From: Isoetes taiwanensis | Lineage: Eukaryota; Streptophyta; Lycopodiopsida; Isoetales; Isoetaceae | Assembly (NCBI GenBank): GCA_021234155.1 | Contig: JAJEKV010000071.1 | Coordinates: 3,286,483 to 3,350,482, forward strand | Length of the DNA stretch: 64,000 bases | Reading direction: 5' to 3' | In this document: positions 1 through 64,000 of the stretch, in pieces | How the letters are laid out: each line of letters opens with the position of its first letter | Numbering within the stretch: the stretch's first letter is position 1 | Made by a program: the position numbers and the translations under genes | Notes under the pieces: model-generated | What the model saw: only the letters and a program-made list of their open reading frames with translations | What the model was told of the DNA's origin: nothing | Databases searched by the model: none

Positions 1-925
1 CCGGATTTTTCAGATATGATCGGCTTTTGGCCCTATCGACGATTCTCGCTATGTGCGTGCACCTTGCATATTTCCATAAGGTTGACGAAATGGATGCACA
101 ACGCCTTCTTCCCCGGCTCTCTTATTGGCACAAAGGGCCACAACGTCTCAAGAGAGTGTGGCGGGAGCATTATAGGGGATGGTTAAGCAAGATGGTCCAT
201 AGACTATCAGCAGTTATGGATATGTCGGATATTGCGGAATAGGAGCCGATTTGAATGAGCTTTGCTACCTCTCCGTGGGATCGTCCCACTCTTGCAAAGC
301 CCAAAATGTAGCACTACCACCGCGCGGGTTAATTCATCGCTTGAACATGGCCCCCACCAAGATTTGAAGGCACACATCTCTACCAAGAAACGGAGAGCTA
401 TAGCTGCAATAAGGACAGAGGTCCCACCATTTGAAATTGAGACAAGCCGGGGAGATGCGGATGGAGGGCGGGGAATCCCCAAGATAAGAGATTATGCCGT
501 CTTTGTCACATGCAGATAGTAGAAGATGATCACCATGCTTTACAGGAGTGTCCGGCATATGCACACATCTGAGCAGCTCATGCCGATCTCAGATGCTCTG
601 AGATAGCAATTCATCAACTGCTGGCTTCGCCAATGGTTGCACGTCTCCCATCCTACATTCTGCAAGTCTCCACCATCAGGGAGTCCCTCACAGCACAGGG
701 AATTTGAGCGTCCAGATAGGGACTCTGAACGCCTACTACAAGGGTTTTTCCTCCCACATGGGGGGTTTTTTCGTCCCAGTAGTAGAGACACATTGTACAG
801 GGTTTCTGTGGTTTTCTTTTGTGTTTGGATACTTTCCGATATATTGTATGTCTATAACCGTCTCATAGGCCAGTTGGCCTCCGTGGACGTTAAAATATAC
901 TTCCTTCCTTCCTTCCTTCCTTTGT
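1..925 (+). mobile_element. 3' end of a LINE (non-LTR retrotransposon)
   Basis: The plus strand reads as the C-terminal part and 3' UTR of the same LINE family found inverted at 14413-17434. Around 130-200 it encodes PQRLKRVWREH, matching PQRLKRCWKEH in the other copy. Around 510-570 one frame gives EDDHHALQECPAY, the His-Cys end of a C-terminal zinc knuckle. Stops and frame changes show it is dead. The 3' end is the family terminus ctccgtggacgttaaaa (879-895) followed by a (CTTC)n tail (901-922). The 5' part lies outside the window. Confidence 0.75.
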
Positions 926-2092
926 AGATTAAGGCATAGACTTATCTTGCCCTCTTCTGAATCCAACGCCTCGGCTACTACCAAAAAATAGACTTAGAAC
1001 AAGCTTAGAAGATCTGCAAAAACGGGAGATCTTGAAAACAAGAGATCTGCAAGTTCAAAGGATATGCAAAAATAGAGGGATCTGCAAGTTGAAGCTTCAC
1101 TAACAATAGACGGCTGCTGCAAACCTGCAAAGAAAGAGGTGAGTTGTAAGCAAAATATTACCTAAGAGAGCCCGCCTTTACTCCAGCTCTATTATGTGAA
1201 GAAACACTTAATCATGCAAAATAATACCTAAAGGCTGCATCGTTGCTCAACGGACTAGAAGATCTTGAAATGCAAGATTTAATCAGCATCAGGGCCCCTG
1301 TTTTTTGCTTGGCATTTAAGACCCTCAGCTTCGCCGGCTAGCAACAGCAAATGCATTTGAGACTCCTGGCTCCCTCAGATTGCAATTGGAAATGCTTTCG
1401 GAAGAAAAAAGGGATTATTCAAAACCATTCAAGCAAAACCGAGCTTTTGCAGGAAGCAAAACCACTCAAGAACTTTATTATCCGCAGTGGCATGGCTATG
1501 ACCACAGTATGAAAATCGGCTATGGTGGAGCAAAGATTCCCTGGCTGGGAATGGACGGAACGTGGATGGCTCTGGCAACGTTCAAGTGGCACACTGTACG
1601 ATTTAAACCCTTGGTTCCCTAAAATAAATAAATAGGAAATATTCCAGGAATTTCCACCAAACGGTGGTTTACGAAATCGTGTTAAATGTTAAATGTGAAC
1701 ACATTTTTAATGTGTTAAATATTAGGTACTTAGGGCACTTTCACACCATTGGTTATGTTATTTTAAAAAATAGATTTTAACCCCACTTTATTATCTTAAA
1801 CTAAGGTTAACATAATGTCTCTTACGCACCACTCATTATCTTAATATTAATCTAACGGATTCTGTTAAGACTGAATACAGATTGGAATTGTTATGTTAAT
1901 TTTTTACACAACAAAATCCGTTAAGATGCATGCACACCTATTTAGTTATGTTATATAATAACATAATATAATTGATTTAAGACGATTTCACATCGGACAT
2001 ACCAATATTTACTCACAAAATCAGAACCTTACATTTCCGAACTTATGTTAGAAATCTGAGCTTCAGTGCCTTTTCACCTATAATCTTTCAGC
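926..2092. other. Non-genic stretch, AT-rich second half
   Basis: No gene is recognised. 1005-1100 has degenerate repeats of the word GATCTGCAA. An 80-codon open frame near 1380-1622 has no recognisable motif. 1680-2092 is AT-rich with recurrent TTAAATGTTAAA and TTATGTTA words, which looks like decayed transposon sequence without clear ends. Confidence 0.5.
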
Positions 2093-2450
2093 AATACCAA
2101 CTACAATAGTTCAACAAGAGTGCAATACTAAAAAAAAATAGTAAAATATAACTATGGAATATCCAAAAACAATGTTCAGGCAAAGGGTATTCCATTGTTT
2201 CCATAAAAGATATCCATTTCTATAACAACCTAGATTTGCCATCCATGATATTATAATTCCAACAGTTCTCTGTCTGAGGTACATGCCAACAACACGACTA
2301 AAGAAAAATTACAGCAGTAAAAAGAACAAATTGTGCATATGCAAAGGCAACAAATACACAATATATGCATGCTCCTGAAATTAAAGCAGTAGACAGGCAA
2401 TTTGTGCATATTCCTGAAGGGAAGGAGTAACCACATTGCCTCACAAAGCC

Positions 2451-3043
<593 letters not shown>

Positions 3044-3179
3044 TACTTTGGGTTTCAATCCATCTCTAGATACTTTGCAATTTAGAGGTCTGTTGGAAAT
3101 TGCAAGAATGCAACTACCCTTTGAAGAAGGTTTTCAGGTAATTTGGAGTTTATATATGGCATTGAAGCAACATATTTAA

Positions 3180-4738
3180 CTGCTTGTAAAAATGCTTTTG
3201 CTTTTGCCAAGGTCCTTTCATAGTGAAGGAGATTGACAAAGGGCTACAGAGAAATAGAAGCACCATCAAATAATAGATTGATAGATCTAAACTATTTAAG
3301 AAAAGACAAAATGCTGCTAGTGTTTACTGATCAAATGCAAAGGATAAATGCAAAAAAAAGGATTCTAAACACACTTGGAGACGAACATCAGATAAAGAGA
3401 GAAGAATGGAAGACCTTACCCAATGGAGAGATTCCGCCGGACCAGCTGCGTCTTCGTCACCATTGTCACTATTAACAACCTTAACCGTGCTTGATACCGG
3501 GGGATAAATTTCCAATACGTTTTGTTAAGAATTTTCACATGCTGTTAGGGTTTAGCATAACCAAAACAAGTATGAATCGTGGTTAGATTAAAATTTAACC
3601 TAACCAGCTACGTTAAACCTTAACACCTTTGATTTTAACCTAAAATTTGGGTGGGGCATTTTCTGCCCCATCCGCCAATATCTGTGTGCCATGTGGCACA
3701 AATTCTTTCAAGAATTAGTGATTCTTGCGGAGCCATTTTTCAAGAATCAGTGATTCTTCTTAGTCAGCTTGGAAATATTTTTCAGTGAAATCTTGGAGGT
3801 TACAATCAAATCAAATGAAATATTACAATCAAATAAAATATTATACAATTCATTCAAAATTCCACATCCTTTGCATTCAAATCTGAGTCTGTTCAGATAC
3901 ATCGTAGGCGCTCTAATTGAAAATGGGATCAAAAGAAAGATCAGGCACAGGCGCCTCAGAAAATGGCAAGAACAAGCGGATCCGAGATGCCTAGAGCCTT
4001 GGCGTCATGTCGAAGCCATAGCCGGAGCTCGGCTAGCCAGAGAAAAATAGTGCAGTGAAATGGTGATGTGGCATAGAAAATGCCCTCTCCACCCCCCCAA
4101 ATTTCACGTTCCACCAATCTTACACCAATATTTTGTTTGTGTATCGGGAATTCTGGCCTAGAAAATTTGCCGACGCGCGTCGGCCAATTTTTTATGCCAG
4201 AATATTCCCTCCACACAAACATTATGTATACACGGAAATTATTTACGAGGCATGCGGGCCGTTATCTTAAAATTTTAACGTTTAAGCTAACATAACCATT
4301 GGTGTTATCTTAAAATTTTAACGTTTAAGCTAACATAACCATTGGTGTGTTATTACCCTTGACACAGCGAGAAGACCAGAAGACCGACCTGGAAAGAAAC
4401 ATTTTTTCCATGCGGTAGAATTACATACAGATAGTAGGCACAACTTCTCTGTCGACTTAGATCCGGCTTCCAGATATGACGATAAGATGCAATGCCGTTT
4501 TGCAGCAAAAGGAAGTCGTTATGCACTCCGATGGCTTTGCTTGTAAAAGTTCGAGCTTTTCTATGCAATGTAAGGTTCTTTGTATTGTCGTTTTGTTTTA
4601 TTGGTCACATAAAAAGTGTGCTAGTATTTTCAGGCCACCATTGCACGGGCACAATCTGGTGGGGCTTCAGCAAGGTATGCGTCATCTGAAATTTTACCAT
4701 GATCATTTGGGCAATGAGGTTAACTGTTACGCTTTTGA
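3180..4738. other. Non-genic stretch upstream of PPR copy 1
   Basis: No gene is recognised. Short open frames here are conserved in copy 2 only because the whole block is duplicated. 3545-3650 is rich in TTTAACCTAA-like words. Around 4490-4738 the sequence resembles a 5' leader or intron: an ATTTCAG splice-acceptor-like site lies just inside the annotated PPR start. Confidence 0.5.
4261..4346 (+). repeat. Two tandem 43-bp units present only in copy 1
   Basis: The unit beginning GTTATCTTAAAATTTTAACG occurs twice back to back (4261-4303 and 4304-4346). Copy 2 (about 32367) goes straight from GGGCCGTTAT to GTGTTATTACCC. Copy 2 retains GGTTCATTACACGAACG, which copy 1 lacks. This is a small replacement between the duplicates. 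Confidence 0.85.
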
Positions 4739-6456
4739 ATGATAAATGGAAATTTCAGGAAACTGGATATAATCTGCAATTTGATAGAATTGGACGAATC
4801 CCTAGATTTAGTGGAACAAAGGAAAGCAGGTATATCTAGAAATAACGCATATGCTCTCCTCATTAAATGTTGCAAAACAGATTTGGAATGTATAAAGAGA
4901 GTCCAGTCCCTTCTCGTTCAAACTGCACTTGATTCCGTGTCTTGTTTGGGCGATCAACTTATTCGCATGTTTGCATCTTGTGGATGTCTAGCTGAAGCAA
5001 AGCTAGCATTTAACAAGGTTCTAGAACCAAGTGTGTATACATGGAGTATAATTATTATTGCTCATGCTGATCATGGGGAGGCTGATACTGCCCTTGCTTT
5101 ATATCAGAGAATGGAACTGTCAGATGTGGAGAGTAATGAATATGTTTATGTTGCTGTTCTTAAGGCTTGCACACTTATGTGCGCCCTGCAACAGGGGAGG
5201 CTACTTCACAAGCACATCATATGTAGTGGGCTACAACCTAATATATTTGTCGGGAGTTCATTGGTTGATCTTTATGTAAAATGTGGGAAGTTGGAGGAGG
5301 CACATCATGTTTTGAACAAATTACCCAACCGAAATGTGGTGTCATGGAATGCAATGATTAACGGGTATAGCCAGAATGGAGATGGTGTTTTGGCATTGAA
5401 ATGCTTTCATAAGATGGAGGACGAAGGAATAAAGGCAAATGCAATGACGTACTCAAGCATACTGAAAGCCTGTGGTAATAGCGGGGATATAAATACCGGT
5501 GGGCTTGAGTGTGATGTAATTTTTGGAAGTGCTTTAGTCGATATGTATACTAAATATGGCGAGTTAGGAGAAGCATCGGAGAATTTTTGATATTTTACCA
5601 GACCAAAATATAAGGGTGCAATGATCGCAGGTTATACCCAGCATAATCAAGGTTTTTTTGCCCCGGAATGTGTAAAGCATGAAGCTAGGAGGCACAACCA
5701 AATGAACTGACATTTGCAAGTGGTGTGAAGGCATGTGGCAACATAGGCGCCATAGAGCAAGGGAAATGCATGCACGACGAAATTGTCAAAATTGGGCTTC
5801 AAGCAGAAATGCCTGTAGGATGTGCTTTTGTTGGTATATAAGCGAAGTGTGGCAACCTGGAAAAAGCACAAGAAGTTTTCGTCAAATTGCCCAATCGGAA
5901 TGTTGTGACCTGGGGTGCGATGGTTTCAGGATATGCCCAGCATGGAGAAGGCCTCCTTGCTCTGGAATGTTTTAACGTCATGAAGCAGGAAGGTATAACA
6001 CCAGATGCTGGCATGTTCACAAATATTCTCAATGCCTGCAGCCGTGCAGGCCTTGTAGAGGAAGGCCGCCTTTATTTTAAGTCTATGTTGGAGCAGCATT
6101 GCATAGCAGCAGATGAATCTCATCATAATTGCATGATCGACCTCTTGGCTCATGCAGGATGTTTAAGTGAAGCTGAACATCTGCTTCAAACATATATGCA
6201 GCAAGACGTTGTTGGTTGGACTACCCTCCTAACTGCTTGTAAGACATATAATAATCTGGAATTAGGGAAGCAGTGTTTTGACAAAGTTTGCCACTTGGAT
6301 TCATCGTGCACTGCAGCATATGTGCTGCTATCGAACATCTATGCGGCTAATTACATGAATGTTGATGCTGCTAGAATGATTAGGCTTGGGAAATGTTTAA
6401 TTTCCCGCAAAAGGCTTATTGAGGTTGAAGTATACCATGGTGTTGGTGAGGACTGA
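4739..6456 (+). pseudogene. PPR protein gene, copy 1, frameshifted and mosaic
   Basis: This is the duplicate of the intact PPR gene at 32787-34544. The first ~750 bp (4739-5500) and last ~570 bp (5887-6456) are almost identical to copy 2. The middle (5500-5886) is conspicuously diverged. It lacks 28 bp encoding KHIHRQMLE, which shifts the frame to a stop at 5588. It also has a lost segment after ILPDQN (NIVTWGAM missing), a substitution creating a stop near 5840, and many scattered changes. The clean ends of the diverged block suggest conversion from, or recombination with, an older paralogue, not uniform decay. It cannot make a full protein. A C-terminal ORF from 5887 still encodes about 3 PPR repeats and an E-like tail. 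Confidence 0.9.
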
Positions 6457-6472
6457 GGCTCTTCTTCAACAG

Positions 6473-6680
6473 TGATCCTTCAAACTAAATGAGCTGGAGA
6501 AGGTAAGCATATTAGGTTCCTAGTCTGAAGCTTCTAGATTACTTGAATTAAACATAAAGTCAAGGCTCCTTTTGAACAGTGATCCTTTAAACTAAATGGA
6601 TTATAGTGCTGGAGAAGGTAAGCATAATAGGTTCCTAGTCTGAAGCTTCTAGATTACTTGAATTGAATATGAAGTCAAGG
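6473..6680 (+). repeat. Two ~105-bp tandem units behind PPR copy 1
   Basis: GTGATCCTTCAAACTAAATG, then GCTGGAGAAGGTAAGCATA and GGTTCCTAGTCTGAAGC, recur about 107 bp later. The same pair follows the PPR gene in copy 2 (34559-34768), so the tandem predates the segmental duplication. It lies in the likely 3' UTR. Confidence 0.85.
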
Positions 6681-8377
6681 CTATTTCTTGTGAGTCTCTG
6701 AGACCTAAGCCTTCCTGCTGGAGAGAATCAATGCTAGTTCTGGACAATGATCTACGTATGCTGGATATGGTTGTAAACTGCAGCAAGTTGGTCTGCATTT
6801 GAGCCTTGGTTTTAAAGATGTTGAGTGCTGCTTCTACAGATTGACCATCCTATTCCAGATGTGAAAGAAGTTTGAGGAGAGTAAAAATTGATAACTGAAT
6901 AGGCTCTTTAATTGTGAATAAGGCAGCAGCATTGATTCCGTAGTAAATGCAATGCTATGTAAGTCAGATAATCTTCTTGTCCATTAAGTTGCTTCAAACA
7001 GTGTTGGCTTAAACTCAATTTTAGCACAGTTTTCGTTTTGCAGCCCCGTCTTGATTTTCAGATTGTATGGTTGGGATTTATGCCACTTTAGGAAGGGGGC
7101 TGTAAAACAAAAGTGTCCCAAAATTTGTGGCTCTCTTGAAAGAGGTGAATGACGAGTTCTCGGTTCATCACCCCTAGGCTTAAAGTCTTATATTTGCAAT
7201 ACAAATGTAGGGGATTTCAAATGATTGCTCGCCTTAGACTAGAAAATGGTTTTGGAAGGAGTAATTTGCATGAGAAAAAACTTTCTTTCTGGCGGCCGCC
7301 AAAAAAATTTAAGCGAAATTTTTTTCTCGTGCAAATTCCCTTCGAAATTCAATCAACTTGAAATTTTGCCCTTTCTTGAGGCTCGAATGCCCTTCCGATT
7401 TGTAGCAGTTTTGTTCTTATCTTTGCTTTAAGAAGTTCCTTGGATTTTGATGAAGCTTGGGCGCAGTAGAGGCTAGTGCAGGCCGGAGGCAGTATTAGAA
7501 GATGACACAGGTTGAAGATCAATGAATCGGCTCAAGAAATAGAGATCGGCTAAAGAAAGAAATAGAAATCGGCTAAAGAAGAAATCGGCTGAAGAAATAG
7601 AGGAAAGAAATAGAGATGTATCGGCGCCACCAAAAATTCAAAGACGCAATCAATCAGGGGTATTTAAACTTTATAAAACCGGATCAAAAGGGCTATAATT
7701 TCAAGGTGGTTGAAATTTCGGTGCTATAATTGTATGTTGTATGGGATGCTGCTGCTCAATGTGCTCTTTCAGTTCAATTTAATTGCTTATAACATAACAA
7801 CGATATAAATAATGCAAACATTCCAGTTGCCTCTTAAAGTTTAAGACAGTTCAATACTTGATGTTCAATTCTAGCTTACAACCGTTTTCTAGTGGACAAT
7901 GCTATTAATTCAAATTTCATTTTGTACCTAGCAGCAACAGATTTGCAGTTGAATGTTTCATCAAATTAGGAATTGAATACTCCAAGATAATCACATTGGC
8001 ATTAAAACAAACCAAATTATGTGAATTCGATGGAATTCAAGGGATGCAACTCTTGCTCGAAGTTGAAAGTCAATAGGGTGACCAAATATCCCAATAGCAA
8101 CGTTGTAAGATGGACTCAACATAATAGATTAGACATTCAAACCACAAACAATCACCCCAAGAACACCTAAGCAGCAATATGGACTCAACATTCAAAAAAT
8201 AACCCCATTGGCTTGATGGGCATCAAAAGTGATACGTCTCTAATTTCTCTGTATTGGGTTGTCCTAAATTGCAATTTATGTCTAGAATTGCAATCTAGTT
8301 CAAGTTCATGGCCAAATGAGTCTCCACAGGGACAATCGCAATAGTTGCTGGAGGTGCTGCAACTATGCCCATATAAG
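6681..8377. other. Non-genic stretch downstream of PPR copy 1
   Basis: No gene is recognised. 7500-7620 has degenerate repeats of AAATCGGCTAAAGAA. The remains of a hairpin element (7263-7337) are listed separately. Sequence is nearly identical to 34769-36542. Confidence 0.5.
7263..7337. repeat. Collapsed hairpin/MITE (empty version)
   Basis: Arms AATTTGCATGAGAAAAAA and TTTTTTCTCGTGCAAATT face each other, but the centre is only GGCGGCCGCC. Copy 2 (35351-35492) has the full 142-bp foldback at this point. The 68-bp difference ends exactly in the repeated GGCGGC-GCC word, as expected for deletion of a palindrome by slippage in copy 1. Confidence 0.7.
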
Positions 8378-8381
8378 AAAT

Positions 8382-11300
8382 GTTATATTGAGAAAACCAA
8401 GGCTTTATAAATTAGGCTATGGGCAATTTTGAATATGTGACCTTTACAGATGCATATGACCCAATATATTGGTTTTGATTGTTTATTGTTTATGAAAGAC
8501 CTGTGTTTTTTGGGTTTTTTGCCAAAATCCAGAAAGCAAATAATCTGAATTTTTGGCTAAAATCCAGAAAGTCAATCGCGGTGAGTTCAGGGTAGAACTA
8601 TTGTGTGCCCGATGCAAGTGGCCCACAAGATGAATTTATATGAGTTCAATAGGTCGTGAGGTCAGGGTAGAACTATCGTGCGTCAAATGCAGGTGACCCA
8701 CAAGATATGTATTTATTTGAATTCAATAGGTCTCAATCAAGCTTTGAGCAACATAAAGTAGAGCAGCTTTTATGGCATACGTTAATTTTCGTATTATGCA
8801 ACTTTAGCTTGCTTTGAATTACTTGATTCCAATTAAAAGACTTGACTTCTGTAGATTCTAATATGGCAAACAAAGTCTTTTAGAGAGCTCTGATTGTGGC
8901 ATTTCCAATGCTCAGCTCTAGATATAATTGATTGCACCATATTACTTGTAGACTTTTTCATTCCATTCCTTTATGTGATAAAGGCCTTTCAAAAATATGT
9001 TGTGAGGGCCAAAAGTGATTAAGTAGTTCCAAGTTGGATCTTGAATGAAAAATTGACATGAGAGAGGCTCTCCTCATATGTGTCTTTCACATTAGCTAGA
9101 CCACCACATTTCAGACCAAAGGATTATCTTCTTCCTTGAACAAAAAACAATCAAATCGAAGAACCAAATCCACAACATGAAAAACAATTGCTAGAGCCCG
9201 GCAATGCGTGGCATCCTAGATTGTGACGAAAATAAGTGAAGTGTCTAGGGCTTGTTGTGGAGGCCCACTTTGTCTAATGGTTAGACATCTTCATCTTCAT
9301 CTTCATCCAACAAAGAAGAATGAGAGTTATGTAGACCATTAATCTATTAAATATCAACAGGGATATTTGACTCTCGTATTTGGTTTTGAGAGGAGTTCAT
9401 ATTTGAACAAAAATCATACTTACATTTTATATTAATTGAGAACCTGACAAAGAAAGAGCCTTTATCTTTGTTCCAAGAAATGCGCGTGACCTTCAAGCAC
9501 AAAAACGTCCGAGAAGTACCAGATCCCTAAGACTGTTTGTTATTGATCGATTGATGGAGTTGAAGAAGCGAAATGTAGGGCAGATGATCCGGCCTCGAAT
9601 ACTAAGGAAAATATTTTCGCCAAAGGTGCGTGTAGTACATGCCAAGAATTTCAAGTGGACAGTGCAAAGTCTTACAGGCTCCCCCATATCACACAGCTCA
9701 GATGTCAACAGAAAAAAATGGGAGCTCAAATTAAATCGGCTCCTGTAAACCGGAGCGTTGCACCATCATCCATTAAATTTGCTTCATTTGCCTTTGATTA
9801 TGCTTCTGGTTCCCAGTGTAGAACTGAGGCAGAGCAGTTTGTTGCATTTGGAGAAAAACAAGAACACAGAGAAATCCAGCACCTTAAGTAAACCATAATT
9901 CCTTTCCTTGTCAATAAATTGGCTTTCCAAGTTTCTATAATTTCTGTTATGAATATATGTACACACAAGTAGCTTTACAAGATTTTCTTTTTATGCATCA
10001 ACGTGGCTGTTCATGATTAATGAAGTACATTTGCTCGTTCATGCCAAGCCCAGCACAAGCCCACGATATGTCTTTTTTAAGAAAATATAACTTATATTGA
10101 ACTGATAAAATGAGTAAAACCAGCACTTTGACTGTGTCACAGGGAATGATTATGGGCTGCTTCCAAGATCATTACTTAATAATGCATGGAGAATTCAGAA
10201 AAAGGAGCGAACAGGACAAACTCTGGGATCCCCTGTAGTATTTGGCATTGAAGATGAGCATGAAGTTGTTGAAGATATGATCTGAATCCAATCATGGATC
10301 AGTGACGTGGATGCCAGCAGGGCAATCCCGAGGAAAAGCCATGGCAAATAGATATGACATTTTGGTTTTAATAGATATGACATTTCGGTTTTTTGACCTC
10401 TTCATATTATATATGTAAACCACGGCTGGGGTTTTTCCAGCCAACCAGATCAAATTTATTTCCTTCATTTCTGTAATTTATCAAGAGGCATAAAGAAATA
10501 AGGTGTTGTGCACGAAGGGTTGCCCTCCGCTGGCCCGAGAGTGTGTTTTCGTGTTTCTTGTTGTCGTTTCGTTTTCATAGTTCCTTTGGATCATTTCATG
10601 TGGGGGCTTATTAATGTTTTGAACGAGGGGTTTTGTTTTGTGTTGTTTTGTTTTCTTTTGTTTAAGAATTGTAGATGGACCAAGAAGAGGCTTGCGAAGC
10701 TCAGTGCCTAGACCAATTGTGTACAGATACATGATTTCATTTTCTTAGTGAATGCATACAAATATTAAGAATAGAATACCCAATGGTAAAAAAGAACCAA
10801 TTCGTGCTTTGCTAATATAACAATCCCATTTTGAATATGTGCATTTAAGTGCTTTGCTAATGTAGTAATCTCATTTCTAACATACACGTTTAAGTTGGTT
10901 CAGTTAATTTTGGGTACAAACCATCAGGAAATTTAACAACATGCTGAAAGCATTTAACATATTAATGGAAAAGCAAATGCCATTGTTATAATGTAATGCC
11001 ATTGTTACAATATGTTGTAGCCTATACAACAAGAAGTAGGGACCTGTGTCAATCATCTGCATCAACCCAGACCACAAGCCAGAACATCTTATAGAATTGT
11101 ATCTCACTTTAGGGCCTTTGATTGCGTTTTCAGCTTTATGTTTTGGCCTCAGTCCTTTATATGGATAGTTGATCATGCCTTTGTGGATCAAGAAAACCAC
11201 AATCACGTATATTGCTTCGCCTCTTGTATAACCATGCCCTTCAACCTTCAAGGCTTTCAGCTTTGTAAATGACAGCCGTTGCAAATGGTTATCCTACCAA

Positions 11301-12451
11301 GATGAGCAGGGATGTGTTTCTAGCATGGTGCTTAAGACTTGGGATCCCTGAGATGAGATGTTTATTATTCCTTTTGCCCGTCCTTTACATACCTTGTGGC
11401 AAGAAGCGTCGCCACTGCATGTTTTGCATCAATACATTCTATGCCTTTTGCTATGTGCATATAGACAAAAGCCATGAGCATATTTTTATGGAGCATCCAT
11501 GCATTCTCGTCTCGTCTCATCTAGCAATATGGTTCCTAAGATGTGGTGAATGAAGGTTGCTGGTATTTCAAAGTGGTTGCTAGAAAAATTGCATTGCGCA
11601 TTGTCTAAAAATTTATGCTTTGTTCTAGAGAAAGATCTGAAGATTCGAAAGGGAAGGAAATGGTGGGGGGAACATGGTCGTGGTGAAGCAAAGCCTTCTA
11701 CAAGCAGGACACGGTAGAATTGCGCCTATCATGTTTTTACAAAAAATAGAAAGAAATTAGCTTGCAGCTAAGGATCCCTTACAAAAATCAATCGTGTTAA
11801 TTCTTCGAAGAGATGAGAACTCTACTAAATGGACATACTAGCAAAGTTAAAATACAAGAAGTAAACTGATGAACATTAATCTATGGTTGCAACAACTTAT
11901 TTGTTGCTTCGTAAACTATCATAAGCTATTACATGATCTTCAATGGTGTAAAATATTCAGAAGTATATATTTCGTGCTAAAATATTTCAAGTCCTCCTCG
12001 ATCATGGTGTTTAGAAGTGTGCTCCTTCAAGAGGTAGATGGTGTCATGCTTCACAGCTCATAGTAACTTCCCATAACTTAGAGGGTAATAGACACTGCTT
12101 TATCTCATAATCAAAGAATGTTGTACACACCACTTGAGCCTTTGCAACAGAACCTTAATTCCCCATAACTTAGAGGGTAATAGACAATGCAAATGGACTT
12201 AGATATCACAATGGTTTTGCATGTCAATTTTGTTGAGGACATGAAGGAAGAATCCATATTATAGATTAAAGGAGGTTGCTAAGAATTAATAACATCAAAT
12301 ACATGAAAGTTGTGAGCAAAGTAAAGCTACTTAAGAATGCAAATGCATGTCTTTTGTTGCTTAATAGTTGTGGCTTGAGTTCTGAACAATACATACGGTG
12401 TTTGTTCAGTAAATTTAGGTTATATATTTTTTGAATACGTGATGAATGAGC
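8382..12451. other. Long non-genic stretch of copy 1
   Basis: No gene can be supported. 9539-9663 (+) can be read as a short conserved-looking peptide (DRLMELKKRNVGQMIRP), also present at 60270-60380, but I do not recognise it and both copies break soon after. 9290-9308 is a (CATCTT)n microsatellite. 12075-12190 repeats CCATAACTTAGAGGGTAATAG twice. 11370-11416 holds 45 bp missing from copy 2 (around 62073). Confidence 0.4.
8580..8731 (+). repeat. Two ~75-bp tandem units
   Basis: GTGAG(T)TCAGGGTAGAACTAT..., ...GTGACCCACAAGAT and GAGTTCAATAGGTC occur twice in tandem (about 8580-8653 and 8654-8731). The tandem is shared with copy 2 at 59298-59450, so it predates the duplication. Confidence 0.8.
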
Positions 12452-12770
12452 CTAGGCCCTGTTGAAGGCAATGATTTGGAGTCCATAGTTCAGCTCGAAC
12501 CAGCATTTACCATGGCTCTTCAATACGCTTTGGTGCAATGATCGAGGATCTGCCTTCATTGTAGACAATGCCCCTCCTAATGGATAACCGAGGAATTTGT
12601 CAAGCAACGCTCCCATCATTGTCACATTTAGCGTCTTGCATCCAGTGTCAATGTCACTGAACATTGTTAGCTCTTCTATCATGTCGTCCTTCCCACACTT
12701 CTCGCAGAACTGTCCGACACTACCTTCTTGCAACCATTGCACGTCTTCATGACCTTGCTATCGCCAGTTA
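12452..12770 (-). pseudogene. Zinc-ribbon / RPA-like OB-fold fragment, copy 1
   Basis: The minus strand gives a C-x2-C ... C-x2-C pattern across two frames: KTCNGCKKVV followed by FCEKCGKDD. Then come TGCKTLNVTMMGALLDKFLG and a soluble tail ending in GLQIIAFNRA. A zinc ribbon inside a beta-barrel with this 'D.TG...VTMMGALLDKFLG' segment resembles the C-terminal DNA-binding domain of replication protein A large subunits and their meiotic relatives. The match is short, and I see no complete upstream gene on the minus strand. A frame change separates the first CxxC from the rest, though this may be a sequencing error. Copy 2 is at 63110-63439. Confidence 0.35.
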
Positions 12771-13950
12771 TATTCAATCTCAATGTATCTGAGACCTACA
12801 TATCCAAAAACATTTAATTAGTAGGAAGCCGTATCAAAGAAGGTGACAAGCAAGGACAATTTTGACTTAGGTTAAGCAGTAAAACATATGCCTTGGTATT
12901 GTCTAAAACATGTGTTATGAAGTCTTTGTTTGTGAGTGTTGCCACTACCTCATCATCTAGAAACCATAATTCATCCGGAAACCAGCTTCACACTGCGTCA
13001 TCTACAATCTTGAATGCCATTGTAGCCTCCACAGATGTTAAACTAGTTTGGCCAACGGAACGTACTGACCTTCAAGGTCTTGAATAAGACAATGGGTTTA
13101 CGCTCTAAAAGAAACAAGCGTTTGTGACTAAACAAGGGAACATCCCATGTTTTTTGACCCCGACAATAACAACTGGCAGGTTGACGTGTATAGGTTGGTC
13201 ATGGGTCGTGCTTAATAGTGACCGAATGTTTACATCATCTGTGAGCAATAAGGAAAGCAGAACTCCAAGCCTTCTATGGATGCCACCTCGGTGTTTCATA
13301 AAATCTTTATAGTGTTCACACGATCTCTGAACTCATACAACGGATTTCTCTTCCTTACACCGAAATTACCTATGGAGACCCAAAAGACTGGTCTCAACAC
13401 GATTTGCCCTCGTCAGTAGTTACCGTGATTGTGTGCATTGCATGCTCGTCCATGACATCCACATTCAACGTCCTGTAATTGTTAGATGTTGCTCGTAGCA
13501 AATTCCCATATTGGATTAAAACGAGCACATGTATCTCTTTTTCAGGAGCAGTGAACAAATAAGTTGATTTCTGGATCGCTTTTGTTGACTTCGGATTGGG
13601 CATGTCAACAGAATCCCTGCTTGCCACGCACTTGATGCTACTAGATGATGCCATCTGCACTGTCACACTAGTTAATGGGATCTGAAAGGAAGGAGAACAA
13701 GCAATAGAGCTTTACTTGTTGATGGGTGCAAGGCTCACTCCTCCACCATTCTTATATATGGAAAAAAAAGGGTTTTTTGCCTTTTTTAAACATAAAGGCA
13801 CCTTTTTGTGAAAATGCAAAATATTGCCTATTTAAAGAATTGGGATAGCGAAGTATACATTTGAAGGGTCTGCGAATGCGTTTGTGCATGGAGACATCGG
13901 CGATTGTGTTGTGCTCTGCAGTGTAGGTAAAGTTATTCTTCAAGGCAAAC
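12771..13950. other. Stretch with one unidentified minus-strand ORF
   Basis: 13394-13666 (-) encodes 90 residues, including SIQYGNLLRATSNN-like and TLNVDVMDEHAMHTI segments. It may be the upstream part of the RPA-like fragment, since both are on the minus strand, but no intron-exon chain could be traced and many stops intervene. 12893-13087 (+) is an open frame without recognisable motifs. The duplication continues through this stretch to at least 13344. Confidence 0.35.
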
Positions 13951-14412
13951 ATGGCATCAACGCTTGGACTTTCAATGGCACTAATTGCACCTCACAACTC
14001 ATATCAAAGGGGACTTGTCCCAATGGCAATGCACAATTATGATTCTAGATATCCTTCATTGAATTTGAAAAAAGAAGGAAGATCAAAGCTTGCAGCGAAT
14101 AGAGTTGGTTTTAATACAGGGAATGAAACTACACAATTATCTCAGAATTTCAAAACAAGTGTTTCTCAGGTATGTGGAGTATTATTTCTTCTATTATTGT
14201 TGTCTAATTGGGTAAAATATCCTTACATAAATATGAATGCTCTATTGTACATGCCACTTCAACTCCTGCTCTACCCAGAGCACTTGGGAAAGGCTTTTCT
14301 CCATTAAAGTAAACCACTCCATTAAGTAAAAACTCAAATGGATCAGCAAAATCAGGTGCATCTCCAAGTTCAAACAGAACAGAAAAATTAAATGGAGGCA
14401 CTACCAATGAAT

Positions 14413-17400
14413 TGAATAGAATAGAATAGAATAGAATAGAATAGAATAGAATAGAATAGAATAGAATAGAATAGAATAGAATAGTTTTTTTAACGTCCAC
14501 GGAGACCAATAGGTCATGGGACCCATACAATGGGCTAGTATAATCATTACTACTAGGATTAAAAAACCCCTGCCTCGAAAGGTTTTCAAGGGAAAAACCT
14601 TTGCAGTAATGATGATACTAGACAAGCTTAGATAATGACTACTAAGGGCTCAGTAATTGCAGACGTTTATCTAGAACCTCAAGTATGTATAATGCCAAGT
14701 CATGCACAGATGGTGCGCTGAGAAGTTGTGGAAGCGTGGAATGGAATGCTAAGGTCGAAAAATGATTCCGGACTATCTCAAAAGCAGGGCAACTCAGAAG
14801 AGTATGGCTTTCATCTTCAATAACCTGTAACTGGCAACAGGCACATAGTCTCGCTTCGCGGCAATTGCGGCCGCCCCATCTACCGCCTCAATCCAGTAGC
14901 TGTGGGGACCCCGTGCAAATTGATGCAATAGCTACAAGCTTGTTCCCGGACAATGAAGCAAGCAAATAAGCTTGGGGCCCCGTGCCAAAGTGGGATTTAT
15001 GTGTGCATGATAATGACCAGTTTTCACTTGGGCCAAAGTAACTGTGTCCCATATCTTTTGAGAAAAACGACCATTAAGATATTGTTGCAAAAGCTCAGGA
15101 TCAAAACTGGCAAGCATCAGGCAGTGCTTTGGTTGCACAGCCCAACGGGCAAACCATGTAGTGCAATGCTCTTTCCAACATCGTTTTAAACGCTGAGGAG
15201 ATTCAGCCATGGCAAGTGCAAGAACAGGATACCTAACATCATCCATGTGGTGCACCTTGCAGATATAGTGGAGATGGCGCTTCATGGCAGAATGTTGAAG
15301 AGGCCAAAAACCTGTCTCTTGTAAAAGAATAGCATAGGGCACCGTTGTTTTAACTCCAAGGCTGTAAGTGAGAAAGGACTTTTTTTTTTTTTTTTGGTTG
15401 AATGCAAGATTTTTATTAATAGTATAAGTAATGGTACAAGACCTTATTTAGACCCCACAAGGGCCAAATAGGAATCTTAAATAGGCTATATAGGAAGTAT
15501 TCACACCACACCCAAAGGGGGAGGGTGGTGAAGAACTAGCTAACTATGTACTTGAATATCGAAAGCTCTACCTCTTCTGTGCTGAGAAAGGACTTTTGCA
15601 CCCGCTCCAAGCTCTCCCAAGCACTAGCACTAATGGCAGGCCCCCACACTTCAGAACCATACAGTAAAACATGCTCTACCAAAGCCCGAAACAAGTGGGC
15701 TTTCCGTGGCCAATCATGAATTTCTGCGCGAAAACAATTGTTTTACATTGCATAGAGTGCTCTCCATCCAGCAGCCACCCGCTTGGTAATACACTGTTCC
15801 CAAAGTGTGTTCTTACAGAATTCTACACCAAGATACTTGTAGCTATCTACAACTTCAACTTCACGGCTATCATAGTGCATAGGGGGAACATTGTGACGAG
15901 AAGATTGAACTACCAAAAGCTTGGTCTTTTGCGCATTAACACGCAGACTGTTTCTCACGTAAACCGTGGCAGAAAGCATGTAAATGTTGCTTGCATACTA
16001 GCAAATGTATGTGCCGAAGTGAAACATCATCAGCATACATAAGTTGCCTAATGATATACTGTGCCAAATGTGGACCTCCGCCGCCATGATTATCAAGCCA
16101 TTCTTCCAATTGATCAATGTACAAGCCAAAGAGTGTAGGAGATAAAGGGCAACCCTGACGAACTCCAATATTGCTAGTGATTTGAGTACCTGATGCTGGA
16201 AATTTAGCAAAAACCCTTTCATAGAGCCGATAAACTGCATTTTGAAGATCTTGTGGAACCCTGCGTGCCGCAAAGCCGCCAAAGAAGCTCGCGTGGTACT
16301 GTATCAAAAGCAGAAGTAAAATCCACAAAGCATATATAGAGGTCTTGTTTCAAACTTCGACTATGTTCAATAAGCATGCGCAATGTGAAAATATGGTCTA
16401 TTGTAGAATGGCATGGACGAAAGCCTGCCTGTCCTACAGCACGTACACCAGTATGTTCTGCCCATGATGTCAACTGCTTCTCAGTAAGACTGGCTAAGAG
16501 CTTTGAAAATATGGAACTTACCATGATCATGCGATAATTAGAAGGGTCATGCTTATCACCGCTTTGTAAATTGGTACAACCTTACCGATGTTTAAGTTTG
16601 TGGCAAGCCTTCTTGCAAAGCTTGATTTAAAAAGAGTAGTGATGATTGGAAGCAATAGCGGACCCCCCATTTAAGCAATTCTCGCTTGCAAACCTTGAAG
16701 ATCGAGACTTGCCATTAGATAGATGCCGCAATTCTTCTTTGACTTCCTCCTCCTGTGAATTGAAGAATATCACCTACCAAAGGAGGCACGTAATTAAGGA
16801 CCCCAGATGATCATATAAGGGACCAATCGCCATCCCATTGCTGCATAGAAATATGTCCAAGGGTAGGAGGTGGTCGATATAATATTTTGCCGCGTAAGGG
16901 TCCGAGGCTCACGAAGCGCAATTCAAACATTTGCTTCGTGCTCAAAGAACAAAGCGTGCCTTCTTGCTTTCAAAAACGAACTTATAGTTATGAATGGCAT
17001 TATGTCGCAGATCCGCTCAACTATCATTCGCAATTGTTTTTTAAGCGCTTGCCTTTCATCAAACCGTGCATTTCTAAGAAAGGATTTCCTACCAAAGATG
17101 AGCAACACCGGCGCGTGTACCAAAGCAAGAGGCAGCAGAAGTAAGCAAAGTATCAGCAAATTCTGCATTACGCTCTTGAAGAGTTGGGTAATCCAAAATA
17201 CCTACAAGCACAGGAGCTAATGTCTGTTCATATTCAAAAGATCTAGAATAAGTCAAGCGAATGCGAGGGACAGGAGCCTGGATAGCAATGGGTTGAAGAG
17301 GTGGAAGCTGCCACTTTAATGACAAATAAAGTGGATAGTGATCAGATTTTATCTCCTCATCTCTATGCCTTGTGCCAATTCGAAAATCTGAAATGAGATC

Positions 17401-17434
17401 CAAGGCTTGCACTTGGGAAATGACATAATCAATT
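14413..17434 (-). mobile_element. 5'-truncated LINE inserted in the YTH pseudogene
   Basis: The minus strand carries the end of an AP-type endonuclease (17430-17340: IDYVI then SDHYPLYLSL). A reverse transcriptase follows (16530-16010), with GFRPCHSTIDHI, CFVDFTSAFDTVPR, GVRQGCPLSPTLF and the catalytic MYADDVSL. A C-terminal region ends in a zinc knuckle, CACCQLQVIEDESHTLLSC (about 14850-14790). Frameshifts and a stop show it is inactive. The 3' terminus is ctccgtggacgtta (14504-14491) plus a long (TATTC)n tail (14484-14413). Truncation in the endonuclease domain is typical of LINE target-primed integration. It sits inside YTH coding sequence. I could not find a convincing target-site duplication. 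Confidence 0.88.
15385..15582 (-). mobile_element. Small poly(A) retroposon (SINE-like) nested in the LINE
   Basis: About 198 bp, flanked by a perfect 15-bp target-site duplication TGAGAAAGGACTTTT at 15369-15383 and 15583-15597, one T of it merging with the tail. On the minus strand it ends in poly(A) (the T run at 15381-15395). Removing it restores the LINE reading frame from VQKSFLT into SLGVKTTVPYAILLQ. I see no clear tRNA A/B boxes, so it may be a truncated SINE or a short retrocopy. Confidence 0.85.
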
Positions 17435-18690
17435 ACACATAATCAATGGTAATGACTTAAAGGTGACAAACAACATTTGGAATAGCTTGGATAAAGTAAA
17501 ACAAAATGGTGGATTACCTGTTTCTTCAAACAATTGCAATAGCAATGGAGACATTTTAGATGAAGGACCACGGACTAGAGTGAAGGCGCAACGTCCCTGT
17601 TTGGATATAGTAAAACATTTTAGGGGACAAAATGGAATTCCAAATGTAAATATTGATTGTGTTCCTGCTACAAAAGAGCAATATAACAAGTCTGACTTTG
17701 TCACATCTTATGATGATGTGAAGTTCTCTATAAGTGTACTACTATGTTTTGCTTTATTTTAAGGAAGGTGTCAGTGATTCTTAAATTATCATTCTTGATT
17801 TTTATGTACAGTTCAATGCGAGTGGGCAATTTTATGGCCTAACAGAAATGTGTGGATTTGTAGATTTTAATAAGAGCATGGATTTTGACAGCATGATAAG
17901 TGGAATGGATGCCTTTCTATTAAGTGGCATGTCATCAAAGACATTTCCAATGGCCGATTTCGTCATGTCATTTTAGAGAATAATGGCAAAAAGCCTGTGA
18001 CCAACAGTAGAGACACGCAAGAGGTAGCTTCTCATCCTCATTTGCTTTTAGCTTTTGTCTGTGGTTTCTAATTTGATTCATTAGGGGACATCACATCAAC
18101 ATGTTAAATTTTAGCAGGGTATTGAAATGCTTAAGAAATTTAAAAACTACCCATCCAAGGCATCTATATTAGATGACTTCTAGCTTTACGAGAATAGACA
18201 ACCAGCAATGCAGGAGAAAAGATTACGACATCAACTACAAAATTCCCATCAAGGGCAACAACAGGCAAGTAACAGTGTTATGTACCTAGTACATGGGGCT
18301 ATCATTCTCACCTGTAACAAGTTCTAAAAATTAAGTTCTCCATTTAACAATGTGCTTGTTTGCATATTTCCCATTTGGTAGCAGTGAAAGCACATACGGA
18401 TGATATTCCTAATAATTCGAAACAAACTCATGGAAATGGAAATATGAGTCATCTTGCAAGTGCGGGTTTTAAACCTGCATCAACTGTAATGGAAAATGTT
18501 GATACAATTTTCAAAAGTGAGAGATTGCCTAGCCTCCAATTGACAAAGGCGACGATAAGCCTGAAATGGCACCTCAGAACTGAAACTGGAGGTGGAGTTC
18601 TCAATTGTAGATTCTGAACAAGAATAAAAAAACTTTGAAGTGGAAGTGGCATCAGAGGAAGGATCCGGCATTAGCAATGAAGAAAAGGCA

Positions 18691-19391
18691 GTTGAGTGAT
18701 AATTTCTGGTTATTTACATTGCAGTGCATTTGCTAGTTAATTTGTGGGGTTGTGTGGTGCCTCTGTGGACCGTCACAGAAGCAACATTCTTCCTCGAGAA
18801 AGCCTTGAATAGAAATATTAAAATCTTTTCCTCCTGTTTGTAAGCCCCCACAGGCTTTTGCTACATGTGCAGAGGGGCTTTCCACATCCGTGCAAAGGCC
18901 TGCCGCCATGGATGGCCACCACATGTTCCTAAAGCTGTTGGTACTCTGGTTATCTTCTTTGCTCTTGATGTTCATGATGTTTCCTTTATTGTCATAGTCT
19001 AGAGTTGCACCATAGGTTCTTGTGTCTTTGAGTTGTTATGTTTGTTATCCAAGATTGCAAGATGTTCTATGCATGCAGAGGCAGCTATAGGATCCCCACT
19101 TAGTCACGAGGACTCACTCCCTTGAGTGCATTGTGCAGTGGATTAGCAAGCAGTGGTCGAGCTAGTGGCAGCAGTGTAGCCGGGGATTGTGGTTGAGTTC
19201 CAGAGGAGAATTTGTATTAAATTGCTCAGCTAGATCTTGTGAATGTATTGCTGATAGTGTTTCTCTGAATATTATTGCATTTGATAATGGATATACTATG
19301 TTTGATCTCTGATTATTATGAATAAGAAGATTCAATTCTTCACCAATACTATCAATCTATAATTTATGCAAGTTTAAACAAGATCCCGAGT
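18691..19391. other. Non-genic stretch
   Basis: Nothing is recognised. 19080-19370 has the texture of a retrotransposon tail (GTGCAGTGGATTAGCAAGCAG and similar) but no ends or coding motifs. Confidence 0.4.
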
Positions 19392-19706
19392 TGCCCCTTA
19401 AACCCCTTTTGGTTTGGGTGCATATTCACACGGTGGTGACTCCGGGCATCGAGAGCTGTCATATAAGCATATATGCCTTTTATTTCTCGATCTACACCGT
19501 ACATAGAGATCCTCGTTTGTGGGGTATGTCTGTACAAGTTTTGGTATATGGTATAACACAGTTTGCAAAATACTATAAGATTTGATGCAATGTACTATTT
19601 AGGGTATTGATTTTGTACATGCATAATATAATTTAGGAGCTCTCGCTGCCCTACGTCACCTCCCGTGTGAATATGCACCCAAACCAAAGGGGGTTTAAGG
19701 GGGGAT
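19392..19706. mobile_element. MITE with long terminal inverted repeats
   Basis: The left arm (19394-19475: CCCCTTAAACCCC, TTGGTTTGGGTGCATATTCA, CACGG.GGTGAC, GGGCATCGAGAGCT) is repeated inverted at 19627-19704 with only a few differences. About 80 of ~155 bases per side pair, so it would fold into a near-perfect hairpin. No coding capacity. Superfamily unknown, because no clear target-site duplication is visible at the degenerate outer ends. Confidence 0.8.
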
Positions 19707-19760
19707 TTAATTTTAAAATGTTAAATGTAATGGTTTGTGTTAAATCTAAATTTTTTTTGG

Positions 19761-21277
19761 TGTGACGTTCCAGGTATTTATATGGTATATGTATGCATAC
19801 CATGACATGTCACCAGTAATTAATTAAACCCTTAAGCGTCAATAGGAGATAACTTAGATTCACTTAAAATGGATTTTATTAGTTATGCTAATAAAATTAG
19901 GGGATAATTAACCCAATTATGCTAATTAAGGTATAATTAGTTAAATGTCACCAATAGGGGAGTGCCACCTGGCCTAACTCGATTGGCCAAGTGGGACTTG
20001 CTAATTTGGGTGGAGAGATACGGGTTATGCCCCCATTTTTGCCCCAAATTCGAATTGGGAAGAGGGAAGGAGGAGCAACTCCCAGTTTTTTCCAGTTCTT
20101 GCCAACAGACACCAAGTATGGAGACCTACTGTGATAATGGCTAGCCAAGAGACTGGTTAGTCTCTAGATAGCTTCTATCTCCCCTAACACTTCTTTGACT
20201 AGATGGAATGGTTAAATTCTCTTTCTTATGTTGTTTTGGATGATGATGAATACTTAGATGGTGTTTCTATTCTTTCTTTCTGCTCCCTCCGTGTATTGGG
20301 GTTAGGGGAAGGGTAGAGACTTAAACGCCATCTAGAAGTAGAGATGTTCCTAGCTAGAACCCTTAAAACCCAGTAATTGCGGCCTGTGCACAAGAGCCAA
20401 CCTGGCTGAGGATGCTATGATATGGTTCAACACCAAACAACGGACACACTAGGGAATCGGGGGTGGAGCCTTGCTGAGCGTGGCTACTGGGGCTCCTACA
20501 GTGTGCTAGGCCTATAGTCGGTCCCTGTGTGTGGGCCAGGTATGGATTTGATACCTTCCAGGTCATTGGATATGGCCGTTATGGATGTCCTCGACTTTGT
20601 GTAGATTTAGGGGGGTAAGTCGGGCACAGATACGGGTGCTACAGAGGTGGCAAGTATCCTCTAGCATACCCAGGGAACCGTTGTGATCCGAGAGGAGAAG
20701 CTTCTCTGACCTGCCTCATCGAACCGGGGAGATATAACCTGGCATAGTCCCAAAGGGTGATTCCTTGGGATTGCATCTCCGGAGGGCTACAAGCACGTCA
20801 TAGCATGATTCAGCCTATCTGCAAAGTGTGCACAGGAGGGACGGATGGAGTGGACTACCCTAGCCATTGTCTTATGCCAGCCAACGCCATGTTATACTTC
20901 CGTCTGCTATTATCTTGAGGCCTGGCCATCAGTTGACCCCTTGGAGTCTGAACCTCGGGTAGCGCCTTGTTATGATATATTGCTTTATTGATGGTTATAC
21001 TTTTCTTCATTGATGATGATGGATGGGCCACCCTTCGTGGTGGTATATTATTTAGCATGATTGTTGTATGCTAACGTGTATGTATGCTTTCGCTGTATAG
21101 GATTTCCCATAGAGGACGTGGGGCGAATGACACCTTCGTGTTCCTCGCCCGGACACTTGGCCATCTCAAGTGGTCCGAGTATGACGGAGGGCCTTACCAT
21201 GGGGATGTAGTCGCCATGGGAGGGGAATTCCCGTATTTGTACGATGGGAGCATCGTATAGATTCTGAGAGCGTCACA
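19761..21277. mobile_element. Solo LTR (1,517 bp) with 5-bp TSD TTTGG
   Basis: It begins TGTGACG and ends CGTCACA, a 7-bp inverted terminus with the canonical TG...CA. It is flanked by TTTGG at 19756-19760 and 21278-21282. No primer-binding site, polypurine tract or gag/pol lies next to it, so it is the product of LTR-LTR recombination. Length and a 5-bp TSD fit either a Ty3/gypsy or a Ty1/copia element; internal sequence does not decide. Confidence 0.85.
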
Positions 21278-21282
21278 TTTGG

Positions 21283-23697
21283 CCCCTTCAAGGCCTGGAG
21301 AATTGTAGCAAAGATTATCTACAATCGGGCCTACACCTTGTTCATGGAAAACCATTCAAATCTCCGAATCAAATATAAAATCTTAATTTATAAAAGAAAG
21401 TAAAGAACATAGTTAATATAAAAGGTTATGTGACCTTACAAGGTGCTTTCACAATAAAAACACCTAATAGGGCTCACAATATGGAATATGTAATGAGGAT
21501 ATCTTCAACTTATAGACGGCTATACACATGTGTTAGTGACCATACAATCAACAATAACTATAGAAAGATAAATTAATACGTGAAGCAACAACAATTGAGA
21601 TTTGGAACCATCGTGTTGTAGTTTAAAGATATAATCTTGAATCGACATCTAAAAAAGCACGTTTCATTCTAAAGAACATGTAAGAGATCTACTTGAAATG
21701 AGGCTTCAGCATGCCACTAACTGTATCACACTTCTATGGAATTTATACACCGTTAGTAAAAATGAGAAGTGCATCTACTCAAACAGTACATGCAATTATA
21801 GAAGCTTTTAACTACATTCTAGAAATCCGCAAGAAAGATGACAAGACAAGAAAAGTAGAAGGAAAAAACCGCCGCTTTAATTGAGACTATCCGTGATACA
21901 GCTTCAAACATGCAGGAAGCATGCAAAACATGTTGAGATGATGCAAGAGTCTAGATGCCTGTGTTTCAAAGGTGCGCCAGGCAATTGAAAAACCCATAAT
22001 GACTCTTTCAAAAAGGTTTTGCAGTTTGTATATCACCATATGAGAAACTTCAAACCGCTATATATAATATGACTGCCTAGAGTTTACACATCATGATACG
22101 AGTTGAATACGCTGCAAAGAACTCAAACAAGCTGGGAATGAGTTGAATATGCTGCATAAGATAACAGGTTGGTCGATTGAAGCAAAAATAGAGTGCTTGA
22201 AGCTTTATTGCTGCATTTAGAGTGTCTTCATAATACAATGCCCTCATAATTCCAAACCATGTAACATTTTGCGAAATATGGATATAGGAACTTTCAAAGG
22301 ACATCTGCACCAAAATGGAGGACTGAACCTTTTTCATGTACTCTATGTTGCTCTACGTCTTTATAATTGACTTGGAGATTCGATGGCTTGCACAAAAGCA
22401 ATGAGAATTTCCTTCATTTTGGTGGGTTGCCATATCGTCATAGGCAGCATTACATAGTGACACAAGTTTGCTTCACAATTCTGCATCATGATACAAGTTG
22501 AATACACTGCAAACAAGCTGGGAATGAGTTGAACATGATGTATAAGATAACAAGAGACCAATCAGATAAATAATAGCTGCTGACTAATTTGCCAGGTTAT
22601 CATGTATTTAAAAAAGACAATATGTTGCAGTTCAGATAACATGCAATGGACCTGTATGTGTTTTATGATTTCTTTTGTTAAAAACTGCAGAACACTGACA
22701 TGTACGCAGACAATCGAATAAAATCAATATTGCAATAATACCAGCTGGCATGGAAGAGATGACGTTGAATCAACAAATGCAAATGAATCAAAGGCCTTTT
22801 GAAGTGCTTCTCTATTGTCGTATCCTGCGCAAACAGAAATGTTGTTCATAACTCCACGGCTCCACATCTCATGGTTGGGACTTCTTGCGATCTTCCAGCA
22901 TATTTAAATCGAAGCCAGCATTAACGGTACGAATGAACAGCAGAAGATCTGACGAGGTGGGCTTCTGTGAGTTTGGAAAGAATGAAGGAAAGGCCGATTT
23001 TGCTGAAGCAAGGCAGAAACAGAGATGCATGTGGTAAAAGCGGGCCCCAGAGGCAAAGCAACGGAAGTTTTTTTCCCCCTTAGGGTTTGCAGGTTTCGTT
23101 GAAGCAAAGTAGAGATAGTGGCGAAGCCTCGCCAAAGAGCTGGACAGCTGGTCCTTGAGATGTGAAGACAAAGGAATAAGAAACAAGCAACATGAATAGG
23201 AAACAAGAAACAAAAACAGAGTAAAGAAGAAAGATCAGAGTTAGGTATCCGGCATTTTGATGCCTATTGTTTGATGCGCATACTTTTTCTTTCCCCCCAA
23301 AAAGAAATCATTGTGTTAAACCAAACCAAAAGACAAGAATGAAGAGCAGAGTTTACAATGAGAAAGCTAAATATTCCTTAATCCGATGATGCCTACATGA
23401 TGCCCATGCTTTTTGCTTGCACCATTGTGCTAAACCGAAAAAGGTAGTTGAAAAGCCAATCTCTACCATTAACTAGCATAAAAGAAGCTATGATCTCATA
23501 CCGATATGTAGCAACAATGGACTCCGCCAGCAAGAACAATCGAGAAGACAGAATCCAGAGGACAAAAGTTATGGGATTTGATGTATATGAATGCAATATT
23601 GATAACAACAACCGTTAGATTGTTTAAGCTAGTCGAAAACAACGCTCCAAAAATGACGCACTCTAAAAATAATATTTAGTACGTTCCAACAAATACA
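21283..23697. other. Non-genic stretch with a dispersed direct repeat
   Basis: No gene can be supported. Sequence around 22088-22170 (GTTGAATACGCTGCAAAG, AAGCTGGGAATGAGTTGAA) recurs around 22485-22562. Open frames at 22869-23213 on the minus strand show no domain and no codon-like pattern. Confidence 0.45.
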
Positions 23698-23839
23698 ACA
23701 CCAAAATCATAGAAAAATCATGCCAAGAAGCGTATAAAACTACAAAAAGAACCCCTTGTTATTATGCAACACCAAAATCATAGAAAAACCATGCCAAGAA
23801 GCGTATAAAACTACAAAAATAACCCCTTGTTATTATGCT
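23698..23839 (+). repeat. Two tandem 71-bp units
   Basis: The unit beginning ACACCAAAATCATAGAAAAA runs 23698-23768 and 23769-23839 with three or fewer differences, ending in CCCCTTGTTATTATGC each time. It is directly next to the retroposon insertion site. Confidence 0.9.
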
Positions 23840-23849
23840 AGATATTTGT

Positions 23850-25105
23850 TTGTTTTTTTTTTTTTTTTTTTTTTTTTAAGGAACGGAGGTGCTTTTTTAT
23901 ATTATATAGAATAGAAAATACAATGCCTCATTACAGCAAGAGAACTACTACAGGAGTAGACTCAACATCTTCATTCCCTTAACTGCAGAAGCTTATTAGA
24001 AGCTCTAATAGCAGATCTACATTAAGGCACAGAAATGTCTCCACATCCTCAACCGTAAGTTTAAGATGATCAAGAAGAGCCAATGGCTCTCGAAATAACT
24101 CCTCTTGTTCTGAGAAACACACAAATAACTTGAATTGCTGAAATAATATGAAGATGTGCGACCTGAGATTATAAGGCAGCAGCCAAATATAGCACAAACA
24201 GGCATATTAGTACCTGAGGAAGCACATGCACAGACTTGGTAGTATCTGGCATGCAAATTCCATATGGAAAGCCAAAGGACTTTGGCATCAGTACCAAAGT
24301 TACACCCAAACTTCAGTATTTGAGTGCACAAGCTCAGACTTGGCAGTATCTGGCATGGCATGCTAATTCCATATGGAAAGCCAAGGTACTTCGGCAAGAT
24401 CGCACTCAAAGTTTCACTCAAACTTCGTAATTTGTGTGGCTTATCAAGCTTTGCAAGCTGCTTAAAAGCAGCCCGAAAGTTCTCAGGCTCAACTGCTCAA
24501 CGCTATATATCTGTTATCCCTCCCTCTTCAATATAAGCAAACTATTCTGATTAACTGCACAATTTCCCAAAGCAAGCTGAATCTTCCTTATCTTCTATAA
24601 CAGAACCTGGATCTTCCTGCTAGCAAGGAAGAGTGAAGGGAAAACGGCATAACTAGAATTCTTTTCAAGAAATATCTATCAGACCATTTTCACTCCAAGA
24701 ATTACATATTCTAATGCATCTTTCCATTACCTGGATTTGACTGAGAAACTTCTTCTCCTCTTCGCCTTATAGGACAGTGTCCCATTCGGGCAGACCCTTT
24801 CAGCGTGACCATAACCAAGAAAGGAAAATGGACATAATGCAAGCATCAAAGAGAAGAACCACGTTTGTGGTTACCTGTTACAACAGACCAAGACTCAGAT
24901 TGTGCCGCCAGAAAGAAGAAAGAATGTGCATCCAAAGCAGATCTTGAATCCCTGTTTTCTCGAAACTAAGAATTCTGTCATGCCTTATGCAGAAGAATCT
25001 TCATCACTGGAGCAGTGGCAGTGCCGGATTGTGGGAGAGAAGGGCGGTCTCTCTCCCACGGCCGCCCTAGCCGCTAACGATGGCGCAGGCGCCAAGAACC
25101 ATTTC
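23850..25105 (-). mobile_element. 1.26-kb poly(A) retroposon with 13-bp TSD
   Basis: The target-site duplication GCTAGATATTTGT is at 23837-23849 and 25106-25118. On the minus strand the insert starts GC-rich (GCGCCTGCGCCATCG...) and ends in a ~25-bp poly(A) (T run 23853-23877). It could be a retrocopy or a non-autonomous element. Minus-strand reading gives AAFKQLAKLDKPHKLRSLSE and EELFREPLALLDHLKL, which look like host coding sequence, but I do not recognise the protein. An internal ~100-bp direct repeat (24230-24320 against 24332-24420; GGCATGC.AATTCCATATGG) duplicates part of it. Confidence 0.75.
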
Positions 25106-25118
25106 GCTAGATATTTGT

Positions 25119-25480
25119 CATGTGGTTATACCGTTCACCTAAGCAATGGCAAGAAAATTTTAAAACTTATACTTTCAAAATTTACAAATTCTCTAAATCT
25201 CCCTAATAGGCAACGCTCGCCTAAGCAATGGCAGCGTATCTTAAAAGCTATATTTTTTAAATTTCTAATTTTACAAATTCCCTAAAAATCTCCCTAGCGA
25301 GACTTGAACCCCCAATGGACGGGTTCTTTTTTCTTGTACTCAAAACATGTGTCATTTTACTTACTTTTGGTTTGGGGTTTTAAGGGGATGGTCATCATAT
25401 ATATGTCTTTTTATCAAAAAAAGTGCGTTGAGTACTTCTGAAGCAATAAATTCATTTATTATTTGATTCTGTTGGTTTTA
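25119..25480 (-). repeat. 3' flank of HKT: SINE-like tRNA B-box and a duplicated 75-bp unit
   Basis: CCTAAGCAATGGCA followed by ...TTTACAAATTC.CTAAA.ATCTCCCTA occurs twice (25137-25210 and 25219-25292). On the minus strand GGGTTCAAGTCTCGCTAG (25307-25290) fits a tRNA/RNA-polymerase-III B box, so this may be a tRNA-derived SINE lying over the HKT 3' end. The A box is not clear. Confidence 0.4.
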
Positions 25481-27353
25481 TCATTGGCCATGATGAATGT
25501 CTTTTGACACATTGCATTCTTTATTATGCATGTCCTCTATTTTGTCGGCAATATTTGGTATATAAGTAGAATGATAGGATTCAGGCAATGTAGTGGCTGC
25601 CACTATGATATCCCACAAACCCCTATGCCTTCCAAGAAACATCACTGTTATAATTAGCATCTTTCCTGGAACACTGAACAATCCAGACAAGGAAAATGGC
25701 ACATCTATGCAAGGTCTGGATGTGCTTAATTGGCAGCTGTAACCTACAGACAAACCTGAATTGCCATACCCACTGCAAAAGAGAAGAAGAATGTTAGAAC
25801 CTTCAAACTGGCAGGGGAGAAAAAAAAAATAAAAAAAAAAATAAAAATACGTTTTAAATCAAACCTGGCTACTTCAAAGATCACGTTGAAAATGGAGAAG
25901 TTAAGTCCATCGTGGACAATTTTTTTCCTCTCTAGAAGACAAAGCAAGAACAGGGCAATGGCCAAGTATGCAGACTCTCTTGCAAGTAACTTCCTGGACT
26001 GCCTCAAGATCTGCTTGTAGGTGCCTCGTTTCCAGTCCTTAGCTCTCATTCTGGTTTTTCTTCTTAAGAGAAAAACTGGATAGACTGCTATATACCTGGT
26101 TTAGTAGCACTTCAAGTTATACTCCTAAACACATATATGTAGAACTAGAAATAGAAATGAAAATATAGAAGTTGAACTCACATCATGACTGCAAATACTA
26201 CTAGCATGGCTGGAGAGAGTTGCCAAAAATTTACAATACCTACCCCTGCATTTCGAGTCGAGATGGATTGATAAATTGCTATTATAAACTTGTCTTTACT
26301 TTTTACTCCTTCCAATGCAGCACCATTCCATTCAGATAAGAGAAAGGTGAAGATCTGAAAACCATTGAGGCCCAAGATTGTTATGATAAGCCAGATCGTT
26401 TCTGTACGTGGAAAAAGATGGGCATAAAAGTTCTTTGGATGGTGAAGGAGGTACTCATATGCCACTCTGTTTTCCTTTTTAGAAAAACGATACAGAATCC
26501 AGATGATACCCCTGAGGCATGGGGCAAACATGGTGTTTCCCAGCAGTATCATGAAGCCAAGCCATAGCATCAGGAGTGAAGAAGTTCTAACTGCCATGAT
26601 ATTCTCATTAACAACAGAATAACCTGAATTATTGAACATCGACACGGATGCAACCCATGCAAAGAGTATATGGTTAACACCATTCTGCTCCAACACATGG
26701 CGTGCATGAGGGCTTAGCAGCACAAGAATTTGTGTTACCAGAAAACCTAAAACTTGTACTCCAATAATATAACCCAGAACCACTCTAGTAAGCAAAATCA
26801 CAGCGTCATGTTCAAGATAAAGAGACTGCACAGGCTCTGATACGCTCAAAGATCTTCGACAATCATGATATATTTCTTCATTCGGAGCATTGTCAAAACC
26901 CAAAAGCTTTTTAAAGAAAAACCTAAAACGTACTTGCCTTTCGTAAGTCAAAACCGCATCATGTGTTGGAGCTGATCCCGCATCCTGAGGGGCTTCAACA
27001 AGAGAATGATTTGGGGCCAAAAACTGAGGATCGGCTTCTTTGATTCTGCACCAAAGCATGTATCTTCTAACATATAGCAGGGCAAGGGAGGTAAGGATCT
27101 GACTACCCAGGATCATAAGGGTGGTTAGAACGAGGCCGTCGAAGGCAGTTTCTCCCTTTGCGAAGGTCGCCACAAGACCTGTTACGGTCCCAGCTGAGAC
27201 TGCATTGTAGAGTGCATCTATGAAGCTAATGGGTTTTGAAAAAGATTTTGGCACCCATAACAACAATGCCCCTACCATAGATATCGACATATAATATATG
27301 GACATTGATATACAATATTTAGCATGAACACTGTACTCTTCCTTCTTCTCCAT
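25481..27353 (-). CDS. HKT: HKT-type Na+/K+ transporter, three exons, 564 aa
   Basis: Proposed exons on the minus strand are 27353-26182, 26095-25865 and 25772-25481. Donors are GTGAGT and GTTTGA; acceptors are CCAG and TTGCAG. They join in frame to 1,695 bp including TGA. HKT/Trk proteins are plasma-membrane channels or transporters with four pore loops. All four are visible: SAGTVTGL, NNSGYSVVNEN, STRNAGVG and, across the second splice, SGYGNSGLSVGYSC. The first-filter residue, which is Ser in Na+-selective class I HKTs, aligns with Gly here, giving a G-G-G-G filter. By family knowledge this predicts K+ permeation. The second exon reads MYIAVYPVFLLRRK, SAYLAIALFLLCLLERKK and LNFSIFNVIFEV, as in other HKTs. 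The intron positions match the family pattern as I recall it. The start ATG (27353) is the first Met of the exon. A GTG-started extension is possible only on paper. Expression is unknown. Confidence 0.92.
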
Positions 27354-28282
27354 TGACTCAGTGATTGATGGAATTTTAACGTCCACGGGAAGCCGTAGCT
27401 CTTCGATTGATTATGTAACCTCGTTTTTTTTATGATTCCCATCTCTGTTTTACGTTTCCTATAAGTTTTTTTCATTCTTTTTGTCCATAGCTGTTTATTA
27501 TTCAAACTTAAAAATTGCATCATTAGGTTCCAATGAAGTGAGGATCAAATTTATTATTGAAGTGGAGGATCAAATTTACTGGCAGAATTTCACTTAGTAG
27601 AATCGCTTTTAAGTGCAAAATGGTATTTGTTTACAATATAAGTTGTTTCCGGTTTGCATTAGTGAAGGAATATTTGATGTTAGTTAAATGATGCTTGAAA
27701 AGTGGTGTCAACACTAAGTTTCTTAAAGCTTATTATCGTACCAAGTTGTTTCTAATTTGTACATGTAAAAGAATATTTGGTGCCAGTTGAATGGTGCTTG
27801 AAAATTGAAGTGTCACGACATTAAAGTTTCTTAAAGTCTTATCACTATGCAAGTGGAATCTATCCCTGCCAAAGAAAAAATAATACTAAAATAATAATAA
27901 ATTTCTATAGTTATGTGCCTAGTTCCAGATGGCAATGCCCCAATATGTGGTGTTATCTTGTTTTGTTTCTCAATTATCAATGATACTAGTATATATGGCC
28001 ATTTTCGCATTTCTTCAAAAGTAGAAAAAACCATACTTTATATAGTTGAGCTTTATACTCATTACAGGATCAAGATGTTCAATATATTTATAATAGTCCC
28101 GAGCTTCCTTGAGTAAGATAATAATAGAATATGATGTTATATAAATTTCTTTCAAATAAAGGTTGTGTTGATTTGTCGAAACAATTTGACAACTAAGAAA
28201 CCTTGCTTATTCTTATGATGAGTTGATGGGCTGAGCTTAAAGGTATTTTTCCTCCTTTATGGATACAAGAAACTTATCGCGG
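27354..28282. other. HKT upstream region, with a LINE-terminus-like word
   Basis: This is the likely promoter and 5' leader of HKT. At 27388-27374 (minus) ccgtggacgttaaaa matches the LINE 3' terminus at 15 of 15 positions, ending 20 bp before the ATG. 27600-27840 contains two similar passages (AAGTTGTTTC.G.TTTG..., TTTCTTAAAG.TTAT). No other gene is seen. Confidence 0.45.
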
Positions 28283-28510
28283 CGGCCTAGCGGCCGCTGC
28301 GAACGTTTCTCTTCACCAACTCATCTATACGTGGTAGAACATGCAGGATTTGAACCTACACTTTTTTTTTTTGCCCTTGTGTTCAGCGCCTGCACGATAG
28401 AAGGATGCTAAAACCATAACGACTATAGGATGCCCTCACGAACGTTTCTCCTCCCGGTCTTGTCTATTTTAAGCTACAACCTGCAGGAATTGAACCTGCA
28501 CATAACATTA
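28283..28510 (-). mobile_element. tRNA-like SINE fragments
   Basis: On the minus strand TATAGTCGTTATGGTTTTAGC resembles a tRNA A box, and GGTTCAAATCCTGCATG (about 28359-28343) a B box. They are separated by an A-run, so this is not a functional tRNA. A second B-box-like word, GGTTCAATTCCTGCA, lies at 28498-28484. Each copy is followed by AACGTTTCTC-rich sequence, making two related heads in tandem. A GC palindrome, GCGGCGGCCTAGCGGCCGC, is at 28279-28297. Confidence 0.5.
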
Positions 28511-29169
28511 TAAATAAGGTCATGTTATGCCGTAATATCATAATATGTAGCAATGCTTGCGAGCATAGCGAACTCCAACTGCAAGCATTACTCCACCTAG
28601 GCATATATAACAACTGACATCTCATGTAGCATTTCATGCACGGTCTACACAACAATAACCTACAGAATACAGCAAAACAAAAGCCACAATATAGTAGCAA
28701 AGCATCTACATGACAGGAACAACACGCAACGGCATTATCTAGCAAACACTGGCTATCAGCAATCATATCTACCAGGTCTGCAAAACTTAAACCCTACACT
28801 AGCGTATCTACCTTGCAGCTTGCTATCTTACGCATTTTTCAAGTATTATTAAATCCTTAGCTTGCTTCTAATCCGCCGCAAACATTTCTTTTGTCCTTCT
28901 TAGGGTATGTGCTTCATCCTCAACCAACCTACCCGAGCATTTCGATATGAGAGCCAAAATCAAGCTGATCAAGCAGGCTTCGACCTGCCTAATGTGATAT
29001 TCCTACTTTTGTTCTCATTTGTTGGTGCCAAGTCCTATTGACCTCTTATTTGATCAGCAAGTTGGGCTGTTATCTGGAAGGCCAGAAATGCTGACAGCCA
29101 ATACCAAATGCAAATATTGCAGGTTTATTGGCCCATTAATTATTTACGACTATTTTAATGGGCAATGGT
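28511..29169. other. Non-genic stretch
   Basis: Nothing is recognised. A 100-codon open frame at 28464-28766 (-) overlaps the SINE-like sequence and is rich in Cys and Leu without any family pattern. Confidence 0.45.
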
Positions 29170-29880
29170 TCTAATAACCATCAATGGAAAAGGTGAGCAC
29201 CCCTAATTCGGGTGGCTGGCTCACCAACGTGCAGAAAAACTTGTCTACAGATTTTGTGCCAGGTCGCTTTGCCACGCTGGCAAGAGTTTTGATAGAAGAG
29301 GCAGTGGAGATAATATGTTACAGGAGGGCCTGAAGGGGCAAGAGGCAGCATAACACCCATTTCAATTCTCCGCATCACTGCTTGAAAATTTCTTGGATCC
29401 GAGCAAGACCATGTTGATTCCACACTTGCCATTAAAATTTCATGCTTGGGCAACCCAAATTCTGAACAAATTCGACAGGAATCAGGTTCTAGAAAAAACA
29501 TTTTGCTCCAATTAAAGTCATCCTCTTCCCATTCAAGATTCCTAGAATTGTCGAATTGAAGAACATTATTAGGAGAGCCAGGGGCAATGACAGGGAAAGT
29601 TTAGCAGAGAACAGGCAAATTTTGGGCAACAAAAGGATGAGCAAGCAATCGGATAGTAGTCCATTGATCAGAAGGCTGTGCAAAGACATTTTTCAAAAAC
29701 TCCTGCCCTTTAGCAGATAAAGAACATGGGAATTCTGGGATTTCATCAGAACATTCAATCTGATACAGAACCACGAAAGGTTTAGCGATATAATCCCAAG
29801 AAACTCTACCTGTAAATATTTCGATTAGTGTTCAAGCCATACACCATATATCGGAAGCAGAGCCACAGCCGGAATCTCTA
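29170..29880 (-). pseudogene. MAPKKK-like protein kinase pseudogene (3' half)
   Basis: Minus-strand translation gives SDIWCMA-stop-TLIEIFTGRVSW, KPFVVLYQIECSDEIPEFP, LSAKGQEFLKNVFAQ and TTIRLLAHPFVAQNLPVLC. These are subdomains IX to XI of a plant MAPKKK-type kinase (family pattern SDIWSLGCT.IEM, and R-W..-LL-HPF), followed by a C-terminal tail including CSEFGLPKHE. The stop after CMA, a missing residue in the conserved R-W motif (here DQW) and a stop after LC show it is non-functional. The ATP-binding and catalytic-loop half is absent: the sequence before 29880 does not continue it. Confidence 0.75.
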
Positions 29881-30198
29881 GTTGCTGACATGATTTCTCA
29901 AACAATATTGCATGTTGCTGAAGCAGAAATCCATAGATTGGGTTTAGAAATCCATAAGTTAGATTGAGGAAGCCATCGATTGGGCTGAGACCTACAGATT
30001 GGCCCGAGAAACCCACCAATTGGGCTGGGAAATCCGAACCAGTTGCCTAGAAACCCATGTACTTGCCTAGAAAGATCAAGGAGTTTTGCTTGAGAAACAC
30101 ACCAATTTCGCTAATTCGTACACAGATCCATTGAAGAAGGCCTCTGTTTTGGTTCATGCAAATTGCAAAGCAAGGAACCAGGATTGCTTGCCAACTAC
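29881..30198. other. Non-genic stretch before duplication copy 2
   Basis: 29930-30050 is a degenerate array of words like GAAATCCATAGATTGGG and GAAACCCACCAATTGGG at roughly 24-bp spacing. No gene. Confidence 0.5.
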
Positions 30199-30631
30199 AA
30201 TACCAACTACAATAGTTCAACAAGAGTGCAATACTAAAAAAAATAGTAAAATATAACTATGGAATATCCAAAAACAATGTTCAGGCAAAGGGTATTCCAT
30301 TGTTTCCATAAAAGATATCCATTTCTATAACAACCTAGATTTGCCATCCATGATATTATAATTCCAACAGTTCTCTGTCTGAGGTACATGCCAACAACAC
30401 GACTAAAGAAAAATTACAGCAGTAAAAAGAACAAATTGTGCATATGCAAAGGCAACAAATACACAATATATGCATGCTCCTGAAATTAAAGCAGTAGACA
30501 GGCAATTTGTGCATATTCCTGAAGGGAAGGAGTAACCACATTGCCTCACAAAGCCTAGAGATGGATTTAAACCCAAAGTATTTCGAGATGGATTTAATTT
30601 CAAAACAATTACGCATGGATACCTGATTTAA

Positions 30632-31148
<517 letters not shown>

Positions 31149-31284
31149 TACTTTGGGTTTCAATCCATCTCTAGATACTTTGCAATTTAGAGGTCTGTTG
31201 GAAATTGCAAGAATGCAACTACCCTTTGAAGAAGGTTTTCAGGTAATTTGGAGTTTATATATGGCATTGAAGCAACATATTTAA

Positions 31285-32786
31285 CTGCTTGTAAAAATGC
31301 TTTTGCTTTTGCCAAGGTCCTTTCATAGTGAAGGAGATTGACAAAGGGCTACAGAGAAATAGAAGCACCATCAAATAATAGATTGATAGATCTAAACTAT
31401 TTAAGAAAAGACAAAATGCTGCTAGTGTTTACTGATCAAATGCAAAGGATAAATGCAAAAAAAAGGATTCTAAACACACTTGGAGACGAACATCAGATAA
31501 AGAGAGAAGAATGGAAGACCTTACCCAATGGAGAGATTCCGCCGGACCAGCTGCGTCTTCGTCACCATTGTCACTATTAACAACCTTAACCGTGCTTGAT
31601 ACCGGGGGATAAATTTCCAATACGTTTTGTTAAGAATTTTCACATGCTGTTAGGGTTTAGCATAACCAAAACAAGTATGAATCGTGGTTAGATTAAAATT
31701 TAACCTAACCAGCTACGTTAAACCTTAACACCTTTGATTTTAACCTAAAATTTGGGTGGGGCATTTTCTGCCCCATCCGCCAATATCTGTGTGCCATGTG
31801 GCACAAATTCTTTCCAAGAATTAGTGATTCTTGCAGGCCATTTTTCAAGAATCAGTGATTCTTCTTAGTCAGCTTGGAAATATTTTTCAGTGAAATCTTG
31901 GAGGTTACAATCAAATCAAATGAAATATTACAATCAAATAAAATATTATACAATTCATTCAAAATTCCACATCCTTTGCATTCAAATCTGAGTCTGTTCA
32001 GATACATCGTAGGCGCTCTAATTGAAAATGGGATCAAAAGAAAGATCAGGCACAGGCGCCTCAGAAAATGGCAAGAACAAGCGGATCCGAGATGCCTAGA
32101 GCCTTGGCGTCATGTCGAAGCCATAGCCGGAGCTCGGCTAGCCAGAGAAAAATAGTGCAGTGAAATGGTGATGTGGCATAGAAAATGCCCTCTCCACCCC
32201 CCCAAATTTCACGTTCCACCAATCTTACACCAATATTTTGTTTGTGTATCGGGAATTCTGGCCTAGAAAATTTGCCGACGCGCGTCGGCCAATTTTTTAT
32301 GCCAGAATATTCCCTCCACACAAACATTATGTATACACGGAAATTATTTACGAGGCATGCGGGCCGTTATGTGTTATTACCCTTGGTTCATTACACGAAC
32401 GACACACCGAGAAGACCAGAAGACCGACCTGGAAAGAAACATTTTTTCCATGCGGTAGAATTACGAAAGCTCATACAGATAGTAGGCACAACTTCTCTGT
32501 CGACTTAGATCCGGCTTCCAGATATGACGATAAGATGCAATGCCGTTTTGCAGCAAAAGGAAGTCGTTATGCACTCCGATGGCTTTGCTTGTAAAAGTTC
32601 GAGCTTTTCTATGCAATGTAAGGTTCTTTGTATTGTCGTTTTGTTTTATTGGTCACATAAAAAGTGTGCTAGTATTTTCAGGCCACCATTGCACGGGCAC
32701 AATCTGGTGGGGCTTCAGCAAGGTATGCGTCATCTGAAATTTTACCATGATCATTTGGGCAATGAGGTTAACTGTTACGCTTTTGA
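31285..32786. other. Non-genic stretch upstream of the PPR gene
   Basis: Same sequence as 3180-4738 without the 43-bp tandem units. It should contain the PPR promoter or leader, but no TATA or initiator could be singled out. An in-frame TGA directly precedes the PPR ATG. Confidence 0.5.
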
Positions 32787-34544
32787 ATGATAAATGGAAA
32801 TTTCAGGAAACTGGATATAATCTGCAATTTGATAGAATTGGACGAATCCCTAGATTTAGTGGAACAAAGGAAAGCAGGTATATCTAGAAATAACGCATAT
32901 GCTCTCCTCATTAAATGTTGCAAAACAGATTTGGAATGTATAAAGAGAGTCCAGTCCCTTCTCGTTCAAACTGCACTTGATTCCGTGTCTTGTTTGGGCG
33001 ATCAACTTATTCGCATGTTTGCATCTTGTGGATGTCTAGCTGAAGCAAAGCTAGCATTTAACAAGGTTCTAGAACCAAGTGTGTATACATGGAGTATAAT
33101 TATTCTTGCTCATGCTGATCATGGGGAGGCTGATACTGCCCTTGATTTATATCAGAGAATGGAACTGTCAGATGTGGAGAGTAATGAATATGTTTATGTT
33201 GCTGTTCTTAAGGCTTGCACACTTATGTGCGCCCTGCAACAGGGGAGGCTACTTCACAAGCACATCATATGTAGTGGGCTACAACCTAATATATTTGTCG
33301 GGAGTTCATTGGTTGATCTTTATGTAAAATGTGGGAAGTTGGAGGAGGCACATCATGTTTTGAACAAATTACCCAACCGAAATGTGGTGTCATGGAATGC
33401 AATGATTAACGGGTATAGCCAGAATGGAGATGGTGTTTTGGCATTGAAATGCTTTCATAAGATGGAGGACGAAGGAATAAAGGCAAATGCAATGACGTAC
33501 TCAAGCATACTGAAAGCCTGTGGTAATAGTGGGGATATAAATACTGGTAAGCATATCCATAGGCAGATGCTTGAAGATGGGCTTGAGTGTGATGTTATCT
33601 TGGGAAGTGCTTTAGTTGATATGTATGCTAAATGTGGTGAGTTAGAAGAAGCACGGAGGATTTTTGATATTTTACCAAACCAAAATATCGTAACATGGGG
33701 TGCAATGATCGCAGGTTATGCCCAGCATAATCAAGGTCTTTTTGCCCTGGAATGTTTTGAAAACATGAAACTAGGAGGCATACAGCCAAATGAACTGACA
33801 TTTGCAAGCAGTCTGAAGGCATGTGGCAGCATAGGTTGCATAGAGCAAGGTAAATGCATGCACGACGAAATTGTCAAAATTGGGCTTCAAACAGACATGG
33901 CTGTAGGATGTGCCCTTGTTGATATGTATGCGAAGTGTGGCAACCTGGAAAAAGCACAAGAAGTTTTCGTCAAATTGCCCAATCGGAATGTTGTGACCTG
34001 GGGTGCGATGGTTTCAGGATATGCCCAGCATGGAGAAGGCCTCCTTGCTCTGGAATGTTTTAACGTCATGAAGCAGGAAGGTATAACACCAGATGCTGGC
34101 ATGTTCACAAATATTCTCAATGCCTGCAGCCGTGCAGGCCTTGTAGAGGAAGGCCGCCTTTATTTTAAGTCTATGTTGGAGCAGCATTGCATAGCAGCAG
34201 ATGAATCTCATCATAATTGCATGATCGACCTCTTGGCTCATGCAGGATGTTTAAGTGAAGCTGAACATCTGCTTCAAACATATATGCAGCAAGACGTTGT
34301 TGGTTGGACTACCCTCCTAACTGCTTGTAAGACATATAATAATCTGGAATTAGGGAAGCAGTGTTTTGACAAAGTTTGCCACTTGGATTCATCGTGCACT
34401 GCAGCATATGTGCTGCTATCGAACATCTATCACGCTAATTACATGAATGTTGATGCTGCTAGAATGATTAGGCTTGGGAAATGTTTAATTTCCCGCAAAA
34501 GGCTTATTGAGGTTGAAGTATACCATGGTGTTGGTGAGGACTGA
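32787..34544 (+). CDS. PLS-class pentatricopeptide repeat protein, 585 aa, intact
   Basis: PPR proteins bind organellar RNA base by base and serve in editing, splicing or stability; the PLS class is mostly linked to C-to-U or U-to-C editing. The protein has about 12 tandem P, L and S repeats from residue ~35. Clear examples are LPNRNVVSWNAMINGYSQNG, ECDVILGSALVDMYAKCGEL and LPNRNVVTWGAMVSGYAQHG. Near the C terminus, WTTLLTACKTYNNLELGK and AYVLLSNIY are E1-like. It ends in IEVEVYHGVGED, where an E2/DYW tail would begin, so the deaminase-like DYW domain is absent and the protein is E-type or truncated. No transit peptide is evident from the first ATG. An in-frame TGA lies immediately upstream, and ATTTCAG at 32806-32812 could be a splice acceptor, so an upstream exon with the targeting peptide is possible. 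Its duplicate (4739-6456) is broken. Confidence 0.9.
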   Translation: MINGNFRKLDIICNLIELDESLDLVEQRKAGISRNNAYALLIKCCKTDLECIKRVQSLLVQTALDSVSCLGDQLIRMFASCGCLAEAKLAFNKVLEPSVYTWSIIILAHADHGEADTALDLYQRMELSDVESNEYVYVAVLKACTLMCALQQGRLLHKHIICSGLQPNIFVGSSLVDLYVKCGKLEEAHHVLNKLPNRNVVSWNAMINGYSQNGDGVLALKCFHKMEDEGIKANAMTYSSILKACGNSGDINTGKHIHRQMLEDGLECDVILGSALVDMYAKCGELEEARRIFDILPNQNIVTWGAMIAGYAQHNQGLFALECFENMKLGGIQPNELTFASSLKACGSIGCIEQGKCMHDEIVKIGLQTDMAVGCALVDMYAKCGNLEKAQEVFVKLPNRNVVTWGAMVSGYAQHGEGLLALECFNVMKQEGITPDAGMFTNILNACSRAGLVEEGRLYFKSMLEQHCIAADESHHNCMIDLLAHAGCLSEAEHLLQTYMQQDVVGWTTLLTACKTYNNLELGKQCFDKVCHLDSSCTAAYVLLSNIYHANYMNVDAARMIRLGKCLISRKRLIEVEVYHGVGED

Positions 34545-36542
34545 GGCTCTTCTTCAACAGTGATCCTTCAAACTAAATGAGCTGGAGAAGGTAAGCATAT
34601 TAGGTTCCTAGTCTGAAGCTTCTAGATTACTTGAATTAAACATAAAGTCAAGGCTCCTTTTGAACAGTGATCCTTTAAACTAAATGGATTATAGTGCTGG
34701 AGAAGGTAAGCATAATAGGTTCCTAGTCTGAAGCTTCTAGATTACTTGAATTGAATATGAAGTCAAGGCTATTTCTTGTGAGTCTCTGAGACCTAAGCCT
34801 TCCTGCTGGAGAGAATCAATGCTAGTTCTGGACAATGATCTACGTATGCTGGATATGGTTGTAAACTGCAGCAAGTTGGTCTGCATTTGAGCCTTGGTTT
34901 TAAAGATGTTGAGTGCTGCTTCTACAGATTGACCATCCTATTCCAGATGTGAAAGAAGTTTGAGGAGAGTAAAAATTGATAACTGAATAGGCTCTTTAAT
35001 TGTGAATAAGGCAGCAGCATTGATTCCGTAGTAAATGCAATGCTATGTAAGTCAGATAATCTTCTTGTCCATTAAGTTGCTTCAAACAGTGTTGGCTTAA
35101 ACTCAATTTTAGCACAGTTTTCGTTTTGCAGCCCCGTCTTGATTTTCAGATTGTATGGTTGGGATTTATGCCACTTTAGGAAGGGGGCTGTAAAACAAAA
35201 GTGTCCCAAAATTTGTGGCTCTCTTGAAAGAGGTGAATGACGAGTTCTCGGTTCATCACCCCTAGGCTTAAAGTCTTATATTTGCAATACAAATGTAGGG
35301 GATTTCAAATGATTGCTCGCCTTAGACTAGAAAATGGTTTTGGAAGGAGTAATTTGCATGAGAAAAAACTTTCTTTCTGGCGGCTGCCAGCTGACTTGGC
35401 GGGCCGCGAGTGGCATAGCCACGAGCGGCGCCGCCATGTCAGCTGGCGGCCGCCAAAAAAATTTAAGCGAAATTTTTTTTCTCGTGCAAATTCCCTTCGA
35501 AATTTCAATCAACTTGAAATTTTGCCCTTTCTTGAGGCTCGAATGCCCTTCCGATTTGTAGCAGTTTTGTTCTTATCTTTGCTTTAAGAAGTTCCTTGGA
35601 TTTTGATGAAGCTTGGGCGCAGTAGAGGCTAGTGCAGGCCGGAGCTTTTGAGTGCAGTATTAGAAGATGACACAGGTTGAAGATCAATGAATCGGCTCAA
35701 GAAATAGAGATCGGCTAAAGAAAGAAATAGAAATCGGCTAAAGAAGAAATCGGCTGAAGAAATAGAGGAAAGAAATAGAGATGTAGGCTGGCGCCGCCCA
35801 AAAATTCAGCACGCAATCAACAGGGTATTTCGCTTTATAAAAACCGGATCAAAAGGGCTATAATTTCAAGGTGGTTGAAATTTCGGTGCTATAATTGTAT
35901 GTTGTATGGGATGCTGCTGCTCAATGTGCTCTTTCAGTTCAATTTAATTGCTTATAACATAACAACGATATAAATAATGCAAACATTCCAGTTGCCTCTT
36001 AAAGTTTAAGACAGTTCAATACTTGATGTTCAATTCTAGCTTACAACCGTTTTCTAGTGGACAATGCTATTAATTCAAATTTCATTTTGTACCTAGCAGC
36101 AACAGATTTGCAGTTGAATGTTTCATCAAATTAGGAATTGAATACTCCAAGATAATCACATTGGCATTAAAACAAACCAAATTATGTGAATTCGATGGAA
36201 TTCAAGGGATGCAACTCTTGCTCGAAGTTGAAAGTCAATAGGGTGACCAAATATCCCAATAGCAACGTTGTAAGATGGACTCAACATAATAGATTAGACA
36301 TTCAAACCACAAACAATCACCCCAAGAACACCTAAGCAGCAATATGGACTCAACATTCAAAAAATAACCCCATTGGCTTGATGGGCATCAAAAGTGATAT
36401 GTCTCTAATTTCTCTGTATTGGGTTGTCCTAAATTGCAATTTATGTCTAGAATTGCAATCTAGTTCAAGTTCATGGCCAAATGAGTCTCCACAGGGACAA
36501 TCGCAATAGTTGCTGGAGGTGCTACAACTATGCCCATATAAG
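34545..36542. other. Non-genic stretch downstream of the PPR gene
   Basis: 3' UTR-like sequence with the ~107-bp tandem pair (34559-34768), the foldback element (35351-35492), the ATCGGCTAAAGAA repeats (35690-35780) and no other gene. It ends at the transposon target AAAT (36543-36546). Confidence 0.5.
35351..35492. mobile_element. 142-bp foldback element / MITE (complete copy)
   Basis: The arms run AATTTGCATGAGAAAAAA ... GGCGGCTGCCAGCTGAC ... GCCGCGAGTGGC, then a 3-bp loop ATA (35415-35417), then GCCACGAGCGGC ... GTCAGCTGGCGGCCGCC ... CTCGTGCAAATT. Almost the whole unit pairs with itself. Copy 1 retains only the outer arms. Confidence 0.8.
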
Positions 36543-36546
36543 AAAT

Positions 36547-36571
36547 AAGTCGTATTTAATTAAAGTGGGAC
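36547..36571 (+). repeat. Outer transposon, left terminal inverted repeat
   Basis: 25 bp, itself containing the palindrome TTTAATTAAA. Followed by a subterminal GGGACTCATTCCATTCCCAC hairpin. Confidence 0.93.
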
Positions 36572-36779
36572 TCATTCCATTCCCACTTTTTTCCGGAACC
36601 CTGTTAATTTACACAAAAAGGAGCACCCCGACCCGAAAACTATCCTTAATTCGAATTTTTGAATAAAACTCTGCATTCAAGCTTTGCTGCAGTTTTCTCT
36701 GGTTAGCGAGTCGAGAACAAGAACAATGCAACTGAAACAAAGGAAATTCATTAAAGTTTGAAACCAAAGATCTAGTTGA

Positions 36780-37260
36780 AAAAGAATTTTTATTAATAAA
36801 TTGAACAGGTACAATGTATTTTACATCGGACGCAGAGACCATGGTGGTCTTCTTTGTCACTCTGATTACATCATCTTAGTAGGTGGTCCACCTTAGGGGA
36901 TTAACTAGCGGCTTCTTCTTCACGCCATTGTAAGCCTTGGGGCAACCCGAAGGGTGTGGAATGCCTCACGGGAGGTGCCTCTCGGAGCTCGGCCGACTGT
37001 CCACACCCGACTTCTCCACTCGCCTCCCGCAGACCTTCCATCGAATATGCTCCTTCCCCAACCTCCGGTGGATGTTATGCAATGCTTCAAGATGCTTTGA
37101 GCTTCCTCGGACTTTCTCTTTGTTCTTCGCCGTTTCTTTATCCCGGGGTGTAGCGAGCAACCTCTCAATTCCCGAAAGCAACCTTATCCCAAAGGCCGGG
37201 CAAGAGTGTAAGCGTGGCCGGGATCTGTGCTGAACCAGTATTTCTTCCGCCTTGAGCGGG
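36780..37260 (-). CDS. Unidentified minus-strand coding-like segment
   Basis: The frame ending at 36966 reads ATPRDKETAKNKEKVRG, SSKHLEALHNIHRRLGKE, and HLP before the stop. It is highly basic with no domain I recognise. It lies between the left terminus and the first outer palindromes, on the same strand as the FCP1-like and methylase-like genes. 37210-37330 repeats CGGGATCTGTGC and CGTGCTGAACC words, so this may instead be a repeat-derived frame. Confidence 0.25.
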
Positions 37261-37464
37261 ATCTGTGCCGCTGGAGCGGTCTCCTCGTGATGCCCGGCGG
37301 GATGCTGTGGCCGGTGTCGGATCGTGCTGAACCACGGAGCAAGGAGAGTATGATTAACAATTCACGGTGCCATTAGTCAAAAGCGAAGAAAAGAATGTTG
37401 AAATCAAATTACAATGGAGAACATTCATTCCATACAACCGCATCCAATGACGTGGGAAGTAGTG

Positions 37465-37675
37465 TCTTTCTCGACTCGCCCAGAAAAGGCCCATAAAAGT
37501 GAAAAGTACAACCCGGTGCCTTTCTGCGACTCGCGAGTCGAGAAAGGCCCAGGAAACGCAACGTAGAAGCATCATCATAATACATTGTGGCTGCATCCAG
37601 TCACACAATCAAACATACAAATGGTCTCATCAACAGGACAAGCATGCCTTTCTCGACTCGTGAGTCGAGAAAGGC
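37465..37675. repeat. Outer-element palindromes, left cluster
   Basis: Two full sites of the family TTTCTCGACTCGCGAGTCGAGAAA (37523-37549 and 37647-37672) and one half site (37468-37481). A further half site, GCGAGTCGAGAA, is at 36705-36716. They are on the outer-element side of the nested insertion. Confidence 0.85.
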
Positions 37676-37743
37676 ATCGAAAACTCAATATACAAGTATA
37701 TTCATTACAAAATGTTCAATACATTTCACGTTTGTTTACAATA

Positions 37744-37773
37744 AACAAGGTTTAAAATGAAACGCACTTATTT
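37744..37773 (+). repeat. Inner transposon, left terminal inverted repeat
   Basis: 30 bp; 29 of 30 positions pair with 46269-46298. It is followed by AAGAAGTGCGTTT, which can pair back on AAACGCACTT inside the repeat. Confidence 0.85.
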
Positions 37774-38228
37774 AAGAAGTGCGTTTGAAAGATTCCTTTA
37801 TAAAAATTGGAAACTTGAAAAAAATGGACAAAATAGGGAGCAAAATAGATTGTTCAGCAAATAGCATTCGAAATACCCCAAAAAAAGCAACATTTTTGAA
37901 GCCTTTTCATTTTTTAAGAAGGGCAAAAAAAAAAAAAGCTTGTTTTGAGGAGAAAGACATTACATTTAAGAACTCATTAAGTATTTGTTGTTGAAAATAG
38001 AAGGAAATATAGTTTTGTGTTTTTGCAAGCTTAATATAAGTACTAAGAAAATCAAACATAGAAAAGAGAAAGAGTCTGAAATCATGAATCAAAAAAAGAA
38101 TTGTTCTAATTAAGCATTGTTGAAGAGACAAAGTTTTCAAATTGAGAAATCTTCATCAAAATATATTAAAATTAAGTAACACATAGATTACAATGAAAGA
38201 TAGTTTAAAATCTGTCGCGTATATAAAT
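37774..38228. other. Left subterminal region of the inner element
   Basis: AT-rich with A-runs; no gene. One imperfect palindrome, GTATATAAATTTATACG, is at 38219-38235. Confidence 0.5.
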
Positions 38229-41200
38229 TTATACGGAGGTGGCTCTTCCCCACCACTCTCTCTCTCCCCTTAGGATCGGTCTCTTGCGGGTGATAATAGC
38301 GAGAGAGACCCCTTCGATTCCAATGGTACAGTGCAGTCGTTTCTCGCTCGGCACCACAGGGCTCGGATCGACGAACTCCACCTCCTCATTTCTTCTTCCC
38401 GTAAGTGGAGGTCGATTTACGTATATGTGCCTTTCATCGCCAAAGACCCATTTTTTTTTTCCCAATTCCTCGTTTTCATCGGGAAAGGATTCACAAGAGT
38501 TTATCCCGGTCCCGATGAAACTTATTTTGTCCGGTCTATGTCGACGGAGACAACATTGCGCCCGCTTAAGGGCGAAACCGGCTTCTTTGGGTGCCCGAGC
38601 CGGAAAATGCGCCTAAGATCCGGTCCCGTGGCGAAAAACCATCAGATCAAATTATTTATAAGTCGCCGTGGCTTCCGATAATGGGACACCACACGCCTTT
38701 GTCATTTGGGGTCTCTTAATTTTTGCAAAACCGCTTTTAACTGAAAACGCATTGCGTGGAGGAGTCTTTTCATTCTCGCGTATTAAAGTGAACCATGGTT
38801 TTTTTTGGCGTCTGCATTTGTAAAACCCTATGTGAAAGTGCTCAAACAACTTACTAAGCGCGGACCACCACCATGACCCTTAACGTTTGTTTTAAGCCCG
38901 CCAAACAAAGACAAACAATGAAATATTAGTAAAATAAAAACAAGGAAAATAAGTTAGCTCGAAGAGTGTGGCGGTATAAATTTATACGAGGGGTTGCCTT
39001 GCGGTATAAATTTATACCGGGGTTGCCTTTTATGGTATAAATTTATACCGGCGCAAGCAAGTATAAATTTATACGGATTATTGCCTTGCTATATAAATTT
39101 AAACCTTAGGGCGGTTGTGGTATAAATTTATACCGTGGAGTTACTAAAAAGAAAAGCGTTAAATGTTAAGCTTACCAAATGCGCCAAAGCCTAATTACGC
39201 ATACTCCCATAGGTTTAAGCACCGACATTGTTTGTAGGTCCTAATGGAAAATAATGACCCTCCGGTTAGCGGATAAGGTGACTTCCTTTAGGCCTTCCAA
39301 AAAGAGTGGACTTGCACGCGTGCGTGAAAGCCTCCTCGTCAAAAGCGGGCGCCCTTAATTTTGAAACCATAGGGAATATCCGCAATGCATAATGTGAAGT
39401 TCTCGCTTCTCCAAAAGTGTCCCCAACCTCGTGCAATCACCCCTCAACAACTCTGTACATGCAGTCCGACCAAACGTTGTAAATCTTTCATAAGAAGTGT
39501 CAAAGCCGCTAGTGGCGACCTCCTTTCCCCTGTTCGATTGCCTTAAGTCTCGCCTCTCTTCCTTGGCCCTCTGAACCCGGTTTAAAAATCCAGGAAGCCC
39601 CTTTTTCTTGTTCTCAAAGAATATTGTGAGAAAAAGGCACAAACACGTAACATATTTTTAGCAAAACTTACCCGACCACTAAAGTTAACAAATGCTCTCT
39701 AATAATACTATCGGTGGTACAACTTGGGTAGAGAAGCTTGCACTCCTCCCAAATCAAAGGTTTAGTTGCTTCATTAACTTCGGCCGGCGGTAACAATGTC
39801 TTTTCGATTTGCAAGAGAAACATGTTGTAAGACCGTAAAAATGTAGAAGAAAGACGGCATTGCAAATGTGGCTTACGCCTTAGCTTCCTTGGCCATTTAG
39901 GTGCCTAATGTAAATTCCTTTGGCCACGACTTTTTCCAAAAGGCTTAACAAAAATTTCTTTGCTTTTTAATCCCCAGAATCAAGTCCGGGTACAATGCTC
40001 ATATTTTTCTGTTTTAATTCTCCACCCTTTTTGGGTTTTTCTGCGGAGTCGGGCTTGCTCTTTAAGCTCACCATCTTCGAACATACAAAAAATTCTTTCT
40101 TGAAGATCCCACACCTGCAAATGGACAAACGCCATTAGTTTAGTGTTGCTTAGCGTAAGAGAATATGTTGCAGTCTACTTTCTAAACACGCATGGTGTGT
40201 AGTCACGGTATAAATTTATACCGTCCCTGGACACTTGTATACACGCTAAACACTACAAAACATAGAAAGAAGAGCAGCTTCTTACTTGACCATCTCTGAA
40301 TGCCAGCTGAAAGTAGTTATCGTATTGCTTTACTGCCATAATGGGCTTCTTATCATAGTCATAGCTGAGGCAGCACTCTGTCACGCAGGCTTCTCGAAGC
40401 TCCTGCAGCTTGTTCTTTTGCTTTTTAAAATCCTCTCCATACATTTGTTTAAATTCCACGTACTCACGGTGCATGAAACGGATCTTGTCTATTAAACTCA
40501 TTTTTAATCTGAAGTCATTGTCGAGATTATGACTCACGGCAATGACTTTTGCTTCTTCATCTGTTACACCAACGTATATATGTGCTTCTACGCTCTTCCA
40601 CACTTCGCTTCACGGCTTTCCTCTTTTGCTAGTTCTTTCCTTTGCCTTGTAACTATGTGTGCCTCCAAGAACGTAGTATGTGTAATCTTCAAGTCAGCCT
40701 TCTTGTAATCTTTTAGTTGGTTGCACTCGACTCGGCCCACCATAACAACTAGTGGCGACACATGGGCATGAGGATTTCTTCTCATTCTTTGTTTCAAGAT
40801 ATAGCCACATGTGCCGCATCTGACTTCCTGACTGTAGCACTCGACCCCATCTTCATTTTTAGGTGGCCTCTTAATGGTGCTCAATGTCAAAGAAATAGTT
40901 TGCTTTAGCGCTTTAGTGTCATTCACCCGCTTGAGAATAGCACTTGATTTATCCGCGTTTCACAACAATATCTCGCTCCGGGGAGCCTTCGAAGAGCTTC
41001 GTGACTCCTCTATAGTCAAACCCTTTGTGCCTCTAGATTTCTTTTTTGTAGGAGCCTGTGTATCTACTACGAGGGAATGCTTTCTACCCTTTCCCTTTGT
41101 TACCACTGGTTCCTCTTCCTCTTCTTCTTCTACTTCCTCGTCCTTCTCTTCAAACTCTTCGACAGGAGTCGGGTACCGTGAGACCTTTGACCAACTTTTG

Positions 41201-41786
41201 TTTCTTCAAGAAAGCACAACCGACATTAAAATGTCCACTATATCCCGTGAATGCGGGGTTAAGTTAGGAAGATGATCGGATAAATTTATAATGTAAAGAC
41301 ACTACACAATACTTACATGGCCACTCTTGTAATTGTCAGCCACGTACTCTTGCACATCTTTGGGTTTGCACATGCTTATTCGAAGCATTTTACTTTCAAG
41401 AACGTAAAAGACTTCCCCCTTGTCATGCATGCACTTCATTAAGATTTCATCATCGACCTCTGAAAGCAATAAGGGTTGATAATTTAAGCGGCAGGGTAAT
41501 AATCGTCACTCTTGTACTTGCCCTTCCCCGATTGATGACACAAGTAAAGGTATGCGCCTCGGGGTTTGCTCTCCCTTGCACCCCCGTGGACGCATTCACG
41601 CCCGGTCTTTCGGTTCAGATGTTCTGTGGCTCTATTGGTGCGACCTTTTGATGATCGGCCCTTGTTTACAAACTTGATCCCCGGGCTGGAAAAAGCGTAA
41701 AGAAGGCCATTTTTATGCAAGAAACAGTAACCTTTATCGACCTTTTGTACCATAAAACAAGTAAAAACAAAGGCGAAAAAGAGCAT
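38229..41786 (-). CDS. ParB/Srx-like and DNA-methylase-like protein, multi-exon (inner element)
   Basis: Coding-like blocks follow each other on the minus strand: 41786-41310 (VDKGYCFLHKNGLLYAF; EVDDEILMKCMHDKGEVFYV), 41280-40590 (acidic run, then RCGTCGYILKQ), 40603-40253, 40120-39900, 39865-39668, 39642-39355 and 38849-38229. The block at ~40700-40450 reads LEAHIVTRQRKELAKEE, then HIYVGVTDEEAKVIAVSHN and FRLKMSLIDKIRFMHREY. That is the order of a ParB/sulfiredoxin-like domain (G-x-HR-x-A-x-x-L, strand, (S/T)DEEA-x-x-(A/S)-x-x-(E/H)N, helix). The last block has RKPRRLINNLI and GRNVVSVDIDR, typical of the motif-I half of N6A/N4C DNA methylases. ELHIMHCGYSLW at ~39380 sits where a DPPY-type motif would be expected. 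Frameshifts are frequent, and splice sites were not all resolved. Palindromes lie in its introns and just upstream. Role inferred: sequence-specific DNA binding or modification. Confidence 0.5.
38966..39137. repeat. Inner-element palindromes, intronic cluster
   Basis: Six sites of GGTATAAATTTATACC or close variants at about 38969, 39003, 39035, 39061, 39089 and 39119, inside the minus-strand gene between its last two coding blocks. One more isolated perfect site is at 40207-40222. Confidence 0.9.
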
Positions 41787-41909
41787 AAAATCTACACTAA
41801 ATTATCACTTTTTTGTGTTATTTAAGCTTAAAACGCAAGAATATTACCGAAATTTTAAGGTTTTGCGACACTTCTTTAAGCACTAGACACCAAGATTCCA
41901 AAATGGTTA

Positions 41910-42360
41910 CTGATCGGTATAAATTTATACCGCCGAGCACGAAGCGGTATAAATTTATACCCAACCGTAACACGATTCCGGTGATAATTTATACCGGCAG
42001 GTGCTCGAAGGTATAAATTTATACCGCCCGCAACACGCAGTATAAATTTATACCGCTAGACCGAGCGGTATAAATTTATACCGATCGTGTTTCGAATCCA
42101 GATAAATTTATACCGCCGAGCACTCTGCGGTATAAATTTATACCGATCCAACTATATCCAGATAAATTTATACCGACTGTTCGAACGGTATAAATTTATA
42201 CCGCAGTGCTCGAAAGGTATAAATTTATACCGCCCAGAACACGCCGCAGATAAATTTATATCGATCGTTCTCGAATCCAGATAAATTTATACCGCCAGAA
42301 GCCAGCGTATAAATTTATACCGATCCAGAACTATATCGGGTATAAAGTTATACCGTAGTT
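41910..42360. repeat. Inner-element palindrome array, 15 sites at ~30-bp period
   Basis: Fifteen copies of a TATAAATTTATA core, mostly CGGTATAAATTTATACCG, are spaced 25-40 bp apart. Spacers come in recurring types (GCCGAGCAC..., GATCGT..TTCGAAT, GATCCA.ACTATATC, G..GTGCTCGAA), so the array has a higher-order repeat. Several sites read CCAGATAAATTTATACC where CCGGTATAAATTTATACC is expected. It lies immediately 5' of the minus-strand gene and upstream of the plus-strand gene, the natural place for a shared promoter or operator. Confidence 0.93.
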
Positions 42361-42599
42361 TACACTCTAGCAGATTAAAACAAAAGAGAAACTAGAACAA
42401 GACGGGTAGTAGACTTTACGCGGCCATGACAAGATAGACCCGCTGTGATAGACGCCCGCAGAGCAAATAAGGGGGTATATAAGCCGCGACCGCGGCGCCT
42501 TCGACTCAAAATGCTATTATATAGAAAATAGGGTGGCGGCGCCCTGGCTTTAAGTACCTCTGCTAAGTGCCGCTTCATATAGCCCATCTCCAGTTTTCA

Positions 42600-42770
42600 A
42601 TACAAGTGTCTGTGAGTTTTCGTATAAATTTATACCGCCTGTTTCTATGTTGTTTCTCCTCTCAGATAAATTTATACCATCTCAAAAGATAAATTTATAC
42701 TGGGCCTCGCGCCTTAAGTTTTTCTTCCTCAGATAAATTTATACGACTCTGTATAAATTTATACCGTATG
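42600..42770. repeat. Inner-element palindromes, cluster before the DUF7869-like gene
   Basis: Five TATAAATTTATA-core sites (about 42620, 42665, 42690, 42731 and 42748), sparser than the main array. They end just before the proline-rich start of the plus-strand gene. 42361-42600 between the clusters holds no recognised feature. Confidence 0.85.
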
Positions 42771-43129
42771 GCTCGAGAGAAAAGAACCCTGCTTCCAACT
42801 CCCCGCTCGCAGGCTTCCTCCTGCAATGGCTTTCACACCTCCTCAAATGAGACACCTGTGAAGTAGCCACCGAATATTCTACATCCCACATTCCAACACC
42901 CAGCTGCTTGAGTTTGCTCCAAAGAAGACCACCTCGCTTCCACCACCAGCGTTCAATTTACTCCACCACAACTGCCCCTCAACGCCGCCCGCCCCCACCA
43001 CGCGCGCTTTCACCCCGCTCAGGCTAGAGAGAGGTCGACTACCTCCTCCAATTCATTTTAGTACGCCGCCCATAGTCCACCGTAGGCTCCCTCCACGGAG
43101 GCAAATCACACCAACTCCATCCATTTCAA

Positions 43130-45890
43130 ATGGTACTACAACAAGTGGGAGCAACCATGACACGCAACTCCCCGTGTTCTCACGACATTTGGGGAGCTGG
43201 TCAACTACGCCACCAAACCTCGATTACTTTTTCCCCCCAGAGAGGGAAAGCACCTCCCCCGTGCCTTGCCCACATCAAACCTCTCTCAAAGATCTACAAG
43301 TACACCTCATGTTGATCTCTCGCACGAAGAAACACCTCATGTTGATGTCTCGGGACGAGGACCTACCAAAGCCACAAGACTCCATGTTCAATTCAAAGCC
43401 CCGCAAGTAAAAATCTTAAGCGTAACTTACACAAGACAAAGATGTACAACCAAGTAGAAGAAAGAAACTCATGGATCGAGGCTCACTTGGCAACACATAC
43501 AAAGCAATCGTTGTTCTCAACGTTGTTTGCTTAAGATTGGACTAAAGGAATTGAGGTTGCTTCGTGATAGTTACAGCTTCAATGACTCGCTAGACCAAAG
43601 GGGCTACTTAGCCTTCAATATTAGGCCGATGATGGTGAGAAGTTTACTTACACAGTGGTGGCCACAACCGCCTCAAAACGGCCTTCAAATTGATTCATGC
43701 TTTAGGCAGCAGACGACTTGACCGCCTGAAGAAAAGGCTTGACAAGAATCCAGGCATCAATGACTACTGCCATTCAGGAGGCATAACCAGAATTCATGCT
43801 CTTCAATGTGTTTCCTGGATGGAAGGTTTCTTTAAGGAGTCTTGTGAGAAACTCCCTAACAGCCCTATGTACCACTTGAGTGACAATTTCACGAAACAAG
43901 AAGTCTACGATAATTATAAGGAGATGTGTGTTGAGGCTGGAGAACGCTTTGTCTGCTACTCTTACTTTACTGTGCTCTGGAAAAAAGAGTTCTCTCGTGT
44001 GGCCATTCCTAGAAAGCATAGGATGTCTGTTTGTGCTACATGCTCAATTAAAAGCTCGGAGAGACAAAATGCAAGGACACTTCACACTAAAAGTAAGCTT
44101 CCAGGACGTGTTCTTGCCTAGTTCTACTTAAAAGTAGGTTCTTTCCTAAACATGTTTTCCTTTCAGATGCATTGAAGGAGAAACTGAACAAGCACAGAGA
44201 ACAACAATCTTTGGAAAGGAGAAAATTGACAAAACATAGGAAGAAAGCAATCGAACAACCACTCAACTACATATCGGTTGTTATTGATGGAATGGACCGG
44301 AAGAAGACCACCCTACCACATTTTGTCAATGTGCCTAAGGATGTTTGTTTGAAGATTTCATACATCCGCATGTTGTTGGTGCTATGGTATTTAATGGAAA
44401 ACTATCTTGCAAGGCATTTTTGAATTATCCAAACATTCATGCTGATCCAAATCTCACTATCACAATATTGAATAAGCTTCTTTCCAATCTAGAACATATA
44501 CCGGATTCAGATCTTGACTAGATAACACGACAAGGGAAAATAAGAATCGGCGTTGTTTGCTTATCATGCTTATGCTAGTAGAGAAACAAATCTTCAAGAA
44601 GGTGAAGATTGGTTTCCTCGCTTGTTGGTCATACACACGACCAAATTGATCGGATGTTCAAGAGGTTCTCTAAACGCCTTGCTCGAAAAAAGCTCTAAGC
44701 CCCGCCACCATGATTGAGGTCATCCAAGATTCCTACAATCCTCGCCCGCACATCGAAGTTATTGGAAGAAACTTATGATTTCAAGGAATGGATTTTTCAA
44801 GAGATCAACTAGGTCACCGTGGCTATTGAGCCCTTGAGAAACATTACATTCCAAAGATCAAATCAAAATTTCACTTGTAAATGGCAAGGCCATCTTACAA
44901 GGAAAGAAATATGCCACATCCTTGCGTAGCAGCCAGCCCAGTATTCAATTCATTCCATACATCCCCAATACTAGTTCCATGCTCTCTGCAGAAAGCAAAT
45001 GCCTCTAAAAAGCTTGAAAGAAATCACAAAGAGTAAAAAGGAGGGAAGAGCATTTGACTCAAATAAATCATTGGATTGTATTGAGACAAGTATTCAAATC
45101 CGCTCTAACCACTTTGGGGAGGCGGATGCTTTATGGTGGCCTCAATTTTTTCTCGGAACGTGACATGTTGCAAGCTTCATTACAAGGTCGAAGACCAGCT
45201 ACATTCAACCGCCATCTAGGCAAACCCTCCCCGTGCAAGTTGAGAATCAAGAGGAACATGCGTAGATATTGGCTAGCTCGGATGAAGATGACAGAGTCAT
45301 GTACACCGCCCTAGACGCACAAAGACAAACAAGTTGCTCGAGTATCCGGTTCGGGTCTCCGAGATTCGAAAGGAATGCTCATAGCTGTCCCACCGATAAT
45401 GATGAGTCCGGGAAGCCGCTCGCTAGCTAAAGTACTTGGAGGTAACAAGAGAGGATGGAATTCCCACTCAATTAAAAGTGCAATCGGATGAGAACGACCG
45501 CCAAATGCTTTCGATTGGGAGTTATACTTTGGAGATGGTAAAAAACAGAGTGGGAAAGAGAGCAAAGTCCAAAGCAAGTACTTTGCTGTCATAGATCTAT
45601 CCGAAGAAGGTTCTTGCATATGACTTTGTTCCGACCGCTAATAAGTTACGTATGGTCACTCAAACTTTAATAAGGTCGAGATGTGGATTAGACAAACAAG
45701 CCAAAAAGGTGGCCAAAAAGATGATGATGAAGACTCACTTGTAGACAAGTGAGGAAGAAGATCGCTCGAGTACATCCAAAGGTCGAGAGTGAAGCCGAGG
45801 ATGAAGGCTCGAGTGATCGTGGAATAAATGAGTCGAAGGATGAGATGCATCCTGATCTTGCTGCAAAATGTAAGTTTGTCCGATGACTCG
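43130..45890 (+). CDS. DUF7869-like candidate transposase (inner element), frame-disrupted
   Basis: A low-complexity Pro/Ser-rich N-terminal stretch (42780-43420) leads into LKELRLLRDSYSFND and YLAFNIRPM. From 43690 come RLDRLKKRLDKNPG, YSYFTVLWKKEFSRVAIP and SVCATCSIKS (CxxC), ending at an intron (GTAAGC 44095; TTTCAG 44165). After it come YISVVIDGMDRKKTTLPHF, HVVGAMVFNGKLSCKAF, NYPNIHADPNLTITILN, a DNTTRENKNRR block and VGHTHDQID across a frame break (about 44625), then an acidic tail to ~45890. I know this arrangement from proteins annotated DUF7869. The D...D...D spacing (VIDGMD, DNTTRENKN, HTHDQID) suggests an RNase-H-fold nuclease, hence a transposase. At least five frame changes are needed to read it through. 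I cannot tell mutation from sequence error. Confidence 0.6.
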
Positions 45891-46268
45891 AACATGTAAA
45901 GAACAGAAAGTGCAGGTGATGATTGTCTGTCAAAATATCCTATATTTTTGACAATTTTGTTCATAATTTTGTACAATTTTCACAACCTTGAATATATCAC
46001 TTCTTTGTCACTCTACTACCCTTGCTATTTTTTTTATTGCCCCTTTTTTGCTACACTTTATAAAAGTAACTATTTTTTGTTCTAGTTTAGGAGGATGAAA
46101 ATTGCTATTTAAAATTTTTGCACGAAAGTTATGTTCAATCAACCCCTCAAAAATGGTACCTAAATTACTTAAATTGTCACACCTGTCACAAAAAAATCTT
46201 AAAAATGGACTTTTTTAAGGGAATTTTAGGGAATCTTTCAAAGATTCCTTTTGAAGTGCGTTTCCAGC
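45891..46268. other. Right subterminal region of the inner element
   Basis: AT-rich, no gene. AAGATTCCTTTTGAAGTGCGTTT near the end (46240-46265, interrupted) is the inverted partner of AAGTGCGTTTGAAAGATTCC at the left end. Confidence 0.5.
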
Positions 46269-46298
46269 AAATAAGTGCGTTTCATTTTAAACTTTGTT
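46269..46298 (-). repeat. Inner transposon, right terminal inverted repeat
   Basis: Inverted partner of 37744-37773, followed by TSD AATA (46299-46302). Confidence 0.85.
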
Positions 46299-46333
46299 AA
46301 TATTCACACAATTTGACTATCTGAAAGCAGAGG

Positions 46334-47181
46334 TCACTCTTCTTGTTCACCAAAATATTTGTCGTCCATAGCTTTCATGGTCGCCTTGCTCTTTGGATCG
46401 GGTTCCGTGAGGCTCGGATAGTTCCTAATCACATCGGCGACAAGAATGGCAAAGAGGGATTCCGCCAAGACAGGACACAGTCCGAAGGACAACCACCTAT
46501 CCGTCTCATATTCTTCAGGTCGATATGGCTTAGCAATGATTGTATTTTGCGCGTTATGATAGCACTTGTAGGCGGAGTCGTCTATGATCAGCGTGTTGTG
46601 TTTGCCATAGTCCTGGAATTGCTCATAAACCCCGGCCGGCCTTTTTCACCATTATAGGCTTCCCCTTTGTAATGGCTTTGGATCGAGGTCCCACACATGC
46701 TCGAATTTTTTCGCTTCCCCAAACGAACTTGAACTTCAAAACTGAAATGCCGAGAACACCAAGAACATTGACAACATTTTTCTTTGCCATACAAGACTAT
46801 ATGCCCACTTCAATCCCCCGCTTCAATGCACCATTCAATAATTTCCTTAGCTCTAGGCCTCGGATACACTATTTTATGCTCCGCTCGGGTCGGATCCGAT
46901 CTGAGGTGTTAATCTCGGGGACGTCTTTATCGTGGTATACTTTGCCTAATACTCCATTGACGTCAAATATTACAAGCTTGGCGGGACCACCGGATCCCGC
47001 TTGGAGTTTGGCTCGACCATATTTCCCGGTTCATCGGGATCCAAATGCGATCATTATCTTTTCGGTCCTTTTCTCGGGCGTGAGCGGTGTCTTGCTCGAT
47101 TGTCTTTGTGGAGTGCACTCTCCTCCTCGCGACGTGAACCGCCGCGGTATCCAATGACAATGATCCGGAAGTCGTTGACAT
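46334..47181 (-). CDS. FCP1/NLI-interacting-factor-like HAD phosphatase (outer element)
   Basis: FCP1-type proteins are Mg-dependent HAD phosphatases that act on phospho-Ser/Thr, classically the RNA polymerase II tail. Minus-strand blocks: an N-terminal basic part from ATG 47181 (SLSLDTAAVHVARRRVHS), then from ~46985 AKLVIFDVNGVLGKVY (DxDxT/V-like nucleophile motif; the second Asp is Asn here), YPRPRAKEIIEWCIEAG and KKNVVNVLGVLG with KFKFVWGSEK. From 46612 comes GKHNTLIIDDSAYKCYHNAQ (motif III/IV, DD), then WLSFGLCPVLAESLFAI and DDKYFGEQEE ending at TGA 46336-46334. Two frame changes separate the blocks. Two outer palindromes (47222-47300) sit directly upstream. The Asn at the second Asp position could mean no catalysis and only binding. 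The nested element inserted about 35 bp past its stop. Confidence 0.72.
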
Positions 47182-47217
47182 GGAACTCCCCGAAATGATG
47201 ACATCCGCCGAAAGGAA

Positions 47218-47303
47218 CGAGTTTTCTCGACTCGCGAGTCGAGAATGAAAAGAAAAAGGTATTGAAAGGAACGAAGTTTTCTCGACTCGCGAGTCGAGAA
47301 ACA
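47218..47303. promoter_or_regulatory. Two perfect outer palindromes upstream of the FCP1-like gene
   Basis: TTTCTCGACTCGCGAGTCGAGAAA-type sites at 47222-47246 and 47277-47300, 54 bp apart. Each is preceded by GAACGA(A)GT. They lie between the start of the FCP1-like gene and the end of the methylase-like gene. They could be operators; this is inferred from position only. Confidence 0.6.
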
Positions 47304-47341
47304 CCGATAGAGCAAAAATAAATTCACCTCAATCTCGATTC

Positions 47342-50300
47342 TCAAGAATGTGTTCGGCAAAGATCCTTGTCTAAACCTTCGACAATCACGCCTCGTCGGC
47401 TTGGTCTCCCTCGTCCTCGCCGCCTTTTTTCGCTTCCATTTGTCTTCCTCCCCTTGAAATGCTCATGAAGCGCATCCGTGTATGACCGAATGGTTTCAAC
47501 CATGTCCTTATTTCCAACCACGGATATAGGTTTCATTCCAAACAAAGATAGCCCCCTCGAGAGAACAGGCCATTCATGTACCACTTTCGATACAATTTGA
47601 TCTTCCTCGACCGGGCTGGTTATGAAGTACTTGATAACTCTTGGCCGGATAGGAATTCTATGTATAGGACCTGCCGCACCATCTTTGCCGACCTTGTCCA
47701 TCGATGGAACATCCTCCATAAATCTGCCCCCCCCTTCCGGGTTCCATCCGCTCTTGAGAGATCATGAACCTGTCGAGATAATGATGCTCGCTAGACCACC
47801 ACTTATCCGTGTCTACAATACCGATCTTGAAATCAAAACCAAAACTATGTTGGCAAAGCTTGGTGCCTTCGGCAAGCCAAGTCTACACTCATGATCAAGT
47901 TCAGTATATGGAGTACATGATCTTGTTGGTGAAGTTAATATCACCGCCCATTGGGAGACAAAGAAGTTGTCCGATTGCCCGGCATGCAAAAGACAAGGAA
48001 ACTGAAAGTATCCAGGTCGGTCATGTCCAGACACGTCTTGTACCACTGCTCTATGTCAGCTTTGTCATAAAAAAGGGTGGGGTCTTCGATCATATTGATG
48101 ACAAATAGTGCCACTGGTCCAGGTGCCAGTTCCAGACCACCAAATCCCTTGTGTCCCAAAGTTACCGTAAAATGGGGAGCTATCGTCGGGCCTTAAATGG
48201 GACCACCCCTCAATCCAAGCTTCCTCTTCGAATTGCCATAGCACGTTCGGGAAAGGAAGGGTTTTGACGTTACCTTCAGCCGTGTTGATGTAGGGTTGAC
48301 ATAGACGATTCAATTCCTTCATGTCTTCCTCATCAAGGGCAGCCTTTTCCTTGTAAAAATCAAAGTCATGGTATTCATTAGATGCAACGTTGCAGAACTC
48401 CGTGATGCCTTCTTCTAACGCACGCTGTCGCTTTAGGACTGTGGCATAATCCTTTGCGTCCTGCATTTTAGAACTCCTAGTCTTCCTTAGCAGGATTGTT
48501 CCATCCAAGATTCTGCCTTGCAGGTCAAGCGTTTCTTTGTCCGTGAGGCCCTGTATCCTCTTCATGAACTGCTTGTCAAACAACTTGGGGTCCGGCCTGG
48601 ATGGAAATTCTCCATTGCTGTCCTTCAGCTTGCCTCTTGTCCATTGAGCCCATATCTCAGTCCATTTCTCCCGGGCCTACCGATTGCTAAGAATGAGGTC
48701 ATATTGGTCCGAGAGAGACTCCCCGCCTTTCCTTGGTGTTCTCTTCTTCTTCTCCTCTTCTTCCTCTCCCTCATCATCTTCCTCGTCCCTCCAGCCAGAA
48801 CATATCTCGCATAGTTTCTCAAAGGTCTTCCACTTATCCGGGGAGCCCCTGTTTCCTTTTTAGACCCGAGGACAACCCAATGCTTTCCACTGTTGCCTAG
48901 CGTGTATGATCTGGTCAGGATAAGGGCTGCATTCAGTCAATGCACCAATGTCAGAGCATGAAAGCATCTACAAAAACCTGCAATAAACAAGAATAGTAGC
49001 CTCGGTTTTCTCGACTCGAAGTCGAGAAAGTCCCTTGAACGCCTAATTTTCTTTTTACTTATTCGATTTTCTCGACTTCATGAAGTCGAGAAAGCTCGCA
49101 TCCTTTGATTTTTCACGTGTTACCGGCTTTCTCGCTTTCTCGACCGCGAAGTCGAGAAACCCCAAAGATAATCGGAAAATGTTAGATGGTAGCTTTCTCG
49201 ACTCAGCGAGTCGAGAAAGTCCCTTGAACGCCTAATTTTCTTTTTACTTATTCGGGTTTTCTCGACCGCGAAGTCGAGAAAGCTCTACATCCTTTGATTT
49301 TTCAGAAAGGTCGGCTTTTTCGACTCGCGAAGTCGAGAAACCCCAAAGATAATCGGAAAATGTTAGGATGGTGGGCTTTCGACTCATGAAGTCGAGAATG
49401 GAAAGATTCGAGAGAGTTATTTACCTTACGTAGCCGCACTCGCCGCTATTGTGTTCGCGCAGGCTAATACGCCGGCCAGTTCGGGTTCTTTGGCGTCTCC
49501 GTAAAAGAACTCTGCACTCTCGCTTGGCATATCTATCCTTGATCCTTTGCGGCACCTCCTTCTCCGCTCTGCAATACTTGCGCCGCCCTCATCAATGCTG
49601 GACCGCCTACAACCCGCAACCGACGTCTTTTCCCTTCGTGATCTTCCTCGGACTTCCAAATGAACAGCTCACCGGGCCGATCTGTTAAAAGGTATGACAT
49701 CCGCAGGCATTGATCTGCAGCAGGATGTCGCACCATCGTTTCGAATCTCCAAAGATGTGTGCCGGATTAAATTCCCCTGGGTTGAACAAGACGGCATCTC
49801 CCGTGCAAACCTTCAGTTGCCTAATGTCCGCCAGCGGCTTGTGTGATATTCCCAACGGATAATACCGAGCTAGACGCTCCATTTTCAGGCCCCTCTCTCG
49901 GAAATCCTGATCTGATCATCCGGATCCATTATTGGGGACTCGACCATATCTTCGCTCTCCTTCGTCATCCGATTCCTCCCGTGGTGGTGTCATCATCCCC
50001 ATCTTTGTTTTTGGTGGACTTTTTGTGTATGAACCACAACTTCATTCCCCAATCGAGAGTGTTGTAGAGTCTTCAAAGACAAGAGAAGTGAAGCTCCCCC
50101 GTATTGAATGTTTTTCCCCGACTCGAAATCTCCATACCAAGCTCCCCGGATGTTAGGGTTCCGCCTCCTTCATCCCTTCCGCATCCTTCCACCCAAGGTT
50201 CTCGACAATTTAAAGGCGCCGGCCTTTTTTCTGTGCCCTTAGCCTTGCTCATGGAAGAGTGAGAATAATTTGAAACTGCTAATTTTTGGTGTGATAGAAC

Positions 50301-50722
50301 TTACTCTTTCCGGGCCAAATGTAGTGTTAAATGCTTTGAATGGCGCGCGCTAGACGGAGAGCACAACACCGATTTTCTTGTACTTGTCTCCGGAGCTCTT
50401 CTTGTCCCTTTGGTGTAGAAACAGATCTTTCTCCTTCCCACTTGTCGATACGATACTCGACGCACCACCAAGAATCTGCTGTTGTTTTAAGAAGCTCGCC
50501 TCCAGTCCCTCGATGACGAAGAATGGAGTTCGCCGCTGATCACCGGTGAGTCCGGGTGAATGCCGCAAGAAGAAAGGATGGATCGGGCTTAAGGTATTCG
50601 ACAAAAGAAAACCTCGAGCTCACACGGGGTGTTTGTCTTCTTCTTCTTCTTCTTTGCCGCCGGTAGAAGCATCCCCTCGGCCCTCGCTTCTTGATCGGAG
50701 TCATGTCTCTATGCCCTCTCAT
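47342..50722 (-). CDS. DNA-methylase-like multi-exon protein (outer element)
   Basis: Blocks on the minus strand: 50722-50350 (a Lys-rich KKKKKK run, then FFVIEGLEASFLKQQQILGG), 49882-49426 (YPLGISHKPLADIRQLKV, AVLFNPGEFNPAHIFGDSKRW), 48822-48590 (acidic/basic run, then GEKWTEIWAQWTRGKL), 48583-48065 (GLTDKETLDLQGRILDGTIL; LPFPNVLWQFEEEAWIEGW), 48060-47810 (NMIEDPTLFYDKADIEQW, FSFLVFCMPG) and 47719-47342 (RVIKYFITSPVEEDQIV, LSRGLSLFGMKPISVVGNKD, basic RRRGRGRPSRRG tail). The order, a DPP-Y-like motif then a motif-I-like segment, fits the permuted beta class of N6A/N4C DNA methylases, but both motifs are degenerate, so this is tentative. It parallels the inner gene at 38229-41786. Frame changes are frequent; splice sites are unresolved. 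Confidence 0.4.
49004..49400. repeat. Outer palindromes in two ~185-bp tandem units
   Basis: Each unit (about 49004-49189 and 49190-49375) carries three palindromes separated by the same spacers: GTCCCTTGAACGCCTAATTT, then CATCCTTTGATTTTTCA, then CCCCAAAGATAATCGGAAAA. A seventh palindrome follows at 49377-49396. The array falls between two coding blocks of the minus-strand gene, probably an intron, as the inner cluster at 38966-39137 does. Confidence 0.9.
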
Positions 50723-50994
50723 CCTCTTCGACCCCTCTCAGAAATTAAGTCTCCTCCGCGCGTTGTGAGTTTTAGGACTGCATGTAAAAAAGATCGGGCG
50801 TGTTCTTTAATTTGAAGTTAAGGACATGCAATCATTTATGAAAAGAAGCGGGCTAAGGGTACAGCACGGTCGGCTTTAGCCCGCCCAAACACTATTTCGA
50901 AATTTAATCACATCAAGGGACTAAGTGAGCGGAGCGTAGTTTATCTTCCCTGCGGCATTGGGGACCTCGAGTTCGGAGGGGAGCATCGACTGTT

Positions 50995-51316
50995 AGCGAC
51001 TTCCGGAATGGCGCCGCGACGCGGTAAGCTGCTAACAGCGCCTTGCATATGTGTTTTTCCTGACCGCGCGTCCTATTGCAAGCAGTTGATTTGATCGATG
51101 AGCACGGAGCTAAGGTAGGAAGCGGAGAGGAGCTGCCAGACACGGGAACTCTACACTGCGGCGCCATGGAACGGGGATACGCGAGAATCGCAGTGATACA
51201 AGTATTAGATGCGAATACACTCTTGAAGAGACCGACAGAAGAAGCAAAGACTCTAGGTGAGGCTGCGGGATCCGTGATACAGTGGCCCAAGGAATTACTG
51301 CGTGAAGAGGTGAGTT
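50995..51316 (+). CDS. DUF8039-like plant transposon-associated domain, single exon piece
   Basis: The plus strand reads VDLIDEHGAKVGSGEELPD, TLHCGAMERGYARIAVIQVL, LLKRPTEEAKTLGEA and GSVIQWPKELLREE, ending at a GTGAGT donor (51310). I recognise this as the small domain found in many plant En/Spm-like and related transposon proteins (recalled as DUF8039: the pattern LxDExGxxVAxG ... P..TLGEA.GS.I.WP). The upstream part (TAPCICVFPDRASYCKQLI) and any downstream exon are not certain. It may be a captured fragment or part of an element gene. Confidence 0.45.
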
Positions 51317-51369
51317 TCAGAGATGCCTATGTTATTTCGCTTGTAGAACATGCCGTATGTGTTTAAATA

Positions 51370-53224
51370 ATGGAACTGCTGATAAGCTCGACGGATTCAT
51401 CGTTTCCTTGTCCAAACCATCATTCATTTATTTTGGGATTATGTCAATTCCAAAATCGCGCCAAATAAGCATTATTTTCAAGGCATCTAGTGTTTTTTAA
51501 CAATTTTTTTAGTTATACAAAACCCTAGTGTATGTTGCATTTTGAGTTATTTTTTTCAATTTACTTCAAATTAAGGTCCGGAAAGGACTTATTTATTTTA
51601 AATTACAACAAGGGATATATAGCATTATAACAAAAATATACATGAAATAGCAATTTTCCCATTAACATCAGTATGAAAATAATCGCTTCTTTTACATAAA
51701 TAAAGGAAATATTAGAAGGTGATCACCTTTCAAATATTAATTTTAAGCAACTAAAAGCTAGACTATCCACACAAAATAGTACAATATGTCGTCCAAAAAT
51801 GCTTTAAATGAACAATTATAGAAAATATAGCACACTTAAAATCGCGCTTGGCGCAATTTCCAAGCTAAATTTTCCAGCTATGGTAGTCCTAAAACACTAT
51901 TAGATATGTCTCTATAAAGAGAACTCTTAAAATTGGAGTAGACTTAAATCGCCCCAAGCGCGATTTTACAAGCTGCCATAGTTCAGGACAGTAACAGTAT
52001 TCCTCCAAGAAGTACAATTAAACCACGAATTCTTCTGCCATGGCCCTCACCATGCAGATGGGCACTACATTTTCCACCCGTATAGATGCAACAATGACAA
52101 TAGATTCTGCAAAAGAACAAATTCAAGTAAGCTGCATAGTGGAAGCTCTGTTTAAATATGCACTAGAGATGCAACAGCTAACTTCAAGTACCTTTCAAAA
52201 ACCATGACATCTGAATGAGTCCTTTGCAGAGAAGATTAACAAGGGGGCGATTAAGAAGAAATAGATGAAACTGGGCTAAATCGATCCATAGAGTACCTAC
52301 CAAGTCCCAAATCCTGCCCTGCACAATGCTGAAAGATGCCGCAAATTCGCCTTAATCTAAATAAATTTTAGTGAAGGAGAAGAATCGGAAGATAAGAACC
52401 AAACCTGGCCAGCTTGAACATTTGATGGTGGAAGAAGCAAGCAAAAGCGGCTGCAACGCATATGCTAGAAAATCCGACTGTAGTATCCAAAAAAATATTT
52501 GCATGAATCAGGCCAGAAACGGTCCACTAGAGTCTAAATAGAGCTGGATGCTCGCCTAGCCTCTGATAAAGCCAGAAACTCTGATAAACTCTGATAAACT
52601 CTGATAAAGCCCGAAACTCTGATAAAGCCAGAAACGCTCGCCTAACCTCTGATAAAGCCTCTGATAAGGCCGAAACTCGTGCAGAAGCTCTGAAGCGCTT
52701 GAAGAAGCAAACAGAGATGAAGCCGCTATGACAAGAGATGAGCTGCAAACAGAGATGAAGCGCTTGAAACGGCAAACAGAGATGAGCCGCTATGACAGAG
52801 ATATTGCAGCAGAGCAAAACGAAGAAAAGCAAAACGATTTTAGGGCAAGGGCAAAATGACGTCTTAGAAGAAAATAGAAATAAACGCAAAAGGCGGCATT
52901 AGAAGAAAAAACAAAATGCAAAATGGGAGGGAAAAAAATTGGGGGAAAGTTTTGTGAGAGCGGCGGGAGACGCGTTTTCCCTAAAAACGGAAACTTTTCT
53001 TGAAAACAGACGTACGCACAATAAATCTCTCTTATTCAAAAGTTCCAATAATTATGACATAATCTGAATTTAAATGAATGATGGTTTCCAGCATTTTTCA
53101 GCTTCGAGAGATGATTTACTCTCTGGGTTGAGAGATGCTCGGCAAGGAAACAATGGATCGGGAGTAAAGAACAGTTCCGTTTTAGGTGTGTTTTTTCATG
53201 GACTGTTTACTTGGAATGTTGTAC
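51370..53224. other. Non-genic part of the outer element with small repeats
   Basis: No gene. TAAAATCGCGCTTGG at ~51836-51850 is inverted at ~51952-51968, a 15-bp inverted repeat about 100 bp apart. AAATCGCGCC occurs again at 51454. Confidence 0.45.
52556..52810. repeat. Minisatellite-like arrays
   Basis: 52562-52660 is an array of CTCTGATAAA(GCC)AGAAA units. 52690-52800 has two ~60-bp units of GAAGCGCTTGAA..GCAAACAGAGATGA..GCCGCTATGACA. Confidence 0.8.
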
Positions 53225-54660
53225 ATAGATCAGGCTAGGACTAAGGCCCAGGAGATGCGGTTCAAATGCATCCTCTTGTAGTTAGTCGGAGGGGCCTCCA
53301 CCCTGTCCGAACCACTCCTCTTCGCAATATTCGAGGAAGATGGTTCGAAGGAGAGTGGCTCGCATGTGCTAGAGGCACTTGGGACTAAAAAAAGGAGAAT
53401 AGAAAGTGCAAGACTTGTAGAGAATGCAAGCCTTGGCTTCCTCCCCGTGGTTTCCCCGTGGTTAGTTGTAGAGGCCTCCACCCACCCCGAGCCCCTCCCT
53501 TCGCAATACCGAACTAAGATGGTTCAAGGAGAGTGACTCGACCGGCGCAGGCCACCGCTACCATACACGTGAGAATTGGTCGGGTTAAGGGATTCTCGAC
53601 TTCGAAGTCGAGAATGCGACGTTGGTCGCCGTTATTATTTTCACCGCAAGTCGAGAATGCCTTGGCCATCCGTAACTCCTGCTAGTACACACCGAGTGCC
53701 TCGCTGGTTAAGGCATTCCCCCACTCGGGCGAGGCGAAATGCGCATGCAAGAAGCTCTATGGTTTCCCGGTAGAGTTGGCTTTCAGAAGTATCTTCGACT
53801 GCAAGTCGAAATGCCTTTTAGCCATCGAAACTCCGGATGGTACACATGGAGTGCCTTAGTAAGGCATTCCCGACCGCGAGCCGAAATGCATACAAAGAAG
53901 CTCGTGGGTTTCCCCGCGGTTGTTAAGAGTTGGCCCAGACAAAAAAACAACTTCCCTTCGCAATGTCCGAGGAAGATAGAAGGAGAGTTGTTAAGACCGC
54001 CCGCAGCCAGCTCTAGAGTGTATCGCAGCCGCCGCTTTTCTCGACCACGAAGTCGAGAAAGCTGCCAGCACCTTCAGGTTAGTCGCCGAGGTCTCCACCC
54101 AATCAGAGCCCATCCCCTTCGCAATATTCGACTAAGATGGTTCAAGGAGACGGTCTTTGATTGGGTAGAGGCCACCGCACTACAATAATGTGAGAATTGT
54201 TGTTAAGAGTTGGCTCACAGACAAGAAAACCACTTCCCTTCGCAATGTCCGAGGAAGATAGAAGGAGAGTGGTTAAGATCTGCTCGCAGCCAGCTCTAGA
54301 GTGCACTAGAGTCTGCGCTTTCTCGACTCACGAAGTCGAGAAAGCGCCCAGCAACTGCGGGTTAGTCGCCGAGGCCTCCACCCGCCGGAGCCGCCCTCTT
54401 CGCAATATTCATGAGCATGGTTCAAGGAGAGTGGCTCGACCGGGTGGAGGCACCGCGATCGCACAAAGAGCCATTGGCGGTATCACATTCTCGACTCACG
54501 AGTCGAGAAGGCCGCAGCCAGGTTCTAAAGAATGTGAAGACATTGGGTAGTCAGGTAATCCCGAATCGCGAAGTCGAGAATCCCTCAACCGCCAACAGTC
54601 CAGTCCAAAGTACACTCCCTCTTCTCGCCTCGAAGTCGGAAGTTCTCGACTTCCTTGAAG
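53225..54660. repeat. ~240-290-bp repeats interleaved with outer palindromes
   Basis: The passage GTTAGTCG..GAGGCCTCCACCC, then CTTCGCAATATTCGA, then AAGATGGTTCAAGGAGAGTG recurs at about 53280, 53462, 54076 and 54360. A related passage, CTTCCCTTCGCAATGTCCGA, recurs at 53950 and 54230. Ten or so sites of the CTCGACTCGCGAGTCGAG family, from perfect (54036, 54322, 54488) to strongly eroded (53714, 53870), lie between them. Open frames here are repeat artefacts. Confidence 0.85.
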
Positions 54661-56299
54661 TCGGAAGAAGGCCCGCTCTTCCCCGGATCAAGCTGGCAAG
54701 CCGAAGTATTCCCAACTCGCCACTCCCTTCTCGCATGTCTCCCCGCAGTGGATTTGCTTGTGGAGTTAGAAATGGAGATTCTGTGAAGCAATTCCTATTC
54801 TTAGTTCTTGCCGGGAGAAAGACATTCCTAGTTATATTCTCATAATGCTCGCAATATCTTAGTTCCTAACACCAGTCTCGATGATTTCTATCTCTGTTGC
54901 TTGCTACTACTTAACCACTATTCTCACTTGTGCCAGCACAATGTATTCAATTCAACCACAAGCAAGAAAAAGATAACAAAAAACAGAAAACAATACAAAG
55001 GGAAAACAGATAATGAAGAGATTAGTGAGATCAATGAGAAAACAGAGAACAAAGGGAGAAGAGTACAGAGAACAAGGGAGAACAAAGACAGAAATGAGAT
55101 TAAAAAAGGGCATGATATTACAAAAACATACCCGAAGATTTGTCGGATGAGGAGGAGGCTTCCGAAGTTCGCCCATGTGGGTATAGTCGCTGGCAAAGCG
55201 TGAATAAGGATTTCTGGCCAGAAATTGTATCGCTGATCAATAAGAGCCTCTAACAAATGTAATATAAGTAAAATGCACTAAAGGACTTTACGTAAAACTA
55301 AAAAGCAAAGACTAAAAGGGCCTCACTTTCTTCTCAGTGCAGAACGCTCGAACAATGAATCTGCAGAGAACTTCTACCCGAAGCCCCCGATCCACGACAA
55401 GCCACCGGCCATAAGATGGCCTTGAATCGCCGGCTCGATCGATCACCGACGGGTAAAGCCCCTAAGGAAACAGGGGAGGATGAGTGATCGTGAGAAAACA
55501 GGGGGAGGAAGAATGGTCGGGGAGAGGAAGAGGGTGCAAGAATTCCGCACCCTCAACCCTCGTGAAAAGTGCAATAATAAAACCATTGTCACGCAGGGCC
55601 ATGCCCTCCATGACGGGGCGGTCTAAGGATTGTTGACATGGCCACGGTTTCAGCCTCCTCAAGAGGCGCCACGTGGACATGACAAGATATGAAAGGGTAG
55701 GTTATATGTTTATATATGTTATCTTATGTATTTAATAAGGTTTCAATGGTTGAATAGTTTCAATGGTTATATATGTTTACAATGTTTACATATGGTTTAG
55801 AATGAGTGTGGTTGTATGCTTTAATATGGTTATATGATTTTAGTTAATATGGTTGTATGATTTTAGTTAATATGGTTGTATGATATAATATGATTATATT
55901 TAATATGTTTGTATGGTTTTATATGGTTCATATGGTCATATTTGTGGTGTTTGGGGCTATATGGTTTTAATGTGAGCTTTTTCATTCGTGGGAACATGTG
56001 AGATGAGTAAAATGGAGCCGGGAAGTCCAAAGGAGGCCATTGCCCTAGGCTCCAATGGAGGAAGATGGGTTGCCTTTTGTTGCACCCTTGCAACTGCATC
56101 GGTTTTGCAGAGGGTATAATAACCTGCAGCTGATCCATTTGATAGTGTGAATGATGAGAGGTCGGGATGAACATCTTGGAGTTGGCATTGTGAAGCTTCT
56201 TATCGGGTTGATACAATCATGTCCTAGGGAAGCTCTAGTGATTGCATTGTGTGCTCAGGGTGCTTTGAGTCCCAAGCTCAGCTTGAGATGGCCAATTAG
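54661..56299. other. Non-genic part of the outer element
   Basis: 54960-55110 is purine-rich, low complexity. 55690-55950 is an AT-rich array of ATATGGTTGTATGATTTTAG-like words. No gene is recognised. One eroded palindrome pair is at 54630-54680. Confidence 0.5.
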
Positions 56300-58900
56300 A
56301 TATATTACACACAAGAATGGTGATACTCTAGATTGCCCCATCAACTACACACCCCAAGGCCCACCCAAGGCCATGTGGAAGATTTGGTGGTCGATGAGCA
56401 TCCTTTGATCACAAGGAAGAGATGCTATGTCTTTCATAAAAGGCAGCCAAAGGTGCCCAAGAGGCCTAGAAGTGACAAATATTTAGAAAGGATGGAAAGT
56501 ATGGCACCAACCAAAGAAAACCCGAGGCAATTAGGGGACAAGAGTGTTGCTACCTAGATTGCACAAAGGCAAGACAATGTGGATGACCTCGTGCGATAAG
56601 GTCCCAATACATTGGACAGCTTCAAAAAGATAGGATTAATTTCATTTACTCCTTGTGTAGGAATTCCAAATATGATGAAAACACAGATCGCTACTATATC
56701 AATTGGGGGCATGAAGGTATGTATGAGAGCATTGAGATGGATTCTTGGGGTGAGCAAGTCTTCATTTTACGTGACATCGAGCAAAAGGTTAGAAAAGGGC
56801 ACACTTTGTTCCAACATGGTAATGCACTCACTTTGAAAACTAGAGCAAATACTCTAAAGGCCATTGCAGCCTTCTTGAGAGCTTTGTGAGATACATGTCT
56901 CAATCTATGCCTCACAAGTCGAAGGTGAACGAAAGCACGTGTGCAGCGTGGTGCAAAAGAGTGTTGCCACAACACTATATCCGTAAGGAGTGCCTTAAGG
57001 AGGTCAACTCCATCCTAGAAACTACCGAGGTAGGCCTCTTTCTCAATCACATTTCAAGAAGTTATGGAGCACTCACTTCTGGACGTGAGTGTCCTACAAC
57101 ACATGCCATTCTCAAAGTGCAACACTTGCATTCAACTCAAGGATACACTTGCATCAACCGCAATAGAGAAAGAAAGAATGGCAATTAGGGAGCAATTTGC
57201 AGATCACCAAAGGGACCAAATATCATGTAGACAGTTGTATTGGCAAGGGGAGAACATTTTCTCGAGATGCAAAATGGACAAATTTTTGTGTATAATTCAT
57301 GATAAGATGGACCAACACAAGACTTTCTTGCCAAAGCTAGATCCTTTACCCAAGCATTGTCAAAATGCTTTTCGATGAAAGTAAGTCCGGGGTGTATTAA
57401 CACATGGTCATGGAACCGAACATATGGTCATTTTGTGCTTGATCTATGGAGAGATGATCCAAACTTCCATGTGAGCTCTATTTTCAAGTGCCCGAGAACA
57501 CTAGAGAAAGGATCGATAGAAGGGAGGAGGTATTCCCTTCAAAGACCCATTTTTGAGGCTTTGATGGATGATCAACCGCTTTGTTACCAAAGGCGATAAA
57601 AAAGCTCACATCCAAGGTGTCTAGTGAATCAAGGAGGACTTGGGATGATTTCCCTTACTTGAGAAATCACCTTTGAGGAGCTATGTGTTCAGTTGGACAA
57701 CTGTTGGAAAGAAAACAAGAATAGATGGATGTTTGGGGCAATGTCATACTTGACAAAGAAGTGGGAGTATTCAAAGTTGTGAAAGTGGGATTCATGATGG
57801 TTGGGCATACGCATGATGATATAGATGGATTCTTTGAACTTTCTCCACCAAGCTCAAGAGAGAAAAACGTGACCACTCTCCCCAACTAATGGATGTGTTT
57901 GAGAGTCTGCATTGACCCCAACCCAATGGCTTTCTTGATGGATGAGGTTGCGATTGGAAATCATTTGTAGAAGGATACTTGCTAGATGGTAAGGACCAGG
58001 TTGACAGACACACAAAGCCACTTCAGTTCAAGTTTTGGGTTAGGGATGGAATACCAATCATGCAATATAAGTGGAGACCAGGTGACAAGTTGTGGATGCC
58101 CCGTATAAGGTATCGAAGTTGTGGCAAAGGGGTGTCAGCTGGTGAAGTTCTCATTCCTAAAGGGCAACCAAAACCACTACCTCCCTTCAAGACAGTCAAA
58201 GACTCTAGCCAACCGGGTGAAGGGCATCAAGGATTACATAACACACCGATGATGTTCGAAATGGAAAGCACACCTCCACTCTTAAGAAAAATCAAATGGA
58301 CTCCCCTAATCAAGTACCGGGAGAAAGTTGTGACATGCTTGGAAACCCGAATGACCATGTGGGAGGGAGCTAAGAGATGGGTTCTTGCCGAGTCAAGATG
58401 GGAGGGTTCTCAAGGTGCAAGCACGTCTAAGAATGCTCACTTGGGTCCCAACAAGGGTTCCAAGTGGTTTGTGGAAGTAAGGCCTCAAAGCCAAGTGGTT
58501 TGATCTTCCCGAGTGGGATCCCTTTGAGGACATCAAGGAAGGATACTTTGTGCTAGTAAGGCCCGATGATGAGGACTGTCCAATATGGTTAGGGGTGGCA
58601 CTCTCCATGTAACCACCACTATGCCCGATGGAGAGGAGTTGCGCCCGGATTCCAAATTCAATATTGGGAGCCCATTGGGAGACACAAGAAGGGCAACTTG
58701 AAGGAGCAATACACCGATCACCGGGAGAAGAAGTGGAGGGCAATTATGCCGACCCTCAAAGGAGGGAATTGGTGGAGTGTGTGGTATGGTCATATCCAAG
58801 TTCTCACGTTGCAAAGGACAACACACACAAGATCCCAAGAAGGGAGATGGACAAGGCCATGAGCAACCTCCATGCTATATCATTGTATGAGGGCACATAA
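56300..58900 (+). CDS. DUF7869-like candidate transposase (outer element), frame-disrupted
   Basis: Homologous in layout to 43130-45890. In order: ITRKRCYVFHKRQPKVPKRP, a block from 56653 (YYINWGHEGMYESIEMDSWG), KVNESTCAAWCKRVLPQHY, FSKCNTCIQLKDTL (CxxC), MDKFLCIIHDKMDQHKTFLP, VQLDNCWKENKNRWMFG, then VGFMMVGHTHDDIDGFFE (two frame changes). From 57979 comes LQFKFWVRDGIPIMQYKWRP and near the end VLVRPDDEDCPIWLGVALS. Three Asp-bearing motifs (IIHDKMD, QLDN, HTHDDID) recur at the same places as in the inner gene, supporting a D-D-D nuclease core. The long open frame 57979-58503 shows the C-terminal part is little damaged. The break points elsewhere may be real or artefactual. Confidence 0.6.
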
Positions 58901-59071
58901 TATTGAGAAGTTTGAAAACTATCTCAACTAGTGGTTTGTAAAATTTATGAGGAAAACAAGTAACCCAATTCTATGTGTGTCATGTGTAATTCTATTCAAG
59001 CAATCAATTCAGAAATTTCTTTTATGGTGTGTGAGTCCCATTTTCAGTCCGAGTCCCAAAATTCAAGATTT

Positions 59072-59096
59072 GTCCCACTTTAATTAAATACGACTT
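59072..59096 (-). repeat. Outer transposon, right terminal inverted repeat
   Basis: Perfect inverted partner of 36547-36571. Inside it, GAGTCCCA occurs twice (59031-59038 and 59051-59058), echoing the left subterminal GGGACTC. Confidence 0.93.
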
Positions 59097-62000
59097 AAAT
59101 GTTATATTGAGAAAACCAAGGCTTTATAAATTAGGCTATGGGCAATTTTGAATATGTGACCTTTACAGATGCATATGACCCAATATATTGGTTTTGATTG
59201 TTTATTGTTTATGAAAGACCTGTGTTTTTTGGGTTTTTTGCCAAAATCCAGAAAGCAAATAATCTGAATTTTTGGCTAAAATCCAGAAAGTCAATCGCGG
59301 TGAGTTCAGGGTAGAACTATTGTGTGCCCGATGCAAGTGGCCCACAAGATGAATTTATATGAGTTCAATAGGTCGTGAGGTCAGGGTAGAACTATCGTGC
59401 GTCAAATGCAGGTGACCCACAAGATATGTATTTATTTGAATTCAATAGGTCTCAATCAAGCTTTGAGCAACATAAAGTAGAGCAGCTTTTTATGGCATAA
59501 TGTTAATTTTCAGATATGCAACTTTAGCTTGCTTTGAATTACTTGATTCCAATTAAAAGACTTGACTTCAGAGATTCTAATATGGCAAACAAAGTCTTTT
59601 AGAGAGCTCGATTGTGGCATTTCCAATGCTCAGCTCTAGATATAATTGATTGCACCATATTACTTGTAGACTTTTTCATTCCATTCCTTTATGTGATAAA
59701 GGCCTTTCAAAAATATGTTGTGAGGGCCAAAAGTGATTAAGTAGTTCCAAGTTGGATCTTGAATGAAAAATTGACATGAGAGAGGCTCTCCTCATATGTG
59801 TCTTCCACATTAGCTAGACCACCACATGTCAGACCAAAGGATTATCTTCTTCCTTGAACAAAAAACAATCAAATCGAAGAACCAAATCCACAACATGAAA
59901 AACAATTGCTAGAGCCCTAAGAATGCGTGGCATCCTAGATTGTGACGAAAATAAGTGAAGTGTCTAGGGCTTGTTGTGGAGGCCCACTTTGTCTAATGGT
60001 TAGACATCTTCATCTTCATCTTCATCCAACAAAGAAGAATGAGAGTTATGTAGACCATTAATCTATTAAATATCAACAGGGATATTTGACTCTCGTATTT
60101 GGTTTTGAGAGGAGTTCATATTTGAACAAAAATCATACTTACATTTTATATTAATTGAGAACCCGACAAAGAAAGAGCCTTTATCTTTGTTCCAAGAAAT
60201 GCGCGTGACCTTCAAGCACAAAAAAACGTCCGAGAAGTACCGATCCCTAAGATCGCTTTGTTATTGATCGATTGATGGAGTTGAAGAAGCGAAATGTAGG
60301 GCAGATGATCCGCCTCGAATACTAAGGAAAATATTTTCGCCAAAGGTGCGTGTAGTACATGCCAAGAATTTCAAGTGGACAAAGGTAAAGTCTTACAGTT
60401 CCCCATATCACAAAATACCGATGTCAACAGAAAAAATGGGAGCTCAAATTAAATCGGCTCCTCAAAACCGGAGCTTGCACCATCATCCATTAAATTTGCT
60501 TCATTTGCCTTTGATTATGCTTCTGTTCCCAAAGTAGAACCGAGGCAGCAGTTTGTTGCATTTGAGAAAAACAAGAACACGTAGAAATCCAAAGACCTTA
60601 AGTAAACCATAATTCCTTTCCTTGTCAATAAATTGGCTTTCCAAGTTTCTATAATTTCTCATTATGAATATATGTACACACAAGTAGCTTTACAAGATTT
60701 TCTTTTATGCATCAACGTGGCTGTTCATGATTAATGAAGTACATTTGCTCGCTCATGCCAAGCCCAAAGACAAGCCCAATGATATGTCTTTTTTTAAGAA
60801 AATATAACTTATATTGAACTGATAAAATGAGTAAAACCAGCACTTTGACTGTGTCACAGGGAATGATTATGGGCTGCTTCCAAGATCATTACTTAATAAT
60901 GCATGGAGAATTCGTAAAAGGAGCCAACAGACAAACTCGATCCCCGTAGTATTTGGCATTGAAGATGAGCATCAAGTTGTTGAAGATATGATCTGAATCC
61001 AATCATGGATCAGTGACGTGGATGCCAGCAGGGCAATCCCGAGGAAAAGCCATGGCAAATAGATATGACATTTTGGTTTTAATAGATATGACATTTCGGT
61101 TTTTTGACCTCTTCATATTATATATGTAAACCACGGCCGGGTTTTTCCAGCCAACCAGATCAAATTTATTTCCTTCATTTCAGAATTTATCAAGAGGCAT
61201 AAAGAAATAAGGTGTTGTGCACGGCGGGGTTGCCCTCCTGGCCCCGAGAGTGTGTTTTCGTGTTTCTTGTTGTCGCTTTCGCTTTCATAGTTCCTTTGGA
61301 TCATTTCATGTGGGGCTTATTAATGTTTTGAACGAGGGGTTTTGTTTTGTGTTGTTTTGTTTTCTTTGTTTAAGAATTGTAGATGGACCAAGAAGAGGCT
61401 TGCGGCTCGCCTTGCCTAGACCAATTGTGTACAGATACATGATTTCATTTTCTTAGTGAATGCATACAAATATTAAGAATAGAATACCCAATGGTAAAAA
61501 AGACCCAATTCGTGCTTTGCTAATATAACAATCCCATTTTGAATATGTGCATTTAAGTGCTTTGCTAATGTAGTAATCTCATTTCTAACATACACGTTTA
61601 AGTTGGTTCAGTTAATTTTGGGTACAAACCATCAGGAAATTTAACAACATGCTGAAAGCATTTAACATATTAATGGAAAAGCAAATGCCATTGTTATAAT
61701 GTAATGCCATTGTTACAATATGTTGTAGCCTATACAACAAGAAGTAGGGACCTGTGGTCAATCATCCGCAGATCAACCCGCACCACGCCGTAACATCTTA
61801 TAGAATTGTATCTCACTTTAGGGCCTTTGATTGCGTTTTCAGCTTTATGTTTTGGCTTCACCTTTTATATGGATAGTTGATCATGCCTTTGTGGATCAAG
61901 AAAACCACAATCACATATATTGCTTCGCCTTTGTATAACCATGCCCTTCAACCTTCAAGGCTTTCAAATTTTGTAAATGACAAATGCTGCAAATGGTTAT

Positions 62001-64000
62001 CCTACCAAGATGAGCAGGGATGTGTTTCTAGCATGGTGCTTAAGACTTGGGATCCCTGAGATGAGATGTTTATGTCGCCACTGCATGTTTTGCATCAATA
62101 CATTCTATGCCTTTTGCTATGTGCATATAGACAAAAGCCATGAGCATATTTTTATGGAGCATCCATGCATTCTCGTCTCGTCTCATCTAGCAATATGGTT
62201 CCTAAGATGTGGTGAATGAAGGTTGCTGGTATTTCAAAGTGGTTGCTAGAAAAATTGCATTGCGCATTGTCTAAAAATTTATGCTTTGTTCTAGAGAAAG
62301 ATCCGAAGATTCGAAAGGGAAGGAAATGGTGGGGAACATGGTCGCGGAAGCAAAGCCTTCTACAAGGTGACACGGTAGAATTGCGCCTATCATGTTTTTA
62401 CAAAAATAGAAAGAAATTAGCTTGCAGCCTAAGGATCCCTTACAAAAATCAATCGTTAATTCTTCAAGAGATGAGAACTCTACTAAATGGACATACTAGC
62501 AAAGTTAAAATACAAGAAGTAAACCGATGAACATTAATCTATGGTTGCAAATAACTTATTTGTTGCTTCAGAACTATCATAAGCTATTACATGATCTTCA
62601 ATGGTGTAAAATATTCGTAAGTATATATTTCGGCTAAAATATTTCAAGTCCTCCTCGATCATGGTGTTTAGAAGTGTGCTCCTTCAAGAGGTAGATGGTG
62701 TCATGCTTCACAGCTCATAGTAACTTCCCATAACTTAGAGGGTAATAGACACTGCTTTATCTCATAATCAAAGAATGTTGTACACACCACTTGAGCCTTT
62801 GCAACAGAACCTTAATTCCCCATAACTTAGAGGGTAATAGACAATGCAAATGGACTTAGATACTGTCAATGGTTTTGCATGTCAATTTTGTTGAGGACAT
62901 GAAGGAAGAATCCATATTATAGATTAAAGGAGGTTGCTAAGAATTAATAACATCAAATACATGAAAGTTGTGAGCAAAGTAAAGCTACTTAAGAATGCAA
63001 ACGCATGTCTTTTGTTGCTTAATAGTTGTGGCTTGAGTTCTGAACAATACATACGGTGTTTGTTCAGTAAATTTAGGTTATATATTTTTTGAATACGTGA
63101 TGAATGAGCCTAGGCCCTGTTGAAGGCAATGATTTGGAGTCCATAGTTCAGCTCGAACCAGCATTTACCATGGCTCTTCAATACGCTTTGGTGCAATGAT
63201 CGAGGATCTGCCTTCATTGTAGACAATGCCCCTCCTAATGGATAACCGAGGAATTTGTCAAGCAACGCTCCCATCATTGTCACATTTAAGTCCTTGCATC
63301 CAAAGGTCAATGTCATCAACATTGTTAGCTCTTCTATCATGTCGCCCTTCCCACACTTCGCAGAACTGTCCGACACTACCTTCTTGCAACCATTGCACGT
63401 CTTCATGACCTTGCTATCGCCAGTTATATTCAATCTCAATGTGTCTGAGACCTACATATCCAAAAACATTTAATTAGTAGGAAGCCGTATCAAAGAAGGT
63501 GACAAGCAAGGACAATTTTGACTTAGGTTAAGCAGTAAAACATATGCCTTGGTATTGTCTAAAACATGTGTTATGAAGTCTTTGTTTGTGAGTGTTGCCA
63601 CTACCTCATCATCTAGAAACCATAATTCATCCGGAAACCAGCTTCACACTGCGTCATCTACAATCTTGAATGCCATTGTAGCCTCCACAGATGTTAAACT
63701 AGTTTGGCCAACGGAACGTACTGACCTTCAAGGTCTTGAATAAGACAATGGGTTTACGCTCTAAAAGAAACAAGCGTTTGTGACTAAACAAGGGAACATC
63801 CCATGTTTTTTGACCCCGACAATAACAACTGGCAGGTTGACGTGTATAGGTTGGTCATGGGTCGTGCTTAATAGTGACCGAATGTTTACATCATCTGTGA
63901 GCAATAAGGAAAGCAGAACTCCAAGCCTTCTATGGATGCCACCTCGGTGTTTCATAAAATCTTTATAGTGTTCACACGATCTCTGAACTCATACAACGGA
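59097..64000 (+). repeat. Segmental duplication copy 2, right half
   Basis: Matches 8378-13344 and continues past the window. It is 63 bp shorter in total than copy 1, including a 45-bp block absent at ~62073. Other differences are mostly 1-3-bp complex changes at CAG/CTG-type sites. It contains no gene apart from the zinc-ribbon fragment below; the rest is as described for 8382-12451. Confidence 0.95.
63110..63439 (-). pseudogene. Zinc-ribbon / RPA-like OB-fold fragment, copy 2
   Basis: Minus-strand counterpart of 12452-12770. Here MKTCNGCKKVVSDSS is in frame with CGKGDMIEELT, but the FCEKC half is damaged (SAKCGKG). It continues NVTMMGALLDKFLGYPLGG to GLQIIAFNRA. Comparing the two copies, the likely intact ribbon is CNGC...CEKC. 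The differences between copies cluster at CTG/CAG, so neither should be taken at face value. Confidence 0.35.

Follow-up and report, generated by a model that had tools for sequence, protein, structure and literature searches.

En/Spm (CACTA) transposons encode a poorly conserved second protein, TNPA, which binds many short family-specific repeats; their transposase is more conserved, and their gene-less copies are mobile if the cis sites are kept (excerpts of PMC2613891). Their ends are of the CACTA type and their target duplication is 3 bp long, as described for Tgmt* (excerpts of PMC2613891). In VANDAL transposons, related elements of one plant genome bear different short tandem motifs in non-coding DNA, and the motifs are matched to related, fast-evolving VANC proteins (excerpts of PMC5735166 and PMC10398659). 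Sola2 elements have AT-rich target duplications of 4 bp and short terminal inverted repeats (TIRs; excerpts of PMC3627910). Here, we analyzed a window of 64,000 nucleotides from Isoetes taiwanensis (contig JAJEKV010000071.1), in which two nested DNA transposons carry different palindromes (Table 1). Judging from the sequence, the palindrome arrays are probably sets of predicted sites at which a dimeric DNA-binding protein of the transposon family itself would dock, most likely the accessory protein, whose gene is divergent from that of the transposase.

The outer element has perfect 25-bp TIRs (AAGTCGTATTTAATTAAAGTGGGAC) and a target duplication (TSD) of 4 bp, AAAT, at 36543-36546 and 59097-59100. 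The first-pass annotation had placed the inner borders exactly, but its outer interval (37465-54680) was too narrow; we set the outer borders at 36547 and 59096 because an empty site is present in the duplicated locus. The inner element ends in AACAA[G/A]GTTTAAAATGAAACGCACTTATTT, with 29 of 30 bases matching between the two ends, and is flanked by the 4-bp TSD AATA. Ends of the inner type with 4-bp duplications were also found in L005, L011, L015, and L017. Altogether, a 4-bp TSD was seen in six of the seven elements of which both ends were read, namely the inner (AATA) and outer (AAAT) elements of the window, L005 (AAAT), L015 (ATAG), L011 (TTGA), and L017 (ACCC), the seventh being L019 with no matching duplication (CCCG/CAGG). 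Exact copies of the outer TIR number 1,102 in forward and 1,115 in reverse orientation across the genome, and those of a 24-mer of the inner TIR number 679 in each; the controls gave 0 in both cases.

Table 1. Features of the nested elements in the 64-kb window.
Feature	Position	Strand	Remarks
Empty target site for outer element	8378..8381	.	AAAT once; other copy of duplicated PPR-gene locus
Outer DNA transposon	36547..59096	.	22,550 bp; TIR, TSD, empty site
Outer-type half-site (36709) and sites (37468-37670)	36703..37670	.	Left part of outer element
Inner DNA transposon	37744..46298	.	8,555 bp; nested in outer element; TIR, TSD
Second inner palindrome cluster	38971..39134	.	
Lone perfect inner palindrome, 20 bp	40205..40224	.	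Adjoins ParB-like exon
Broken accessory gene, inner	40253..41262	-	tblastn with intact L023 relative; acidic and basic stretch, then ParB-like (GGTHSYKA ... DEEAKVIAVSHNL)
Probable upstream exon of inner accessory gene (N-terminal domain)	41484..41786	-	ORF; by eye from homologous L017 exon
Main inner palindrome array (GGTATAAATTTATACC)	41915..42355	.	Spacing of ~28-32 bp; between two divergent gene regions
Inner palindromes	42621..42765	.	Upstream of inner DUF7869 gene
Broken DUF7869 (PF25273) transposase-like gene, inner	43233..45421	+	Pfam E 6.8e-16 and 2.2e-8 (two frames); tblastn with third-family protein
Two perfect outer palindromes, 22 and 24 bp	47224..47301	.	
Accessory ORF, outer element	48065..48583	-	Repeated family; 2,530 genome candidates, 150 scored
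Outer palindrome array	49008..49398	.	Half-sites 3-6 bp apart
Outer palindromes	53593..54657	.	Upstream of outer DUF7869 gene
Broken DUF7869 gene, outer	57034..57949	+	Pfam, two frames; blastp pieces

Each of the nested elements was found to have a palindrome of its own, and both the window counts and the genome-wide counts confirm this proposal of the first-pass annotation. With up to four mismatches, the inner motif GGTATAAATTTATACC has 31 sites in the window (11 exact), of which 29 are within 37744-46298 and two, with four mismatches each, lie outside (6880 and 34968). With up to three mismatches, 25 sites were counted in the inner element and none in the outer element or elsewhere, against an average of 0.05 in 20 dinucleotide shuffles. 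The outer motif CTCGACTNNNNAGTCGAG occurs as two exact 18-mers in the window, and its matches with up to four mismatches over the whole 18-mer are all in the outer element (outer 6, inner 0, elsewhere 0). So are its paired 7-base half-sites (up to one mismatch each, gap of 0-8), with 15 sites in the outer element and none in the inner element or elsewhere. Of the 9-base half-sites with up to one mismatch, the outer element accounts for 18 of the 22 left ones and 18 of the 23 right ones, and "over 20" outer sites, as had been claimed, holds if unpaired half-sites are counted but not for the 15 paired ones. Perfect palindromes of at least 14 numbered 17 in the inner element (30 shuffles: mean 0.7, maximum 3), 7 in the outer element (mean 0.7, maximum 2), and 5 in the rest of the window (mean 3.0, maximum 7). 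Gaps in the inner arrays concentrate at 28-32 bp (38 sequences); helical phasing was considered and rejected, as gaps over 45 bp have no 10.5-bp period. The outer half-sites are separated by 3-6 bp, which is odd for one rigid dimer and counts against binding of the arrays by the accessory protein.

The genome-wide count, with reversed motifs as controls, gave 7,218 sites for GGTATAAATTTATACC (control 0) and 6,899 for CTCGACTNNNNAGTCGAG (control 1). Related elements with new palindromes, another point raised by the first-pass annotation, were found as well: a third, related family has its own palindrome, GTGTATTCCGGAATACAC, with 2,585 sites across the genome (control 0), and two copies (L051 and L007+L008) have the array flanked by divergent genes. 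Site numbers in the thousands, where the controls give 0-1, argue for arrays bound by the accessory protein. Separately, a possible fourth palindrome, AAGGAATATTCCTT, was seen with six exact sites in L019+L020.

We examined the partition among families with clusters built, for each palindrome type, from the 50 sites listed first, looking for an exact inner TIR within 6 kb and an exact, facing outer TIR within 13 kb. Among the matches listed, 7 of 10 inner clusters were near an inner TIR and none near an outer TIR, and 13 of 24 outer clusters were near an outer TIR (8 of the 24 enclosed by a facing pair) and none near an inner TIR. Of the 22 third-type clusters listed, none was near an inner TIR and one was near an outer TIR, outside the TIR pair. 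Among the matches listed, the sites thus go with the TIRs of their family, as would be expected if palindromes are confined to their families. Furthermore, among the listed matches to the inner accessory gene (best 30 of 150, with L026 being the window itself), the surrounding loci had inner palindromes in 30/30, outer ones in 0/30, and third-type ones in 0/30. On the other side stand a third-type site found 514 bp from outer sites on contig C18 and, among the matches listed, the clusters with no exact TIR of their own (11 of 24 outer, facing within 13 kb; 3 of 10 inner, within 6 kb).

DUF7869, named so far only as a domain of unknown function, marks the one gene recognized in all three families. 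For the outer gene, one frame passed the cut-off of 26 bits (E 6.1e-10, 39.4 bits) and the other, at E 2.1e-5 and 24.7 bits, did not. In the Pfam scan of six frames of 36400-59100, where the genes are broken and stops were read as X, only DUF7869 appeared at E up to 0.01-0.05, and at E up to 5 there was a single NAPRTase match (E 0.13). A single search of viral contigs using six peptide patterns detected no DUF7869 relative, nor did PDB contain one by sequence at E up to 5, and the literature searched does not mention the domain. Since a transposase must recognize its own element, the DUF7869 protein itself might bind the palindromes and the accessory protein might have another role, which we consider unlikely. 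Between the inner and third families, identity is 63% in the transposase core (250 aa) despite the different palindromes, versus 21.6% in the accessory N-domain (97 aa); the second protein diverges far more than the transposase core, as the proposed co-variation of palindrome and protein anticipated. The other transposase pieces are 36-54% identical, so that a change of specificity could reside outside the core, and this divergence likewise weighs against assigning the palindromes to the accessory protein.

For the inner accessory gene, the genome has 2,256 candidate relatives, of which 150 were scored, and the homologous L017 exon matches the second protein of the third family. Searches by tblastn in phages gave weak matches only (E 0.2-9) in 16 records, comprising 8 Mycobacterium phages, 6 Gordonia phages, and 2 Sulfolobus viruses; a plasmid search gave four weak Spiroplasma matches. 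Because the weak phage matches were mostly annotated as ParB-like (12 of the 13 Mycobacterium/Gordonia rows among the matches listed, the other being hypothetical), we compared a profile of 11 intact inner accessory relatives with phage ParB-like proteins. This hhalign comparison detected a ParB-like stretch of 51 columns (probability 81, score 44.6), a score reached by none of 100 column shuffles. No ParB match for the inner accessory protein was found in Pfam, NCBIfam, PDB by sequence, or a large protein set. The predicted fold of a broken piece from the window has a pLDDT of 53 and is uninformative. A candidate stretch noticed by eye in the outer accessory gene (two frames, 49430-49700) was rejected at an hhalign probability of at most 1.5. 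The "ParB/methylase-like protein" of the first-pass annotation finds some support for its ParB part, in the inner family only; a methylase-like protein was not seen above threshold when six frames of 36400-59100 were scanned with Pfam, a negative weakened by the broken genes. The ParB-like exon was searched for in the outer and third families and not found, which is a point against the preferred reading as well. That ParB-like clamp proteins load at family-private, parS-like palindromes, spread over the element, and mark it as self for transposition or escape from silencing, with protein and palindrome recoded together at each family split, seems to us distinctly unlikely.

Gene-less inner-type elements of 2.2 kb retain both the ends and the array. 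Three of them have the ends, the right subterminal sequence, and the array in common with autonomous copies, and over 1 kb of their left interior is not shared with the latter. Identity among the three is 93.1% in palindrome columns and 88.0% in array spacers (Fisher p 0.003, computed on non-independent pairwise counts). The rest of the elements outside the array is also 93.1% identical, and palindrome columns being no better conserved than this counts against the binding of arrays. If the palindromes were hairpins, cruciforms, or neutrally carried tandem repeats, no binding protein would be required; the arrays do resemble tandem repeats and the outer half-site spacing varies, but identical words of 14-18 bases are found thousands of times with more variable array spacers, single sites are scattered (40205), and sites persist in elements that have no left interior sequence in common with the autonomous copies compared. 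We regard this account as highly improbable.

A VANC-like main function, in which an element protein on the arrays frees its own family from silent chromatin and the arrays are dispensable for transposition, is possible but rather unlikely. The arrays are in non-coding parts, the inner repeats are in tandem at ~28-32 bp, and related families differ, as for VANC targets (excerpts of PMC5735166). The outer sites seem to have been methylated once, because 26 of 50 sites among the matches listed have a CGCG centre and 13 others differ from it by CpG-type transitions only (by eye). Against this, neither a VANC-named domain or protein nor a Mutator-type transposase was found by Pfam scans, for which the window genes are broken. 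Gene-less copies hold arrays with no known gene to derepress, although anti-silencing can explain that too.

We favor family-made accessory proteins as the binders, given the partition in the places examined, the three palindromes, the divergent layout, the retention of arrays, and the unequal divergence of the proteins. Each family would make a dimeric DNA-binding protein that recognizes its own arrays, most likely the accessory protein, whose gene is divergent from that of the DUF7869 transposase. Once bound, the arrays may tag the element as "own", may aid the assembly of its ends for transposition, and may control the two-way promoter or hold it open. When a family splits, the accessory protein and the palindrome would change jointly and the transposase core would stay similar. 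Speaking against this scheme, the arrays are largely mid-element and close to genes and, in contrast to En/Spm, are not restricted to the ends. A single genome offers three palindrome sets, each with thousands of near-identical sites and each linked to one transposon family, and a second protein diverging fast between two families, which makes the co-change of a DNA-binding protein and its site open to study.

The parS sites of bacteria and phages have a 16-bp palindromic form. The elements described here may resemble ParB-parS in the 51-column ParB-like stretch of the inner second protein and in 16-bp palindromic sites; unlike ParB-parS, they are eukaryotic transposons in which just a part of the ParB domain can be recognized and which have thousands of sites, and the six-frame Pfam scan of 36400-59100 gave no ParA-like match. 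The excerpts among the literature matches listed hold nothing on Isoetes DNA transposons with palindromes or on ParB in eukaryotic transposons, into which our reading may bring a ParB-like protein. The likeness to Sola2 consists of 4-bp duplications and short TIRs; some duplications are AT-rich like those of Sola2 but ACCC is not, and palindromic arrays go unmentioned in the excerpts of PMC3627910. Family-specific short motifs in non-coding tandem arrays appear to be shared with VANDAL, but the VANC21 motif is the 9-base YAGTATTAY in one orientation (excerpts of PMC5735166), not a palindrome. To En/Spm, the likeness in sequence pattern would lie in short repeats that differ among families, a diverged second protein, and gene-less copies with sites. 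Unlike in En/Spm, the transposase is of the DUF7869 type, with no CACTA transposase matched in the six-frame Pfam scan of 36400-59100; the ends (AACAARGTTTAAAATG and AAGTCGTATTTAATT) are not CACTA ends and the TSD is 4 bp, the short near-perfect palindromes are found both centrally and closer to the ends, and a ParB-like stretch is present in the inner second protein. By analogy, the idea has precedents in TNPA/CACTA and VANC/VANDAL, and, if true, would carry their principle over to palindromes and to a further lineage of transposases.

The two nested DNA transposons in the window belong to related DUF7869-bearing families, and each was found to hold its own type of palindrome, as the first-pass annotation had proposed. 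Inner palindromes (GGTATAAATTTATACC, up to 4 mismatches) occurred 31 times in the window, 11 of them exact, and 29 of the 31 lay within the inner element. All 15 outer-type sites (CTCGACT and AGTCGAG, each with at most 1 mismatch, separated by 0-8 bases) lay in the outer element, and shuffled sequence yielded almost no sites of either type. Across 1,658,258,908 bases in 1,110 contigs, GGTATAAATTTATACC was counted at 7,218 sites versus 0 for its reversed control, and the outer palindrome CTCGACTNNNNAGTCGAG at 6,899 sites versus 1. The borders first assigned to the inner element were exact, but those of the outer element were too narrow: the window carries two copies of a PPR-gene locus, one with the insertion and the other with an empty site in which AAAT is present once, and the outer element was delimited from the latter (see the table). 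An E motif was found in one of the PPR genes. The DUF7869 gene is broken in both elements; genome-wide, this domain gave 9,903 first-look candidates, and all 150 that were scored exceeded the cut-off.

Coordinates of the elements and neighboring features (TIR, terminal inverted repeat)
Locus	Position	Feature
Window	2092-13344	PPR-gene locus, first copy (PPR gene split over two frames, 4739-5590 and 5887-6456)
Window	30198-64000	PPR-gene locus, second copy, 96-99.8% identical to the first (PPR gene a single open frame, 32787-34544)
Window	26178-27386	402-aa open frame matching TrkH cation transporters (E 4.5e-28)
Window	36547-59096	Outer element; perfect 25-bp TIRs
Window	37744-46298	Inner element; AATA on both flanks
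L005		Gene-less element with inner-type ends, 2,203 bp
L015		Gene-less element with inner-type ends, 2,168 bp
L019		Gene-less element with inner-type ends, 2,200 bp
L019+L020	3227-11128	Outer-DUF7869-like pieces, apparently with a gene-less inner-family insertion of 2.2 kb between them (8388-10587)
L019+L020	12814-13094	Candidate fourth palindrome, AAGGAATATTCCTT, in 6 exact copies; distantly DUF7869-like pieces nearby
L007	4790-5000	CACCACATGTGGTG, 3 exact and 1 shorter, spaced 45-116 bp
L017+L018	18674-19801	Outer-family copy end with exact outer TIR, not far from an inner-family element

A third family was recognized at L051, whose open frame of 987 aa is the longest of the 150 scored DUF7869 matches; there, an array of AGTGTATTCCGGAATACACT separates the DUF7869 gene from a divergent one. 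Genome-wide, the core word of AGTGTATTCCGGAATACACT was counted at 2,585 sites versus 0 for the control. A second copy of this family (L007+L008) adjoins an inner-family piece, and the third and inner palindromes part at the junction. Contig C46 has a third-type cluster ~2.1 kb upstream of a DUF7869 match. Visual comparison of the inner with the third palindrome shows a common GTAT at -7 to -4 from the center and differences at other positions.

The first 50 listed sites per type fell into 10 clusters for the inner type, 24 for the outer, and 22 for the third. Within these, an exact inner TIR was found within 6 kb of 7/10 inner, 0/24 outer, and 0/22 third-type clusters, while exact outer TIRs facing inwards within 13 kb accompanied 0/10, 13/24, and 1/22, respectively; the sole third-type cluster lies outside the facing pair. 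The three inner clusters devoid of an exact TIR were that of L017 (TIR with mismatch), that on contig C4 (inner coding sequence), and that on C14. On contig C18, a third-type site is 514 bp away from outer sites. Altogether, the palindromes go with the family among the first 50 listed sites per type, with the C18 site as an apparent exception.

Of the 23 facing pairs of exact inner TIRs in the listed places, 4 spanned ~2.2 kb and 13 spanned 8.3-9.4 kb, with 5 intermediate in length and 1 of 16 kb. Of the 18 outer pairs (listed places up to contig C63), 7 spanned 3.5-4.6 kb and 8 spanned 11-14.6 kb, the remaining 3 being longer. Against four autonomous copies or parts of copies (E 1e-3), the three gene-less elements showed matches in their ends, right subterminal part, and array, and 7-10 near-perfect sites were kept; a stretch of >1 kb in the left interior found no match in those copies. 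Since gene-less copies keep the arrays, we regard their retention as arguing for a cis role beyond expression of the element's own genes. Alternatively, the gene-less copies may descend from an autonomous subfamily absent from the copies seen here.

The product of the divergent gene, the second protein, was examined in the inner family (2,256 first-look genome candidates, 150 scored). Inner palindromes were present in 30/30 and outer palindromes in 0/30 of the loci of its gene (the best 30 of the 150 scored, one being the window). The protein bears one acidic and one basic stretch, along with a ParB-like region (GGTHSYKA ... DEEAKVIAVSHNL). In hhalign, an alignment of 11 intact relatives matched one built from relatives of a ParB-like phage protein (the 120 listed out of 1,573) with a probability of 81 and a score of 44.6 (51 columns, 35% identity), versus a maximum of 25.7 in 100 column shuffles. 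The reference set largely reflects annotators' names, because a precomputed PF02195 label was found in only 1/120 and the two phage proteins scanned against Pfam gave no match. No such region was found in outer or third elements with the inner-family profile. Between the inner (L017) and third (L051) families, the DUF7869 core is 63% identical across 250 aa and pieces outside the core are 36-54% identical, versus 21.6% across 97 aa (E 1.2e-8) for the second protein's N-terminal domain. This unequal divergence of core and N-terminal domain fits the second protein as the putative determinant of palindrome specificity. The outer DUF7869, broken and more distant, reaches ~40% identity in the best pieces.

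Most likely, a dimer of each family's second protein would bind the palindromes of its own family, whose array would serve both transposition and promoter control, limited to that family. Each use has a precedent elsewhere: TNPA acts on the subterminal repeats of En/Spm, of which gene-less copies are mobile if cis sites are kept (PMC2613891), and VANC acts on VANDAL motifs that differ among related families (PMC5735166, PMC10398659). The elements described here differ from both in the type of transposase, the length of the target duplication (4 bp), the palindromic nature of the sites, and the ParB-like stretch.
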